Shown: one piece after another, positions 1-64,000 of the stretch
How positions within the stretch are numbered: the stretch's first letter is position 1
Layout of the letters: each line of letters begins with the position of its first letter
Assembly (NCBI GenBank): GCA_905221605.1
Contig: CAJNDS010002765.1
Location: forward strand, 124,001-188,000
DNA: 64,000 nt
From: Symbiodinium natans
Taxonomy: Eukaryota; Sar; Dinophyceae; Suessiales; Symbiodiniaceae
Direction of reading: 5' to 3'
Notes under the pieces: model-generated
The model's input: the letters and a program-made list of their open reading frames with translations, nothing else
Told to the model about the DNA's origin: nothing
Databases searched by the model: none
Translations under genes and position numbers: made by a program

Positions 1-1936
1 CGCCTTACGTGCAACTGGTCAGGTCTGGGCTGTGAAAGTGTCCTCGCAAGATGAGGAGAAGGGAAAGATTCAGAAGAGTGAGAAGGAGGCCAAGACAGAC
101 GACCACAGGCGCGGCTTTTTTCCTGCTGGGTTTTCTGGGAAGGTTTCTGTAAGCGTTCTGCAAGCATGAAAGGCCTCGGCGCCGGGGCAAGAGTGGCCCG
201 CTCGCTCCACAGTTCGGTTGGCTGTTTTGCTGTCAGACTCACTAGCAGCATGATGCCAAGGTACTCTGGCGGTTCGTAAGCATGCCAAAGAGGCAGGGAG
301 AAGTACGCTGTGTCCAGACGGCCCGCCCGGCCCCACCCATGCCCTCGACCGGGCAATTTTACGGTCTGAGTCTGGGGGTCCAGCGCGGGGTTCCGCATGG
401 CGGTCCCGACACGCCGCCCTCAAGTCTGCCCATGTCTGCCTCCAGCACGAGGTACCCAGTTCAGGCAAAGAAAACATGGGAAACTCTTAGCACGCTGGTC
501 TGGTAGGCTTGCGCACCTGAGACACTAGCACACCTAACACCCTGCCGCACGGCCTCGGTGATAGTACATCGAAGTGAAAATAGTTCATTGTTCGACGTCG
601 AGCTTTCCTGGGTAGGCATGCTCACCCGTGCCCACTTCACGACACAGAGAGTTCATGCATTGTTAGCTCTCCCCCGGCGCCTTTTTTCCGTCAGCCAACA
701 TGCGCCTGAGTAGGTTGAAGATGCGTTAACGGGCTTCGCCTCCCTCACCTTGAAAAGCCAGGCAGCTTCACCCATTGCCAGTGCGGAGAAGATGTTCGGG
801 CCGCAGCGGCTTAGAGAGCGAAACAGCAAACACATCAAGCAGACTTCCTTCACGCAAGCCATCAAGCAGCATGCATCAGTTTTGTTGTAAGGCGCCAGCT
901 TCTGATGCTGGTGGCTGGTGGGGGTGTGGACAACACGAATAAAGATTGACTAAGAAGTCTTGACAGAAAACGTGGTTGGCCTCTGCACCCCTCATATGTA
1001 GTATAGCTTTGGCTTATGTACAACTTGTATGATTCGGATGGCAACGGGGCACCAACCCTCCGGCTGAACGGCACAGCACTGTAGAGCTGACCGAGAGATG
1101 AGGCTGTAGCCGGAGGGCGGGCTCGTTGTCCTTGAATTTAGAGGACCTGCTGGGAGAAATGTTCCAGCAGGCCTTTGTTTGCAACCTGGCAATGCCTTAC
1201 AATGCGTTATATCATCCGACGTGCTGCCTAGTTACGCGGGACCTCGTCTCTTTTCAGATATCTCACTCCTTCAACCCTGAGCCAGGCTTTGACAATCCAC
1301 CGCTACTCTGCAGCACAGCAATGTTATCGGTTCTTTCCTTGTGCATGGCTGCATGGCGCAGTACGGCAAAGTCCGGCACGCCCAATGTGTGCACCCGATG
1401 CACATTGCGTGCTCTGACTGCGCACCCGTCGCATCCGCCGCACTGCTCTTGGTGTTTGAAGACCAATGGAAAACAGTCCCAGAATCATTCATCATTGATT
1501 CATCATTCTTTTCACGATTGCCTTGTCGCGTGGAGATGATTGTTGCGTTCCGTTCAGGCAAGTAGAGGTGCACTGTAAAGCACAGTAAAGAAGGAGTTGA
1601 GCGGGTTTTACTGGAAACAGCTAGCGGGGCAATCAATATGCGGGTTGAACATGATGAGCAGTGTACAATTCCAACGTTTCTAAACAAGAGGCCCAAATCA
1701 TTGAGCCACTAGTTATCAATTGGACTCAGAGCGTGACATTAGGACTTTTACGACCCAAAGGCTCAAGGTGGACGGATCTTGCAGTGTCCCAGTGGCCAGG
1801 GTGCTTTATCGGATGTTCTGTCCGCTGGGCAATGCTTCGTCACAAAGGCTGCGATGCTTTGAAGTTGCGCTGGTGTAGTTTAGCGCAACGCGGTCTCAAC
1901 CTGCTTTGCGCAGCTTTACCTGCTCTTTACTTGTCT
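1..1936. other. No gene recognised
   Basis: No reading frame here carries a recognisable domain or joins to a neighbour with matching splice phase. Short open stretches occur on both strands but look like chance. The base composition is similar to the host-gene flanks. Small exons of an unrecognised gene cannot be excluded, because exons in this genome can be under 60 nt. Confidence 0.4.
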
Positions 1937-2228
1937 TTACATGGCACCAGGCTGCGGAGCTCCAGCGCAGGTGGCCGGCTGCTCGATCAGCAAGTTTCTT
2001 CGGAGCATTTGCTCGTAGGCGGACGAGTTGCCGTCTCTCTCCTGCATCGACAGCATGTGCAAGGCAGCTTCGCCCCTCATCGCCCTTGGATGTGTGATGT
2101 GCTGGCAGAGGAGCATAGGGGGCACTGTTGCTTTTTCTGCAGCTGCAAGCAGGCCCGCCAGCTGTCAGGCCTGGCCCCCGGGTCCTGGAGCATCGGCCAA
2201 AGTGGCGGTGACCAGTTGCACGTCTTTT
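1937..2228 (-). pseudogene. Possible decayed coding fragment, minus strand
   Basis: Read on the minus strand, a continuous protein-like frame runs across this stretch with a single in-frame TGA, near 2166-2168. It begins around KDVQLVTATLADAPGPGG. After the stop it resumes as LAGLLAAAEKAT and then HMLSMQERDGNSSAYEQ. The balanced residue usage on both sides of the stop is what suggests former coding sequence. No family was recognised. It could also be two exons with a very short intron, or chance. Confidence 0.2.
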
Positions 2229-5200
2229 AGAGAGGTAGTCAGACCTAAACGAATGTAAGTAGTTGGGCAACTCGCGGTATGGATGCAAGGCAAATTGTGA
2301 TCCCCGCGTGCAGCTACAAAAGCCAAGGAGCAGGACCGGTCAGAGGGGAGTTTTCCTGTCTGGTTAATTTCCTGGTTTTCCTTGAGCAAAGATCGTGAGT
2401 TGAGCCTCTGCGCTTGTGGAAAGCAATGTTCAGGACCTTCAGGATACCCCTCGTCCATCAATGCGGGGAGCTGTGCTTGCCTCCCAGTCCCTCGATGTAA
2501 AGCCTACCTCTGAAGACTTGAGGGGCCGTGCGCTGTCGAAGTTGAGGCCCAGCTTCCCCACCAGCGACCTGTCATTGTCAATGCCTCTGATGGGGTTCCC
2601 GGCGCCGCTTTTTATCACCGACCGATACGGCCGACGCCAGCAAGCAGAACGCGCAATCTGACCTATGAACCACTTGAGATCCGAAAGAAAGACATCAGGT
2701 CACGCCAAGTCATGCTGGCGCCCATGCCTCAGTTAACTCTTCGAAGGCGCTCTCCAACTACGAAGTGACTCGGAGAGGCACCTGTCAAGGCCAAATCCTT
2801 CGCACCGAGTGCTTCACCCACCAGGCATCCTCACACCCAGAAGGTTGGATGCAAAGAAAAGGTTGCCAAAACGTGTCTGGCAGATCACCCCAGCGCTTCG
2901 AAGCGATTCCTCGTACGGCCTCCGGGGTGCGGCTCTCAGAGGAACAGTTTTGGTTCTTGACAGTTCTTGACATCTTACAAAGTCTGTTGTGCAATAGTTA
3001 AAGGTTTCGACCTTGCCGGCCGTACCCGCTGCAAGATCTTTGTAAGGTGATTGCCTTCGCTACTTGTATGTGGCAAGGTTTGTCGACGAGACGCACAGCA
3101 GCTGAGTACTTCAGGCGCTATGCGTGCAGGCCGCATGAAGGGCGAAACTGTGCCAATCTCGTCAAAGTGAGGTGCATTGTGCTTGACAGGAGAGATATCT
3201 ACGATGTACGTTGCTAGAGCGGCAAAGGGTCGGGCAAGGGCCACAATTTGTTGTGGAGTTTGTGAAAGCGGCTTTTGGATCAGGCTTTGTGAAAGGGGCT
3301 TTGGATCAGGCGCAGTGAAAATCTGAGGCGGCCCCTGCTGTCGAAAGATCCAGAAGTTGCTCTGACGTGTCAAGCTCTCGGGACCATTCACAGAAGCTGG
3401 AGGCCATGCAGAAACACAACTTACTCATGTCAGGTGTCGCGGTGACCGTAGCGGTGGCAATAGCGCCGTTCCTAGAACGCCGAGGGGCGCTGCAGGCGCC
3501 AAGCTATTGTGCAGGGCGCCTGACAGCCACTTGCAAATGACCACGAAAATCGCTTTGGATCCAGTTTCAAGTGTGCTGGGAAGCTGGGAGGCTTCAAGGT
3601 TTTTCAAGTGTCTGCAGAATGTGTGGGCCTTTCCGTAGTCGCCTGGTTTTCTCAGCATGCGTGCAGCCTAGAAACATTTGCATACTAAAGGTCCTCACCG
3701 TTACAGATGCATCTGTGAGGCACAACGTTAAAGATCAGATGCCATGAGCTGGAGGGGTGCGAGGAAGATAGGACTCAGGGCATAGGGGGGTTGCGGGGTG
3801 ACAATTAGGGGGCCAGGTGGAGTCATGACTGCTCCGTCATTTGCATGCAGGAACATCGGTCCTTCATAGTCTCATGTGAGTAGCGGCTGAAACTCATGCG
3901 CAAGCGATCATGAGTATACAGTTTCGATAAAGTAGGTTGCTCACGCTGTAGCTAGGCAGGAACGGCGATATTCGTTAGCCTGAAAGCCTTATCTTTGATC
4001 GCACAGGCATTGTACGAGACAACAAAAGCGGCATGCCGGCAGCAACCCTAATCATTAGCAAAGGTACATCCAACACTGAAAATGGTGGTATCACCAGCCC
4101 GGCAAACGCCAAAGAAGGAAAATGTGAGCGAGGGCGTTGACTAGTGACTAGTGTCTTTCACCCAAGTTTCGCTCACGTCAGAGTCTCGCCGCATATGCAG
4201 CTCTTGCCTGCGACAGCGATCGGGTGAAGTGCTTGGATGACAGGCGGCAAAACAGGATTGTGCTCTGGATCTCTCCAGAGAGGCTGCAAGGATTGCTACG
4301 ACCATGATTCAATGCAGGCTGTGCTTGTGTGTGTGTGTGTGCTGGTTTGCCTCGCAGAACTTCGGACAGATTTGGTTCGGTTGCAGCAATTAAAAGGAGA
4401 AGATCGAGCCTCGAAGCAATTTGTCAGTGACTCGCCGGGCTCGATTCTGAGTCTAGTCTTCCTGTTGCAAAACTGTGTAGATTGTGTAGTACCTCACAGC
4501 GCATCATAGTACCAACTTGAAGATTGGACGTTTGAAGCTTGAAACCGATTGAAGCCGATTCGTAGTTCGTAGCCTCAGTTCAGGTCATGGGCAACCTCCC
4601 ATCCGGCAACCGGGCTGCAAAGAGCACTGTCAGCAACACAAAGGAGTCGCCGAGACCTGAAATAGACCTAAGGTTGTGGCACAGAGTCGCTGCCCAGGAC
4701 GTTGGCTGACAAAAGCCGTCGCATTTTTCAATCCATAAGCATTCTGAGCAAGAGCAGGAATCAGTGCGTCGAAAGAGGCGCCGTATCTGTGCGTTGTATT
4801 GATGCCGAGTTGGGAAGTTCATGAAATTGACGGGTTGACAGGCCCAGGAACATCTCCGCAGAGGAGGCCAAGCTTTCCTGCGCAGCTCATGGGCCGTATT
4901 TAGTACGTATTCAGTACCCAGTGCCCGCGCGCGCAAGGGCTGGTGAGATTGGCCACAAGGCTCTTTGCCTCTTTGCCACTTAAAGTGGAGATTCCTCATG
5001 ATTTGTGACGCTGTCACAGTGTCCAGGCAAGGGACATGGCACCGGTCTTCAGATGGCAAGGCTTCGCTGCGAGTCGCGGTGATTGGACGCCAGATGACGC
5101 TGCTCATGTCTTGCTGCCGGAAAGGCCCTGACGACCTTTGCAGGCTGGGTTCGAGTGCGAAAGTTCACTGACATACACTGACATCGACCTAAGAGCAGAC

Positions 5201-8200
5201 AATGCCCGCATTTCGTCACGTGCCACTCTGCCGAAGCCGAGGCAGGAGATCCAGGCAAAAAATGGGCTTATACTGTCTGGAAATGTGGGTTTACCTACTT
5301 TGCCTGCTGGTGCTGCATCGTCTGCACGTTTCCTGAAAGGTCGCCGTGCAGCAGGCGACGGCGCAATGGAGCCAGGAACCTGCAGGTCTGCAGGGGGATG
5401 GTAGTTCTGCCATGTTCTGCCCTATTGAGACATGCTGCGGCAGATGGCGAATCTGCACGGGGGGCTCCAACACTGGAAGTACCAGCCGTTCATGAAGTTC
5501 ACTGTGCCCTGTGCTCCACCTAGCTGCACCGCCTAGCTGCTCCGTGCATGAAGCGACAGTTGGCTGTGCCATGCTAGAAGATCAATGACAGACTTTGGCA
5601 ATTTGGGTAAGGTCTCCAGCACCTTCAACGGTAGATATGCGGGGCTCCATGGAGTTCAGAGCTCAGGTCCTGAGCGCGATTCGTGTTCCGGCAATGTGAG
5701 TCCATGCAGGAATCCATCGGCTGCACCATCACCACCATCACCCCTAAGCGGCTGGCAACCCATGCGGGTACGTTATGCTGGCACTTTGCAGATCTTGCCT
5801 GATTCGTCTGCCAGTCGTCACTATGCCTGGCTTGCACCTAACACTTAAGGCGGTGCTGCTTGGGAGCTTTCCGATTCGTGTCTCACTTAAATTGCCACTT
5901 CCAGTTAGTTCAGCAGCTGGGTGTCTGCACCTTTGAGGTCACACCACTCCTTGAATATCTCCACAAACTCGTCCTCCCAGCAGGATCCTGGCGGACGCAA
6001 CACGAGTAGTCAGGCTTCTGTGCCTCCTGCGGAACGTGGTCTTGTGCTAAGTCGAGCTGCCCGCGTCTGCCCCCTTTCTACAGCTGTTCTGCTTCAAACG
6101 AAAACAGAATCCCATGACATTCCCACAGCCTGATGCGGCAGCCAGTTTAACAACGCACTTTGCGAAAGACAGGCCACAGAACTGAGTTTACAGCAATCGC
6201 GGACATTTGAGAAGTAGCTTTTCCGTAGGCAACCGGCTCGCAAATCGCTGCTTTGCGCCATGCCTGCTTGTCAGATGCTGCTGGAGCCTAGAGGCACGCA
6301 ATGGGACTAGATTTGCCGACATGCACAGCGTACCCTCGGGCTGAAGTCCCATGCATGGCCAGGTATCTGACAATGGTGCAGCATGTCCTGAGAAGGGAGG
6401 TGCCCATGGCGAACGCTGTCTCGGGTGATCTAGTTAGTCTTATCGACCCACCCATGCATGGATTCGCTCCTGTGGTGCTGGCTGCGTGCTTCTGGCTCAG
6501 CTGAATCATGCTATGTCGCGAAAGCATCTAACACGTCTTCGACCCCCAATTCGTGAGCACTGAATGAGCATCGTCACGTCGTGCCTCAGGTGAGAGTGCA
6601 CGCGCTGGAAAAGTGATGAGAAGTGTAAATAACTCGTGAGACATGAGAGCAGATGCCCGCAATGGGCATGTGGAGCTTCTTTGCTTCCTTTGGGACGGCA
6701 TCAGCCTCCTTCGCAGGCCACTTTGCAATTTGCAAACACATACGCACCCCGCCGTTGCTGTGTTGGAAGACCCTTTCGCGTGCTTGTTTTTCAGTATTCG
6801 TCGCAACTCTGTGTAGAGGTAGTTCCTGGGCAGCTCAGAGTGCACACTGCGCTTCGGGGGCCGCTGGCCTCTGCGCCCACCGCGCGCCACCTTTCGCAGA
6901 GGCGGCGCTGTGGGCGGCTGGCCAGGTACCTGAATCCTGCGCGCTGCCCTCAGCAGTGTGCTGACACATGCTGATACCTTTACAATAAGCTTCGAAGCGG
7001 AGCTGACATGAAGCTCCACCCCATGGTGCAGGACAGATCCGACGATGCGGACTGCCCCTACGCAAGTGACTTGTGGCAGAGCGTGGCTTCGGCTTGGCGA
7101 TATGCGTGGAACAACCTTCGCTACTTGCACGGGATGTTTATTTAATTTCAACTACATAATTGTCCAAAATTGTCCTTAATACTGTGACCCTCTGTAAAAC
7201 CTCTGTAAAACTTTTAAGGCTCCAGGCGCTGGGCATCTTGCTTGATTGAGAACGCACCTCCGCCTAAGGGGCTAAGCGCGGCGCGCATTTCACTAAATCA
7301 TATGAGATCCTCGAAACTCAAGGGGTCCTTAAATCGCTGCTTGGGAAAGTTCTTGGATGCAGAGAAATAGACTGTGAGCTTGATCTCCTTTTCAAGCGTC
7401 AGGCTTGGCAATTCAACACGCAAGTCCGGCTCACCGGCTTCGCCTCACGCCCCGCGAGGTCCCTCCCCGGAGTAGGGAGGGCTTCTGAAGGCTTTTTATT
7501 GATGCAGACTTTGACTTTAACAGCTTCTTGTTCACATTTTAGGTGCAACAAGTTGTGGCCGTGCACGAGTTCATGTACTGGCTTGGACCCTTGGGCCTCA
7601 GACAATGGACAGCACCACTCTTTCGTTGAACCAATGGTCAACTCTTCGAGCCCTTCCTTCATTCCAACCAAGGAAACGATGCCAAGAAGTGGCACGTAGG
7701 TTGGCCGGAGATGAGTAGCACTGCCCGCGCTCTACTGCGGTCGTTGCAGCTTTGGCTGGTAGCTGGAGAGTACCAGCTTCTTGGCATGCTGCAGTGAAAT
7801 CGAACATTGTGACATTGGGTCCAATGGCAGGCAGGCATTTCTGCTGCCCATGCCAAGGCTCGGCAGCCACCTGTCGCTGACTTTGATGAACCATGCGCTT
7901 CACATTCCTTTCGCAGGCACCTTTGGCAAGAGACTTATCCGTTTGCTTTGGGATCAGCGTGTTTTTTGGCTTTGTGACAATGTCGGTGTCCCCACCAGCA
8001 GCATGGTTTTTGGAACATCGCAAGTTCGCAATCCGCTCCCTGCATCCTAAGTAAAGCTCTACTGCTGTAAGCAAAATGTGGAACTGGCACCCTGTTCCTG
8101 CAAGCTTACAAACCTCAAACCTAGAACCTGCCTGGCAAACAGTGAGCTGTACAGCTTCAAAGCCTGGAGCTTGTCACAAGCGCTCCAAAAGGAATGCCGT

Positions 8201-9125
8201 CCATGTGCCGCACGAATGCTTTTGAAGGCTTTCGCAAGAAGGCTAACAGAGCCACGCTGCTGTTTGAATCTCTTTGGTTCTGATGCTTTTGGGATTCGTC
8301 GCGCTCGAGCGAAGTCCACGTGATGCGGATGATGCGCACCGCCAGGCAGCATGGCACAGGACCACAAGGGGCCCGAGGGAATTGGGGAGGAACACGAACC
8401 AGCGGCAAGCCCGGAAGAATGCTGTCCACGGGCTGTGCCATGACCATGTGCCAAGCGTGTATAGCATCCTCTACGCTCTACGTGGGGGGGGGGATTGGTC
8501 CTGTGATGAACGCTCCTCCATGCACTCAGCTTTAATGAATGAGTGCCCTGCGACTTGCGAATTTCTAAGAATGCTTGATCATGGTGATATAGCTAGAGAC
8601 TAAAGCTTTAGTAGTTCGGGCCTGGAGGTGTCTCTCGGTTTTCCAACCTGCTGGGACCCGTACAAGGCTCCCTTCCCCTCAACAACATCTTCAAGCCCCG
8701 AAGCATTTGCCGCTGGGGACCCTTGCTGCCGTCTTGCAGGTAGGTCCGTCCAGCTGCCTGCTGGGGACACTGGCGCCCGTGTCTCCCTGTCAAACGGATT
8801 GCCAATGCCCCTGGACGAGCAGTGAGGGTAGGCGACGCTGAGTTCCACTTCGGTCCCCATTTCTCATGTTCTCTCCCTTTTCGTGCGCTTCCCGCTGCCA
8901 CTTGTGCGTCGCGACCATTCGCAACCTGCCGTGTGCTGTGTTGTTTGCTCGGAGATGTCACCCAGCCTGTCTAAAGAACTTACCAAAAGCTCCAAAGTCG
9001 CAGAGCGTGCTGGGGGAAGTTCGATCCGAGGCCGCTTCTTGTCTTCAGCGTGATTTGGCAGCATACAGTCATTGTGAAACCACGCGAAAGAATGGTGATG
9101 GTCAAGAGAGTCACACTTTGCCCAG
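2229..9125. other. Long gene-poor stretch
   Basis: No gene was recognised in about 6.9 kb. The minus strand at 7598-8074 and 8059-8330 has fairly protein-like frames (for example around AVELYLGCRERIANL), but I could not join them by consistent splice phase, so they are not called. A short GT run lies at 4325-4341 and a G run at 8484-8493. The last few hundred bases may hold the missing 5' exons of the aldo/keto reductase gene that follows. Confidence 0.4.
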
Positions 9126-12100
9126 GTTTGGAATGTGTGGAAATTCCCGCTCAAGACCAACGAAGTTTACAAACGCGTGCTTGGTGCACTGCGGGCAGGC
9201 TACAGCCTCTCAGCTTCAACACCTTTCAACACCTTTCAGTGCCTTTTTGCTGGTGTGGAAGGTTTGAGTCCATCGGTTTATGGCCAACGGTGCCATGCCA
9301 AGTGCCAAGATAAGCCAAGCACTTAGGACACATTGATATCGCTCCGCACTATGGAAGTGAGAAGGAAGTCAGCATGGCCATCCGGGATTCAGGCATCCGG
9401 CACTGCCAACGAACCGCAGTTGTCCTTGGCAAGCTCGGACCAGGTGTCCAACGAGAGCAGATCTTCCTAACCAGCAAGCTCGGCCTGAGACTCAGGGAAG
9501 CTTTCTTTTTTTTTCGGACCACATTACGTATCATCAGGGCAAAGCAGCGAACACACAGTACATTGGTGACTCTTGCTGACCGCATCAGGTGCGAGGGACG
9601 GCTATCCTTTGGGTGCCAAGCGTGCAATACTGCAGTAGCTGTGCGGCATGCTGTGCTTTCAGGGCACTTGCCCACGACGCCTGAGTACATGAGCAATACC
9701 GATGTCGAAGGCAGCTGAAACATTTCGGGTTGGACTACATTGACCTCTTCATGCTGAGTCAGCCTATCCAAGACTCCATGCTGTGTCTCATCTGCATCTG
9801 GTAGGAGCGGAGGGGCATGATTCTGTTGCAATGGTGGTCGACTGGCAGTAACAGGCCGTGCCGCCTCGCTGCCTTTTGTCGCAGAAAGCTCATGTCAAGC
9901 AGCGAGCAGCGGACACTTGCACATCGACCATGGTCATTTCAACAGCCAGACTCAGCCGAAACAAACACAAGTGTGACTGAACATGGCGCTGGCACCTGCA
10001 ATGCCGAGTGTCTGGAGCCTTCCTTCCCTGAAAGAGCCGCTTCTGGTGCATCCTCCGCGCCAGCTTGCGACATGGAGGCCCGGAGGCCAGCCAGGATGGC
10101 TTTCAAGGCCAAGAGGCTTGAAGCTGCAGCCGCTGCGGCTGCAGCGGCGTGCCAAAGACTCTGAGCCAGCTGCAAACACAAAGTTTGTTTGGGCCAAGTG
10201 GTTCACGTTCTGGGCCTGCTTCTTCGGGTACTCAGTTTGCTATTTCACGAGGCAAAGCTTGAGCTACACAGCGCCTGTCTTGCGGCAAGCCATGGGCTGG
10301 AAGGGCTTGGCAGAGATCGGAAAGCTCCAGTCGCTCTTCCCTTTGGCGTATGGCTCCTCGCGGTTCCTGGGTGGCCTACTCGGAGACTTGATGAGCCCCA
10401 AGCGCGTCTTCGCTCTTGGGCTCTTCGTCTGCAGTTTGCTGAACATTGCATTCGGTTTGAGCTCCACACTGCCGCAGTTTGCCTTCTTCTGGTTATTGAA
10501 CGGTTGCTTTCAGGGCTTGGCAGCCCCACCATGTGTCAAGATGATCACGAATTGGTTTGATCCGAAAGAACGCGGATTTTGGTGGTCGGTCTGGCACGCC
10601 TCTATCAACTTGGGTGGCTTCCTGTGCCCATTTTTTGCGGGCACTTTGGCAGGAACCTTTGGTTGGCGTTATGGCATGCTGGGGCCTGGTCTGCTGGGGC
10701 TCATCACCGTTATGCTGTGCCTTCTGGCTATGCGTGATGGCCCTGACAGCGCCAATGCTGCGGCACAGGGGACAAAGGCCGTGAAGGTGAAGGCCAAGCC
10801 GGAACCAGAGGTGAGCCTCATGGAAGGCATTGTCCTCAACCCCGTGCAGTGGGCACTTGGTGTCGCCTACATGCTGGTCTATGTGCAAGGAGCTTAGTTA
10901 CTGTCAGTCAGCAAGGTCAGATGAGGCGGCCACTATTGATTCATATGCAGTCAAGTAGCTCCGATAAACTCGGCTTCTCACCGAGGTGCAGGCAGGGTCT
11001 GAGTGTATGGGGCATCTTCTACCTCATGCAGACCGGCAAAATTAGCCCGGCAGCAGCAGCGGCGCTTTTTTCGGGCTTTGAACTCGGCGGCTTCCTTGGA
11101 AACCTTACTGCTGGGAGCTTCTCAGATTTCCTTCTGCGCCGAGCCCGACCTGGTGACGGGGAGGTGGGGCAACGTGCGAAGGTTGTCTGCCTTTACTTCT
11201 TGGCGACTCTTGTTCTTCTCCCAGTGCTCAGCCGCGTCCCTTCCAGCCCTTGGCTGCAATACCTGGTCCTCTTGGCCTTGGGCCACTTCCTTTGTGGTGC
11301 ACAGCTGCTTTTGCCACTTGTAGCCAATGAGTCGGCACCAAAAGCTTGGAGCACCACAGCCACTGGCTTCATTGGTTGGGTCGGATACTTCGGGGCTGCG
11401 CTGTCGGGCTTCCCTCTGTCGAAGGTGGTCTCAAGCCTTGGCTGGCCTTGCTACTTCACTGTTCTCACCGTTGCGGCGGGCTCCGGTGCTTTGCTGGTGC
11501 TTCCGCTGCGGAACCTGCAGAGCTGGCGCCAGAAGGTGGAGCAGCAGAGCTAGACAGCTAGGCCAGGACGAATCGTCATCTAGACACGCCACTAGGGTCA
11601 CTAGAGTTCAGCTCGGCATCATTCGACATCCTGCGGCTGGAAGCCACATTGACATAGTAATTAGCCAAGTACGCAAAGGACGAGTACTTTCAAAGCTGTC
11701 CAGCTTGTCTGCCAAATTGGCTGCTCGCAGTCGATTCGGAGAAATCTCGGCTTCGGGGGCATGGAGCGCGGACAGGGAGTCGTACCTCCAGCGTACCAAG
11801 TGCAACAGGCGTGCGCATCTCATGTTTAAGGTTGCGCTCCGTCTGGGAAGTGCTGGAAGCTTTCTACGACAAAGGCATATTCCGCTCGCTTGGCGTGGCT
11901 TTGTCGCAACTTCGTCGACATCTCAAGAAAAACGGCGCGTCACAACTGCTTCACATGGTTTCTGTGAGGTCAGCAACTTCGACATGGAGTCTTTTCAGGC
12001 TCTACACCATGCAGTGCGTGTGAAGCCGGTCTACCTTCAATGCCGGATGTCGATATACCAGATACTCCCAGAGGATGTTAACTCCGTGCCCTGTCGTCTA

Positions 12101-12181
12101 CTTGATGCTAAGATCCTGTGCGAAGTTCTCGCTGCTAGAGGATGGACTGATATTGGCTGCGTGAAGAGGAAGTGTAGATAG
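9126..12181 (+). CDS. Aldo/keto reductase-like gene, multi-exon, host to a nested transporter gene
   Basis: Aldo/keto reductases reduce carbonyls with NADPH on a TIM barrel. Six pieces in family order can be read: 9126-9204 (WKFP...ALRAGY), 9327-9399 (RHIDIAPHYGSE...AIRDSGI), 9445-about 9495 (REQIFLTSKLG), 9715-about 9775 (HFGLDYIDLFML), about 11831-11894 (SVWEVLEAFYDKGIFRSLG) and 11969-12073 or on to 12181 (VSNFDMESF...VKPVYLQ). Joins restore GYRHID and GVSNF exactly, the first across a GC donor. The Asp, Tyr and Lys of the catalytic tetrad are visible; the His expected after IDLFML is not, because Ser follows unless another exon supplies it. The N-terminal strand and the last ~100 residues were not found, so the gene may be broken or continue in undetected exons. 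The gap between the fourth and fifth pieces (about 2.05 kb) contains a whole transporter gene. Confidence 0.65.
9983..11553 (+). CDS. Organophosphate:phosphate antiporter family transporter (GlpT/UhpT/SLC37-like), two exons
   Basis: This is a major facilitator of the OPA family, whose members exchange glycerol-3-phosphate or hexose phosphates for phosphate across a membrane. Exon 1 (9983-10889) starts at ATG 9983 and has about 60 hydrophilic residues that could be a targeting leader. It continues with family-typical stretches: YFTRQSLSY, GKLQSLFPLAYGSSRF, the loop GDLMSPKRVFALG, and WFDPKERGFWW. Exon 2 (10997-11553) starts in the VWGIFYLMQTGK segment and ends with hydrophobic helices. The 107-nt intron (10890-10996) appears to use a GA donor (CAAG|GAGC) and an AGG acceptor; joining restores VYVQGLSVWGIFYL. 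The product would be about 487 residues, normal for the family. The gene lies wholly between exons of the aldo/keto reductase. The substrate cannot be told from sequence; a plastid or ER phosphate-ester exchanger is plausible. Confidence 0.85.
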
Positions 12182-13124
<943 letters not shown>

Positions 13125-13459
13125 TTTCAACCTGTGGTCCGTACAGGGATGGGGACACACCTACATGGTCAACGAAGGCGCTCACTGATGATGTGTGATG
13201 ATCATGATTGAATCATGATGACGGTGATGATGTGGTCCTGTCAAAAGTCCGTGTCTTGTGTCCAGACAAGCTATCGTGTGTGTGCGTGAGACATCCGAAC
13301 AAGGAAGACCCCGCAGCCCATTTGGCAGCTTGATGACTACGCAACATCATGAACTCTCGCGATTGTAGCGTTCACGTCAGGCAAGCATGACAGAACTACG
13401 CTGCAGCAACAACAGTTTTAAATCAGCCGAACTCTTGGGCCGCGGCCGCCGTAGGCGCC
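13125..13459. other. Upstream region of the channel gene
   Basis: No gene recognised. GTGATGATG-type short repeats occur at about 13180-13235. The sequence directly before the channel start codon is GC-rich, with the ATG in a GCCATGG context. No spliced-leader acceptor could be assigned. Confidence 0.4.
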
Positions 13460-16400
13460 ATGGCCAGTTTGGCAGCCACTGCCTTTCAGCCTTCTACCTG
13501 GTCGTCATCTCCAAAGGCTTCCAAGGGTTCCACACCTTTTGATGACGTCCTCAAGGTGCAGTTGGAAGCCCTCCACCAGACCCTTCGGGAGCAACATGTC
13601 AACGAGACAGAACAGCTTCGGAACTCAGTGGTCTTGTTGCAGCGCCAGATCCAGCTGCTCTCGGGTGAGGGTGATGTCGAGTCAAAGGAGTCAAAGCCAT
13701 CTGTTGATGGACAAGATGCAGGTTCTGCAGAGAAAGGTGTAGATGACAGCACGCCGGTCGAGAAGTGGGCAGATTTTGTATCGAAGCTGCTCATGAGGGA
13801 TGCGCTCTTTGATCCAGATGATGAGCTTTGTCGACCGATGCTGTTGGGGCAGGATCTGCTGAAGATGCATCCCTCTTGGAACATTGCCTTTCAAGAGGCC
13901 TCCAGGATTGCAAGCCGAGGTCAGAACTTCCGCACCACGATCATGACAGCTGCATCCACTCTTCGCATGAATGATGCGTTGCGGGATGAGGATTCTCACC
14001 TACAGCGTCTCGTGGTAGGACCCAGGAGTATGTTCCAATTGTTCTGGTCCATTATAGGCAGCATCTTCATTATCTGGGACCTTGTGACTATCCCACTTGA
14101 GATGTTTGACGTTCCAAAGTTCATTGAGTTCCTGTCTGAAGTGGGCAAAGTCTCGCTGACTTACTGGGCTCTGGACATGCCAACGAATCTGATCTTTGGA
14201 AGGGAGATCAAGGGCAAGTTGGAGATGCGACCATCTGTCCTGTTGCGCCTGTATCTAAAGTCATGGTTTGCGCTGGATGTCGTGGTGATCTTCATCGATG
14301 TCATGCTCCTCGTGCTGGAGGGAATTCTGTCCGCAGGCTTTCGCTCTGCCCGTTTCTTGCGCACTTTGAGGTTGTTGCGCCTGTTGCGGCTGGTGCGAGT
14401 TGCGAAGTTGCAACAGGCTTTGTCGCTAGTTGCCAACCGCCTCTTGTCTGCCCACGCGTTTATGGTGATGAAGGTAGTGGCTGGCCTCGTAATGATACTT
14501 GCCATCAACCACCTGATTGCCTGCTGCTGGTATGGCATCGGGACGGTTGAGCTGGATGGAAAGAGTTGGATCGTCCAGGCAGAGATAGGGTCGGAGTTCA
14601 CCGAAGCATACGCGGCATCGATCCACTGGGTATGGACCTCAGCTGTTGATAATACCGATGAAAATGTAGAAATTGCATCTCCTTGGCCATGGCTGTTGAA
14701 CACTGCTTTTGGTTGATCCTTTTTAAGATTGCTGAAGCCTCCAGCCTACCCTGGCCTCAGGCACTGACGCAATTCACGCCAGCGACCAACAACATTGCAC
14801 CGGACAATGCTTTGGAGAGGTGCTGCTACAGCAAGTGACGAAATGTTAGTCGAGCAGCGAAGATGTGTCTGAAAGGAGTGAGTGATTGCGGTTGTTAAGC
14901 CTCAGGGTGATTCTCATTGCCTCAAGCGGCACTAGGAAGCGCCCCACCCAACAACAAGCGTCATTCGAGCGTGTGCCCTGAGTTTCCTCTGAGCGCTCTT
15001 GTGGGTTCGATGGAGCTTGGTGATGGGGCCGGACGGTTGGGTGCAGCGTTGGGCTAGCGGCTATCGGGAACCCCCAGCGCTCGTCGCCTGAGGATTGTAA
15101 CAAAGGCTTTACAAGCAGTCGCAACGCAGGAACGGGACGCTCCATGTGTAGGCGGACGGAACCGAGGATTATCAATCCTGATAAACCCAACAATGCCCGG
15201 GACAGCTCACGAACCCAAGAAACCCCATGTCGGTGCAAATCAATGCGTTTCGGCATATATCGACGCATTCCACCACCATCACCATCAGCACATCACAGCG
15301 AAAAGCGATGTAATTCGAGGGGCTTCAGCTTGCACAGAACCCTGAGACCCAAACCTAAACGACTCCAACCGACAAAGCCCAAACCCCACAGTAGAACCCT
15401 ACGCCCTTTAAAGGGGGTTGGGGCAGGAGAAATCTACTTCGCATGTCCTTTCGTTGAAAAGAGCTGTTTGAATGAACCAGCCGAGTGCTTCTGCAGTGCT
15501 TCCCGCAAATCTCGCAAGAGCCTGTTGAAGCCCCATGCTGTGTTCAGTTGTTCATTCACGGAGAGCTTTGGAGGAAGGCAACATAAAGGAGCGAAAGGCT
15601 CCTATGCACAGCATGCCAACACTACCCAGCGTCGGTGGGAGCACCCCTGCAGGTTCTTCTCCGTCTGGGTGATTCTCTTGGCCATGGGGGTGTTTTCTTC
15701 CTTCATCAGCTCGATAACCAGCACAGTGAGCAGTTTGCGAACTGCACGGGAAGAGCAATTCAAGCAACAGTCCAAGCTGCTGCGTTTTTTTAACGAGAGG
15801 AATCTCTCGATCGATCTGTATGGTCAAGTACAAGAATCCATTCGTAAGCAAGGGGTTTTTGAAGTGCGCCTGAAGGAGGCAGACGTGAACCTCATTCAAA
15901 ACATCCCAGAGAGGTTGAAGATGCAGTTGCATGATGAGATGTTTGCCTCACCCTTGTATTGCCTGGGTATGTGGCCGACCTGGAGCCAGACACGAGACCA
16001 GCCATTCTTTCGGAACTTGTGTCACCAAGGCATGACCGAAAACGTTGCAACCCCAACGCAGGATGCATTTATGTCCGCAACTTCCTGCACGTGCGCTTAC
16101 GTTCTGCAGTCTGGTTCTATGCGCTATCTTGCCAAGCAGAAGACGAATTCGCAAATCATGGACATGATACGCCAAAAGATTGATCCGAGCGCTGTGTTAT
16201 GCCTTCCGAGCTTGTGGGCAGACTGGCAGCACCGTGGGCGATTGACTGCAGAATACGGCACCTGCTACTACATAAAGATTGATGCCGAGAAGTTCTGCAG
16301 CATTGCCACCCAGTACGGTGGACCTCTTTGGCAGTATCTCCAAATCTTTGGCATCTTGCTCATTGGAGCTGTTGACAACCGAGACGAGCTAGGCATGTGG

Positions 16401-16580
16401 GTCTCCGACCTGGGTTTTGAAGAGAACGAGCTGGACCGGATTGTAATGCGTGCGCAGAGAATCGCTGCCATTATGAATGCACATGCAGATGGCGAGATTC
16501 TGGTTGCCTCATCTGCCTCGGAGCATTTGTTCCTGTCAGAAGGACGTAAGCCCAGCAACCTGAAGTCTGTTGAACTTTGA
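13460..16580 (+). CDS. Voltage-gated, cyclic-nucleotide-binding-type cation channel (EAG/HCN-like), three exons
   Basis: Exons 13460-14629, 14761-14819 and 15653-16580, joined by GT-AG introns of 131 and 833 nt with matching phases, give about 718 residues. The N-terminus holds a coiled-coil-like stretch (about residues 25-60). S1-S3 follow at about 185-290, then an S4 sensor with arginines every third residue (RFLRTLRLLRLLRLVRVAK) and S5 (about 335-360, VVAGLVMILAINHLIACCW). The short middle exon supplies the pore turn HWALTQFTPATNNIAPDN. Exon 3 gives S6 (VWVILLAMGVFSSFISSI), a C-linker, and a cyclic-nucleotide-binding-like region with AYVLQSGSM. The filter lacks the GYG of potassium channels. 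If intron 1 were retained, the protein would stop soon after S5. Ion selectivity and ligand are unknown. The ATG at 13460 was chosen for its context and the open frame after it. Confidence 0.85.
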
Positions 16581-17800
16581 TCTTAGAAGTACGTCAAAAA
16601 CTTAGAATTCCGATAGATCGCCGAAGGCGACAAGGCCGAAATAGCTTTCGTAGAAATTCCGGAGATATCGCGGCATACTGCTCGACGGTAAGGCATCTTA
16701 AGCCACCTGTGAGCACTGTTTGGCACTGTTGGCTGAAGCTTGTCTACCACTTCTCTTGCGCCGCCAGTGATCTTTATGATCATTTAGGACGGGTCCATAA
16801 ACATCCCTTCCTGTTTCACGTGCATGCTAGGGTTCGGGATTAGGTCAATTGAACCTCCTCCCGTGCACAGGCGTGCTGCAATTTTTGCAGAAAGACAGAC
16901 GTGCTGGATGTTTTTGCAGAAAGTGCGCTTTGCAGAGTCGGCCTTTGGTGCCTTCGTGAACGATCTTGTGACAGTGACTGTTTTGACCCAGAACATCTCC
17001 AAAAAAACCTAACCATGCAACCCTGAGCCTGCTATTGCCTGAGGCGTTTGCTTAATGGCCTGACGACACTGAGCGCCGCTGCGCCGGGCATGTTGGGGCC
17101 ACCTTGGTGCGAGGATGTCTATGGCCTCGGCCGTTTTGAGCGGATGCTTGGCAACAGCAACACCGCACAACACCTCCTCTGTTGTCACTTGAGCACAAGA
17201 GTCCAGAGCAGCACTTCCAAGGAATGCCAGCCAAAGTGATGCTGGCATCGAGCTCACCACCCTCGATACGGGCCAGCGCGAGCAGCTTGGCAATCTTGGC
17301 AATCTTGGCAGGCCTCAGAGTCGCGGCAGAGCCGCCGCGCTTGACGGGGAGCGTTTGCAAACTCCTTCTGCAACAAGCTGCTCAGGATCTCAAGGCCGTT
17401 TGCGTACCCAGATCTCCCACTCCGCAGCGCGCGGAGAGATTCGCCCAAGGAGGAGCAAAATGGGTCTGACCAGTGGCGTGCGCTTGCAGCGTGGCAGTAT
17501 GACTCAGTATCGCAACATACTTCATGATGTACTTTAGTTGACCGGCATGCTGTCACTCTACAAAGTAGGGAACAATTGTAGACTGGCCCTGCGGTCCTGT
17601 AGGTGCTGAGAAATGTTTTCGCCATCTGCCTTCTCCTGCTGTAGGAATCTCAGCTCAGGGTGCTGAGAGTGTTTTAGTTTGAGTGACACCGTCTGCTTCG
17701 GCATCGCAGTGAGGCCATCCATCATTGCGCAGGACGCTGGCCGTGGCCTATGCATTCAGATCTTTGTGAGGAGATACAGTACATGTTTCTCCACTGAAGA
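16581..17800. other. Intergenic, no gene recognised
   Basis: No supported exon. 5' exons of the Cys-rich gene that follows, including any signal peptide, may lie in the last few hundred bases. Confidence 0.4.
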
Positions 17801-19625
17801 GTGCTTTGCAGTTTTTGTTGTCTGGCTGGGTTGCCCCGAGGTGACGGCAATGCCACCAACAGCACCCCAAATTGTGCTGGCCTCAAGGATTCAGTGTCAG
17901 CACGCATTCATTTTCACTTCGGAAGAACTGAACCAGCATGCGAACCATCCACCATGGGCGCGAGTTCAGAGAATGACATGAGCTTAGGTACAGACAACTT
18001 CACTGCCTGGAATGATACGAACTACACTGGGTTGCCACCTTGTCCGGAAGACGCCTGTCAGCCAAAGCTTCTGACTGACGACATGGCACATTTCTCTGAC
18101 CAATGTGCATGATTTGCTCACACTGTTGTTGAGGTCCCTGAGCCTCCGTGCTTCACGGACAACTGCTGGGGCACGGTGGCAAGAGAGGCGAGAAATTCAT
18201 GCATGGAGATCCTTGTCCACAACAGAGCAATGACATGCACAGACCATGTGAGTTACAAAGCTTTACACAACCTGCTGAGGGGAAATCTCTTACTCGTACA
18301 TTGCTATGGTGAGCCCGAACTTGGTAGGATGTGGGGGTCCTCGACTTTTGAGATCATTGCTATGCGGATGTCTGGTCTTGGACAGTCACTGGTCCTTGTT
18401 TGTCCTGCGATGCCTTGAGATCTCAGGTTAACAAACTGGGGTGCAGATGCAGGCCGCTGCCTCTTTTTCCAGGACTCTGCATCACAAGTGTGCCGAGCGC
18501 TTATTCGGTCCGAGGGTTGAGTGCTGACTCAAGTATCTCGCAATTGTGCACAAAGATTGCCCGAATGCGACATAGTGCCTGTTGTCCTGCACTGCACAGC
18601 TCGTATGGAGGGAGCCAAACCAAGGTAACGCTACATGCTTCTCGGCAGCAGTTGCACGAGCAGCATCGCACTTTGCGACTGAAAAGAGTTGACGAAATTC
18701 CGCACGTCTGCTAGTTCACGATTCCAGCCGAATTTGTGACATGCATGAGTATTTGACAGCATCATGTTCAAAGGTCAGGACTGTGCCCAGATAGCGTCTG
18801 CCATGCAGCCTGTCTGCATGACAGCGGCGGTCAAATGCTGTGCATGTCTTTAGTGTTGGCGACCTTTGGGATTTCTGCTGTAGCCTATGCGGGTACTCCC
18901 ATACTATTTGAGTAGAACCCAGCACGACCTCTTCCTCCAGAAGTGATGTTGGTTTCGCGGGGCATCGCTGAGTGGATTCGGTGAGCTGTGTCTTGAGAGA
19001 AGGAAGTGGGTTGAGGCCAGGGAACAGGGTACACCACTCCTCCTTGTCCCACAGAAAACAGAAGTGACGGCGACTCTTGTGGTTGGGGGCCTCGCTCCTG
19101 CCTCCCTTAGAACTACTTAGACCTGCGCTCGACGGATCGAGTCAAGACATGTTGTGACCTTGCTTCGAGGAAGTAGCACTTCTCCGCATGTGCTTGCAGG
19201 TATGATGAGTGCCTTTTCACGCTGCTTGCGGCCACAGTTCAGTATGACGATGCAATACCAACCTGCGAGGACCCACCAACTAGCACAGCACAGGCGTAGC
19301 GTGCCCACAGTGTGCGGCGCATGCAGATCATGCAGTAAGCTTTGTTCGTTCTGATAGCTCGCTGTCATTCCAGGGCCTGGCGGAGGATTTCCAGAAGCTT
19401 CGGTGCCCTACAGCGCTGATTGAAACTACCTCCACTTGCTACGGTGCCGAGAACGATGAACCTCAGCTAGCACAGAAAGGTGTGCTTGAATGTGCAGCAG
19501 ATGCACTCAGCCTGTCCCTTGCTCCCGAGAGGGCCCTCGAATGCGCATGCGACCGGATGACCCAGGCTTGCCAGGCTGAGTGTGGCAATTGGCACAAGTG
19601 CGATTGCTGGAAGTTGAGGCCCTGA
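17801..19625 (+). CDS. Cysteine-rich, probably secreted protein, many small exons; function unknown
   Basis: Exons with matching phases: about 17801-18085, 18134-18247 (ends at a perfect GTGAGT donor), 19111-19169, 19200-19293 and 19374-19625 (stop TGA). Likely additional exons are about 18520-18621 and 18728-18773. The last three join cleanly: CCDLAS|R|YDECLFTLLAATVQYDD via a GA donor, then STAQ|GLAEDFQKLRC via a GC donor. Cysteines recur through all exons (CPEDACQ, EPPCFTDNCWG, CTKIARMRHSACC, ECACDRMTQACQAECGNW, KCDCW). The first exon has several N-glycosylation sequons (NAT, NST, NFT, NDT), which fits an extracellular or vacuolar protein with disulfides. No known domain was recognised, no signal peptide was found, and the true start is unknown. 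The intron at 18086-18133 would be 48 nt with a GC donor. Confidence 0.6.
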
Positions 19626-20447
19626 TTGCCCAAGCAGCTCTACTGGCTCTACTTGTGGGTTGCGAAGTCTTGTCTTGTTGACGGTCGCTTGTAGTAACTG
19701 TAGTAGTACGCCTTAATGAATACTTGCGAGTCGCCTGTCTTGCGTTCCAAAGAGTTGAGGGAGAGTGGAGAGGCCTGACTGAAAAAAGCAGACAAAGCAC
19801 CCCAAATAGTTGCATCAGACTCGCTCTTGAATCGGCCTTGGTTCTTCTTGATGGACGCTGCTTCGAGGGGCATTGCCGGTGAACCGGATCGGTGTGAGGG
19901 CGAGACGGAGCTGCTGCGCTGGGATGGTGTCCCGGACAACTGCACCTGGCTTGCATGAGCTTGAATTGGCAGATGTTTTCATGTGGCGTGCATTATCTTG
20001 CTTCGATTGTCGGTGGGTCCATGCTCGAGGCGATCGGATGCCACGGTCGAGGGCCGAGCTTTGGGTAAACAGCTGTGGACTCCAATGCGTTACCTGTCCA
20101 CGCGTCTTCGGGTGAGGTCGTGCTTCAACCACAGACCGGGCACATTGTGCGCAAAATACAGACACTGCCCGGCCAACCTCTGCATCATCCAGGCCAGTCC
20201 AGGTCTTGACTGCTTCAGGCACAACGTGCAGCAAGCAGAGGCAAGTTGCTGCCAGGACAAGCAGTGCCCACTGACGGATAGCTGCCAAGCTGTGGGAGTA
20301 TGTGCGCCAAGCACCCCGTCTTGTTCGGTGCGGAAGACAAGGTTACCAACTGAAGCTCCAAGCTGTCTCGAAGATGCATTCTTTGGCGTGACCATTGGAG
20401 CATGCATGAGGCGCATGTTCACATGAGGCGATGGCCAGTGTTATTAC
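19626..20447. other. Between convergent genes
   Basis: The 3' part of the minus-strand gene that follows probably lies here. The minus strand at about 20177-20288 has a hydrophobic, leader-like stretch (WALLVLAATCLCLLHVV) followed by TWTGLDDAE and a GT, and a second frame over the same bases is also open. I could not fix the exon phase, so it is not called. Confidence 0.3.
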
Positions 20448-21095
20448 TCTACACTTCCAGATGGCAGTCCGTGTGATGATGGATTGTTCTACACGCACAC
20501 GGCTGTCTGCAGCTCGCTTCTGAAGTGCTGCCGAGAGCTCTTGGATTTCCCGGGCCAGCATATGTGCAGTGTGAAATGGAATCATCTCTAGGTCAACCCA
20601 TCCGCTGTCCAAGGCATCGGGGCCGTTTGCCAAGGCATCGAGGACAAGTGCATTCGCTTTAACGTGAGGTGCCTTTGCCGCAAGACACGCTGGTTTGCCC
20701 AAGCTATCCCAAGCTTGTGCGATTTTGTTCTTGAAGGTAGGGAATAGCATCCTCTCGTTGTGGCGCATGCGGCTATGACTCTTGCTCGAAAACGCGCTCT
20801 CGTTGCGGTCTAAGTCCCATGCAGCCCACGGCGCTCTCGCTCGAAGCCTGTCACGTCTCCGCTCCACTTTGCCCCACGTGCGTGCCGTGTGGTATTGCGG
20901 CACGCTGTGGCGCTCCCATGCGCTCCCGCCTTCAGATCCAGAATCCAGGCAGGCATCGCCAGGCCACCGAAGAAGGGTCACCTACCCGCCGCATTCCAGC
21001 GGTGTCCAGCAGTTTGCCGTGCTGTTTCAAGTTCCAACATGTCCACAAAAGTCGCCACTATCTTCGGCAGTTCCGCAGCACGCGACAGGGTCGCT
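20448..21095 (-). CDS. Unrecognised protein, two joined exons of a minus-strand gene (partial)
   Basis: On the minus strand the exon 21095-20986 (AAELPKIVATFVDMLELETA...HRWNAA) ends at a GTAGGT donor. It joins across a 56-nt intron to 20929-20448 in matching phase, restoring a Gly codon. The second exon reads through GSAWERHSVPQYHTARTWGK, a basic stretch ERRRDRLRARAPW, FKNKIAQAWDSLGK, ANALVLDALANGPDALDSG and an amphipathic helix MLAREIQELSAALQKRA. It ends before GTAATA with the phase closed. No domain was recognised. Neither start nor stop was located; possible upstream exons are at about 21809-21898 and 22270-22560. Confidence 0.45.
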
Positions 21096-22848
21096 CTGCC
21101 ATGTCGCTCTGCGACGAACAGTCCAGATTTGCAATCATGCTGTTCTCAGACAGTTATCCACAAGTGAGATCTACACCCAGCTGCCCCATTGGTCGTGGAG
21201 CCTGAGAAGGTGAAGCTTCATATTGTGTCACGACTACCTTCGCATGATATTGTAACCAATGTGGGCACCGTGAAGCATCACAATGCCCGCCGATATTTGA
21301 TCACTTGAGAGCAGCCAAGGTGTGAGACATTGAACTCTTGCCTGGTCCCGACAGACAAAGTCAGGGTCCGCGGCACAAGCTGATGTGCGTCTGCGTGTCT
21401 TGTGATGCCAAGCATATGATAAGAGCTGCTAACGTCTCGGGTAACGAACAAACAGTGTCGCGTTGTTGACGAGCATGCTCACCGCAGAACGCTTGCGATC
21501 CATCAACGGGGAGCTGCGTCTTTGAAGCCAAGCCAGACGGTACTGCCTGTAGCAGCCAGCCGCATCCTCAGAACTGCAATTGCGCACTCAGAAATGCCAG
21601 CAATGTACAACAGTAACATGTTGACAGAATTGTGGGAAGCCAAGACCGAATGGCCTCGTCGACGGCACCTGCGATGCGGGGCTCTGCCGACGGACTGCGA
21701 CGATCTTAGAACGCAACCTCCCTGCCCTTCTGCTTCCCTCCCCTCCTCAGCCCCTCTCCCCGCCCCCATCCCACACCCCGAAAGCAGTTTCAAAGCCGAG
21801 CACGTTTGACCTCCACAAGCAAGAGCCCAGTCGATACCAAGCCAACCCAGCCTTTGCTTGGTGTCACAATCGAGAGGTGGCTGAAGCATGGCTTTCATGA
21901 GTTGTCTGTTAGGGTGGCAACCTGTGTCACGTGAGTTGCATCAAGTTGCGCAAATCAGGCCTTGAGCCTGCTTGTTACTTCCGAGGTGTTGAACAAATGC
22001 ATTGGAAAAGTCTGTGCTAGCAAGGACTTGCCATCAGTGACCAAGCATCAGTTGTGTGTCCCATGCCTTTTCGCGCACGAGAGGATTTCTGCAGCGGACA
22101 AGCAGCAACTTGACAGCAGTTGCCAGAATTGGCAGACCTTTTCTGTCAAGGTGCTCCAATCATCCTGGCATGTCCTGGTGCAGGCTTGTGATCCATGGAC
22201 GGGCGATTGCATCTTCACACCAGAGCCCGAGGGTAAGGTGCGCAGTGGCCATACCATTAGGGCAGTCGCTTCCTAGTTGCCGCGCAGTCGCTGCGCAATA
22301 TGGAAAGCTTCAAGAGGGTTTCTAGGGCACACGAGACACTTGTGCAGAACAGGCCTGCGACGACGGCAATCCCAACACCTACCGTCAGCGGTGTGTCGAG
22401 GGTCAGCTCTTCTGCTGAAAGTCTGGATCTGCACATGATCCACAAAACCTGAGGCTTTAGGATCTCGCACCGTCGAGCAGTACTCGACGCCCCATCCAAG
22501 ACACGAGAGAGCTCAGGTGCGTCGGAGACCTTGTCTCGGAGCCGTTGTATGCCTTCGAAGGGTGGACGACATGCGACGGTGCTTTGAACAATTTGGGGTT
22601 GTTCTATTATGGTGCTCGTGCTCATGGTTCCAATGTGCAGCAGAAAACATGCACCACGTCATCCTTGAGTTCTATCTGGGGTCGAGATCCGCACGGGTTA
22701 GATCCCCGGAAGGCCATGACGCCTTAAGGTTTTGGGATGGTTTTGGGCTTTAGGTTGAAGATCCTCCAAAACCTCAGGAGCCACCACATCAGGACAAGGA
22801 GAGAGGCCAAAAGGCTTTTCTCGGGGAAGCTGTAGATGAGCGAGGTGA
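21096..22848. other. Possible further minus-strand exons; unresolved
   Basis: Protein-like minus-strand frames lie at about 21898-21810 (MKAMLQPPLDCDTKQRLGW, ending before GTCAAAC) and about 22560-22270 (CEILKPQVLWIMCRSRLSAEEL, then a hydrophobic segment). They could be upstream exons of the gene at 20448-21095. No splice join between them was established, so this is inference only. Confidence 0.25.
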
Positions 22849-22893
22849 GGTGCTGCTGCTGTAGGTGCTGCTGCTGTAGGTGCTGCTGCTGTA
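22849..22893. repeat. Three tandem 15-bp units
   Basis: GGTGCTGCTGCTGTA is repeated three times without change at 22849-22863, 22864-22878 and 22879-22893. Confidence 0.95.
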
Positions 22894-25800
22894 GGTTTTT
22901 TGCTACAAGGTTCTTTCTGCTCCATGAGACATTTTGTCTGTGCACACAGGGCAAAATGTGCCCTCCACGGCCAAAATCATGGGAAGAGGCACGGGCGCAT
23001 GTGGCTAAAGCAATCGGACTGGGACCACGCCCCCAGCTCCAGAGGAGGCACTGGAAAGTCTTAAATGGTAGAAGACGCAGTCCTGGCTGAACAGGAGGGG
23101 TGCCAGAGACACGCGGCCAGTTGACTGAAGTCTCTTCGAATGGCACTGAGCTGTAACGTTGATGGTTCGTTCCTACAATTTATCGTATTCAGTACCAGCG
23201 GCAATGAAGTTAGCAGAACACGCGGAAGTTAGACGCTGGAAGCAACTCGCTGCAGTCTGCTGGCTCGTTCGCCAGGATTCCGCTTCAAGTTTGGAACTAT
23301 AGAAAAGGCGCCCGTTTATTTACTATTGTTCATTGTTGTTCAGTCCATTTTTGCGTGTCTTGGCTTGTCCTCATTTCTCCTTACAGGTCCATTTTCCCTG
23401 TCAGCCTAACCTGAAAGATCCTGAGGATCTGGACCATGCTGATCTCGACCCCGATAGAACTCAATGTCATCAGTTTCTATTAACATGTCATCCCCCGAAC
23501 TGTGCTTTGAAAGGAAAAGCCGGTATTGATTCCAGCGTTGGACGATATTTCGGCAATGTTCTCGCAGAAGCCGAATGCGAGGACCGGGAGTTTTGCTTCC
23601 TCGCACCCTCTTCCCCAATTTCAGACTCTCCAAGCCACGAATAGCCAGCAGGTAATAACAGGTAGATGCTGCGCTGCCGTTAACTGGAATCCGGCGCGTC
23701 TCCAGTCCACCGGTTCAGTATTTTGCCGTTGTCGATGTGAAGTTTGACATGTACTTTGGTGCGCTTTTCAGGTTATTTTGTGTTGTGGGCTGGGTTGCAT
23801 GCAGGAATAGTTCTGGGCGGTCCCTAGCCAAAGCAGAGAAGAACAAGCCTAGCCACCAAGACGCTTCTGCTGTACAGTCGCGCGTTCCGGGCACCATAGC
23901 CATTGAATCGGGGGCGCAGCTTGGAAGTTACTTTTGAACCGTACAACATCCTGAAACCTGGACCCTTCAACCCGGTGCCTCTCACTTGATATCGCGGATG
24001 TCGTGGCGGTTGCTAGCGTCTGACTGAGCACCATCGAGTGCCGTTAACTGGCCTCCGTCCCAATAAGCGACCACCACTAAGATCATTGCACAGAATGGTC
24101 AACGCCATGGAGTAGTCGTGTCGGAGAGATCATGAATGAAGGATATAGAGACATAGATCCGATGTCCGCAAAACGACAGTTGCACCATGCGCTGTCCGCA
24201 GGTGAATTAAGGTGAATTCCTTGTTTTTGAGACATGACGACACGTGAAGATCTTGAGCAAAACTCCCAGGAGCAATGCTCTCAAGACGTTCTCTGCCGAG
24301 CCTACTCGCTGCCTGGCTGCGACAGCTGAAGCCTGGTATGAGCAGCTTGTTTCTTTTGCTAGCTACATGTTTACACCCCGCCGCAGTGCCTCCTTCAAAC
24401 AGGTATGGTTACTACGTGTGCAGCTCGCTTGCAACAGCTGCAAGGGCTCTTGCTGATGCAGTGTGGGTCAAAAATTTGTCTTTGCCAACCCTTTGAGGTT
24501 ACATCTATGGAGGCCAAGTATCGACTTTGAGCGACTGCACATTCGATGTTGACCTCTGGTGCCATGTGACTGCCCAACCGTAAACATCCGACGACTGCCA
24601 TAAATCTTTGTGGAGGCCTTTGGTCCTTGGGCTCTGGAATGAGGGGGACGAACTAACGGGACTGTAATTTCCGAAGCGGCAAGGTTGCAAGGCTCGTCAG
24701 CAACAACGACACAGAACAGATGAACTACAACATGCTGGTGCCTCTAGGTTTTATGTGATGCGGTGATGCCTGTGATGCTTGCATTCGCCATTGGGAATCT
24801 TTCAAAATGTACTTACAAGGCCGACCAGACGGGGGCCCCTGCAGTTTGGATGGGCGGGGCCAAGGGGGAGTGGGAGGGGTCGGCGAAGCGAAAACTTTCG
24901 GAAGTTCTGAATTCAGAGGCGCATGTGGAAGCTAGCTGTCACCCCTAGACGGGTGTAGCACGAGAGCAGATATTCAACTTCGCAGAATACTGCCTTGCAA
25001 GCATTTGCGCGCGTGCTGCGCTGCCAACATGTGTGAACAGATGCTTTATTTTCCAGCCGTGAGGACAACGCACTGTCGATCCCAGCGAAGAGTTCTGGAA
25101 CAAGCCGCATGTCCTGACTTTCGAATGTGACGTAGGTGTCTCGACAGTGCATGGTCTGCTCAAAATCCTGCAGATTGGGCTTGGATGTCAATTCGAAGGT
25201 CTGCTCGTACCACATATGGACGCGACAGTCCAGTCCCACTGTTTAGGAAGATGACAGTACTGACTGCAAATGCGACAGAGGAGGGTCCAGGCGTACGCGT
25301 GTCGCAGTTGATGAAAGGGTGTGCAATCACCTGTTCGCGCCGAACATTATTTCCGAGGAAGTGGATGCGTCTGGAGCCCGCTGCAATGCCTGCAGTATCT
25401 CATGGCGTCTCCTGCTTCAGTAAGCAGGACTGCATTTGCAATCTGGAAGAAAGCCATGCTTCTCATGCGCTCCCTCGTTATCTCAGCATCTCTCGGATCT
25501 CTCAAAATGTTTTCATATGCATCCTTTCAGGACAGCGCCAGAGCCCGGCCATTTTTTGACGAGAAGGCTGCATGGTTCTTTATCACTGTTCTGATTGTGG
25601 CCGCATGCTCAGCACTGCTAGAACTCTTTGGGGGTGTCAGTTTAGTCGAGTTTGCTCTGGCGGTCGTGGAACGCACGGACTCAAGGTTGTTCTGCCGGCC
25701 TTGTGGGGCTTGGTGATGGTGTGGCGACCTCTTTCACGCTCCTTCAGGCGTGACCGTTATGATGTCTCTTCACTCTCGTCAGTGCCAGCGCTCACACAAG

Positions 25801-28541
25801 AAGCTACCCGCAGCTACCCGGGGAGGGCACATGTCAGTGAGCAACTTCTAAGGTGCATCTTGTTGCATCTGGTTGCATCTCGTGCCCTCAGGTCACTTAC
25901 TGGTTGTTGCGGCGGCGTGCCGAACGACGAGGAGATTCACTTGAAAGAAGGGAGGCAAGCAGTCCCACTCAACTTGGACAGGAATTTGAAGAGCCGGTGA
26001 AAGAAGGCCGAACTCAAACGAGTTTGTTTCGGCATATGGCAAACGTCGATGTTTGCCCTTGCGTTCAGTGATGTTGGGTAGAGTGGCGGGATTCTTGGAT
26101 TTCGCAGTAGCTTATTTCCAAGGTGGGCCGATGAGACAAACACGGAAAGAACAGCTGAAGAGATCAGGGCACCGTGGCTGCACTGAGTACCTGTGCTTTG
26201 CGGCTATGTCAACATTATGTTCTGATTTGAACCGTGTCGTGGAACAGGTGTGGTGGCTTAAGGATGTGTGGCCTCTTCCTTTGCTCATTCGACACGCAGA
26301 CTACGCCGATTTGTTGGGTACGTTCGTGGGGGGTGGTCTGTCGGTCCTGTCACAGCTCTCCTGGTTTGATTCTCCTCTCTGTTAGTCCTCTGATTCCGGT
26401 GATCTTGTGGCCCTCTTCGTGCGGTGGCGCTGTGGTCCTCGAAACAGCGCTTAAGGCTCCTTCGCGTGAAACTCAAGAGGGTCCGTTGCACCCACTCCCC
26501 CCCCCCCCCCCCCCCCCCCCCCCTTCTGCTTCTGCCAGGGCGATCCCTACTCACTGTTTGTAGTTTTGGGAGGAAGTTCTTTAGCTTCTGGATTTTCTTG
26601 CTTTTTTTCAAATTTTCAAGTGTCGACATTGACCGGAAAGCTTCCATGTCCCTCGTCCATCGGTTTAGAGTTGCTGACATGTGCGGCAACAACCCTCCAC
26701 CTTTTGCGGGAACGCTGTCTCGGGCTAGCATGCACGGGACGCTGCTTGAAGCATGTGCGGTGTTGTACACAGCAATGGTGTCGCGGAAGCTGCAGATGGT
26801 GTGAATGACGCCGTTAAGGGTTGTGCGGCTTTTTATCAAAGGGTTTGTTTCGGGGCGCCCCCCCCCCCACACACGACGTGAAGACATCCACGAACATAAA
26901 ATTGAACTCCCAGGTCGCAGCTCTCCGAGGGCAACTCGGACTCCAAAGTGCTAGCATCAGAGGCCGGATCAGATCAAGCTCTTTTGCTGGAATATTGTTC
27001 CGGTCTGTGAGTGTCTTGTTCAAATCAAAGCCTTCCACAGCATTTTGCCGCTGCAAAATGCATGGTTGCCTTCTGCCAGGGATACTGGCCAGAGGCTGGT
27101 TTCGCCTTGAGCACTATCATGGCCATGAAGACGCCTGATCAGCGCTTCCAGAAACCGCTGCTCTGCTCGCTTGCAGGATGACCTGCCATCTGAGAGCAGC
27201 TCACGCATGAACTTTGGATGCGCAATAAGTCTTCTTCTTCTGCTTCTTCTTGTGGTGATTGTGTGCTCAAGCAAGGAGCGTGGATGCTCTGGCAGATCAT
27301 CCCTCCGCCGTCCCGTCGGATGATCTCGAGCAGGTCAAGCTGCACAAGGCGTACACGGCAAGCTGGAAGACATGCTGTCAACCTCCTATTCCCTTAAGGA
27401 TAGTCCGTCTGAGACTCGATTGTGGCCTTGTTTCTCTGCCCACTCCATGGAGTGATGGCGCACAATCAGCCCGCGCAGTGCCCACGTGTGTTTGTAAGTC
27501 CAGACGTCCAGAGTCGCGTCTGCCGACATGTCTCGTCGGCGCAGGTCGCGCCGGAGGAGTCCCCTCGATCACCGAATGATCCTCGGGGCCAGGTGCAGCA
27601 GGCAAGGGGCATCTGCAGGGAACAGCCAGTTGAGTCGCGCCTCGCCGAATGCTAGCGGGCAGGACCTGGCACACCAGGGCTCAGCAGGGGAGCTCTCTAC
27701 TGAGGCCAGCAAGACAAGCAAGGCGGGTGGGGGCCTCCTCAAAGCGGGATGCAGCAGTTTTTTGAGATCTTTTGCTTCCGGGTTTATAGGACCCCTTTTA
27801 GGGCCTTAAACGGACCTCAAAGCTTTTAGAGATAATTCTTTTTGGCCATCCTGTTGAAGATCTTTTAAATTTAGGGTTGCCAATTGCCATCATGCAGTTA
27901 GAAAGAGCGTTTGCGGAACAGTTTCCCCCCCCCCCCCCCCCCCTGTCGGTTTTCGCTCTGCGAAGGAGGAGACGGGCGAGGCCAGGCTGACTTGATGGAC
28001 TACGCGCGGCTGTTCGATAGCCATTGCAAGCAACCCCACGCAGCGGGCACCCGATCTGTTGCGACATGTTGCCACGTTATGCTTCAGACTGTCGACGGCA
28101 AGCCACAACAGATGCCGCTATCGTCTCACCTTTGCGCCTTTGTTGTTAGGGGCGGTTTTTTTGGAGGGCATCCGATGAATTCGATGCGCACTTCAGGTGG
28201 GTGCAGCGAGCACAGCATGCGCAGCTCCGGGTGAACAAGTTTGCACAGTACTCAGAAAACGAGATCAAGTGGATCTTTCGAGGTTCTTCAACCAGAGTAG
28301 TGTGTGTGTGTGTGTGTGACGCTAAATTACAGAATGTGCTCGCACTAAGCATCGTAGCTCAGTCCCTGTGCACTAAGTGCCATGGGGTCACTGCTATCAA
28401 GACGCCAATTCGAAGATGTGCGGGTGTTCGTAGTTCGACGCTGGTTCGTGAGACGCGGTCACATCTCACAGTCGCCGACAGAAACCAAAATAGAAACCTT
28501 CAACACGGCAAAAGTGGATCATGGACTAGCAGCATGCAGTA
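22894..28541. other. Gene-poor stretch with homopolymer runs
   Basis: No supported gene was seen in about 5.6 kb. Poly-C runs lie at about 26491-26523 and 27926-27943. Some minus-strand frames at about 26640-26840, 26880-27060 and 25060-25239 look protein-like but could not be joined. They may be decayed mobile-element or gene fragments. Confidence 0.35.
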
Positions 28542-28991
28542 ATGATTTGGAGGTCATGTACCGCCATGGTCGAGACATTTGGACATCTCACGAACCGTAG
28601 CAGCTGCTTCAAAATTACCCCTGCATGTTATGACGAGCTCGCGAGTCATGTCTGGTCCTACAAATATGTGCTGGCCTGCATGCCTTCATGCCTTGACCTA
28701 GCTTCTGAGCCCGAAGCCAACGTATGCTTGAATGGCCTTACGGTAGCTGTTCCTCTTCGCTTCTGGTGTGGGCGGGACTCGGTCCGAGAAGTGACAGATG
28801 CCCAGAAGGAGGACGACAGCAACGATGAAAATGAAGCTCCGCCGGAGTACTTGGTTCCAACGCCGAGGAGGTTTGATGTGGGAAGCTCGGAAATGCTGGC
28901 ACCTGGATCATGCATTCGCATCCGAGTTTTTTTTGGGCTAGAGGTGAATCCCTACGGCACAGGCTTGGACCTTGGAGCTAAGCCAACTTAA
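28542..28991 (+). CDS. Possible exon of an unrecognised protein
   Basis: The frame is open to a TAA at 28989-28991. Its middle part is protein-like, with an acidic segment (TDAQKEDDSNDENEAPPEY) followed by VPTPRRFDVGSSEMLAPGS. No domain was recognised and no upstream partner exon was found. The opposite strand is also partly open, so the strand itself is uncertain. It ends 10 bp from the end of a better-supported minus-strand gene, which would make the two convergent. Confidence 0.25.
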   Translation: MIWRSCTAMVETFGHLTNRSSCFKITPACYDELASHVWSYKYVLACMPSCLDLASEPEANVCLNGLTVAVPLRFWCGRDSVREVTDAQKEDDSNDENEAPPEYLVPTPRRFDVGSSEMLAPGSCIRIRVFFGLEVNPYGTGLDLGAKPT

Positions 28992-28999
28992 TTGAAACA

Positions 29000-29402
29000 T
29001 CAGTGCAGCCGCTTGCTGGAGATAGTCTGGAGATGGTTCGCATACTCTTCAACGGCTTCTTGTGTGGCCTCGTAGTTTCTGACGTGCGTGACGATGTGCC
29101 CACGTAGACTCTTGGTTACGGTTACGGTCCTGACAGCATGTTGGATGGCTTCCAGAAACTCGATCTTCTTTCTAGGACCTGATCCGCTGGCCCCGACGAT
29201 GAAGACGGTTGCGACCATGCGGTCATTCTGGGTATCAGGCTCAATGTCATGACGTCATTGCAACGAGTTTCTCTTCCAAAGTTGCATCCAAGCACCTTGA
29301 GATCAAACCCGGCTATCTTTTCATGCCATTCAGACACTCCCCAGTGCAAAGGGCTGCAGTCGACAAGGGTGTTGATTGGTAATGATGATTTCTTGTCTTC
29401 GG
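29000..29402 (-). CDS. 3' end of an unrecognised minus-strand gene, last two exons
   Basis: The last exon is 29227-29000 (75 residues plus TGA) and the penultimate exon is about 29402-29296. They are joined by a 68-nt GT-AG intron (29295-29228), with both sides in phase 0. The join reads WHEKIAGFDLK|NDRMVATVFIVGA. The penultimate exon contains NTLVDCSPLHWGVSEW. The last exon has a small hydrophobic strand with VGASGSG, then a long charged helical region (RKKIEFLEAIQHAVR, EATQEAVEEYANHLQ). The Gly-rich turn resembles a nucleotide-binding loop but lacks the usual GKS/T, so no function is claimed. Upstream exons probably include 29996-30230 on the same strand. Confidence 0.5.
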
Positions 29403-29995
29403 CTGCCCCGATCATTCAAGGAGAGCAAGGTGCGGGAAAATGCGGGCTGGTGCCTCAAAAGATCTCAAAAACCCTCAAGCATGGCAAACCACATGTCAAT
29501 CTGACAGTGGCAGGAAGCAAGGAAGTGGAGCGAGAGGCTGGGCGGTTTGGGGCTCCTGATGGGAGAGTGCTGCATGAGATGATGTGAGATGTCAACAGGC
29601 TAGGTGGTCAAAGGTGTCCAATATCGAGTTCCGAAAGAATGCTCAAGGCACGTCCGATATCGGAGAGTCACCTCAGCACATGTCAACACATGCATCCTGC
29701 AATAAAGTCTTGAGCTTTTCACGGAGTCCTTGTGCTTGGCCAGGCCCTTCCTGGCTAAAAAAGGAGCTTACAAAGCTCCAAGCGCACGTGGACTGCAGCT
29801 GCTGCCCTCAAACGAGTTCTGAACACCCCAAAAGCTCAATACTATTGGCTGTGCGCTGGAGTGGGGAGGACGCAAACAAAGGGCGCTTGCTGGAGCTCAG
29901 CCTTCGCACGCTGCTTAGAGTGCTTGGCGCGAAGTGCCAGCTATAATGTGCAGTGCCGACAGAGCAGCAAACCATATCTTGACGACGGGCCGCCG

Positions 29996-30230
29996 CATGT
30001 GCCTTGACCTCGACCTGTCCCTACTTCTTCCTGATCTGTCAGTTGATGATGTCGATGTTCCTGCCAACAAGGCCTTCGTGGCCAAGATGACAACTGCTTG
30101 GATGATGAGCACAGCACGCGATGCTCCAGGATGACTGGCATTTGGAAAAAGCATCCGAAGAGAGTCATTCTGAAAAAGGAGCCCATCATCAAAAAGCAGC
30201 TGCGCAACCAGCTCCGACTCAGACATATCA
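29996..30230 (-). CDS. Possible upstream exon of the minus-strand gene
   Basis: The minus strand reads MSESELVAQLLFDDGLLF, then QNDSLRMLFPNASHPG, then a hydrophobic helix ending in ATKALLAG. An AG|GAAC junction there could be a GA donor. The residue pattern is protein-like, but no splice partner was fixed and the frame is only modestly long. The exon limits are approximate. Confidence 0.28.
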
Positions 30231-30323
30231 AGAAGTCGGAACCTTTGCATGCAGCTACGCATTCTGCCGCCCCACTCGCTTGCAGACAGGTCAAGATGTC
30301 CCAGAGGATGATGAACTTCTAAC

Positions 30324-30389
30324 GCCGGCGAGCTTAGCTATAGTTGCAAAAAGCAAGCCGGCGAGCTTAGCTATAGTTGCAAAAAGCAA
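30324..30389. repeat. Perfect 33-bp tandem duplication
   Basis: The 33-bp unit starting GCCGGCGAGCTTAGC occurs at 30324-30356 and again at 30357-30389 without visible change. Confidence 0.95.
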
Positions 30390-33300
30390 GCCAGTTCAAA
30401 GCAAAGTGTGAGAACTGGATCATGAGTTGTTCTCGCGCGTTGCGCATGCTTGCAGGGTAGAATGGCACAGAACAACTTCAAAGGACAGATACCAACTCAA
30501 GGTTTCTTGGGTCAGGCGGGCCACATTGGACATCCATAAAATAATGATGTGGCATAAATGAGGCTTGAAGGCACAACGTTGCGCGGGTACGCAAAAACAC
30601 CAAAATGAGCTAACAGCCACCTTTTTCGTTCCAAGGTGATGTCCATACATACCGACCGAATTTGAAGCCATACGCGTTCTGGCCATGTGCAAGGCTAGGT
30701 TTCAAGATGGTGCGGGCCACCAGCCGACCTCGCGTGCTTTGTGGGCTCTAGGTGTCCATAGTGCCCACACCAGAACTCCAAACTTGGTGTGACGGTGTGC
30801 ATGGCCACCACACCTGGCCAAATCGAGTTTTAAAAAAACAAAAACAAAGCCCTTTGGAAAGCAAATCAACAAATAAACGCGGCAAAGCCCAATGCCTAGC
30901 CAAAACCCTGCGAGAGCCCAACCTGAACCCTAGACACAGAAGTACGCCAAAACTAAGCCCGAAAAACGCCGCGCTCAAGAAGCGTCGCAGTGCCGAAGAC
31001 CAAACTTGTGGCTTGTGGGGGCGGGGGGCGGGTGGGTTGAATGAGTCAGCCCTAACACTGCCCCCCCCCCCCCTCCCAGCAATACTGCACGGTGCAGCAC
31101 AGAACATTTTCGCAGTGGACAGTCCATCAGTTCTGGTTGTTCTGCTACTAGTATCTTTCAACCACACAATCGTCAGCTGTGTTTCGTTCGTTTGAAGTTG
31201 CTCGAACATGCCTGCACCGGTGCCGAGGAGTCTCAAGTCCCTGAGACATGACTTCAGCAAGGTCAACCGGAAGGCCCGATCCCCCGCAAGTAGCGAGCGG
31301 CCAGAAAGGTATGGTTTGATACAAGCGCAGCATCTAATGTGGGCAGCGTTGGCTACCTGTGAGACTGTGGCTCTTTTCGAGGAGGTTCTCGAGAGGCCGG
31401 TCTGTTGATGGCAAAAGCCAGCTAATCTGCTGAGCTTGCCAACGAAACTGCAGCTGCAGGTGTTTGCCAAAAGAGAAGCTCCGTCCCAGCCTGAAACTTG
31501 GAGATCTTGTCAATCGGGTTTCGACTTGTGAGGTTGCGCAAGGATGTATCCGGCAAGGTGGCAAGGTGTTGTGCAGAGCCGAGGGCAGCCTCTTGCTGGT
31601 AAGGAATAAAGAATTCCCTGGCTGTGGAGGTGCCCTCCCTTCAGGCCCCGTGGGGGAGAGGGCGTTCACCACCAATCTCGGCAAGTTGACGTTGATGTTT
31701 GAACTGTAAAGTCTTGCTGCGAACCAAAAGCCGGATCAGGTGGATTTCTGACTTGCAGAAGTCGCCGAAGCTCCCTTGACCCCAGCTATTAGCGTTGTTT
31801 TTTGAACAGTCGTTTTTTGGCGTCTCGGACTCGTGACCCGTGTGGGGCTGCCAATGCTGTGACAGTGCGCTCCTGGGTCGGTCTGAGAAAGGCATCCGAA
31901 TTTCCCTTGCAGCTTAATTCATGCAAATGAATGCAAATGTCGTCACTTCCATTGTATCTCCATTCTGCTTCTAAGATCTCCGGTAAAATGCCAAGCGCAG
32001 AGGGCTCTGTCACGGCATGGTGCTGCGCAAAGCTTGTGGATCCACGTGCGAAGTCAGGCCCATGAGGGAAGGAGGCCAATAACACCCCAAAGTGTTGCCG
32101 CTTTTCGCCTGAATCCTGACCCTAAACTGGAGTAGCAAAATTGGGGAAGAATTCTTGGGTAGCGAACACGCTGCATGTGAATTGACCAAATTGTGAATGC
32201 TTGAACCTTGTGGAAAGGTGGGGCTGGCCAGATATGATATGTGAGCGTTAGCCGGAGCCGCCTTGGTTTTGCAGCGGGCAGCGGGTTCCTGCGCTGCCAG
32301 CATGATGCTCGACAACAGAGATTCTACGTATGGGGGCCGCCCTGGACTTAGAGCGAAGCATGACTCCTCGCTTTCCAGCTTTTGGTAGCTCATTCATGCT
32401 GGTAAGGTCCTGCTCGCGTGACCTCGAATTCCTATGCGCGATGAGCTAAGCAGAGAGGATGGCGACTCGTGCGTGTAAGGCTGCTTTGCGTGCATCCCTC
32501 AGGAACGGCTCCAATCAGAACTGCGGAAACGTCATCTCCGACATCCCCAGCACACGTCCGCCCCTACATTCGAAAATGGATTGTCTTCATGGCTGAAGGG
32601 TAGAGTTGACAAGCACAGAAGTGGCACACATGCGAGGGAATCAATGAGAACAACCTTTCAGGTTTGTTGGTTGCTGCTTGGAGTTTTCGGAGGGGATTGG
32701 GTGTAAACGATCACTTCTTCGGGTCATTGCAAGAAAAGTCTTCAGTATCAACAACAACTTTTCCGCCTCCAACAAGTACATTACTTCCGAAGGTAGAATG
32801 GAGGAAGGAAGGGAAGGAAGGGAAGGAAGGAAGGCGGGAGGCAAGAAGCGGAAGGAAGCGAGGACACCCGCCTTTTTGAGCCAGGCAAGCTCGCTTTTAA
32901 GAACATCATGCCGTTGAAAGGACTTGCTGAAAATACCCCAGCATCCTTCCGAGCCCGTCACACAAGCGTTGTTTCGCTTGCACCCTTTTTGAGTCTGCAA
33001 GCTCGGGGCTTCTCTCCCCCCCCCCCCCTTCTGCCCCAAGCCTCACAACACCAACCAAGCCGTGTTTCATCCGTTTTTTGTTCAAAATAGGAAAGTTGCT
33101 TATCTAAAACAGTTTTTCTGGGTCCCTCCATTCAGAGGGGGTGAAGGCAAAGCCGGGAACAACTTCTCAACAAATGTGGAAACGCATGGTGTCCTGACGG
33201 AGTGTCCATTAGTCTGTTTTGGAGCAACCTGCGATGGAAGAAACACAGCACAAACAAACGAATGAGCGAACGAACATGTGTAAATTCACATAAGCAGCTG

Positions 33301-34600
33301 CATGTTCCACAGGACCGAGCCAAAGCCTCCGTTCATTGTTGGAGGTGTTGCTGCGCCACCCGGAGGCAAATCCTCGATTTGTCTCGGTTGGGACGACAGG
33401 CCCTGTCAGCTCACACATGGTCTCGTGTCAGTGCCCAGGCTCTGCAATTTTTGTACTGCACCTGCAGGCCAGCTGCTCGACCTGCAGGCCTGTCTTGAAG
33501 CAATGGTTACAGGGCGAACATCGAAGCTGAGACCGAAGCTGCTGGGTCGCCTTGTCAGGCAGGCCGCCCGCGGAGGATGCATCACGGGCTCAGGCCCTGC
33601 CAGCCGGCTTTTACTCGACTCCTCGTTGAATCATGTTGAATCGTTGAATCTGGATGAAGGCCCGGCCGGCTGGTGAAGCCCTGCGCCGAGATCATCGGCG
33701 CCTCGGCTTGCAATCTGAAGTGCGATGCCGCCATTTTCCAGCAAGCTCTGTTGCCTGAAAGGTCCCCGGAGGACCTGGCCACGGACCGAGCAGACAAAGA
33801 CTGAGAAGAGACTGAGAACCCTGAGACTCTTGGATACTCTTGGAGCTTGAAGTGTTTTCGGGTTCTGATCGAAGGCATACGGGACACGTCCGCGTGAGAG
33901 GCCTGATGTGATAGTTACAGACGCGACAGTTTTGTCGGGTAACCCTTGAGCTCGGTTTTGACTTCGAATCTGGGGCAGTTCCAACAGCTACGCATCTGGC
34001 AACAGCCAGAACACCGGGAATGTTCTGACGGGTGCTCTTGCCTCAGCTTAAACTGGCACCATCGTAGTTTTGTTGTTCACTCTCTGAGTTGCACAATCGT
34101 TGCTCAAGTTGCTGGCATGTTCTCTGCACGCATGGAGGCATTGCCTCAAAGTGCTGTGCTCTCCCATGGAACCAGTGTGCAGAGACACTTGCGGAGTGAG
34201 CATCGATGTTCAACGAGGTTCCCACAACGCGGGTGTTGAGGCAGACTTGTGCTGGCGAGCTTCTCTTCGACACGACCATGCAGTGACCGCGCACCATTCT
34301 GAAAAAACCAGTTTTGTCTTCTTTGCCAGGCCACCAGGAGGCGCTTCTGAGATGAGCCTGGCATGGGACACCGGCCCATGATCCAAGAAACACCTTTTTG
34401 GTTGTTAGCAAAAGCTTTGCTGCTTTTGACGGTCTTTACAAGCAGTGCGACAAGCAGTTGCAGAGCTCTCTTGCGCTTGGGCCAAGGCTCCAAAGGGAAT
34501 AGCGCTGGATCCCTAGCAAGTTCCAACAAGTCTGCTCTGAAAAAGCCTAGATGTAGACCTCGGATGCAGCGGACGGTGGGGTGGGGTCCATGGCTGTATA
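30390..34600. other. Gene-poor stretch
   Basis: No gene is called. Poly-C runs lie at about 31061-31073 and 33018-33028, and a GGAA-rich stretch at about 32803-32860. Near 33330-33410 the plus strand reads GGVAAPPGGKSSICLGWDD. This recalls the PPGG motif of HN1/Jupiter-type microtubule-associated proteins, but it stands alone and is not called as a gene. Confidence 0.35.
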
Positions 34601-35071
34601 TATGTACATATATATATATATATATATATGGTGCAGCGTCGCTGCCCCCCCACCCCCCCCCACCCCATGGTACCCCCCCATGCCCCCCCCCCCCCCCCCC
34701 CCCAAATTCTGTCCCCGCCCCGCACCCCTGTGGTTTGGGCCCCCGGGTTTGGGTTCGTTTAGGGTTTAGGGTTTAGGGTTAAGGGTTGAGGGTTTAGGGT
34801 TTAGGGTTTAGGGTTTAGGGTCCCCGCCCCGCCCCCCTGTGGTTTGGGCCCTCCTGTGGGGTGATGTGGTTGGGGTTTGGGTTGAGGGCTTAGGGTTTAG
34901 GGGTTTAGGGGTTTAGGGGTTTTGGGTTTTGGGTTTAGGGTTTAGGGTTTGGGGTTTAGAGTCTAGGGTTTAGGGTTTAGGGTTTAGGGGGGGTGGGGGG
35001 GTTGGGGGGGGGGGATACCATGGGGGGGGGGGGGGGGGGGGGGGGTACCGACACGGGACACGGAACCATAC

Positions 35072-35107
<36 letters not shown>

Positions 35108-35115
35108 ACGTATAC
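34601..35115. repeat. Fold-back low-complexity block enclosing interstitial TTTAGGG repeats
   Basis: The left arm is (TA)n at about 34609-34630, then C-rich sequence with CCCATGGTACCCC. The right arm is the rough inverse: G-rich with ATACCATGGGG, then (AT)n at about 35068-35094. Between them lie TTTAGGG units in one orientation: regular copies at about 34758-34820 and degenerate ones (GGGTTTAGGGG, GGGTTTTGGG) at about 34870-34990. A segment of about 30 bp beginning CCCCGCCCCGC occurs twice, at about 34713 and 34822. TTTAGGG is the telomere repeat of plants and dinoflagellates; here it is internal. Confidence 0.9.
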
Positions 35116-37143
35116 ATGTAATCGGTCTAAATGATATGTATGCATCTGATTGATGAGGGCGCACAACCTGCCTTCTCCTCCTCCCCGCGTTGGTGTGGGT
35201 TTTGCTTGTTGAGGATTCTAAAGGGGGGTTGGGGGTCGGGAATGGGCGGGAGGAGTGGCGAACTGGGAACCTGGGGTTCAGTTGAAACCTCAAGTCCCAC
35301 AAAGGGATCACTAAAGAATCAAGAGGCTACTGTAGGGGACCCAGGCCGCGACTATGCCACCAGCAGGAGCTCGACGAGCACTGGTCCCCAGTGTCTCAGA
35401 TGTTTCTCCGGTTTCGTGGCATTTTGTAAAACTCTCGTTCGGCTTGAGATCCAAGGCCGCCCCCCAGGATGCTCATGAGGACGGTTCTGTGATTTCTCGC
35501 ATGTCTACACAAGTCCGTCATCTTGTGTCCATCACCCGTTCGGTCAACCCCGTGCATGAATGAAACCAGTACATCCTTTGACTGGTTGGTACTGATTCCT
35601 AGCAAGTGCGCCGGCATACTAGGCGTCCGAAAGGACGGCCTTCACTTGATGTCAACGTGCGAGGCCTTTGGGCAACGGGTGCGTGTCTCCTCAAACTCGT
35701 ATGCAAATGGCGCAGATCAGCCGGGGCTCGAGATGTCTTTCTTGTTTTGACCATCAGGGTAGTCACAGAGACTACTGAGGAACTGTGGCAACGTGTTGTC
35801 CGACACCCCTACTACACGAGTCCTGAGGCTGTGGCAGGGAGAAGCAAGGAGGTCTGCAAACACGATTGACATTGAACGATATTGAAACATATGTTCCGTT
35901 CATCGATTGAAAGCAGAAGCAAACGCGGTGATAGGCGAGTGGCAGCACAGCATTGTGCAGTATTGTGCAGTATTGTGCAGCTTTGTGCAGCACTGTGCGT
36001 TTGAGCACCTCTCAGCACTGTCGAGGCCTCCAGGTGGCGGCAGTTCTTTGAATCTCGGCTGGTCGTGCGCGCCCCATGCGGCCTGTAGAACCCTCGGGAG
36101 CAGCTAGGAATGAAAAGAAGTGCTTTTGCCTACAACTAATAATGTTGATTGGCGTTTTGCCTGAGGTGAACTTCTGAAGCATGGCTCCTGAGCAATGGAG
36201 CTATGGGTGCTGCACACGCTGTGCAGTGTGCAACTATTCTTTTGTCAAAAGCGTCAGAAGCGTCGGCTTGATGGCCTGCCCGCGTTGGAAATGTCGACCT
36301 ACGTCGCATGACTTTGCTGAACGATGCTGAACGCGGTCAGGCTGCGGGAGACTGCGCATTGTGCACATTGCGCACACGCTCTCCACAAATAGTCTTAAGA
36401 TCATAATTCAGAGGAAAGCGCAGTCGAGACATGTCGCACCGGCCCTTGGAGCCGTGTCATCGTATCCTGTTACATTCTGATACGTTCTCGACCGCCTTGA
36501 GCTGCCAGCAAGGTTCACCGTTTACATCCGTTTACCATCATATGCCCTTCATGAAACACTTGCTACAGCCCTCCAAGACGTTCTCTGCAACTGGGGATTT
36601 GGACCTTCGAGAGTTGGGAATGCAATGGCATGCGTGAACAACGCGTTTGCTGCTTTGCAAGCATCACGCTGGCTGCAAACGCAGCTGCATGTTATAGCGC
36701 GATCTTGAAAGCGGCTTCCGAAGCTAGAACTAGAGCGCCTACGGGGCAGAACTCATTCAATTGCGGATGGAAAAACATGTCTGAGATCAATGCACTCAGA
36801 CTCTGCGTGCTTCTTCATTGCAACAGCACGTCGGAGCCCCCCCCCCCCCCGGCTGAGCTAGGCCTAGTAACTAGTAGTTTTTCTAAGCGCCTGCACCCGA
36901 GCATTGAAAAAGAGTTCGGGTCGACAGCAAACATGCATGGCATGAACATTCATTTCCCGCCTCTCTTCCTGCTTGGCATTCGCAGATCTTCGTAGCGTAG
37001 CCTGAAATGACCGAGGGGGTGAATGTGTAGAGTACCCACCAATCACATAAAACCATCGCAAAACCCACAGCGCCATTAACGCATAAACGATCTTCGCAGA
37101 ATCCGAGCATCGGGTAGACGACTGGTAGCCTGGGCCCGTGCTT
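35116..37143. other. No gene recognised
   Basis: No supported exon. A short tandem run of TATTGTGCAG-like units lies at about 35952-35998, and a C run at 36838-36850. The last part is the upstream region of the membrane-protein gene. Confidence 0.4.
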
Positions 37144-39004
37144 ATGAATGCAAATACGGGCAAAAAGATTCTGGATGGGCTTCAAGCCCGCACCTTTGCC
37201 TCTGCAAGGCATATTGCCAAGAAGCACCTCAATCCTCCGGCAGCTCTCAGATTGAAGTTGTGCCTCGCTTGTCTGCTCTATGGCACATCTTTCGTTGTGG
37301 CGGCTTTGCTGTTCAGCAGGGTGCAGGCCACCCTGGAGTTGCCACGGATTGAGATCACGAACCTGCACAGCACCACGATGTTGGTCTGGCTGAAAGATTG
37401 CGCCATGCACATGACGACAACCGATGGGAGCTCTGTAACCCTTTCTGAGACAACCATGTATCAAGACGGAAGGCCTATGCTGCACACAGAATTCAATGAA
37501 ACGCTTGGCGTACTCTCTGTCACTTGTTCGGGTCCTGCTTCCTTAAGCGGGGAAACAGTCACCGTTGTGGTTGAGGTAGGCCGTGACACTAACTTTGAAC
37601 GGCTCGAGGTAATCTTCGAACCTGATGACGGCAAGAGCTTGTTTCGTGCCAATTTTAGTGATTTGAGTGATGCCTCTCTGGGTTTGGCCAGTGATTTCTC
37701 CGCATCAGGGCAGGCCGGAATTCTCCAGATATACGGCGGTGTTTATGAAAGTTTCTCAATACAGTTGGACAGCGGGCTGGTCTTTCTGTACGAGGTGGAC
37801 TTTCAGAATGCTAATTTCGTATTTGGTGGAGAAGTTGACGTGTACCTGTGGCAAGACACGTATCATCGTGGCATGCATGTGAATCTGCAAACTGGCGATG
37901 GTCAAAACGCTAGCGCTGGGCTGTGCCTCTCGGACTGGACGGCACAGCCAGCATTGCAGGCTGCCAACATGGACGCCTATGATTACACCTTCACCTTGGG
38001 TCCATCCACAGATGCGCGCATCGTAAACATCACCCGCGGGAGTGCTTTGAGTCGCCTCTACCTTGCGCATGGGGTGTGGCGAAGCCAGAGGCATTGTGCC
38101 AACACATTCGATTCTGTTGTGAAGCTGAGGACCCATCTGGATAAAGGTTTCGATCCATGGGCGGACGTGGCAGAAGAGCGTGCAGAAATGATGCATCTGT
38201 TCTTGATGGGACCTTCTTTAGGGTCCGAGATCCAGTCTATGACCGCGGAAGGCTTTTGGATCTTCTCCGTGTTCGGTGACGCTCTAATGTGGTTTCCAGT
38301 TGGTCTCTGGAACATCTTTACCATGGGAATATTCTCCCCTCGCACGAAGCGTGGGGTCTTTCTGGTGAAAGATTCGCTTTGTCTGAGCAATCATGATAGG
38401 CTCACAGTTGGTGCACCAAATTGTGCCTTGGCTGAAGGATGTTGGAAACGAAGCTGTATGACCACTTTCCTGATGGTCTGATCGCGGTGATATGAGTTAC
38501 GGTTCATACTAAGGTCATGGTGGTATGCGGTGTCCTTTTGAAAGTACTATAGTCATAAAATCCCTACATCCTGCGAATTAGTTCAGCATCTGGTAGCTGG
38601 CAACTCAGTTCAACTCAGGCCGCCCGAAGAACTCCACGGAGGTGTTGTTGCACCATCAAGTCCTAGAGCGATGCACCCTGGCCTGGCGAAACAGCCTCCC
38701 TGACGGCTTAAATTTGAGCAATAGCCGAAATGGCAGGATCTACTACGTTGAGCACAAGTTCGACCGCGGCAAGAACCTCTTTCCGGCGATAGCTGACCAA
38801 TCGGTGGACATCATGTCTCCATCCACCAGCGCCTTTGTGAAGGAGGTCCATGGACCCGAGGAGCTGCGCGGCCTCTGGGGGATGCTCTTTGTCGTGGTGA
38901 TGATCATCCTGGCCCTGACTGGGGGCACCTTGGGACTTGGGACCCGAAAGCACGCCCCACAAGTCTCAACCCTAAGTCTCAATGTGAGCAGATTGTTTGT
39001 GTAA
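37144..39004 (+). CDS. Membrane protein with large luminal/extracellular domain; probable 5' part of the repeat-protein gene
   Basis: The frame opens at ATG 37144 and runs to about 38364. Residues about 37-55 form a signal anchor (LACLLYGTSFVVAALLF). A mainly beta-type domain of about 290 residues follows with several sequons, then a hydrophobic segment (FSVFGDALMWFPVGLWNIF) and a basic end SPRTKRG. A tentative 10-codon exon at 38408-38437 (LVHQIVPWLK) would be joined by a 43-nt intron and then by a GA-donor intron. From there the frame resumes at about 38738 (IYYVEHKFDRGKNLF...SAFVKEV) and ends in a transmembrane helix (MLFVVVMIILALTGG) near 38960. The next plus-strand coding is a multi-pass segment at 42235, so both are probably one gene with a ~3.2-kb intron. 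No family was recognised. Exon limits after 38364 are approximate. Confidence 0.6.
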
Positions 39005-40070
39005 TATACAGATGACGCATGATTTTGGGGTCTTGTCACATGTGCTCTGGACAAATTGAAGAGTCCCGAACTCTTGTGTCATGTCTTCGATTCCCCGTCT
39101 TGACAACTTGAGCATCTTGAGTTTCAAGATGGGAAACCGAAGAGTGAAGATTGAAGGTTGAAGAGTCTTGAAAAACTCTTCGGCCGCCCTTCGATTTGCA
39201 TCCTGTATTGAAACTCAAGACGCGCAAGAATTTCAAGATGGATCCCGAACTGATCCACGGAATCATTCGCTTGGAGGGGGGGGGGCAGGCAGATATCTTG
39301 CCGTTTCCACAAGGCGAAAGGATAGTAATTGTACGAGCACTCCGCCGCGATTTTACTTGTGGACCACGTGTTCATTCTGGAGCTTTCCACCTTTTCCACT
39401 TGCCCACCCTTGATGTTTTCCAGAACGTTCCAGGTGTTCAACATATAATTTCCGCATCTCCGCGTTTTAGAAATATGCACATGTCCACAATCGAAATTTG
39501 GAAAGTTGGACTGAGGAAATGGAGATTTGGAAAGTTATGATTACAGGTTGAAAAGTTGAAAGGTGGAAATGATGCGGTGATGGTCACCCCCCCATGACAC
39601 GCGCCTTGTCCTTAAGACCTCGGCAAGCGCGTTAAAATCGACTTTTCCCGATAATCGATTTTCGAGAGTAGTCAAGCCATTGTAAAACTAGGTTACGGCG
39701 TTGTTAACGACCCCGCCGAAAATTTAACTTTTTTGGGGTGTGAAGTGAAAAACCTCGGTTTTTTCGATGTTTCTGTGCGTGGTTGCTTCGGAGTGCATGT
39801 CCGGCAACCGCAGCTTAATCGACAGGCGAGATGTTTTCGGCCGAATTGACTGTAAATAGCAGTGTTTTCGTGTGTCTACTCGACTCTCGGCAGTCGCATC
39901 ATTTCAGAAGTTAGTTTTCGGAAATGCTGGTATTCACGGCGAATTTGCAGATTCCGAGAGGTTGGAGAAGTTTACGTACTTGTGTGGCAATTCTGGTACT
40001 TACAGCGAATTATTCATGTTCAGTGTACTTGCTCTGTGTAGGATCGTTTTTTGGGGATGAGGTTTAGAGT
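39005..40070. other. Probable intron sequence, first part
   Basis: The stretch is non-coding and contains short degenerate runs of TTGAAGAG/CTTGA type at about 39055-39240 and 39545-39570, which can pair with one another. Its character changes after about 39620 to more AT-rich sequence. No gene recognised. Confidence 0.4.
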
Positions 40071-40545
40071 TTTGGGCTGAAGGTTTTGGGCTTGCGTGAT
40101 GTCTATTCGGGATGAGAATTTGGATTGAGGGTTTTGGGCTTGCGTGGTTTGTTTCGAAACCCCCCCCCCGCCCCAAACCCCCCCCCCCCCCAAACCCCCC
40201 CCCCCCCAACCCCCCCCCCCCCAAACCCCCCCACCCCCCCACCCCCCCACCCCCCCAAAAACCCCCCCAAACCCCCCCCAAACCCCCCCAAACCCCCCCA
40301 AAACAACCCCCCCAAACCCCCCCCAACCCCCAAACCCCCCCCCCCCCCCCACAAATCCCCCCCCCCCACAAATCCCCCCCCCCCCACAACTCCCCCCCCC
40401 CCACAAATCCCCACCCCCCCAAAACCCCCCCCAAACCCCCCCAAACCCCCCCCAACCCCCCCCAACCCCCCCCCCCCCCCAGACTGCTTGGTTTTTTGGG
40501 CTTGCGTGAATCTTGTCTATACGCTACCACCCCCCCCACCCCCCA
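40071..40545. repeat. C-rich CCCCCCAAA-type array with flanking direct repeats
   Basis: About 320 bp (40158-40480) of variable C runs are broken by AAA, ACAAAT or AC, so the opposite strand reads like irregular GGGGGTTT. The motif GGTTTTGGGCTTGCGTG occurs just before it, at about 40082 and 40132. A close variant, GGTTTTTTGGGCTTGCGTG, follows it at about 40490. Long Pro- or Gly-rich open frames across it are artefacts. Confidence 0.9.
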
Positions 40546-40619
40546 AACATCAGAAACAGACTGGAAAACCCGAAAGCATACAAAACCTGCGGGGTCGCTA
40601 ACCACGCCGTAAGCTAAAA

Positions 40620-41690
40620 CTAGCAGTGTCTTTATGTGCCCTTGTGTGTGCGCGCTTTAGTTCCTGGTTCTGAACTGTATGTCATATATACCAAATAGGA
40701 AAAGTAGTCGACCGTTCTTCTTGTCTGGCTCAAGGAGAACTGTTTGATGGAACCTTTTCTTATGATTTAAACACGAGGCATTTTCTTCACATAACTTTTT
40801 TCAACTAGAACTGCAGCCAAACAACTGAATATATCTAAGACTTCGAAAACAATCTATATTGCTGAAGAAATGTGAGAGTGTTGCTAACGTAACCATTGGC
40901 ATGCACACAAGGCATTATCTAAGCCCATTACAGTACGTTCATGATATTCACCGTATAGGCACTGTAACCAGTATTCATTTTAACCTTATGACCCTATGTG
41001 TTCATATAAGTTATACCAGTAACGTAGTCGATGTTGCGAGCAGAGTGGTATACAAGAGATAAACCTGATAGAAATGATGAGTCTGATGCAAGTAGCAGAC
41101 TTTAAAGATCGATAATCGAATGAATATGATAATAAACCCATTGAAATCAATGCAAGGCATTAAGCTCATTGTATTATGTTCCTTATATTCAGTATAGCCA
41201 CTGTATCCAATAGGCTCATTCCCTGCATTCATTCTAGTGCTTAGTATATTCGTAGCATACTCAATTTAACATGTATATTTGTTATACGCGTTTTGTTCAT
41301 TGTATTTGTTAGATCGGATGTATTCATTGTGTACCATTTGTATTGCTTATACTAACTATTTAACTAACGAGGATAGTTATACCATTTATTGTCAGCTGAT
41401 TAGCTATTTATGTTTTTTGAACAAGAAAATCTTTACATTACTTCAAAACCCAAGACAACTTGTCAGGATCTGCGCTGCACATTCGGAGGGATTCCCAAGA
41501 CAGTATATTGGATAAAACACACCTCAAACAAGCATCAGGGGCATCACCGTATAACCACTATAATCTGTATTCAATGCTATTCTTGTCAAGTTCCGCGCAA
41601 TGCTATTCTTGTCAAGTTCCGCGCTGCCTATGCCCGGATCTAAGATAATCGATTTGAGGAAATGTGACCGAAATAACTCAAGTTTTAAGT
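40620..41690. other. AT-rich island inside the probable intron
   Basis: About 1 kb of distinctly AT-rich DNA between GC-richer flanks. A ~35-bp motif with the core ATTCAcCGTATAgcCACTGTA appears in three diverged copies, near 40947, 41189 and 41544. A perfect 26-bp tandem duplication lies at 41573-41598 and 41599-41624. No coding sequence, tRNA or organellar gene was recognised. Confidence 0.6.
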
Positions 41691-41866
41691 TTTGCTTATC
41701 GGCGGGTCGGGGGGGGGGGGGGGGAGATGGGCGTGATTGTTTGAGTGAAGATTTTTCGTACGAAGCACAACATAGGTAAAACATATGACATGCCATGTTT
41801 TGCTCGCCGGGAAGCTTAGCTTGAGATAAGATGTTGTGGATTCAGCATAACAAACCACAAGCCTAA

Positions 41867-42066
41867 ACGTCCCAAAGTCCAAAAGTCCAAGATTCTCAAG
41901 CCGAAAGTCCAAAAAGAGTCCGGAAGTCCGTCCAAAATCCACAGGCCTGCAAGTCATGTCCAAAGTCCAAAGTCCATGTTTTCTGGACTTTTGGACTTTT
42001 GGACATGTTGGCCGGAGACTTTTGGACTTTTGGACTGTTGGAGAAAATTGGACTTTTGGACTTTCA
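41867..42066. repeat. Fold-back of AAAGTCC and GGACTTT minisatellite arms
   Basis: The left arm (about 41870-41976) is a degenerate array of AAAGTCC. The right arm (about 41983-42066) is an array of its reverse complement, GGACTTTT. The arms meet at about 41977-41983 with a loop of only a few bases, so the RNA could form a long imperfect hairpin. It lies about 170 bp before the presumed acceptor at 42233-42234. Confidence 0.85.
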
Positions 42067-42234
42067 GACTGTAGACTATTGGATTCGTCGACTATTGACC
42101 CACCCCTTCCATGGCAGCCACGACAGGTGCGTGTCATGGGAGGGGGGCTGTATACGCACGCCTACTTGCATTGTGAGTCATGTTGAACCCTGCCCTGGGC
42201 TTCCAGCACCCTATCGCCGTGTAACACATGTCAG

Positions 42235-45200
42235 GCATGCTCAAAAACGTAGCCGTGCATGCAGGTATCTTGGCCTGCGTCCTGGTCATCACCTTGTACA
42301 AGATGCAGAAGCGGAGATATCTTAAATGCAGAACTTCGCCGCATGCTTCGCTCGGCAGCGAGCTGAAATGCCTGTACCGTTTGGAGGACAAGTGCAACCT
42401 TCTGTTGACGCTGGCGCGGTGTCTGATTCTTCGATCGCCCTCAGGAAAAGCAAAGATTACAGTGCAGAACGTATTCATGATTTGTGTCGGGCACTTCATT
42501 GTTATGCAGTTGCTTGTTACGCCAACGTTGCTGATCGCAATCCTTAATGGCAACAACATGGCAGAGCTCCGCGCAATTTGCAACTTCAATGAATGGCTGA
42601 CAGGCGGTTGCCTGAATATTCGCCACCGTGCGCTGTCAACCACCATGCTGATGGCTTCCATCATCATGAACGCCATCTTCTTCCTCAATACGCAGTTGGA
42701 GTATTTGACACGTCATGGACTCGACCTGGCTGAGGAGACTGGCGACTGTCCTCGCTTCTACAGGGTTGCCATGAAGTTTCGTGCGTCCAAGGTCTACAGT
42801 GCATTTTTGACCCTTTGCTTCATGGTCTCACTCTTCTTCTTCTGCGCGTACTTCATCTTGGTTATCATTTTTATATTGCTGGGAACGCTTCTGAAGCCTG
42901 AGCGCCTCGCTCCTGTGCTGCTTGCCGTTGTGGGAGCCGTGATCGTGGCCCAGCAGGTCACGCAGAAGTTCGAAGAGTTTGTAGAACAGGCGAAGGTCAT
43001 GGCAGCTGAGTGGTTGGCGAAGAATGTCAACACTGCCCTGGATTCTGCAAAGGATTTTCTCGGTGACGTGGGTAGTCAAGTGGGAAACAAAATGGAAGGT
43101 CTGGCGGGCTCTGCCCTGGATTCCCTAGAGTCGGTGCCCTTTGCGAAGGAAGCATTGACCCGAGTGGGCGTGAATGCAGATTCCTTCAATGCAGATTTGA
43201 TCATGAATAAGGTGCAACAGGCCACTGAGATGGCTATTGACTCAACGGCTGATCAGATCGGCAAAATAGCCGCCGATCCAGGTGCTGCAGGAACGTTGAT
43301 GAACATACGCAGTACACAAGATGCCATGAACTCTGCTCAAAAGCTGCTGGACCAAGTGGCAGACAATCTGCCGGGCAGAGTTTCTGATGAGGCTGAGACC
43401 ATGCTACATTCTGGCACAGCAGCAGGCGCATTAGGCACCCTGGGTGGATCTGCTATTTCTGCAGCAGTGGCTGCAGCCTCCACTTCAGCAGTTGCAAAAG
43501 ATGCACTAGGCAAGCTTGACGAAACAAGGTTACGCTCCTTGATGGAGCAAACATCGAGTCAGGCAGGTGTGGATCCGTCTGCGATAATGCAGATGCTGCA
43601 AGCATCGGGCCAGGCAGGCATCGACCCTTCCTCCATAATGCAGGTGGTCAGTGGCTCTGCAGATCAGGGTGGTAGCTTAGCGGCAGCACGTTCCTTGATG
43701 GAGCAGGCTTCAGGCCAGACAGGTGTGGATCCGTCTGCAATAATGAAGATGCTGCAAGCATCGGGCCAAGCAGGCATCGACCCTTCCTCCATAATGCAGG
43801 CGTTCAGTGGCTCTGCAGATCAGGGTGGCAGCTTGGCGGCGGCACGTTCCTTGATGGAGCAAGCTTCAGGCCAGACAGGTGTGGATCCGTCTGCAATAAT
43901 GAAGATGCTGCAAGCATCGGGCCAAGCAGGCATCGACCCTTCCTCCATAATGCAGGCGGTCAGTGGCTCTGCAGTTCAGGGTGGCAGCTTGGCGGCGGCA
44001 CGTTCCTTGATGGAGCAAGCTTCAGGCCAGGCAGGTGTGGATCCGTCTGCCATGATGAAGATGCTGCAAGCATCGGGCCAAGCAGGCATCGACCCTTCCT
44101 CCGTAATGCAGGCGGTCAGTGGCTCTGCAGATCAGGGTGGCAGCTTGGCGGCGGCACGTTCCTTGATGGAGCAAGCTTCAGGCCAGGCAGGTGTGGATCC
44201 GTCTGCCATGATGCAGATGCTGCAAGCATCGGGCCAAGCAGGCATCGACCCTTCCTCAATACTGCAGGCGGTCAGTGGCTCTGCAGATCAGGGTGGCAGC
44301 TTGGCGGCGGCACGTTCCTTGATGGAGCAAGCTTCAGGCCAGGCAGGTGTGGATCCGTCTGCCCTAATGAAGATGCTGCAAGCATCGGGCCAAGCAGGCA
44401 TCGACCCTTCCTCCATAATGCAGGCGGTCAGTGGCTCTGCAGATCAGGGTGGCAGCTTGGCGGCGGCACGTTCCTTGATGGAGCAAGCTTCAGGCCAGGC
44501 AGGTGTGGATCCGTCTGCCCTAATGAAGATGCTGCAAGCATCAGGCCAGGCAGGCATCGACCCTTCCTCCATAATGCAGGCGGTCAGTGGCTCTGCAGAT
44601 CAGGGTGGCAGCTTGGCGGCGGCACGTTCCTTGATGGAGCAAGCTTCAGGCCAGGCAGGTGTGGATCCGTCGGCCATGATGCAGATGCTGCAAGCATCGG
44701 GCCAAGCAGGCATCGACCCTTCCTCCATAATGCAGGCGGTCAGTGGCTCTGCAGATCAGGGTGGCAGCTTGGCGGCGGCACGTTCCTTGATGGAGCAAGC
44801 TTCAGGCCAGGCAGGTGTGGATCCGTCTGCCCTAATGAAGATGCTGCAAGCATCAGGCCAGGCAGGCATCGACCCTTCCTCCATAATGCAGGCGTTCAGT
44901 GGCTCTGCAGATCAGGGTGGCAGCTTGGCGGCGGCACGTTCCTTGATGGAGCAAGCTTCAGGCCAGGCAGGTGTGGATCCGTCTGCCATAATGAAGATGC
45001 TGCAAGCATCGGGCCAAGCAGGCATCGACCCTTCCTCCATAATGCAGGCGTTCAGTGGCTCTGCAGATCAGGGTGGCAGCTTGGCGGCGGCACGTTCCTT
45101 GATGGAGCAAGCTTCAGGCCAGGCAGGTGTGGATCCGTCTGCCATAATGAAGATGCTGCAAGCATCGGGCCAGGCAGGCATCGACCCTTCCTCCATAATG

Positions 45201-45905
45201 CAGGCGTTCAGTGGCTCTGCAGATCAGGGTGGCAGCTTGGCGGCGGCACGTTCCTTGATGGAGCAAGCTTCAGGCCAGGCAGGTGTGGATCCGTCTGCCA
45301 TGATGCAGATGCTGCAAGCATCGGGCCAAGCAGGCATCGACCCTTCCTCCATAATGCAGGCGGTCAGTGGCGCTGCCGATCAGGGTGGCAGCTTGGTCGT
45401 GGGGGTACGTTCCTTGATGGAGCAAGCTTCAAACCAGGCAGATGGAGAACCTAGTGGAAGGTCCGCTTTTGCTGTTGCAAATTCAGTTTTGAAAAGAGCC
45501 GTTACGGGGGTGGTTGAAACATTGGATTTGGAGGCACCCGATTTGGACGAGATTGGTCAGGATGAATCACTTGATCTGGAGAACGTCCTTGTGATGTTGG
45601 GCCTCAGCAAAGGGCAACTGCTGCTCATTAACATCAATGCGATTCTTGTATTCCTGTCCGTTGTGGGCTTCACTCTCATCGGCTCCTCGATTTTTTTAGG
45701 CGGCGGCATAGATGCTTTGATTCCCCAGCTCACCTCAACTGCAGGGACGCTGGCATCGACGGTTGCTGTGATCCGCTCCAAGAAGCAGGAGCTAAAGAAC
45801 GCGGATCTCTCTGCAATGTCTGGCGCTCTCAAGGACGCCGCAGGTGAGCTTCAGAATCCTGGGCAGAATCCTGCACACAATGCAGAGACCAAGAAGGAAC
45901 AGTGA
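42235..45905 (+). CDS. Multi-pass membrane protein with twelve 52-residue repeats
   Basis: The open frame begins after an AG at 42233-42234 (an in-frame TAA lies at 42222) and ends at 45905, giving about 1220 residues. The first ~250 residues have about five hydrophobic helices (ILACVLVITLY, FIVMQLLVTPTLLIAIL, MLMASIIMNAIFFL, a long one with FFFCAYFILVIIFILL, and LLAVVGAVIVAQQV). A ~190-residue helical linker rich in Ala, Asp and Gln follows. Then come twelve near-identical 52-residue repeats (43533-45404) and a truncated thirteenth. An acidic stretch (LDLEAPDLDEIGQDESLDLE), two more hydrophobic segments (about 1125-1175) and a charged tail end the protein. It is probably the 3' exon of the gene starting at 37144; alternatively it is a separate gene starting at ATG 42228. 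Function unknown. Confidence 0.75.
43533..45404 (+). repeat. Twelve tandem 156-bp coding repeats
   Basis: Twelve 156-bp units run in frame, starting at 43533 and 43689 and every 156 bp after that. Each 52-residue unit splits into three related modules: ASGQAGVDPSAIMKMLQ (17), ASGQAGIDPSSIMQAVS (17) and GSADQGGSLAAARSLMEQ (18). Units differ at a few sites (for example A/T after GQ, I/M/L/A after PSA, V/F before SGS). Each carries the same GGATCCGTCTGC-like segment. Near identity at synonymous sites implies recent expansion or gene conversion. Confidence 0.97.
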
Positions 45906-46867
45906 GTCAATGTGCCCACGCCGTGGTTTTTTCGAAGCAATCTCAATCGCAACATGCTCCGACGCCTTCATGCAAAGCATTGGTACAAGTAGTGGAGCAA
46001 ACCTGAGAATTGAAGCCGCGCTCGCACCAGAAATGCTTGCTGCAATCTCCGAAGTCTCTTTTAATTTTGATAATTGTGGCAGCACTGGGGGGATGTTCTT
46101 TCTTGAAACAATTACGAGAACAAGCAGGAGAGATGGAGAGCATGAGAGAGAGATAGACAGAGAGAGAGAAAGAGAGAGAACCGCTGGGCCGTCGTGGCCG
46201 GGGGACCTCCTCTGGGGGGACCCTCTTGAGCGTGATGAAGAAGAAGAAGAAGAAGAGAGAATACAGAGAAGACACGGAAAGAAAAGAGAGAGAAAAAGAG
46301 AGATTGTGAGAGAAAGAATCCAAACTATATATATATATACATACACAAACGTTTGCGCGCGCCGCCTCGGCAGCCGGGCTGGCCAAACGAGTGGTGGAGC
46401 ATGCGCACCGGGCCTGAGAGAGGTCCAAGTTCGGGGGGTTTCAAGGGGAGGGTGGAGGGTTTGGGGTTCCAACAGAAAGCTCCAGGGGCGGATTATAAGG
46501 GCCAGGAAGGGAACAGGAGGATCCCAGAGAAGGATCAGATACTGGTATGTTACATATTTTTCAACAAATTCGTACATTTATAATCTGAATTATAATCATT
46601 ATCTAGATATGGAGATGAAGATAAAGGATTCATATATCTAATTTCAATTCTAGTAGAAATATTTATGATTACTATCATCTAGATCAAAATATATATTTCA
46701 TCTAAATTAAAAATCATATATTATATTCGTAATTCACACACGGTATTTGTTGTCGCCATTTTAATATTGGATACTAGCTTCTTTATTAAGAGATATCAAA
46801 AGAATTCTTATTATATAGAAAATTCTTGATGAAATAAATCCGAAAAACTAAGATGGAAGGAATTTTA
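45906..46867. other. Post-gene low-complexity and AT-rich sequence up to the gap
   Basis: GA-rich simple repeats lie at about 46127-46318 (GAGA and GAA runs), then (TA)n at about 46326-46340. From about 46550 to the gap the sequence is AT-rich. No gene recognised; the open frames here follow from the repeats. Confidence 0.5.
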
Positions 46868-46967
46868 NNNNNNNNNNNNNNNNNNNNNNNNNNNNNNNNN
46901 NNNNNNNNNNNNNNNNNNNNNNNNNNNNNNNNNNNNNNNNNNNNNNNNNNNNNNNNNNNNNNNNNNN
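46868..46967. other. Assembly gap, 100 N
   Basis: Exactly 100 N, a common placeholder for a scaffold gap of unknown size. It lies where the 5' terminal repeat of the adjacent retroelement would be expected, so an assembly break caused by that repeat is plausible. Confidence 0.99.
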
Positions 46968-47186
46968 ACTGCTTCACTTCAGCGTCAGCTAAACGCTCCT
47001 CCCAGTCTCTTTTCATACGTCCTCGAGAGCTCTTTCTGTGGTGTGTTGGTCAGTACCAGAGAAGGATCCAGGATCCTTTTGTTTCTCAACCCTCCTCATT
47101 GGCTTGCTCTTGCCTGCACCGGCCCCCGCCCGCATACGTGTGTTCGCCTTCTTCTTCAGCTGTCCAACTAAGGTGCCGCTTGCAAC

Positions 47187-49427
47187 ATGTCGAATCCTTC
47201 CTCCGAACCCGATAATCTCGACCCTTGGCTCTTGTTCAGCCCCGCAGGTGTGGTCGACCAGACCGAGTGTGACTTGCGTGCCGCTGATGAGCAAGCCCAG
47301 TCTTTCGTTCGTTCTCTTCAGGGCTCTTTCCAAGGGGGTGAGTCGGGAGCCCTTGAAGATACTGAGGCTTTGGAGAGTCGCAACTGGGTCAACTGCACTA
47401 GGCCTTTTCAGGGTTTGCCCGGGGTTCCAGGGGACGACGAGGGTTGGGTCGACCCAGGCTGGGTTCAGGGCAGAGAGCCTGTATTCGGCACACGCATACC
47501 GCCTTCGTCGTGTGCACCTACTTCAATTTCTGAAGCTGCTTGGTATGACGCCTGTCGTGACTTGGAGACAGACGATTTCTTGAGTGCCACCTTGCGTGTG
47601 GCAAACCATTCTTTTCAAGAATCCGATGACGCTTCGCTTCTGGTCCCTCTTCCAGATGACCGAATCTTGGGTGATTTCCAGCGTGCAGCTGTAGAGGCTA
47701 CTTCACAACAGCGTTTTGAGAGCAGGCCGAGATTTTCATGGGAAACATCTTCGTCTTTGCGTTTTTCCTGGGAGAGAGGAACGAGTCCTTTGCAAGTTAT
47801 TGGTGCAGTTGATTTTCTTGATCCAGAGGAATCCGATGACGAAGCAAAACGAAGGTGTGTGCCACCCACGACGGTTAAGTTCCTGAAACGCATCACAGTG
47901 GAGCGGTCGGAGGAAGACATCCGAACGGCTGCTCTTAAGAAGATGAGGCTGGTCATCTTGTGGGATCCAGAGGTGAGTAGCTTGGGAAGGTCTTTGCTGT
48001 CGTTGCTCGGGGCAGATGTAAACGAGGAGGCCATCAAGAAGTCTTTTTCGGATGCCTTCAGAACTAAAGCTTCCAGGACAATCTCAAAGCGAGGTGGGTC
48101 CCTCCTGAGGTATTTTTCCTGGTGCACAACAGAGAGCATAGACAGCCCTCTTGCAGTCGATGAGCCGACCATATACATGTATGCAAACTTCTTGCGTGAC
48201 TCAGGAGCCAGGCCGACCAGCATGACGCATTTTGTGGAAGGCCTTCGCTTTGTGCACGGGGTCGCCAAGTTGCTGCACATGGAGCCTGAAACAGTCCTCT
48301 CCAGCCGGGTGCTTGGCATAAGCCGGGACCTATATTTGATGAAGCGTCCTCTGCAACAGAAACCTGAACTGACGGTTCCCATGTTGATGGCATTGGAAGC
48401 ATTCTGTGTGGAAACTGGACCAGTACTTGCGTGCATTTGTGGACAGCTGCTGTTTTGTGCGCATTCGGCTGACAGATGGAGCGATTCTCAGAGCCTCAAG
48501 GAGATTTCAATTCAGGAGTCCGACGGCGTGATCTTAGTTGTTGCATCAGGCTTGACATCCAAGACGACTGTCTCTAAGGAGGCAAAAACCCGGCTGCTTC
48601 CCTACGCAGCCCTCGGCTGTGGGTTGTCTGGCAACAATTGGGCGAAAGCTTGGCTGAAGGCTCGTGAACATGAAGGCCTCTCCCTTGAGAACTTTGCGCT
48701 GCCGTCACGCCTCGAGAGCCAAAACCGCTGGAGCTCTGTTCAGATGGGGAGCGTCGAGGCGACCAGCTACCTGCAGGACTTTCTGATTTTGAAGGGAATC
48801 GATCAAGACCAAGCCATGCAGAGGGCGACGCATTCGTTGAAGGCCACTTTGACATCTTGGGCGGGCCGCTGCCCTCGCCCAAAATTCAGTGGAGCGGAAA
48901 AGCGCCTTCTTGGACACCACATTGCTCCAAAGGAGAAATCACCGGCGACCTACGCCCGGCAGCAGTACACCCTTTTGTACGGGCGAGTCATGGCGATGTT
49001 CGAAGCCATCCGCGCGGGAGACTATGACCCTGACTTGTCTGACGTTGATCGGGTGGTGCAAGTGGCTGCAGCGGAGCGACCAGGTGCCGCCCAGGACGTC
49101 ATTGCTCCGGAACCCGAGGCGCCTGTGCCACGACACGATTTTGACGAGTTCGAGGACCCCCCGTCTTCACAGAGCTCTGAAGCTTCTGAGGCTCCAGGCC
49201 GCGGTGGAGGAGGCTTACAGAGGGCCCCTTTTGGGCCGAATGTTTCTGAAGATTCTCTTGTAGTGCACACAGTGTCCGGCATAACGCATTGTTTGAAGGA
49301 TCAAGCCAACTTGTGGTGTGGCCGACCTCTCTCGAGGAACCATATTCCTTTCCGTGAAGCGGGGGTCTATTTTGAGGACCCTGACCCCTGTAAACAATGC
49401 CGGCACATTTTGGAGGCTGCAGAGTGA
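47187..49427 (+). CDS. Tyrosine recombinase ORF of the retroelement
   Basis: 746 residues from ATG 47187. Tyrosine recombinases cut and rejoin DNA through a covalent Tyr link; in DIRS-like elements they integrate a circular copy. The first ~230 residues are unrecognised. The core (about 235-640) includes a helical DNA-binding-like part (FWCT-type turn SLLRYFSWCTTES). The catalytic signs are Arg about 430 (AHSADRWSD), His549-x-x-Lys552 (HSLKATL), His about 576 (LLGHHIAP) and Tyr about 589 (SPATYARQQY). The second Arg of the classical HxxR is Lys here. The C-terminal ~60 residues hold a possible zinc-binding set (HCL...WCGRPL...DPCKQC). Being 5' of the gag-like ORF is not the usual DIRS or Ngaro order. 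A 392-bp non-coding stretch separates it from the next ORF, in another frame. Confidence 0.8.
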   Translation: MSNPSSEPDNLDPWLLFSPAGVVDQTECDLRAADEQAQSFVRSLQGSFQGGESGALEDTEALESRNWVNCTRPFQGLPGVPGDDEGWVDPGWVQGREPVFGTRIPPSSCAPTSISEAAWYDACRDLETDDFLSATLRVANHSFQESDDASLLVPLPDDRILGDFQRAAVEATSQQRFESRPRFSWETSSSLRFSWERGTSPLQVIGAVDFLDPEESDDEAKRRCVPPTTVKFLKRITVERSEEDIRTAALKKMRLVILWDPEVSSLGRSLLSLLGADVNEEAIKKSFSDAFRTKASRTISKRGGSLLRYFSWCTTESIDSPLAVDEPTIYMYANFLRDSGARPTSMTHFVEGLRFVHGVAKLLHMEPETVLSSRVLGISRDLYLMKRPLQQKPELTVPMLMALEAFCVETGPVLACICGQLLFCAHSADRWSDSQSLKEISIQESDGVILVVASGLTSKTTVSKEAKTRLLPYAALGCGLSGNNWAKAWLKAREHEGLSLENFALPSRLESQNRWSSVQMGSVEATSYLQDFLILKGIDQDQAMQRATHSLKATLTSWAGRCPRPKFSGAEKRLLGHHIAPKEKSPATYARQQYTLLYGRVMAMFEAIRAGDYDPDLSDVDRVVQVAAAERPGAAQDVIAPEPEAPVPRHDFDEFEDPPSSQSSEASEAPGRGGGGLQRAPFGPNVSEDSLVVHTVSGITHCLKDQANLWCGRPLSRNHIPFREAGVYFEDPDPCKQCRHILEAAE

Positions 49428-49819
49428 CCGAAATCTTGAAGGAAAACGAGTGCATCTGTCCTTGTGAACAGCACAGACGGTACATCCTTCTGGCCAATCT
49501 CAGGCGTCGCACCGAAGTCTGACAATCGGTGATGTTGCTCCCACTCGAACGCAAGTCGAGATCTTTGGGGAGAGCAAGTTGAGCCTACTCCAGCTGACTC
49601 GAAGCCTTTATCGAGAATCACCCAGCTGTGAGAGCCGAGGCTTCGTTCACCGTCAGAGCACTTCGGAATCACAGTCATGATAAAAGCATGGGCTTCTGCT
49701 CGGGGAAACTGCGGACACGTTTGACTGCGTTGCAATACCCATCTTACTTGTCCGAAGTCGATCTTTAGGCTTCAACCTGACAAGGAGCGAGATCGTCCCG
49801 ACTTGCTAGGTGTCGAGCC

Positions 49820-51031
49820 ATGGCGGGGATTGCAGTGGATAGCGAGGCCTGGTTTTTGGAGCGTTGCCAGAAGGTCAAACTCAGCGAGTCCACCATTCGC
49901 ACTCTTGTCGATGCGGGATTCAAGAGCTTCGGAACCTTGGCTTTTGCTGTGTCTACCACGCCGACACAATTGGATGAAGCCGATGTGAAGCGATGGATGG
50001 GAAACATTTTTCCACATGACTTCCCGCCTGATCAGTCCTCTAAGGTGAGACGTTTGATGTTTGAAGCCCAGAACCTAAGCGTGGCTGACATGAAGGCACG
50101 CGTGGAACCTGCCGCTGACACAGCTGCGGTTCGTGCTATGCCCAATGCGGAGCGCTTGGCCCGCCAGGAGGCCTTGAAGAAGCGTGTCACGGGCCTCATT
50201 CTTTCGCCTGAAACCTTGCCAGCTCATTCCGTTGTGGACACTCTTGTCAAACAACTCGAGGATGGAGTCCTCCAGTACTTGCCAGCCTATCGCATCATCA
50301 GCCGTGCCCAGGAAGCTCAGATGTTGAAGAAAGACCAGCAAGTGGTGGTTGATGGCGAGGGGAACTTGAAGATGGCGAGCAAAGCCGAATCTGCCACTTG
50401 TGACACGCACACTGACTTAGCTCTGCGCAATGCTTGGACTCGTCGCTCGCTGGCATATGATCTCGCCGGCTTGTGCAGCTTTCAGGTGCTTGAGGAGTGG
50501 TGTCACAAATGCTTCCTTGCCTTGATGAGGCCCGTGCCCAATGGTTACTCCAAAGTAACCACTCATCAACTTATTGCTGCCGACAGGCACCTGTTCACGC
50601 TGGCTTCGCATGCGCTCCTTGGAAAACTTGCCGGCGAGCCCGGCCGTGAGAAGCCTTTGGAAACCCAGATCAAGCTGTTGTCCGAGTCGCAAGAGGTTTT
50701 GCAGTACCTTAACGCTCTCCCTACTCCTCCTCCTTCTGCCCCCTGGCCAGGCAAGCGCAAATGGGATGACCCCAAAGGCGGTGAGAAGGGCGATAAAGGG
50801 AAAGGTAAGGGGAAGGGCAAGTCGTCTAAAGGTGAGGTTCGCAAGGAGTTCACAGTGCCCGACGGCTGTGTCAGCCGCGTGAACGACAAGCCTGTCTGCT
50901 TTGCCTTCAACCAAGGAAGGTGCCGCTTTCGAGTTAACTCCAAGAACCGTTGCGGCCGTGGTTTCCACATCTGTTGGAGGGCTGGGTGTGGTGGCGACCA
51001 CCCTGGCCATCTGTGCACAAAGGGGTCTTGA
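49820..51031 (+). CDS. Gag-like zinc-knuckle ORF, followed in frame by pol across UGA
   Basis: 403 residues from ATG 49820 (context GCCATGG). The first ~60 residues look like a SAM/helical module (LDEADVKRWMGNIFP), and the middle is alpha-helical, as in capsid-type proteins. A Lys/Gly-rich linker (KGDKGKGKGKGKSSKGE) at about 318-334 precedes a Cys/His cluster (CFAFNQGRC...CGRGFHIC...CGGDHPGHLC) that should bind nucleic acid. The ORF ends with UGA followed by CUC. From that stop the same frame stays open for another 1245 codons, so a Gag-Pol fusion by stop readthrough is likely. The role as gag is inferred from position and the zinc knuckle, not from sequence similarity. Confidence 0.7.
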   Translation: MAGIAVDSEAWFLERCQKVKLSESTIRTLVDAGFKSFGTLAFAVSTTPTQLDEADVKRWMGNIFPHDFPPDQSSKVRRLMFEAQNLSVADMKARVEPAADTAAVRAMPNAERLARQEALKKRVTGLILSPETLPAHSVVDTLVKQLEDGVLQYLPAYRIISRAQEAQMLKKDQQVVVDGEGNLKMASKAESATCDTHTDLALRNAWTRRSLAYDLAGLCSFQVLEEWCHKCFLALMRPVPNGYSKVTTHQLIAADRHLFTLASHALLGKLAGEPGREKPLETQIKLLSESQEVLQYLNALPTPPPSAPWPGKRKWDDPKGGEKGDKGKGKGKGKSSKGEVRKEFTVPDGCVSRVNDKPVCFAFNQGRCRFRVNSKNRCGRGFHICWRAGCGGDHPGHLCTKGS

Positions 51032-54000
51032 CTCCGGGCGGGGGGCTCCGATCTTCCCCCGGAGCCTGCGCCGCTCTCCCCGCATTGTGTCACGCACGTG
51101 CCTTTTGAGGCGAACTCTGTTGGCTTAGGTCCCGAAGCCCTTGCCGAGCAACTTCTTCGAAAGCCAACCTTGGAAGCCTTTGATGTTTTGCGAGTTTTCG
51201 ACCTCTTGCCCAGAAATCCATCTAAACGAGATGCCTTCCATCACCGAAGCTTTGGTTGCGGTGCCTGGGTGTTCGGGTCCCAGATCGGAATTCGTACAGA
51301 TACTAAGTCTTTTCCAAAGAGCTCCGCTCTCTTTTGCCGTTATGTTCACCAAGTGAATCCTCACCACACCTTTTCCAGCCTGGTCTTGCTCGATGATGTT
51401 CAAAGCCCACTCCATGTGGACTGCAACAATGACCGCTCCTCCTGGAACCTCGTCATCCCCTTGACCCGATTTCGCAAAGGCCAAATCTGGGAAGAATGCG
51501 AAGGAGGGGCTGACCGCTTTGAAGACGCTTCTGGCACTTTTTGGGGGCGTCTGCATGATGTATCCGCCGGACCAGTCTTGCTTCATGCCGCCGTGAACCG
51601 CCATGCTGTTTTGCCTTGGGAAGGCCGCAGGGTTGTGCTGATTGCCTTCACCCCCCGGGATAGTCCCAAGCTTCCCCTTGCCGACCGTGACTGGCTGGGT
51701 GACATTGGCTTCCGCCTACCCTCCTCATCCGCCTTGCCCACCCTTGGCCCGCCCAAACTCTTTCTCGAGGTCTTCTCCGGGTCCGCGACCCTGGCTCGAG
51801 CCGCCCAGAGGCTCGGGTTCACGGCCGTTGCTGTTGATAACTGTCCCCGGCGTCCTCAAGTTCCCACGGTTCGCCTTGACCTTGCTTCCGATATGGGCCG
51901 CGATGCCTTGTTTCGTTTGCTGCATGACAAAAAGCCTGCCGCGGTGCATCTAGGCCCCCCTTGTGGCACATCGTCTCGGGCCCGTGAGCGGCCCTTGCCG
52001 GCCAAGTTACGCGCCCTCGGCCTCCGTGACCCTCGGCCGCTTCGGAGCGCCGACTTTCCCCTCGGCTTGCCTCACATTGACCCCGCCAGCCCTGATGGTT
52101 TGCGCCTCGCCGCTGCCAATCGTCTTTATGACTTGGTCTTTCATGTCCTGCTTTGGTGCGCTGAGCACGACTGTGTCTTCACTCTTGAAAACCCCTCGAA
52201 CTCGTGGTTCTGGAGTGTGCTGGCCTTGAAGGTCCGAATGCACGCTTCGCCCAAGGTCCGCCGCTGGTTCAGTGACTTGCATGAGATCATCTTCGACGCT
52301 TGTGAGCACGGTGGCGCTCGTCCCAAGTCCACCAAGCTCCTCAGCAACCGGGCTGCCTTTGGCAGCCTTCGTGCCCGCTGCAGCGGCCGTCATGTGCACG
52401 AACCTTGGGGCGTCAGCTGGCGTGCTGGCGGTTGGGTGTGGTCCACTCAACTCGAGGCCCAGTATCCTGTTGTGTTGGCTGCTCGCTGGGCCGCATGCTT
52501 TGCTTCTGCTTGCCATGTCTCCCCTGGCCAGACCGAGGCCCCCGACCCGCGCTTGCAGTCTCTTTCCGCGGTGGGACGCCAAACCCGTAAGCATAAGCCC
52601 TTGGTTTCCGAATATAAATTCGTGCGCATCATGCCCCGCGGCCAAATTCCCTCATCCGGTTGCAAGGTCCTCGGCGCGCCTCCCGTGCAAGGGGGTGATT
52701 CGGGGGAGGTCGCCGAGGCTCTTCCTGAGACTTCCCCAGACAGCGAGGGGCTTGGTTTGGATAGGGGTGAGGATTGCCAGGTTGGTTTCTACAGGGATCC
52801 TTGTGAATGGTTCCAGGCTGCTAAGAAAGTGTGCCACCCTCTTGACTCCGAAAACAAACTCCCAAAGGAGCTGAAAGCTTCTCTTGAGGCCAACATGGTA
52901 GCTGATCGCCGAGCCCTCTTTCTTCGTCGAAAACTTGCACTGATGAAAGCAGAGATCCTTTCCAAAAAGTTGGAACAAGACGAAAGCAAACTTCACTCAG
53001 CGATGCCATCGTGGATGCAGACCGTGATGCAAGGCAAGAGGATCCTACTTCTGGAGTCTTTGCTGCGACAGCACAATTTCGATGACATGGAGGCAATCGA
53101 GCTTTTGAAGTCGGGGGTGAAGTTGTCGGGTGTGTCCGAATGCCCTGCTGCCTTTGATGTCAAAGTGAAACCTGCCACGTCTACCGAAGCGGAGCTCCGT
53201 CAAGTCGCTCCCTTGAAACGGGCAGCGCTACTTTTGGAAAATCGGGCTTCCGATCCCGAGCTAGAACGCGATCTGCTGAAGGTGACCATGGACGAAGCGA
53301 AGGCTGGATGGCTTCAGGGGCCTTTCAGCAGTGAAACGGAAGTTTCTGAGCATCTGGGGAGAACAGATTGGAGTTTGATGCGAAGGTTTGGCGTTCGACA
53401 AGGAGGCAAACTGAGACCGATTGACGATGCCTGCGATTCCGACTTGAACTGCACTTTCACCAGCACCATGAAGCTACAGTTGCAGGACGGCGACTTCTGC
53501 ATCTCTTTGGCCATGGAAATCGCAAAGCGCGTGATGGGAAAGCCGGGAGTCGTTCCCAGAGAGTGGAGTGGCCGATGCCTTGATCTAAGTGGTGCTTACA
53601 AACAGATGGCAGTCTGTGAGCAACATCGGAGCTTGTGCGTTCTGCTTCTGCGTGATGCCGATGGCCGCCCAATCTTTTTCATTTCTTCAGCATTGGTTTT
53701 TGGGGCCTCTGCTTCAGTCTATGCCTTCTTAAGAATAGCTCGGGCCTTGAGCTTCTTACTGAACGTCGTGCTGGAGATCCCTCATGCAAACTTCTTCGAC
53801 GACTATCCAATCCTTGTGCCTTCGGAAGATGCTGAACAGGTGGGCCTCCTATGCACGAAGTTTTTGCACTTGCTTGGTTGGAAACATGCCGAAATTGGAG
53901 AGGGTCACAAAGGCCTCCCCTTTGCGAAGTCCTTTGACGTGCTGGGCTTGCATCTCGACATCTCTTGCATATCTTCGGGAACCTTGACAGTGGCTAACAA

Positions 54001-54769
54001 GCTTGGCCGGGTTGACCGACTCCTTGAGCGCCTTCGTGAGATCAAGCAGTCAGCAGTCCTTAGCCGCCACGAGGGCCAAGTCCTGCTGGGCCTCCTGCGG
54101 TACGCAGCTGGGTTCTTCGGGGGCCGGACTTTGCGTTATGTTTGTGAAGATTTGAACGCCATAGTGCATCATGGACATCACCCTTCTCCTGTTGCGGTTA
54201 GACTGCTATGTCAACGCGCTATAACTGCACTGGAGTCGTCGAGGCCCCTACAGCTCAAAGCAGATATGCCGAGTTCTCCGGTGCATCTCTTTACAGATGG
54301 CAGCTGGGAAAAAGGTGTAGCCGGAGTTGGGGCTGTGCTTTTCGACGCGCACGATGGTTCGGCAGAGGTCTTTGGAGGCGAGATGCCAAAGGACATGGTA
54401 GAATCGCTCCTACAGACCGACGGTGACCACTTGATTGGACAAATCGAAACCTACGCTGTCGTGGCCATGCGGATACACTTGGCCCATCGCCTTTCAGGAC
54501 GTCGAGTGATCATTTGGACAGACAATGAAGGTTGTCGATTCGGGCTCATTAAAGGCCGTTCGAAGTCCCACACGATGGACACCTTGATCAGAAGCTTCGC
54601 CGCTGCTGAGGATGCCGATCCAAGTCATACCTGGATATGTCGTGTGCCGAGTTACTCGAACATCGCTGATGGGCCTTCTCGGGGAAAGCCTGAGGAGGCT
54701 CTGAAGATTTCAGGAGCTGTCGCATGTCAGTCTTTTCCATGGATTCGGCAAGCATTCGAAACTACCTGA
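51032..54769 (+). CDS. Pol frame: dioxygenase-like, cytosine methyltransferase-like, reverse transcriptase, RNase H
   Basis: 1245 codons after the gag UGA, without a good ATG near the start. Counting from 51032: a 2OG/Fe(II) dioxygenase-like part (about 95-215) has His128-x-Asp130 (PLHVDCNND), distal His about 191 (RHAVLPWEGRR) and an Arg nearby, in the TET/JBP arrangement. A methyltransferase-like part (about 243-400) has EVFSGSATLA, the Pro-Cys motif GPPCGTSS (about 309-316) and LENPSNSWFW (about 385). Reverse transcriptase (about 790-1000) has DLSGAYKQM (Asp about 851) and FFDDYPI (Asp 923-924). RNase H (about 1085-1220) has FTDGSWE, QIETYAVV, WTDNEG and NIADGPSRG, resembling the DIRS type. 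In DIRS elements a methylase, if present, follows RNase H and is adenine-type; here it precedes RT. No protease was seen. Enzyme activity is inferred only. Confidence 0.8.
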   Translation, partial: LRAGGSDLPPEPAPLSPHCVTHVPFEANSVGLGPEALAEQLLRKPTLEAFDVLRVFDLLPRNPSKRDAFHHRSFGCGAWVFGSQIGIRTDTKSFPKSSALFCRYVHQVNPHHTFSSLVLLDDVQSPLHVDCNNDRSSWNLVIPLTRFRKGQIWEECEGGADRFEDASGTFWGRLHDVSAGPVLLHAAVNRHAVLPWEGRRVVLIAFTPRDSPKLPLADRDWLGDIGFRLPSSSALPTLGPPKLFLEVFSGSATLARAAQRLGFTAVAVDNCPRRPQVPTVRLDLASDMGRDALFRLLHDKKPAAVHLGPPCGTSSRARERPLPAKLRALGLRDPRPLRSADFPLGLPHIDPASPDGLRLAAANRLYDLVFHVLLWCAEHDCVFTLENPSNSWFWSVLALKVRMHASPKVRRWFSDLHEIIFDACEHGGARPKSTKLLSNRAAFGSLRARCSGRHVHEPWGVSWRAGGWVWSTQLEAQYPVVLAARWAACFASACHVSPGQTEAPDPRLQSLSAVGRQTRKHKPLVSEYKFVRIMPRGQIPSSGCKVLGAPPVQGGDSGEVAEALPETSPDSEGLGLDRGEDCQVGFYRDPCEWFQAAKKVCHPLDSENKLPKELKASLEANMVADRRALFLRRKLALMKAEILSKKLEQDESKLHSAMPSWMQTVMQGKRILLLESLLRQHNFDDMEAIELLKSGVKLSGVSECPAAFDVKVKPATSTEAELRQVAPLKRAALLLENRASDPELERDLLKVTMDEAKAGWLQGPFSSETEVSEHLGRTDWSLMRRFGVRQGGKLRPIDDACDSDLNCTFTSTMKLQLQDGDFCISLAMEIAKRVMGKPGVVPREWSGRCLDLSGAYKQMAVCEQHRSLCVLLLRDADGRPIFFISSALVFGASASVYAFLRIARALSFLLNVVLEIPHANFFDDYPILVPSEDAEQVGLLCTKFLHLLGWKHAEIGEGHKGLPFAKSFDVLGLHLDISCISSGTLTVANKLGRVDRLLERLREIKQSAVLSRHEGQVLLGLLRYAAGFFGGRTLRYVCEDLNAIVHHGHHPSPVAVRLLCQRAITALESSRPLQLKADMPSSPVHLFTDGSWEKGVAGVGAVLFDAHDGSAEVFGGEMPKDMVESLLQTDGDHLIGQIETYAVVAMRIHLAHRLSGRRVIIWTDNEGCRFGLIKGRSKSHTMDTLIRSFAAAEDADPSHTWICRVPSYSNIADGPSRGKPEEALKISGAVACQSFPWIRQAFETT

Positions 54770-54784
54770 TAGCTCTCTTAAAAA

Positions 54785-55057
54785 GGGGGCATTTCGGGAG
54801 AGCAGGAAATCGCGAAACCTGATCGCATCCTGTGCATGCTTGCCCCACGACTGAAGAAAAAGCGCGTCAGTGTAACTGGATGAATCTTTAACACATATAT
54901 GGGATTAGGTTTCACATGTGTACATAGAAGATGAAATTATTTTCGTGATCTCACAAGATAGACCTTTGCGATGAAGCTTATTCCAATCATGAGGAAGAAA
55001 TCTCAAGCAGATTGAGTTCCTATTCTTTCATACAAAACCCCAACTTTTGTGAGAGGG
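54785..55057 (+). repeat. Retroelement 3' direct repeat, copy 1 (B1)
   Basis: 273 bp beginning GGGGGCATTTCGGGAGAGC and ending TTTTGTGAGAGGG, starting 16 bp after the pol stop. By reading, identical to copy 2 at 55339-55611, 554 bp downstream. Confidence 0.95.
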
Positions 55058-55338
55058 AAAATTTCAGCTCGCCTGACATTTCTCTCTCAAACTAAAGTTG
55101 TAGTGCTCTTCCTTCGAGCACGGGGTTTTTAATAATCCTTTTTGCGACCTTTTTGAGTTGCGGAAAGTGTTTCGAGTTTTAAACGAATTTTCCTCAGCAT
55201 CATGAACGTTATTTTTAGCCATGTGACTTGCTGCATGCTTGAATCAACAGTTGGCCCGTTCATGTTCACAGCTGCTCGAGCTCGGGCTGAGAGAAAATTT
55301 TTGTCCCTCCCACCCACCCGTATCAATCTTGGGTATGG
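55058..55338 (+). repeat. Spacer between the direct repeats (candidate A2)
   Basis: 281 bp without coding potential. It contains a small stem GTGCTC...GAGCAC at about 55101-55121 followed by a T run. In split-direct-repeat elements this position holds A2, a copy of the 5' terminus A1. No A1 was found because the 5' side enters an N gap. Confidence 0.5.
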
Positions 55339-55611
55339 GGGGGCATTTCGGGAGAGCAGGAAATCGCGAAACCTGATCGCATCCTGTGCATGCTTGCCCC
55401 ACGACTGAAGAAAAAGCGCGTCAGTGTAACTGGATGAATCTTTAACACATATATGGGATTAGGTTTCACATGTGTACATAGAAGATGAAATTATTTTCGT
55501 GATCTCACAAGATAGACCTTTGCGATGAAGCTTATTCCAATCATGAGGAAGAAATCTCAAGCAGATTGAGTTCCTATTCTTTCATACAAAACCCCAACTT
55601 TTGTGAGAGGG
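55339..55611 (+). repeat. Retroelement 3' direct repeat, copy 2 (B2); right end of element
   Basis: Second copy of the 273-bp repeat. Homology with copy 1 stops at 55611, after GAGAGGG, which marks the right boundary of the element. Confidence 0.93.
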
Positions 55612-55702
55612 CACGGCCCGACTGGAGGGCGAAGCAGCCCGGCTTGGGGAACTCTTCCCTTATGCGAGTCCTCTTACAGCCGGCTGTGGAGGTTCTCCAG
55701 CC

Positions 55703-56380
55703 TTGGAAGACCAGGTAAGATGCTCGAGCAGCCTGGCAAATCCAGAGCGAACTTGGGCCCATAGCGCCAATTGTGGTCCCAGCCAATGCAGGACTTTCCA
55801 CCAAGCACTCTGCTTTCGCTGGCATCACAAGGGCCGGAAAGAGTGGCTGCTCCTCTCCGAGGACAGCAGCGTGTATTTTGTTCGCACCAGCAAATCCGGC
55901 AAAACAGTCCGAGCCGGACCCTGTGGGCAATGGAGATGCATGGAAGACCCAGCAGAGCTCCGCGGGGGAACGGGAGGCGACCCGCCCGTGCAGTGGCTTC
56001 GCCTTTTGAACTTTAATTGCACTGGCTGTGGTAACATTCCAACCCATAACCTCAACTTCTTGCCCGGTTCTGGGAAAAGGCAACCAGCGATCTTGCATGG
56101 AGAGGATGGAAGACGCATCGAGCTCTACTGTGCCCTTTGTCTAGAAAGCTTCCTAGCGTGCACGTGGAGCTGGCCGAGTTTCGACCAAGCAGTTAGGAGA
56201 CCGGTGTTTCTGGACTACGCTTCCCTTGCTAACTTGCGTCAGTTAGGTCACCAAGGTACGGAGCCCGTAGAACCTTTGCTGGCGCCGCTGTCTTCTGCAG
56301 CCAGCGCACATGGCTGGACCTTCCTTGAGGAAGGGTGTTCTCAGGATCTAGATTTCCCCAGAAGAAGCAGGCAACAGTGA
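55703..56380 (+). CDS. Unrecognised ORF directly right of the retroelement
   Basis: 225 codons open to a stop at 56378-56380, with no ATG at the start (first in-frame Met near 55940), so it is probably an exon or a fragment. The first ~150 residues are protein-like with many Trp and Cys (CFRWHHKGRKEWLLLSED, LNFNCTGCGN, LYCALC). After about 56130 the sequence looks less protein-like and may be intron. No family was recognised. It begins 92 bp after the element end, so the element may have landed in or next to a gene. Confidence 0.4.
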   Translation: MEDQVRCSSSLANPERTWAHSANCGPSQCRTFHQALCFRWHHKGRKEWLLLSEDSSVYFVRTSKSGKTVRAGPCGQWRCMEDPAELRGGTGGDPPVQWLRLLNFNCTGCGNIPTHNLNFLPGSGKRQPAILHGEDGRRIELYCALCLESFLACTWSWPSFDQAVRRPVFLDYASLANLRQLGHQGTEPVEPLLAPLSSAASAHGWTFLEEGCSQDLDFPRRSRQQ

Positions 56381-58765
56381 TTGGCTGGTGTGTGGCTTTG
56401 AAGACTTGGAAGACGTCCCCTGGGAGGTCTGACCTAATCCGGCCCCAACCCACCCAAATTGCAGGAGCTATGCCCTGCCAGAATCAAGGGTGAGTTGCTC
56501 ACCCTCCGGAATCCCTTTGTCACGGGTGAAGCTTCTCCCCGTCCAATCAGCGACGGTCCTGTGAGTCCGTTCCCAAACTGAGAGTGCCATAGGGCACCAC
56601 GGAGAATCTTGCATTGAATTGGATCATTTAATGATCGCATAAGGATGCAGGTTGTAAGAATGCAAGCAGAAGTGCTCAGTCCCGGCACGTACCCAGATCC
56701 ATCCGTCGGAATATTTTCGCAGTTGTTCCGATGGACACCCTGCAGGACGGGCCGCCTCGATGCGGCTTTTGTTCAGCCTGACACCGGTTCGGCCCCTTTG
56801 CTCGGTCTGTGCAGCAGACCGCTGGACCGGGTTTTCGGGCTCAGGTGCTTGTGGGTCTTCCACAGGCCCAACACGGGGTTCTCGCAAACACAGCGCACGA
56901 AAGGATAACGTTAGAACCGCACCCTGAAGATCCTCACTGGTTGATGAGGGGAGGGAGGGCGCTGAGGTGTGGCAGGAACGGACGAGGATCCTAAGTACGC
57001 CGACCGTATGAGGTTTAGGGCATTTCCCTGCACCAGTTTGGGGTTACCCGTGTTTGGCCTGTCGAGGATCTCCTTTGAGATTCCTGCAGGGTGCTGTTGT
57101 TTCTCTCCGGGTGGTGCAAGCCCATCTTGGAGGAAGCCTAGCGGCAGGCGTTGTTGTTAGGGACCAATGCTTGGCTGACGGACAGCCAGAGGCACCAGAT
57201 TGTGGAGGTTAAAGGCTGTGGCTCGGTGCCTGAAAGCCTGCCCAACTGAGCTGCCCAAATCAACCAAGCCCTCCCTGCGTGCAAGTGGTATGGGCTCCTT
57301 GGAGCCGCTGAGGTTGAGCCAGTTAGTAAGAGCGAGAAAGCTGGTTCCCCTCCCTGGTGAGTAAGTGCGAGAAAGCCAGGTCAGCAAACGGGGCTAACAG
57401 GAGCTCAGTGCTGCTGCGGCATGAGTTCCTGGGGCCTAGGTTAGTAAGGGCGAGAAAGCCTAGGCCTGTGCCGGAGGTTGGCGACTTTGCCAAGCCACTT
57501 GCGTTCAGTTTAGTACAGGCATTGCCCATGTATCGGTTCCAGACCTTCTGCCTTTTCTGAGTGAGCCGGAAGTGGGTGAGTTTTTCCCCTGTGCTGGCAG
57601 GGCTGATAGGGTAGGCAGTACAGACCAGGCAGTTCAACCTGCAGAACATTTTGCCTAGGGCTTTGTACAGTGCCAAACCAGTGAGTAGCCGTAGGCCGCC
57701 GAGCTTCTCGCGGAACTGGTTAGGCCCTTTTTCTTCTCTCGGTGCTCCCTGCACATAGTACGGCCGTGTCAAGCAGGCCAAGGACACCTCGAGAGTCCCT
57801 TTTCCGTGCTTAGTTAATACCTACCGGAACTCCGGTTCCGAAGAGCCTAACCTGGCTAGCGACTCAGCCCGCTTTCGAGTGATATATGTGACCCTCCTAG
57901 TTTCCCAGTTGACACGTGATGTGCACTTGAGTTGTCTGCTATGAGTGTGAAGCATAGGCACGAGGACATGTCAGGCAGTGCAGATTTCTTTTGGCTTGGT
58001 GAGACCTTGTTTTGAGTGGGAAGAACCGTTTTCTGTTCGTTTTCTCGAAACTCGTTTGTCGGAACTCGTTTCCTGTTTGTGACCTGGTATTTGGTGACCA
58101 GAAGTGACTCAAGCCAGTTTAGGTCTGCACAGAGCTCAGCAGAGCACCTAAGAGGTGCTAGGAACCTACCCACAGTGTTTAGGAGTAGAAGTTCCATCGC
58201 TGAGTGTTTTCACCTGAAGTACCTTTGTTTTCCCATGTCTGGCAGACAGTGTTTGAAGCTGGAGAGCCGTGCTCGCATTGGCTCAAGACGAGCGGAGCTC
58301 GAGAAGCTGTGAACAGCGCAGTGAAAAGAGTCCGCACTTCGTGCTGTGAGGGTTCAGTGTAGTCTTGACCTGAGGTCCCTTAGGCCCCGTAGCTGTGCCA
58401 CGAGTTTCAACGCGCACCGTTTGCCTTCTCTTGGGCTCTTGTGCCGGAGTCTAACTGAACTGGGTGTCGCCTCTGCTTGCCCTTGCTGAGGTCATGCCAT
58501 GAGTTTCAGGTTCTGTGGCTATCTAAAAGTCCATATGTGGGCTCTTAGATCCAAGACCGCAACATCTAAAACCATCCAGGCCTGCTGCGTTGCGCCTACA
58601 CATCTTGATTTAGAGCTGGGAAGCGTTGGAGCTGTCCTTGCCGCACCTCAATTTGAGAGCGAACAAGCAGTTACACCGCGTGGCTTCGACACTCCGCCAT
58701 CGGCCGGGATCTCTGCAAGGGGTTAGGATGACTGCAGTCCTGCAGCCTCCCCTGGCCCCTGCTTT
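56381..58765. other. No gene recognised; a short dispersed motif
   Basis: No supported exon. Three copies of a motif GTAAGnGCGAGAAAGC lie at about 57326, 57360 and 57443, the outer two inside longer matches GTTAGTAAG(A/G)GCGAGAAAGC. At 58274-58290 the bases GCATTGGCTCAAG share their last ten bases with the dinoflagellate spliced leader, but the rest does not match. Confidence 0.4.
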
Positions 58766-59323
58766 TGTTCTGGTTCTTGTTCTTGTTGTTGTTGTTCTTG
58801 TTTCTTGTTTCTTGTTTCTTGTTTCTTGTTTCTTGTTCTTGTTTCTTGTTTCTTCTTGTTTCTTCTTGTTTCTTCTTGTTTCTTCTTGTTTCTTCTTGTT
58901 TCTTCTTGTTTCTTCTTGTTTCTTCTTGTTTCTTCTTGTTTCTTCTTGTTTCTTCTTGTTTCTTCTTGTTTCTTCTTGTTTCTTCTTGTTTCTTCTTGTT
59001 TCTTCTTGTTTCTTCTTGTTTCTTCTTGTTTCTTGTTTCTTCTTGTTCTTCTTGTTTCTGTTTTCTTGTTTCTTTGTTTCTTCTTTTTTCTTCTTGTTTC
59101 TTCTTTTTTCTTCTTGTTTCTTCTTGTTTCTTCTTGTTTCTTCTTGTTTCTTCTTGTTTCTTCTTGTTTCTTCTTGTTTCTTCTTGTTTCTTCTTGTTTC
59201 TTCTTGTTTCTTCTTGTTTCTTCTTGTTTCTTCTTGTTTCTTCTTGTTTCTTCTTGTTTCTTCTTGTTTCTTGTTTCTTGTTGTTTCTTGTTTCTTGTTG
59301 TTTCTTGTTCTTGTTGTTTCTTC
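58766..59323. repeat. Decamer minisatellite CTTGTTTCTT
   Basis: Tandem 10-bp units, very regular at about 58851-59030 and 59110-59270. A 5-bp CTTGT/TTCTT variant occurs at the start, and irregular units lie at 59031-59110. Strongly strand-asymmetric: almost no A on the plus strand. Long open frames here are artefacts. Confidence 0.97.
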
Positions 59324-59564
<241 letters not shown>

Positions 59565-59904
59565 AGTACAGTTTACATGTTGGCTGAGGGAGCACAGTAG
59601 TTGAGTGAATGACCATGTGAGTGTGTGAGTGCGTTTCTGGTTGCACAACTGAATGGTTACGTGAGTGACGAGTAAGTGATGGGCCTTTCGACATGGAATA
59701 TGTTCCATGCCATTGTAGCGTGTTTTGCAAAAGATGTGCGAAGAGTTGCTTCTTGAGAAGAAGTCATAAGAAAGAGGTATATGGGAATCGGTATTCCACG
59801 GAATTCCATGAACTAACCTGCAGGAGCATTCTTGAGCCGGTCTATTCACTTCCGAAGCCGTTTTTGCACGTGTTTAATGCCGGTCCAATTGTGCTTCTTT
59901 TGCC

Positions 59905-61819
59905 ATGGGTGCTTCAACTGATGTGAGCAGCCTGGTGCGGAATTATTGGTCAGTGCTTTTGGGAAATGCTTTGGAATGGTACGAATTTGCGATCTACGGC
60001 TGCTCGGCGTTGGTGATGATTTTGGACCGGTGGTGGATTTTTGGCATGTAAAACACTTCATCGCGGGTGTGGGCTTAGAAAAGAATATGAAGGGTCGTTG
60101 TATTTTGTTTGTGCCCTCTGCAGGTTGCATGGCGACCTACATGGAACAAAATTTTTTCCGTGGTTCTGTTCTTGCAACTTGGCTCGGCTTCACAGCGACG
60201 TTTGTTGCCCGTCCTTTGGGTGGCATCTTCCTTGGCATCTTGAGTGATGCTTTCGGTCGGAAATTGGCGGTGATGCTGACCATTGTCGGCATGTTGAGCG
60301 GAACAGTTGGCCAAGGGCTACTACCCACCCCTCGTGGTGCTGGAGATTCGGCTTGGGGGTCTTTCGGACTGGTCCTTCTTTTCAGTTTACGGTTGTTGCA
60401 GGGTCTTTGCACTGGTGGTGAAATCAGCACAGTATCCACATACATCGTGGAAGTGTCCGGGCACGAATCGAAGGGGCGCTGTGTGGCTTTAATATCCATC
60501 ACAGTCAACCTTGGTTTCCTTTTGGCCAGGTCCCTCGGCAGCATTGATGTTCTTTTTGAGCCTGAAGTGTAAGCGTGACGTTCAAAAGCCATTGCAAGCA
60601 AATGATCCATTTGCTGATCAGGACGGTGGTATGGTCGCTACAGCTCATTCTTGGTGAGGACACCACAGTTGAAAAGTTCAGAGCTGCGTGGCTGGTAAGA
60701 GGACATTGTGCCCAGATTCAGCCGTGTTGTAATTTTGTGCTGCCAGGAGCGCATGTTGGACTGGGGTTGGCGGCTACCCTTCATTCTGGCCTTGTTACCC
60801 GGTGCCATGGCTTTGGCTGGTCGGCGTGACTTGAAGGAGTCAGAGGCCTGGTAGGACGGTCAATAGCATGTCATAGTCATCTTCATAGTCATAGGACCCA
60901 GGCGAGCTGGGTTAGAAGCTTTGGCCATTGTCAGCCTTCAGGTGTCGAACATGTTTTAGACATATCTCGGGGAAGAAGAGCAGTTTCATGCTTGTAAAGT
61001 TGTGGCCCCCAGTATATGCATGCGTCGGTGCGTTGTTTAGCATGTGGCCAGGAGTTCCAAGCGCAGAAAGAAGCCAGGGAAGCAGGGGCAGCCAACAGTA
61101 AGTCCGGAGCTTCCCTTTCAGAGCACTTCGTGAATGTGCTTGTTGGAATTGGCGGCGTCATTGCCTTTGCCGTCTTCCAGTACGGTGGCATGGTTTGGAC
61201 GAACTCGTTTCTTGAAAAGCACGGAGCACCTGCAAATATGCCCATGCTTGCGGGAATGTGTTCGAGGGTGCTTCAGATGGTTCTGTCCTTTTTTGTTGGT
61301 TGGTTTGCTGACTGCTATGGTGTTGCACTCGTGACTCTTGCCAGCGGCGCAATGCTTTGCTGTGCTGGTGCCCCATTCTTTTTCCTTTTGGCCTCCTACC
61401 CTGACAATGTGGCCAACATCTTCTTGATTTATGGTGTGGGTTATGGAATCATTGGAGCGATGGTGGGGACAGTTGTGTTCATGTACTGTGCCGAGCTCTT
61501 CCCCACCTCAGTGCGGAACCTGGGCGTCGGGATCAGCTACAACATCGGCTTTTCAATCTTCGGAGGCTTCGCACCTCTCGTGGCTGAAGCCAGTTTGGGT
61601 TGGTCTTTGTATGGTCCGGGACTCCTCCTGTCCGCGGCCGGTCTGCTCACTTTGCTAACTGTGGTGATAAGCATGATGGGGCTCAGGGCAGGAAAGCTGA
61701 AACTGGCTTACCTCAGGCCGGAGCTCTATTTCGGCATGTCTTCAAAGTCTTCAGGTTCAGGTTCTAAGAAACCAGATTCTGCTCGGCAGGCGCAGTTCAC
61801 TTGCGTGGCCGGCGTGTAA
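59905..61819 (+). CDS. MHS/ProP-type major facilitator transporter, five exons
   Basis: Exons 59905-59998, 60124-60529, 60622-60694, 60747-60845 and 61052-61819 total 1440 nt, so 479 residues. All joins keep phase; the donors are GC, GT, GT and GC. The family (metabolite:H+ symporters, for example ProP, KgtP, ShiA) imports metabolites such as betaine, proline or organic acids with protons. Family signs in order: GNALEWYEFAIYG at the start, then EQNFF, TFVARPLGGIFLGILSDAFGRK, LQGLCTGGE, DWGWRLPFILALLPG, LKESEEF and ELFPTSVRNLGVGISYNI. Twelve helices are expected and the length is typical. The first and third exons carry family motifs that single-frame ORF searches would miss. The last ~35 residues are Ser/Lys-rich and cytosolic. 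The start ATG 59905 directly precedes the first helix. Substrate unknown. Confidence 0.88.
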
Positions 61820-63288
61820 GCAGTCGAATTCACGAATCTCATGCAACTGCTCTGGTCCGAGCGAGCTGTTGCTGGGTTTTGCAAGGCTCATGATCTCATG
61901 ACTCATGCTTTAACCTTGCAGGCATCTAGCCTCGCATGGCTGGCACAAGCCCAGCGTGACCTGCTCAAAAGGTCTCACAGCATTGATTTACCAAAGCTGA
62001 AAACCCGACAGCATGTTGAACCGTGACATATCGTGACATTGTTTGACCCTTCGGTTGTTGGGAGGTCTGAGCGCGCACTGAATTCAGGGACCTCACAGGG
62101 CACTAGCACAGGGCGTCTATTCAGCGTTCTAACTTCTAGCAGAACCCGTCCCAACCCCCCAACTCCTCGGCTAGGCTCTCAATCCCTTGCCGTTACAAAA
62201 TGATAGCTGATAACATTTTTCTGCTAGACTTACCAACTTCCAATTGGTATCCATAAAGTTTCACGGACGTTTCTTACGGGTGCTTCTGATACGGACATTC
62301 GCGGACTGTCATGAAGTCTTCGCTATCGAGGGCGCCTCTGGAGCCTTGTGGAGCCTTGCACTCCATCGATCCTGGCCGATCTTGGCCATCGTAAAGTCGG
62401 TAGTGGGCCGAGTTGGATGCCAAAGTGTTTTGGGGGACACATCAGATTGACATTTTGACTTCAGACTGGGTACAGGGCAACGTGGGCAAGTCTTCCAAGG
62501 CTCAACCCCGACATAATTTTTGGGGTAAAGTTTAGGATTCGCCTGCTTTTTTTGTGTGATGTTCATTGTTTTGTGTGATACATTTAGATACTCCCAAGCA
62601 ACGTTTGCCCTCATTCTGATGTGACTCCTAGAGAACTGCGTTTTCTGCCTCCACCGCATGAGACATTGTCACATGTGCTGTTTCAGTCTTTGCTGTAGTG
62701 ACCCAGTTTCAGCACGTCGCATGCCTTGTCATGGGCCAAAGCAGCACCCTTGGGAGCACATTGCGTTGGTGTGCATTCAAGCAGTCTAGATAGCATCGTT
62801 GAACTTGCACTGCTTTCGAGGTCTCGATGTGCTGAAGACGTGCGATGGAAGTGACGGACATGACGCCAACTGCTCATGGCATCAGATTTTCAGAATAGGC
62901 TCAAATTGTTTTGTCCAGTACGCATGCTGTATACTCAGGCGAAGCCAGGCTCGGCGACGAGCGCCAACAGAGGCTTTGTGATTGTAATGTTCGAGGACAG
63001 ATACACATACGTGCTTGAGCGATCAATGGTGCAGGCTCTGCTATGTGGGACGACGATGTTGTGGTCAATTGTGCTGCCCTAGAGGCTGCTGGACATGTTG
63101 GTGTTGACAACACCGTGTCAGTTACAGCATGGATGCAGTTGGTCCATTCGAGAGCTCCAGGAGGGTGTGAAAAGCGTCGTGGCATCAGCGAACCGCGGTG
63201 GAGCTCGAATCAGTGATGAGGTGCTCTTGCATCAACCCGGTTAGTGAGTGGATGCCAACATGAGCGTATTTACCAATGTGCCCGCAGG
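61820..63288. other. Intergenic, no gene recognised
   Basis: No supported exon on either strand. The 5' end of the ankyrin-type gene may lie in the last few hundred bases. Confidence 0.4.
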
Positions 63289-63548
63289 TCTTGCTGAACC
63301 ATGAGCTTCTGCAATATGCTCGCCAGGCATACCGATCCCGCAGAAGTTGTCCAGTCATGATGGTATACCTAGTGCAGGGAAACCTACGTGGTGTCAGCGA
63401 AGCTCTGGACAAGGGCGCGTGGACAGAAACGCGTCGGCCGTTGGTTGCGGGCCCATCTGTGCTGGTTTGCAGCACTTGGTGCATTGTGCAGTGTCTGAGG
63501 TCATGAAGCCGCAGAAGCCCGATGCCGGAAAGAAAGGGCACGGTGTGC
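63289..63548 (+). CDS. Start of an ankyrin-repeat-type gene (partial, small exons)
   Basis: Three small pieces join in phase. 63289-63326 gives LNHELLQYARQ. A 51-nt intron with a GC donor leads to 63378-63443 (GNLRGVSEALDKGAWTETRRPL), and a 56-nt GT-AG intron leads to 63500-about 63543 (VMKPQKPDAGKKGHG). The joined phrase, GNL..V..AL..GA.., ETRRPLVMKP and a Lys-rich loop, is the first ankyrin-like unit I recall from dinoflagellate ankyrin/EF-hand proteins; that recall is not checked. The next unit, expected to read like MTPLMYAA, should follow another intron beginning near 63544 but was not found in the remaining 450 bp. The start codon is unknown; ATG 63276 lies just upstream in frame. Confidence 0.45.
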
Positions 63549-64000
63549 ACCTCATGTGCATTGCATATCATTGCATGCGCATGTGCAGTGCCTGCAAGGT
63601 GCTTTTGCAACACTTCCGGGCAACACCACACGATCTTTCTTTGTCCCAGGATCCCGCCCACCTAGGCATCATTGGCGTGTGGCGTGAAGAAAGCAAGCAA
63701 TGAAAAGGAGCGGCTTGAGCTTGTAAATAGGGAACTGCGGAAGCCTTAGACTCGAACAGTGACAAGATGGCCTAGCCTATATAGCGAAGCTAAGAATGAG
63801 GAGAATCTCAAAGATTAGCAGTGCGAAGCACAAAGAAGCCGATCCGAACTCGAACGTGGCAAGTGAGACAAGGCCAAGAATAACTGCCAAGAAGGCAAGA
63901 ATCGCAAAGCACAGATCAAAAGGTGTCAAGAAACGCGACATGGAGGGCTGCATGGGCTAAGGCGAAGATCCTGCAGTGGTTGGAATGACACCCATAATGC
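63549..64000. other. Unresolved right end
   Basis: Probably contains introns and further exons of the ankyrin-type gene. The last 200 bp are purine-rich (AAGCCGATCCGAACTC, GGCAAGAATCGCAAAG). No reading frame was supported. Confidence 0.3.

Follow-up and report, generated by a model that had tools for sequence, protein, structure and literature searches.

A DIRS-order retrotransposon of Symbiodinium natans with methyltransferase-like and TET/JBP-AlkB-type dioxygenase domains in its Pol frame

PAT/Ngaro-type elements of the DIRS order combine split direct repeats with a tyrosine recombinase and insert without target duplication. The element described here lies in a 64,000-nucleotide stretch of a Symbiodinium natans contig, referred to throughout as the window. 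In contrast to elements of the PAT/Ngaro type, it carries its recombinase 5′ of gag, and its Pol contains a dioxygenase domain (DOX) and a cytosine methyltransferase-like domain (MT).

Retrotransposons with a methyltransferase have been described before, as have DNA transposons with a TET enzyme. Among the former is SymbioDIRS-Dnmt3 (de Mendoza 2018, PMC5890265), for which methylation of the cDNA by the Dnmt3 of the DIRS Pol has been proposed; its methyltransferase was detected with PF00145 and clusters with Dnmt3, and the main text of that paper uses the whole words 'dioxygenase' and 'TET' 0 times each. By that account, the two are dinoflagellate DIRS-order elements with the arrangement A–coding–B–A–B, a tyrosine recombinase and a methyltransferase within Pol. 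The MT of the window element, unlike that of SymbioDIRS-Dnmt3, is not matched by PF00145, and filing the element under that name was rejected for want of this domain. The same genome holds a locus, L061, that encodes reverse transcriptase (RT), C5-methyltransferase and RNase H in that order with the recombinase downstream, which is the SymbioDIRS-Dnmt3 architecture; we equate it with the published element by architecture only. None of the RT, MT and DOX profiles of the window family matches L061, and the one link between them runs through P0075, which belongs only weakly to our protein collection and is 28–29% identical to the recombinase and RNase H parts of L061.

TET/JBP dioxygenases have been described in fungal DDE DNA transposons and some Helitrons (PMC12730594). 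This 2025 survey of fungi lists no retrotransposon that carries a TET/JBP dioxygenase and proposes a reason for their absence. The window element resembles the fungal transposons in being a mobile element that codes for a probable TET/JBP-type dioxygenase, but its DOX is fused in a retroelement Pol and adjoins a methyltransferase. If DOX is a TET-type oxidase, the family breaks the rule of the survey and carries the opposite activity, that of MT, in the same protein. Searches of the open-licence PMC literature turned up no DIRS element described as carrying a TET-type dioxygenase; the family is nearly invisible to Pfam, and earlier counts may therefore have placed it under 'DIRS without DNMT'. 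A retrotransposon with a 2OG dioxygenase has a precedent in the orchid Ty3/gypsy elements, whose AlkB demethylates m6A RNA (PMC9289625). These differ in that the enzyme is an additional ORF, near to plant RNA demethylases, and in that the elements belong to the Gypsy lineage; their abstract names no methyltransferase, whereas the window element has MT. The cytosine hypermodification sets of phages consist of a C5-methyltransferase, TET/JBP enzymes and glycosyltransferases (stated in PMC12730594). There, as is predicted here, a 5mC writer and an oxidiser occur in one selfish genome; the phage enzymes are collaborating proteins, however, whereas those of the window element would be parts of one polyprotein. 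No glycosyltransferase was recognised in the window ORFs that were read.

Anatomy of the element

The element is a DIRS-order (tyrosine-recombinase) retrotransposon and has recently been mobile, nearly identical copies occupying different genomic sites. Its parts, all on the forward strand, follow the order A1, recombinase, gag, UGA, pol, B1, A2 and B2, A and B being split direct repeats. The DIRS-order features present are the catalytic set of the recombinase, RT and RNase H in Pol, the split repeats and the lack of target duplication. Other copies display the A–coding–B–A–B arrangement complete; the window copy is without A1. The earlier note had taken 46968 as the start of the element, but this base merely follows an assembly gap of 100 N (46868–46967) in which the left end is lost. 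Alignment of base 46968 to the C230 copy shows that the window lacks the element's first 466 bases, A1 included. The right end lies at about 55609, the sequence differing from that of the other copies from 55610 on. Repeat B1 (54785–55055, trimmed to the end of the other copies) is one of two direct repeats of 273 nt that are 100% identical; the second, B2, closes the element at 55339–55609 by comparison with the other copies. Repeat A2 (55056–55308) is the stretch that opens those copies as A1, and the join of B1 to A2 is, to judge from the repeats, an end-to-start (circle-like) junction.

Eight copies for which both flanks were read represent seven distinct sites, at which no target-site duplication was seen. 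The window copy contributes its right flank only, and C1291, C1072 and C377, which have one end only or oppositely oriented ends, were omitted from this reading. Rfam matched nothing within 46000–57000, IMG/VR scans with P0001 and A2 as queries found no relatives, and NCBIfam and PHROGs gave nothing useful on the window proteins.

The first ORF (47187–49427; 746 aa) encodes a tyrosine recombinase (integrase) with eight homologues, two of them 99–100% identical. Residues R430, D433, K459, H549xxK552, GHH576–578 and Y589 are invariant in six of six aligned rows, and we take them to be the catalytic set R...K...HxxK/R...H...Y. It is followed by a Gag-like ORF of 403 aa (49820–51031) with a Cys/His-rich C-terminus, whose relatives, 40–48% identical, are located before pol in L022, L024 and L025. 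Pfam gave no hit for either ORF. Gag and pol lie in one frame, separated by a single in-frame UGA (51029–51031), and the first Met of pol comes only at residue 288. An in-frame TGA occupies the same gag/pol position in all four families examined; three families that are 40–46% identical retain the layout, down to the one in-frame UGA that parts Gag from Pol. The UGA is likely to be read through, giving a Gag-Pol protein; the RNA directly 3′ of it has no unusual structure (z −0.32).

The Pol frame (51032–54769) is a single open frame of 1245 aa with the order DOX, MT, linker, RT and RNase H. The RT (residues 741–1010; 53252–54061) is supported by profile comparisons with RVT_1 and Ty3. On the window protein RVT_1 reaches only E 0.17; it matches 34 of the 46 alignment members, at best with E 2.4e-8, and the RT region compared by profile with Ty3 gives E 5.7e-7. 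The RNase H (residues 1040–1245; 54149–54766) bears TDG/E/DN/ADGPSRG motifs, and the RT_RNaseH profile matched four of the 46 members and P0052, below cut-off. Sequence searches of the PDB found the RT and otherwise a DNMT2 hint at E 0.14.

The dioxygenase and methyltransferase-like domains of Pol

The motifs on which the earlier note had relied are all present in the frame (PLHVDCNND, RHAVLPWEGRR, FSGS/PPC/ENP and those of RT and RNase H), and chance matches are ruled out by conservation and structure models. Pfam recognised neither DOX nor MT in the window protein. AlphaFold models of DOX with MT and of DOX alone (pLDDT 94, pTM 0.90) are both confident, and the predicted folds that they show match TET/AlkB-type dioxygenases and C5-methyltransferases.

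DOX (residues 59–235; 51206–51736) is, on its predicted fold, a TET/JBP-AlkB-type 2OG-Fe(II) dioxygenase domain. The HxD iron motif (H128/D130, with N133 at D+3; 51413–51421), and the distal iron ligand H191 with the putative 2OG-binding R200 (51602–51631), are kept in 23 of 23 covering sequences. Of the 24 aligned sequences (the window's included), 23 agree in the H, D, N at D+3, N139, F147, distal H and R, and the 24th is without the active-site stretch. TET-type dioxygenases are the best match of the DOX model, with AlkB-type enzymes within about 1 Z unit and modest Foldseek TM-scores (0.4–0.55). No sequence profile rose above its cut-off on DOX; the best was Tet_JBP (PF12851), at E 0.077 over the DOX of P0063, and this profile matched neither the window protein nor the other members scanned. 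A PF12851 search of the host genome gave no match, its controls being equally silent. The TET/JBP-like dioxygenase of the earlier note thus stands as a dioxygenase, by its predicted fold, active-site conservation and selection, but less firmly as to type, since AlkB-type structures score almost as high; on the models, TET/JBP is the best-supported label, with AlkB-type nearly level.

AlkB domains occur also in plant RNA viruses. Among the close structural matches of DOX are ALKBH5, AlkB, FTO and NMAD-1, and an AlkB of the orchid Ty3/gypsy elements acts on m6A RNA (PMC9289625). These points would suit a DOX that demethylates the element's RNA (m6A) or alkylated cDNA, a role that we think unlikely.

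MT (residues 238–483; 51743–52480) is a divergent C5-methyltransferase-like domain, in which FSGS, PPC and ENP supply E246–G250, C311 and E386. Its alignment has 74 rows, 72 of them covering both C311 and E386: the motif IV catalytic Cys of PPC (C311; 51962–51964) is kept in 68 of these 72 and replaced by S in three and N in one, while the motif VI Glu of ENP (E386; 52187–52189) is present in 72 of 72. The motif I glycine, G250, is kept in 61 of the 62 rows covering it. The MT model matches DNMT3A/HhaI, which supports a C5-methyltransferase fold. PF00145 matches none of the 46 alignment members; in the genome it has at least 117 matches (a lower bound, 123 of 276 candidates having been scored), none at the at least 44 places matched by pol. 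In hhalign, MT gave E 2e-4 (probability 47%) against one canonical C5-methyltransferase of the genome and 0.17 against another, compared with control values of 0.065 for the recombinase, 0.73 for RT and 0.30 and 0.31 for shuffled sequences. The PHROGs DNA-methyltransferase profile matched four of eight relatives weakly (E 0.03–0.39). The cytosine methyltransferase-like domain that had been proposed earlier is borne out by structure, conserved motifs and selection.

Joint occurrence of the two domains

MT is also present in 23 of the 24 DOX-bearing proteins, the window's included; in the exception, P0069, the MT region is missing from the alignment. In the host genome, 27 of at least 44 pol matches cover both active sites in one match. 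This search scored 37 of 2267 first-look candidates (another genome search, 46 of 2411), so that the counts are lower bounds. Two of the 44 have MT without HxD (pol 205–1245 and pol 225–558); the first is L010, whose DOX was found upstream in another piece. Separate insertion of DOX and MT, a prospect raised by the earlier note, is ruled out, since DOX without MT occurs at none of the 44 matches listed: the pair is inherited as a unit. That this unit has been reshuffled is indicated by a second layout, in which MT precedes DOX.

No DOX is seen in 51 of the 74 MT-bearing proteins, among them P0004 and P0011, which are 92–95% identical to the window. Because pol lacks an early ATG, many of these absences may reflect proteins cut at a late start codon; nine MT-bearing proteins have at least 300 residues ahead of MT and still no DOX. 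Both pol protein searches drew their words from the DOX–MT end, so the near-ubiquity of MT in the resulting collection of 75 proteins is partly ascertainment. The relatives include proteins named Symbiodinium and Cladocopium.

Possible roles and selection

With a methyltransferase-like and a TET-like domain in one protein, the element may alter the chemistry of the DNA copies that it makes. The Gag-Pol readthrough protein would place DOX and MT beside the RT; the RT would make cDNA, MT would methylate its cytosines, DOX would take the resulting 5-methylcytosine to 5hmC or a more oxidised base, and insertion of the modified circle would fall to the recombinase. By virtue of the modified bases, the cDNA and new copy might pass for host DNA that is richly modified and accepted, or withstand degradation and silencing. 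We infer the readthrough, catalytic activity, substrates, order of action and benefit in this scheme, which would embrace the writing and oxidising of 5-methylcytosine, the protection and the evasion of silencing conjectured in the earlier note. That the two enzymes act in sequence on the element's own DNA during copying, with marked copies passing or resisting silencing, is our preferred reading and has in our estimation an even chance of being right. A little short of even is our expectation of the wider proposal, namely a retrotransposon lineage with its own two-step base-modification pathway, in which a cytosine methyltransferase and a TET-type oxidase fused to RT in one Gag-Pol readthrough protein hypermodify cDNA before integration; this would parallel, independently and in a eukaryote, the cytosine hypermodification of phages. 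The CpG observed/expected ratio is 0.80 in the element and 0.72 in the window, a comparison that reveals no clear methylation footprint.

Dinoflagellate DNA is rich in 5-hydroxymethyluracil (hmU). The dinoflagellate hmU enzyme is said, in the title of a 2024 PNAS paper, to have a role in silencing transposons. DOX might instead be a JBP-like thymine hydroxylase, placing hmU in the cDNA or new copy and so matching or manipulating host hmU, with MT adding 5mC independently. The top structural matches of DOX include TET/JBP-type enzymes, and in a Breviolum hmU pull-down multimapping reads were enriched about twofold (PMC11071213); these points, with the hmU-rich host DNA, favour such an enzyme. 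Against it, no sequence feature tested distinguishes oxidation of 5mC from that of T, 5mC is the more natural substrate for a domain fused to MT, and an element that made hmU would harm itself should hmU silence transposons; we regard a thymine hydroxylase as unlikely. The element offers a genetically simple system for asking whether retroelements put chemical marks on the cDNA that they make, and it bears on the way in which the transposons of dinoflagellates cope with heavy 5mC and hmU.

For the TET-bearing fungal DNA transposons it has been argued that the dioxygenase acts as an anti-silencing eraser (PMC12730594). An equivalent DOX would remove host marks from integrated copies while MT served another purpose. 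As a part of Pol that is apparently translated only after Gag, DOX would be badly placed for a chromatin enzyme acting in trans, and a methyltransferase carried alongside an eraser is contradictory; such a role is distinctly unlikely. It is very improbable that the domains have lost catalysis and persist as structural or nucleic-acid-binding modules: the four MT sequences of 72 without the catalytic Cys point that way, but the iron- and 2OG-site residues are identical in 23 of 23 covering sequences and the MT Glu in 72 of 72, and pooled dN/dS is low for DOX (0.115) and MT (0.15).

The corresponding value for RT is 0.074, and both domains appear from these ratios to be under purifying selection. 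Ten loci were pooled against one reference; the values are not independent, since several of these loci overlap or have a history in common, and stops occur in some. Very recent copies (L006, L007, L008, L010 and L012), with few changes, give dN/dS of 0.2–0.6 for DOX and 0.3–0.5 for MT. The family spans several RT lineages and the two layouts, in an RT tree of 58 of the 65 RT matches whose deep order is unsure and in which long branches that meet, P0008 included, are flagged. Among 16 sequences, ten of 13 splits are common to the MT and RT trees, five to those of DOX and RT and four to those of DOX and MT, against maxima of three, four and three, respectively, in 1000 label shuffles.

Structure and class of the element

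The retrotransposon lies on a 64-kb stretch of contig C2453 (positions 124001-188000) of the 759-Mb host assembly, extending in the window from a 100-N gap (46868-46967) to position 55609. A 746-aa tyrosine recombinase ORF (47187-49427) is followed by a Gag-like ORF of 403 aa (49820-51031), a Pol of 1245 aa (51032-54769) and, 3' of Pol, a terminal B-A-B block reaching 55609. Repeat A1 of this copy was lost at the assembly gap, and window position 46968 corresponds to element base 467. Other copies in the assembly start with A1 (GGAAAATTTC...) and end with B2 (...TTGTGAGAG), and in them the internal B1/A2 junction is the element end joined to the element start. The 746-aa ORF has eight homologues; its assignment as a tyrosine recombinase follows from R, K, HxxK, GHH and Y, invariant in six of six aligned rows. 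The retrotransposon belongs to the DIRS order; its direct repeats are split in a PAT-like manner, and the recombinase comes first.

At least eight stop-free Pol frames with 99-100% protein identity, the window copy counted, are present in the assembly. Five copies were compared with the window over 4580 bases: four show 6-9 differences each, of which one or two fall in flanking bases, and the fifth shows 42. The element has thus been active recently. No target duplication was seen at the eight copies with both flanks read, which occupy different sites except for the pair on contigs C2049 and C349 and so count as seven sites. Both flanks of this pair are shared, which makes it a single insertion that was duplicated either in the genome or by the assembly.

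Elsewhere in the window, a 1225-aa ORF (42228-45905) carries about a dozen near-identical tandem repeats of some 50 aa (SLMEQASGQAGVDPSA...) and, by eye, hydrophobic stretches near both ends; its stronger Pfam matches fall in the repeats and look spurious. Positions 58001-60000, with a strong AT skew (-0.555) and overlapping ORFs on both strands, are probably a long simple repeat.

The Gag-Pol boundary

Gag and Pol share one frame, split by a single TGA (51029-51031). Pol carries a predicted TET/JBP-AlkB-type 2OG-Fe(II) dioxygenase (DOX) and a divergent C5-methyltransferase-like domain (MT) ahead of reverse transcriptase (RT) and RNase H. Its first Met is residue 288, within MT, so that DOX would be made only through UGA readthrough or a non-AUG start. 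Three related families (L022, L024 and L025; Pol identity 40-46%) each have Gag ahead, one in-frame TGA at the boundary and a DOX and MT Pol after it, together with a direct repeat 3' of Pol that is 244, 282 or 357 bp long and whose two copies match at 100%; L022 has an additional stop within RT. A lone TGA at the equivalent position in four diverged families, the count covering the window family and these three, argues for programmed stop readthrough, which we consider probable.

Domain history and proposed action

Among 75 collected Pol-related proteins, DOX is found in 24, MT in 74 and both in 23, DOX preceding MT in 19 of these and following it in four. Two MT-first proteins, P0008 and P0052, are widely separated on the RT tree, where long branches are flagged. 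In trees of 16 sequences, MT and RT have 10 of 13 splits in common (shuffled maximum 3), DOX and RT five (maximum 4) and DOX and MT four (maximum 3), which suggests that MT largely stayed with its RT and that DOX partly stayed and partly moved. A search of the host assembly with MT-first P0063 gave at least 62 matches. A dozen places have an MT piece adjoining a DOX-RT piece in open frames of ~1150-1310 aa, the layout being judged from query coverage. From these matches, both layouts appear to coexist in one genome. Open frames of ~1150-1330 aa with the MT-then-DOX layout, or relatives of it, are among the P0063 matches listed.

With the window as reference, ten pooled loci of the diverged subfamily (dS ~0.3 to 0.4) have a dN/dS of 0.115 in DOX and 0.150 in MT; the ratio is 0.055 in the linker, 0.074 in RT and 0.085 in RNase H, and reaches 0.231 in the N-terminal spacer. 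These values are not independent. Very recent copies give higher ratios, resting on few changes. Within MT, a Cys-Cys-His-His set (pol residues 424, 450, 454 and 456; window 52301-52399) is almost invariant and is possibly a zinc site in the target-recognition part.

Readthrough would place MT and DOX in the particle together with RT. MT would write 5mC onto the element cDNA, DOX would oxidise it before circle insertion, and the recombinase would insert the modified circle. This scheme, which we consider the likeliest, fits the domain fusion, the joint conservation and the phage precedent. That both domains are active on nucleic acid we regard as very likely; that DOX acts on 5mC made by MT is an even bet, and the base oxidised is the weakest link of the scheme. 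Oxidation of T to hmU by DOX is a live rival, as is an AlkB-type demethylase.

Relation to other methyltransferase-carrying elements

The SymbioDIRS-Dnmt3 elements of de Mendoza 2018 carry a Dnmt3 that PF00145 detects (PMC5890265). The host assembly has at least 117 PF00145 matches, none listed at any of at least 44 places of window-type Pol. One of these matches, L061 (contig C557, 1460000-1466500), has a Pol in the order RT, canonical C5-methyltransferase and RNase H, then a tyrosine recombinase ORF; 1577-aa frames of this type with a PF00145 match occur at three or more places. It looks like SymbioDIRS-Dnmt3, the tie being made through published architecture. L061 is unmatched by the RT, MT and DOX profiles of the window family, and only P0075, a weak member of the collection, resembles it (28-29% in recombinase and RNase H). 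The window element thus probably belongs to a DIRS-order lineage distinct from SymbioDIRS-Dnmt3, at best distantly related and differing from it in its methyltransferase.

An AlkB is found in orchid Ty3/gypsy elements (PMC9289625). Searches of open-licence PMC papers returned no published account of a TET-type dioxygenase in a DIRS element. A further host locus, L062 (contig C1896, 111000-116500), holds an ORF of 1564 aa that opens close to a canonical C5-methyltransferase domain and is not matched by the window family's RT profile; it is perhaps ORF1 of a SymbioLINE-Dnmt-like element.
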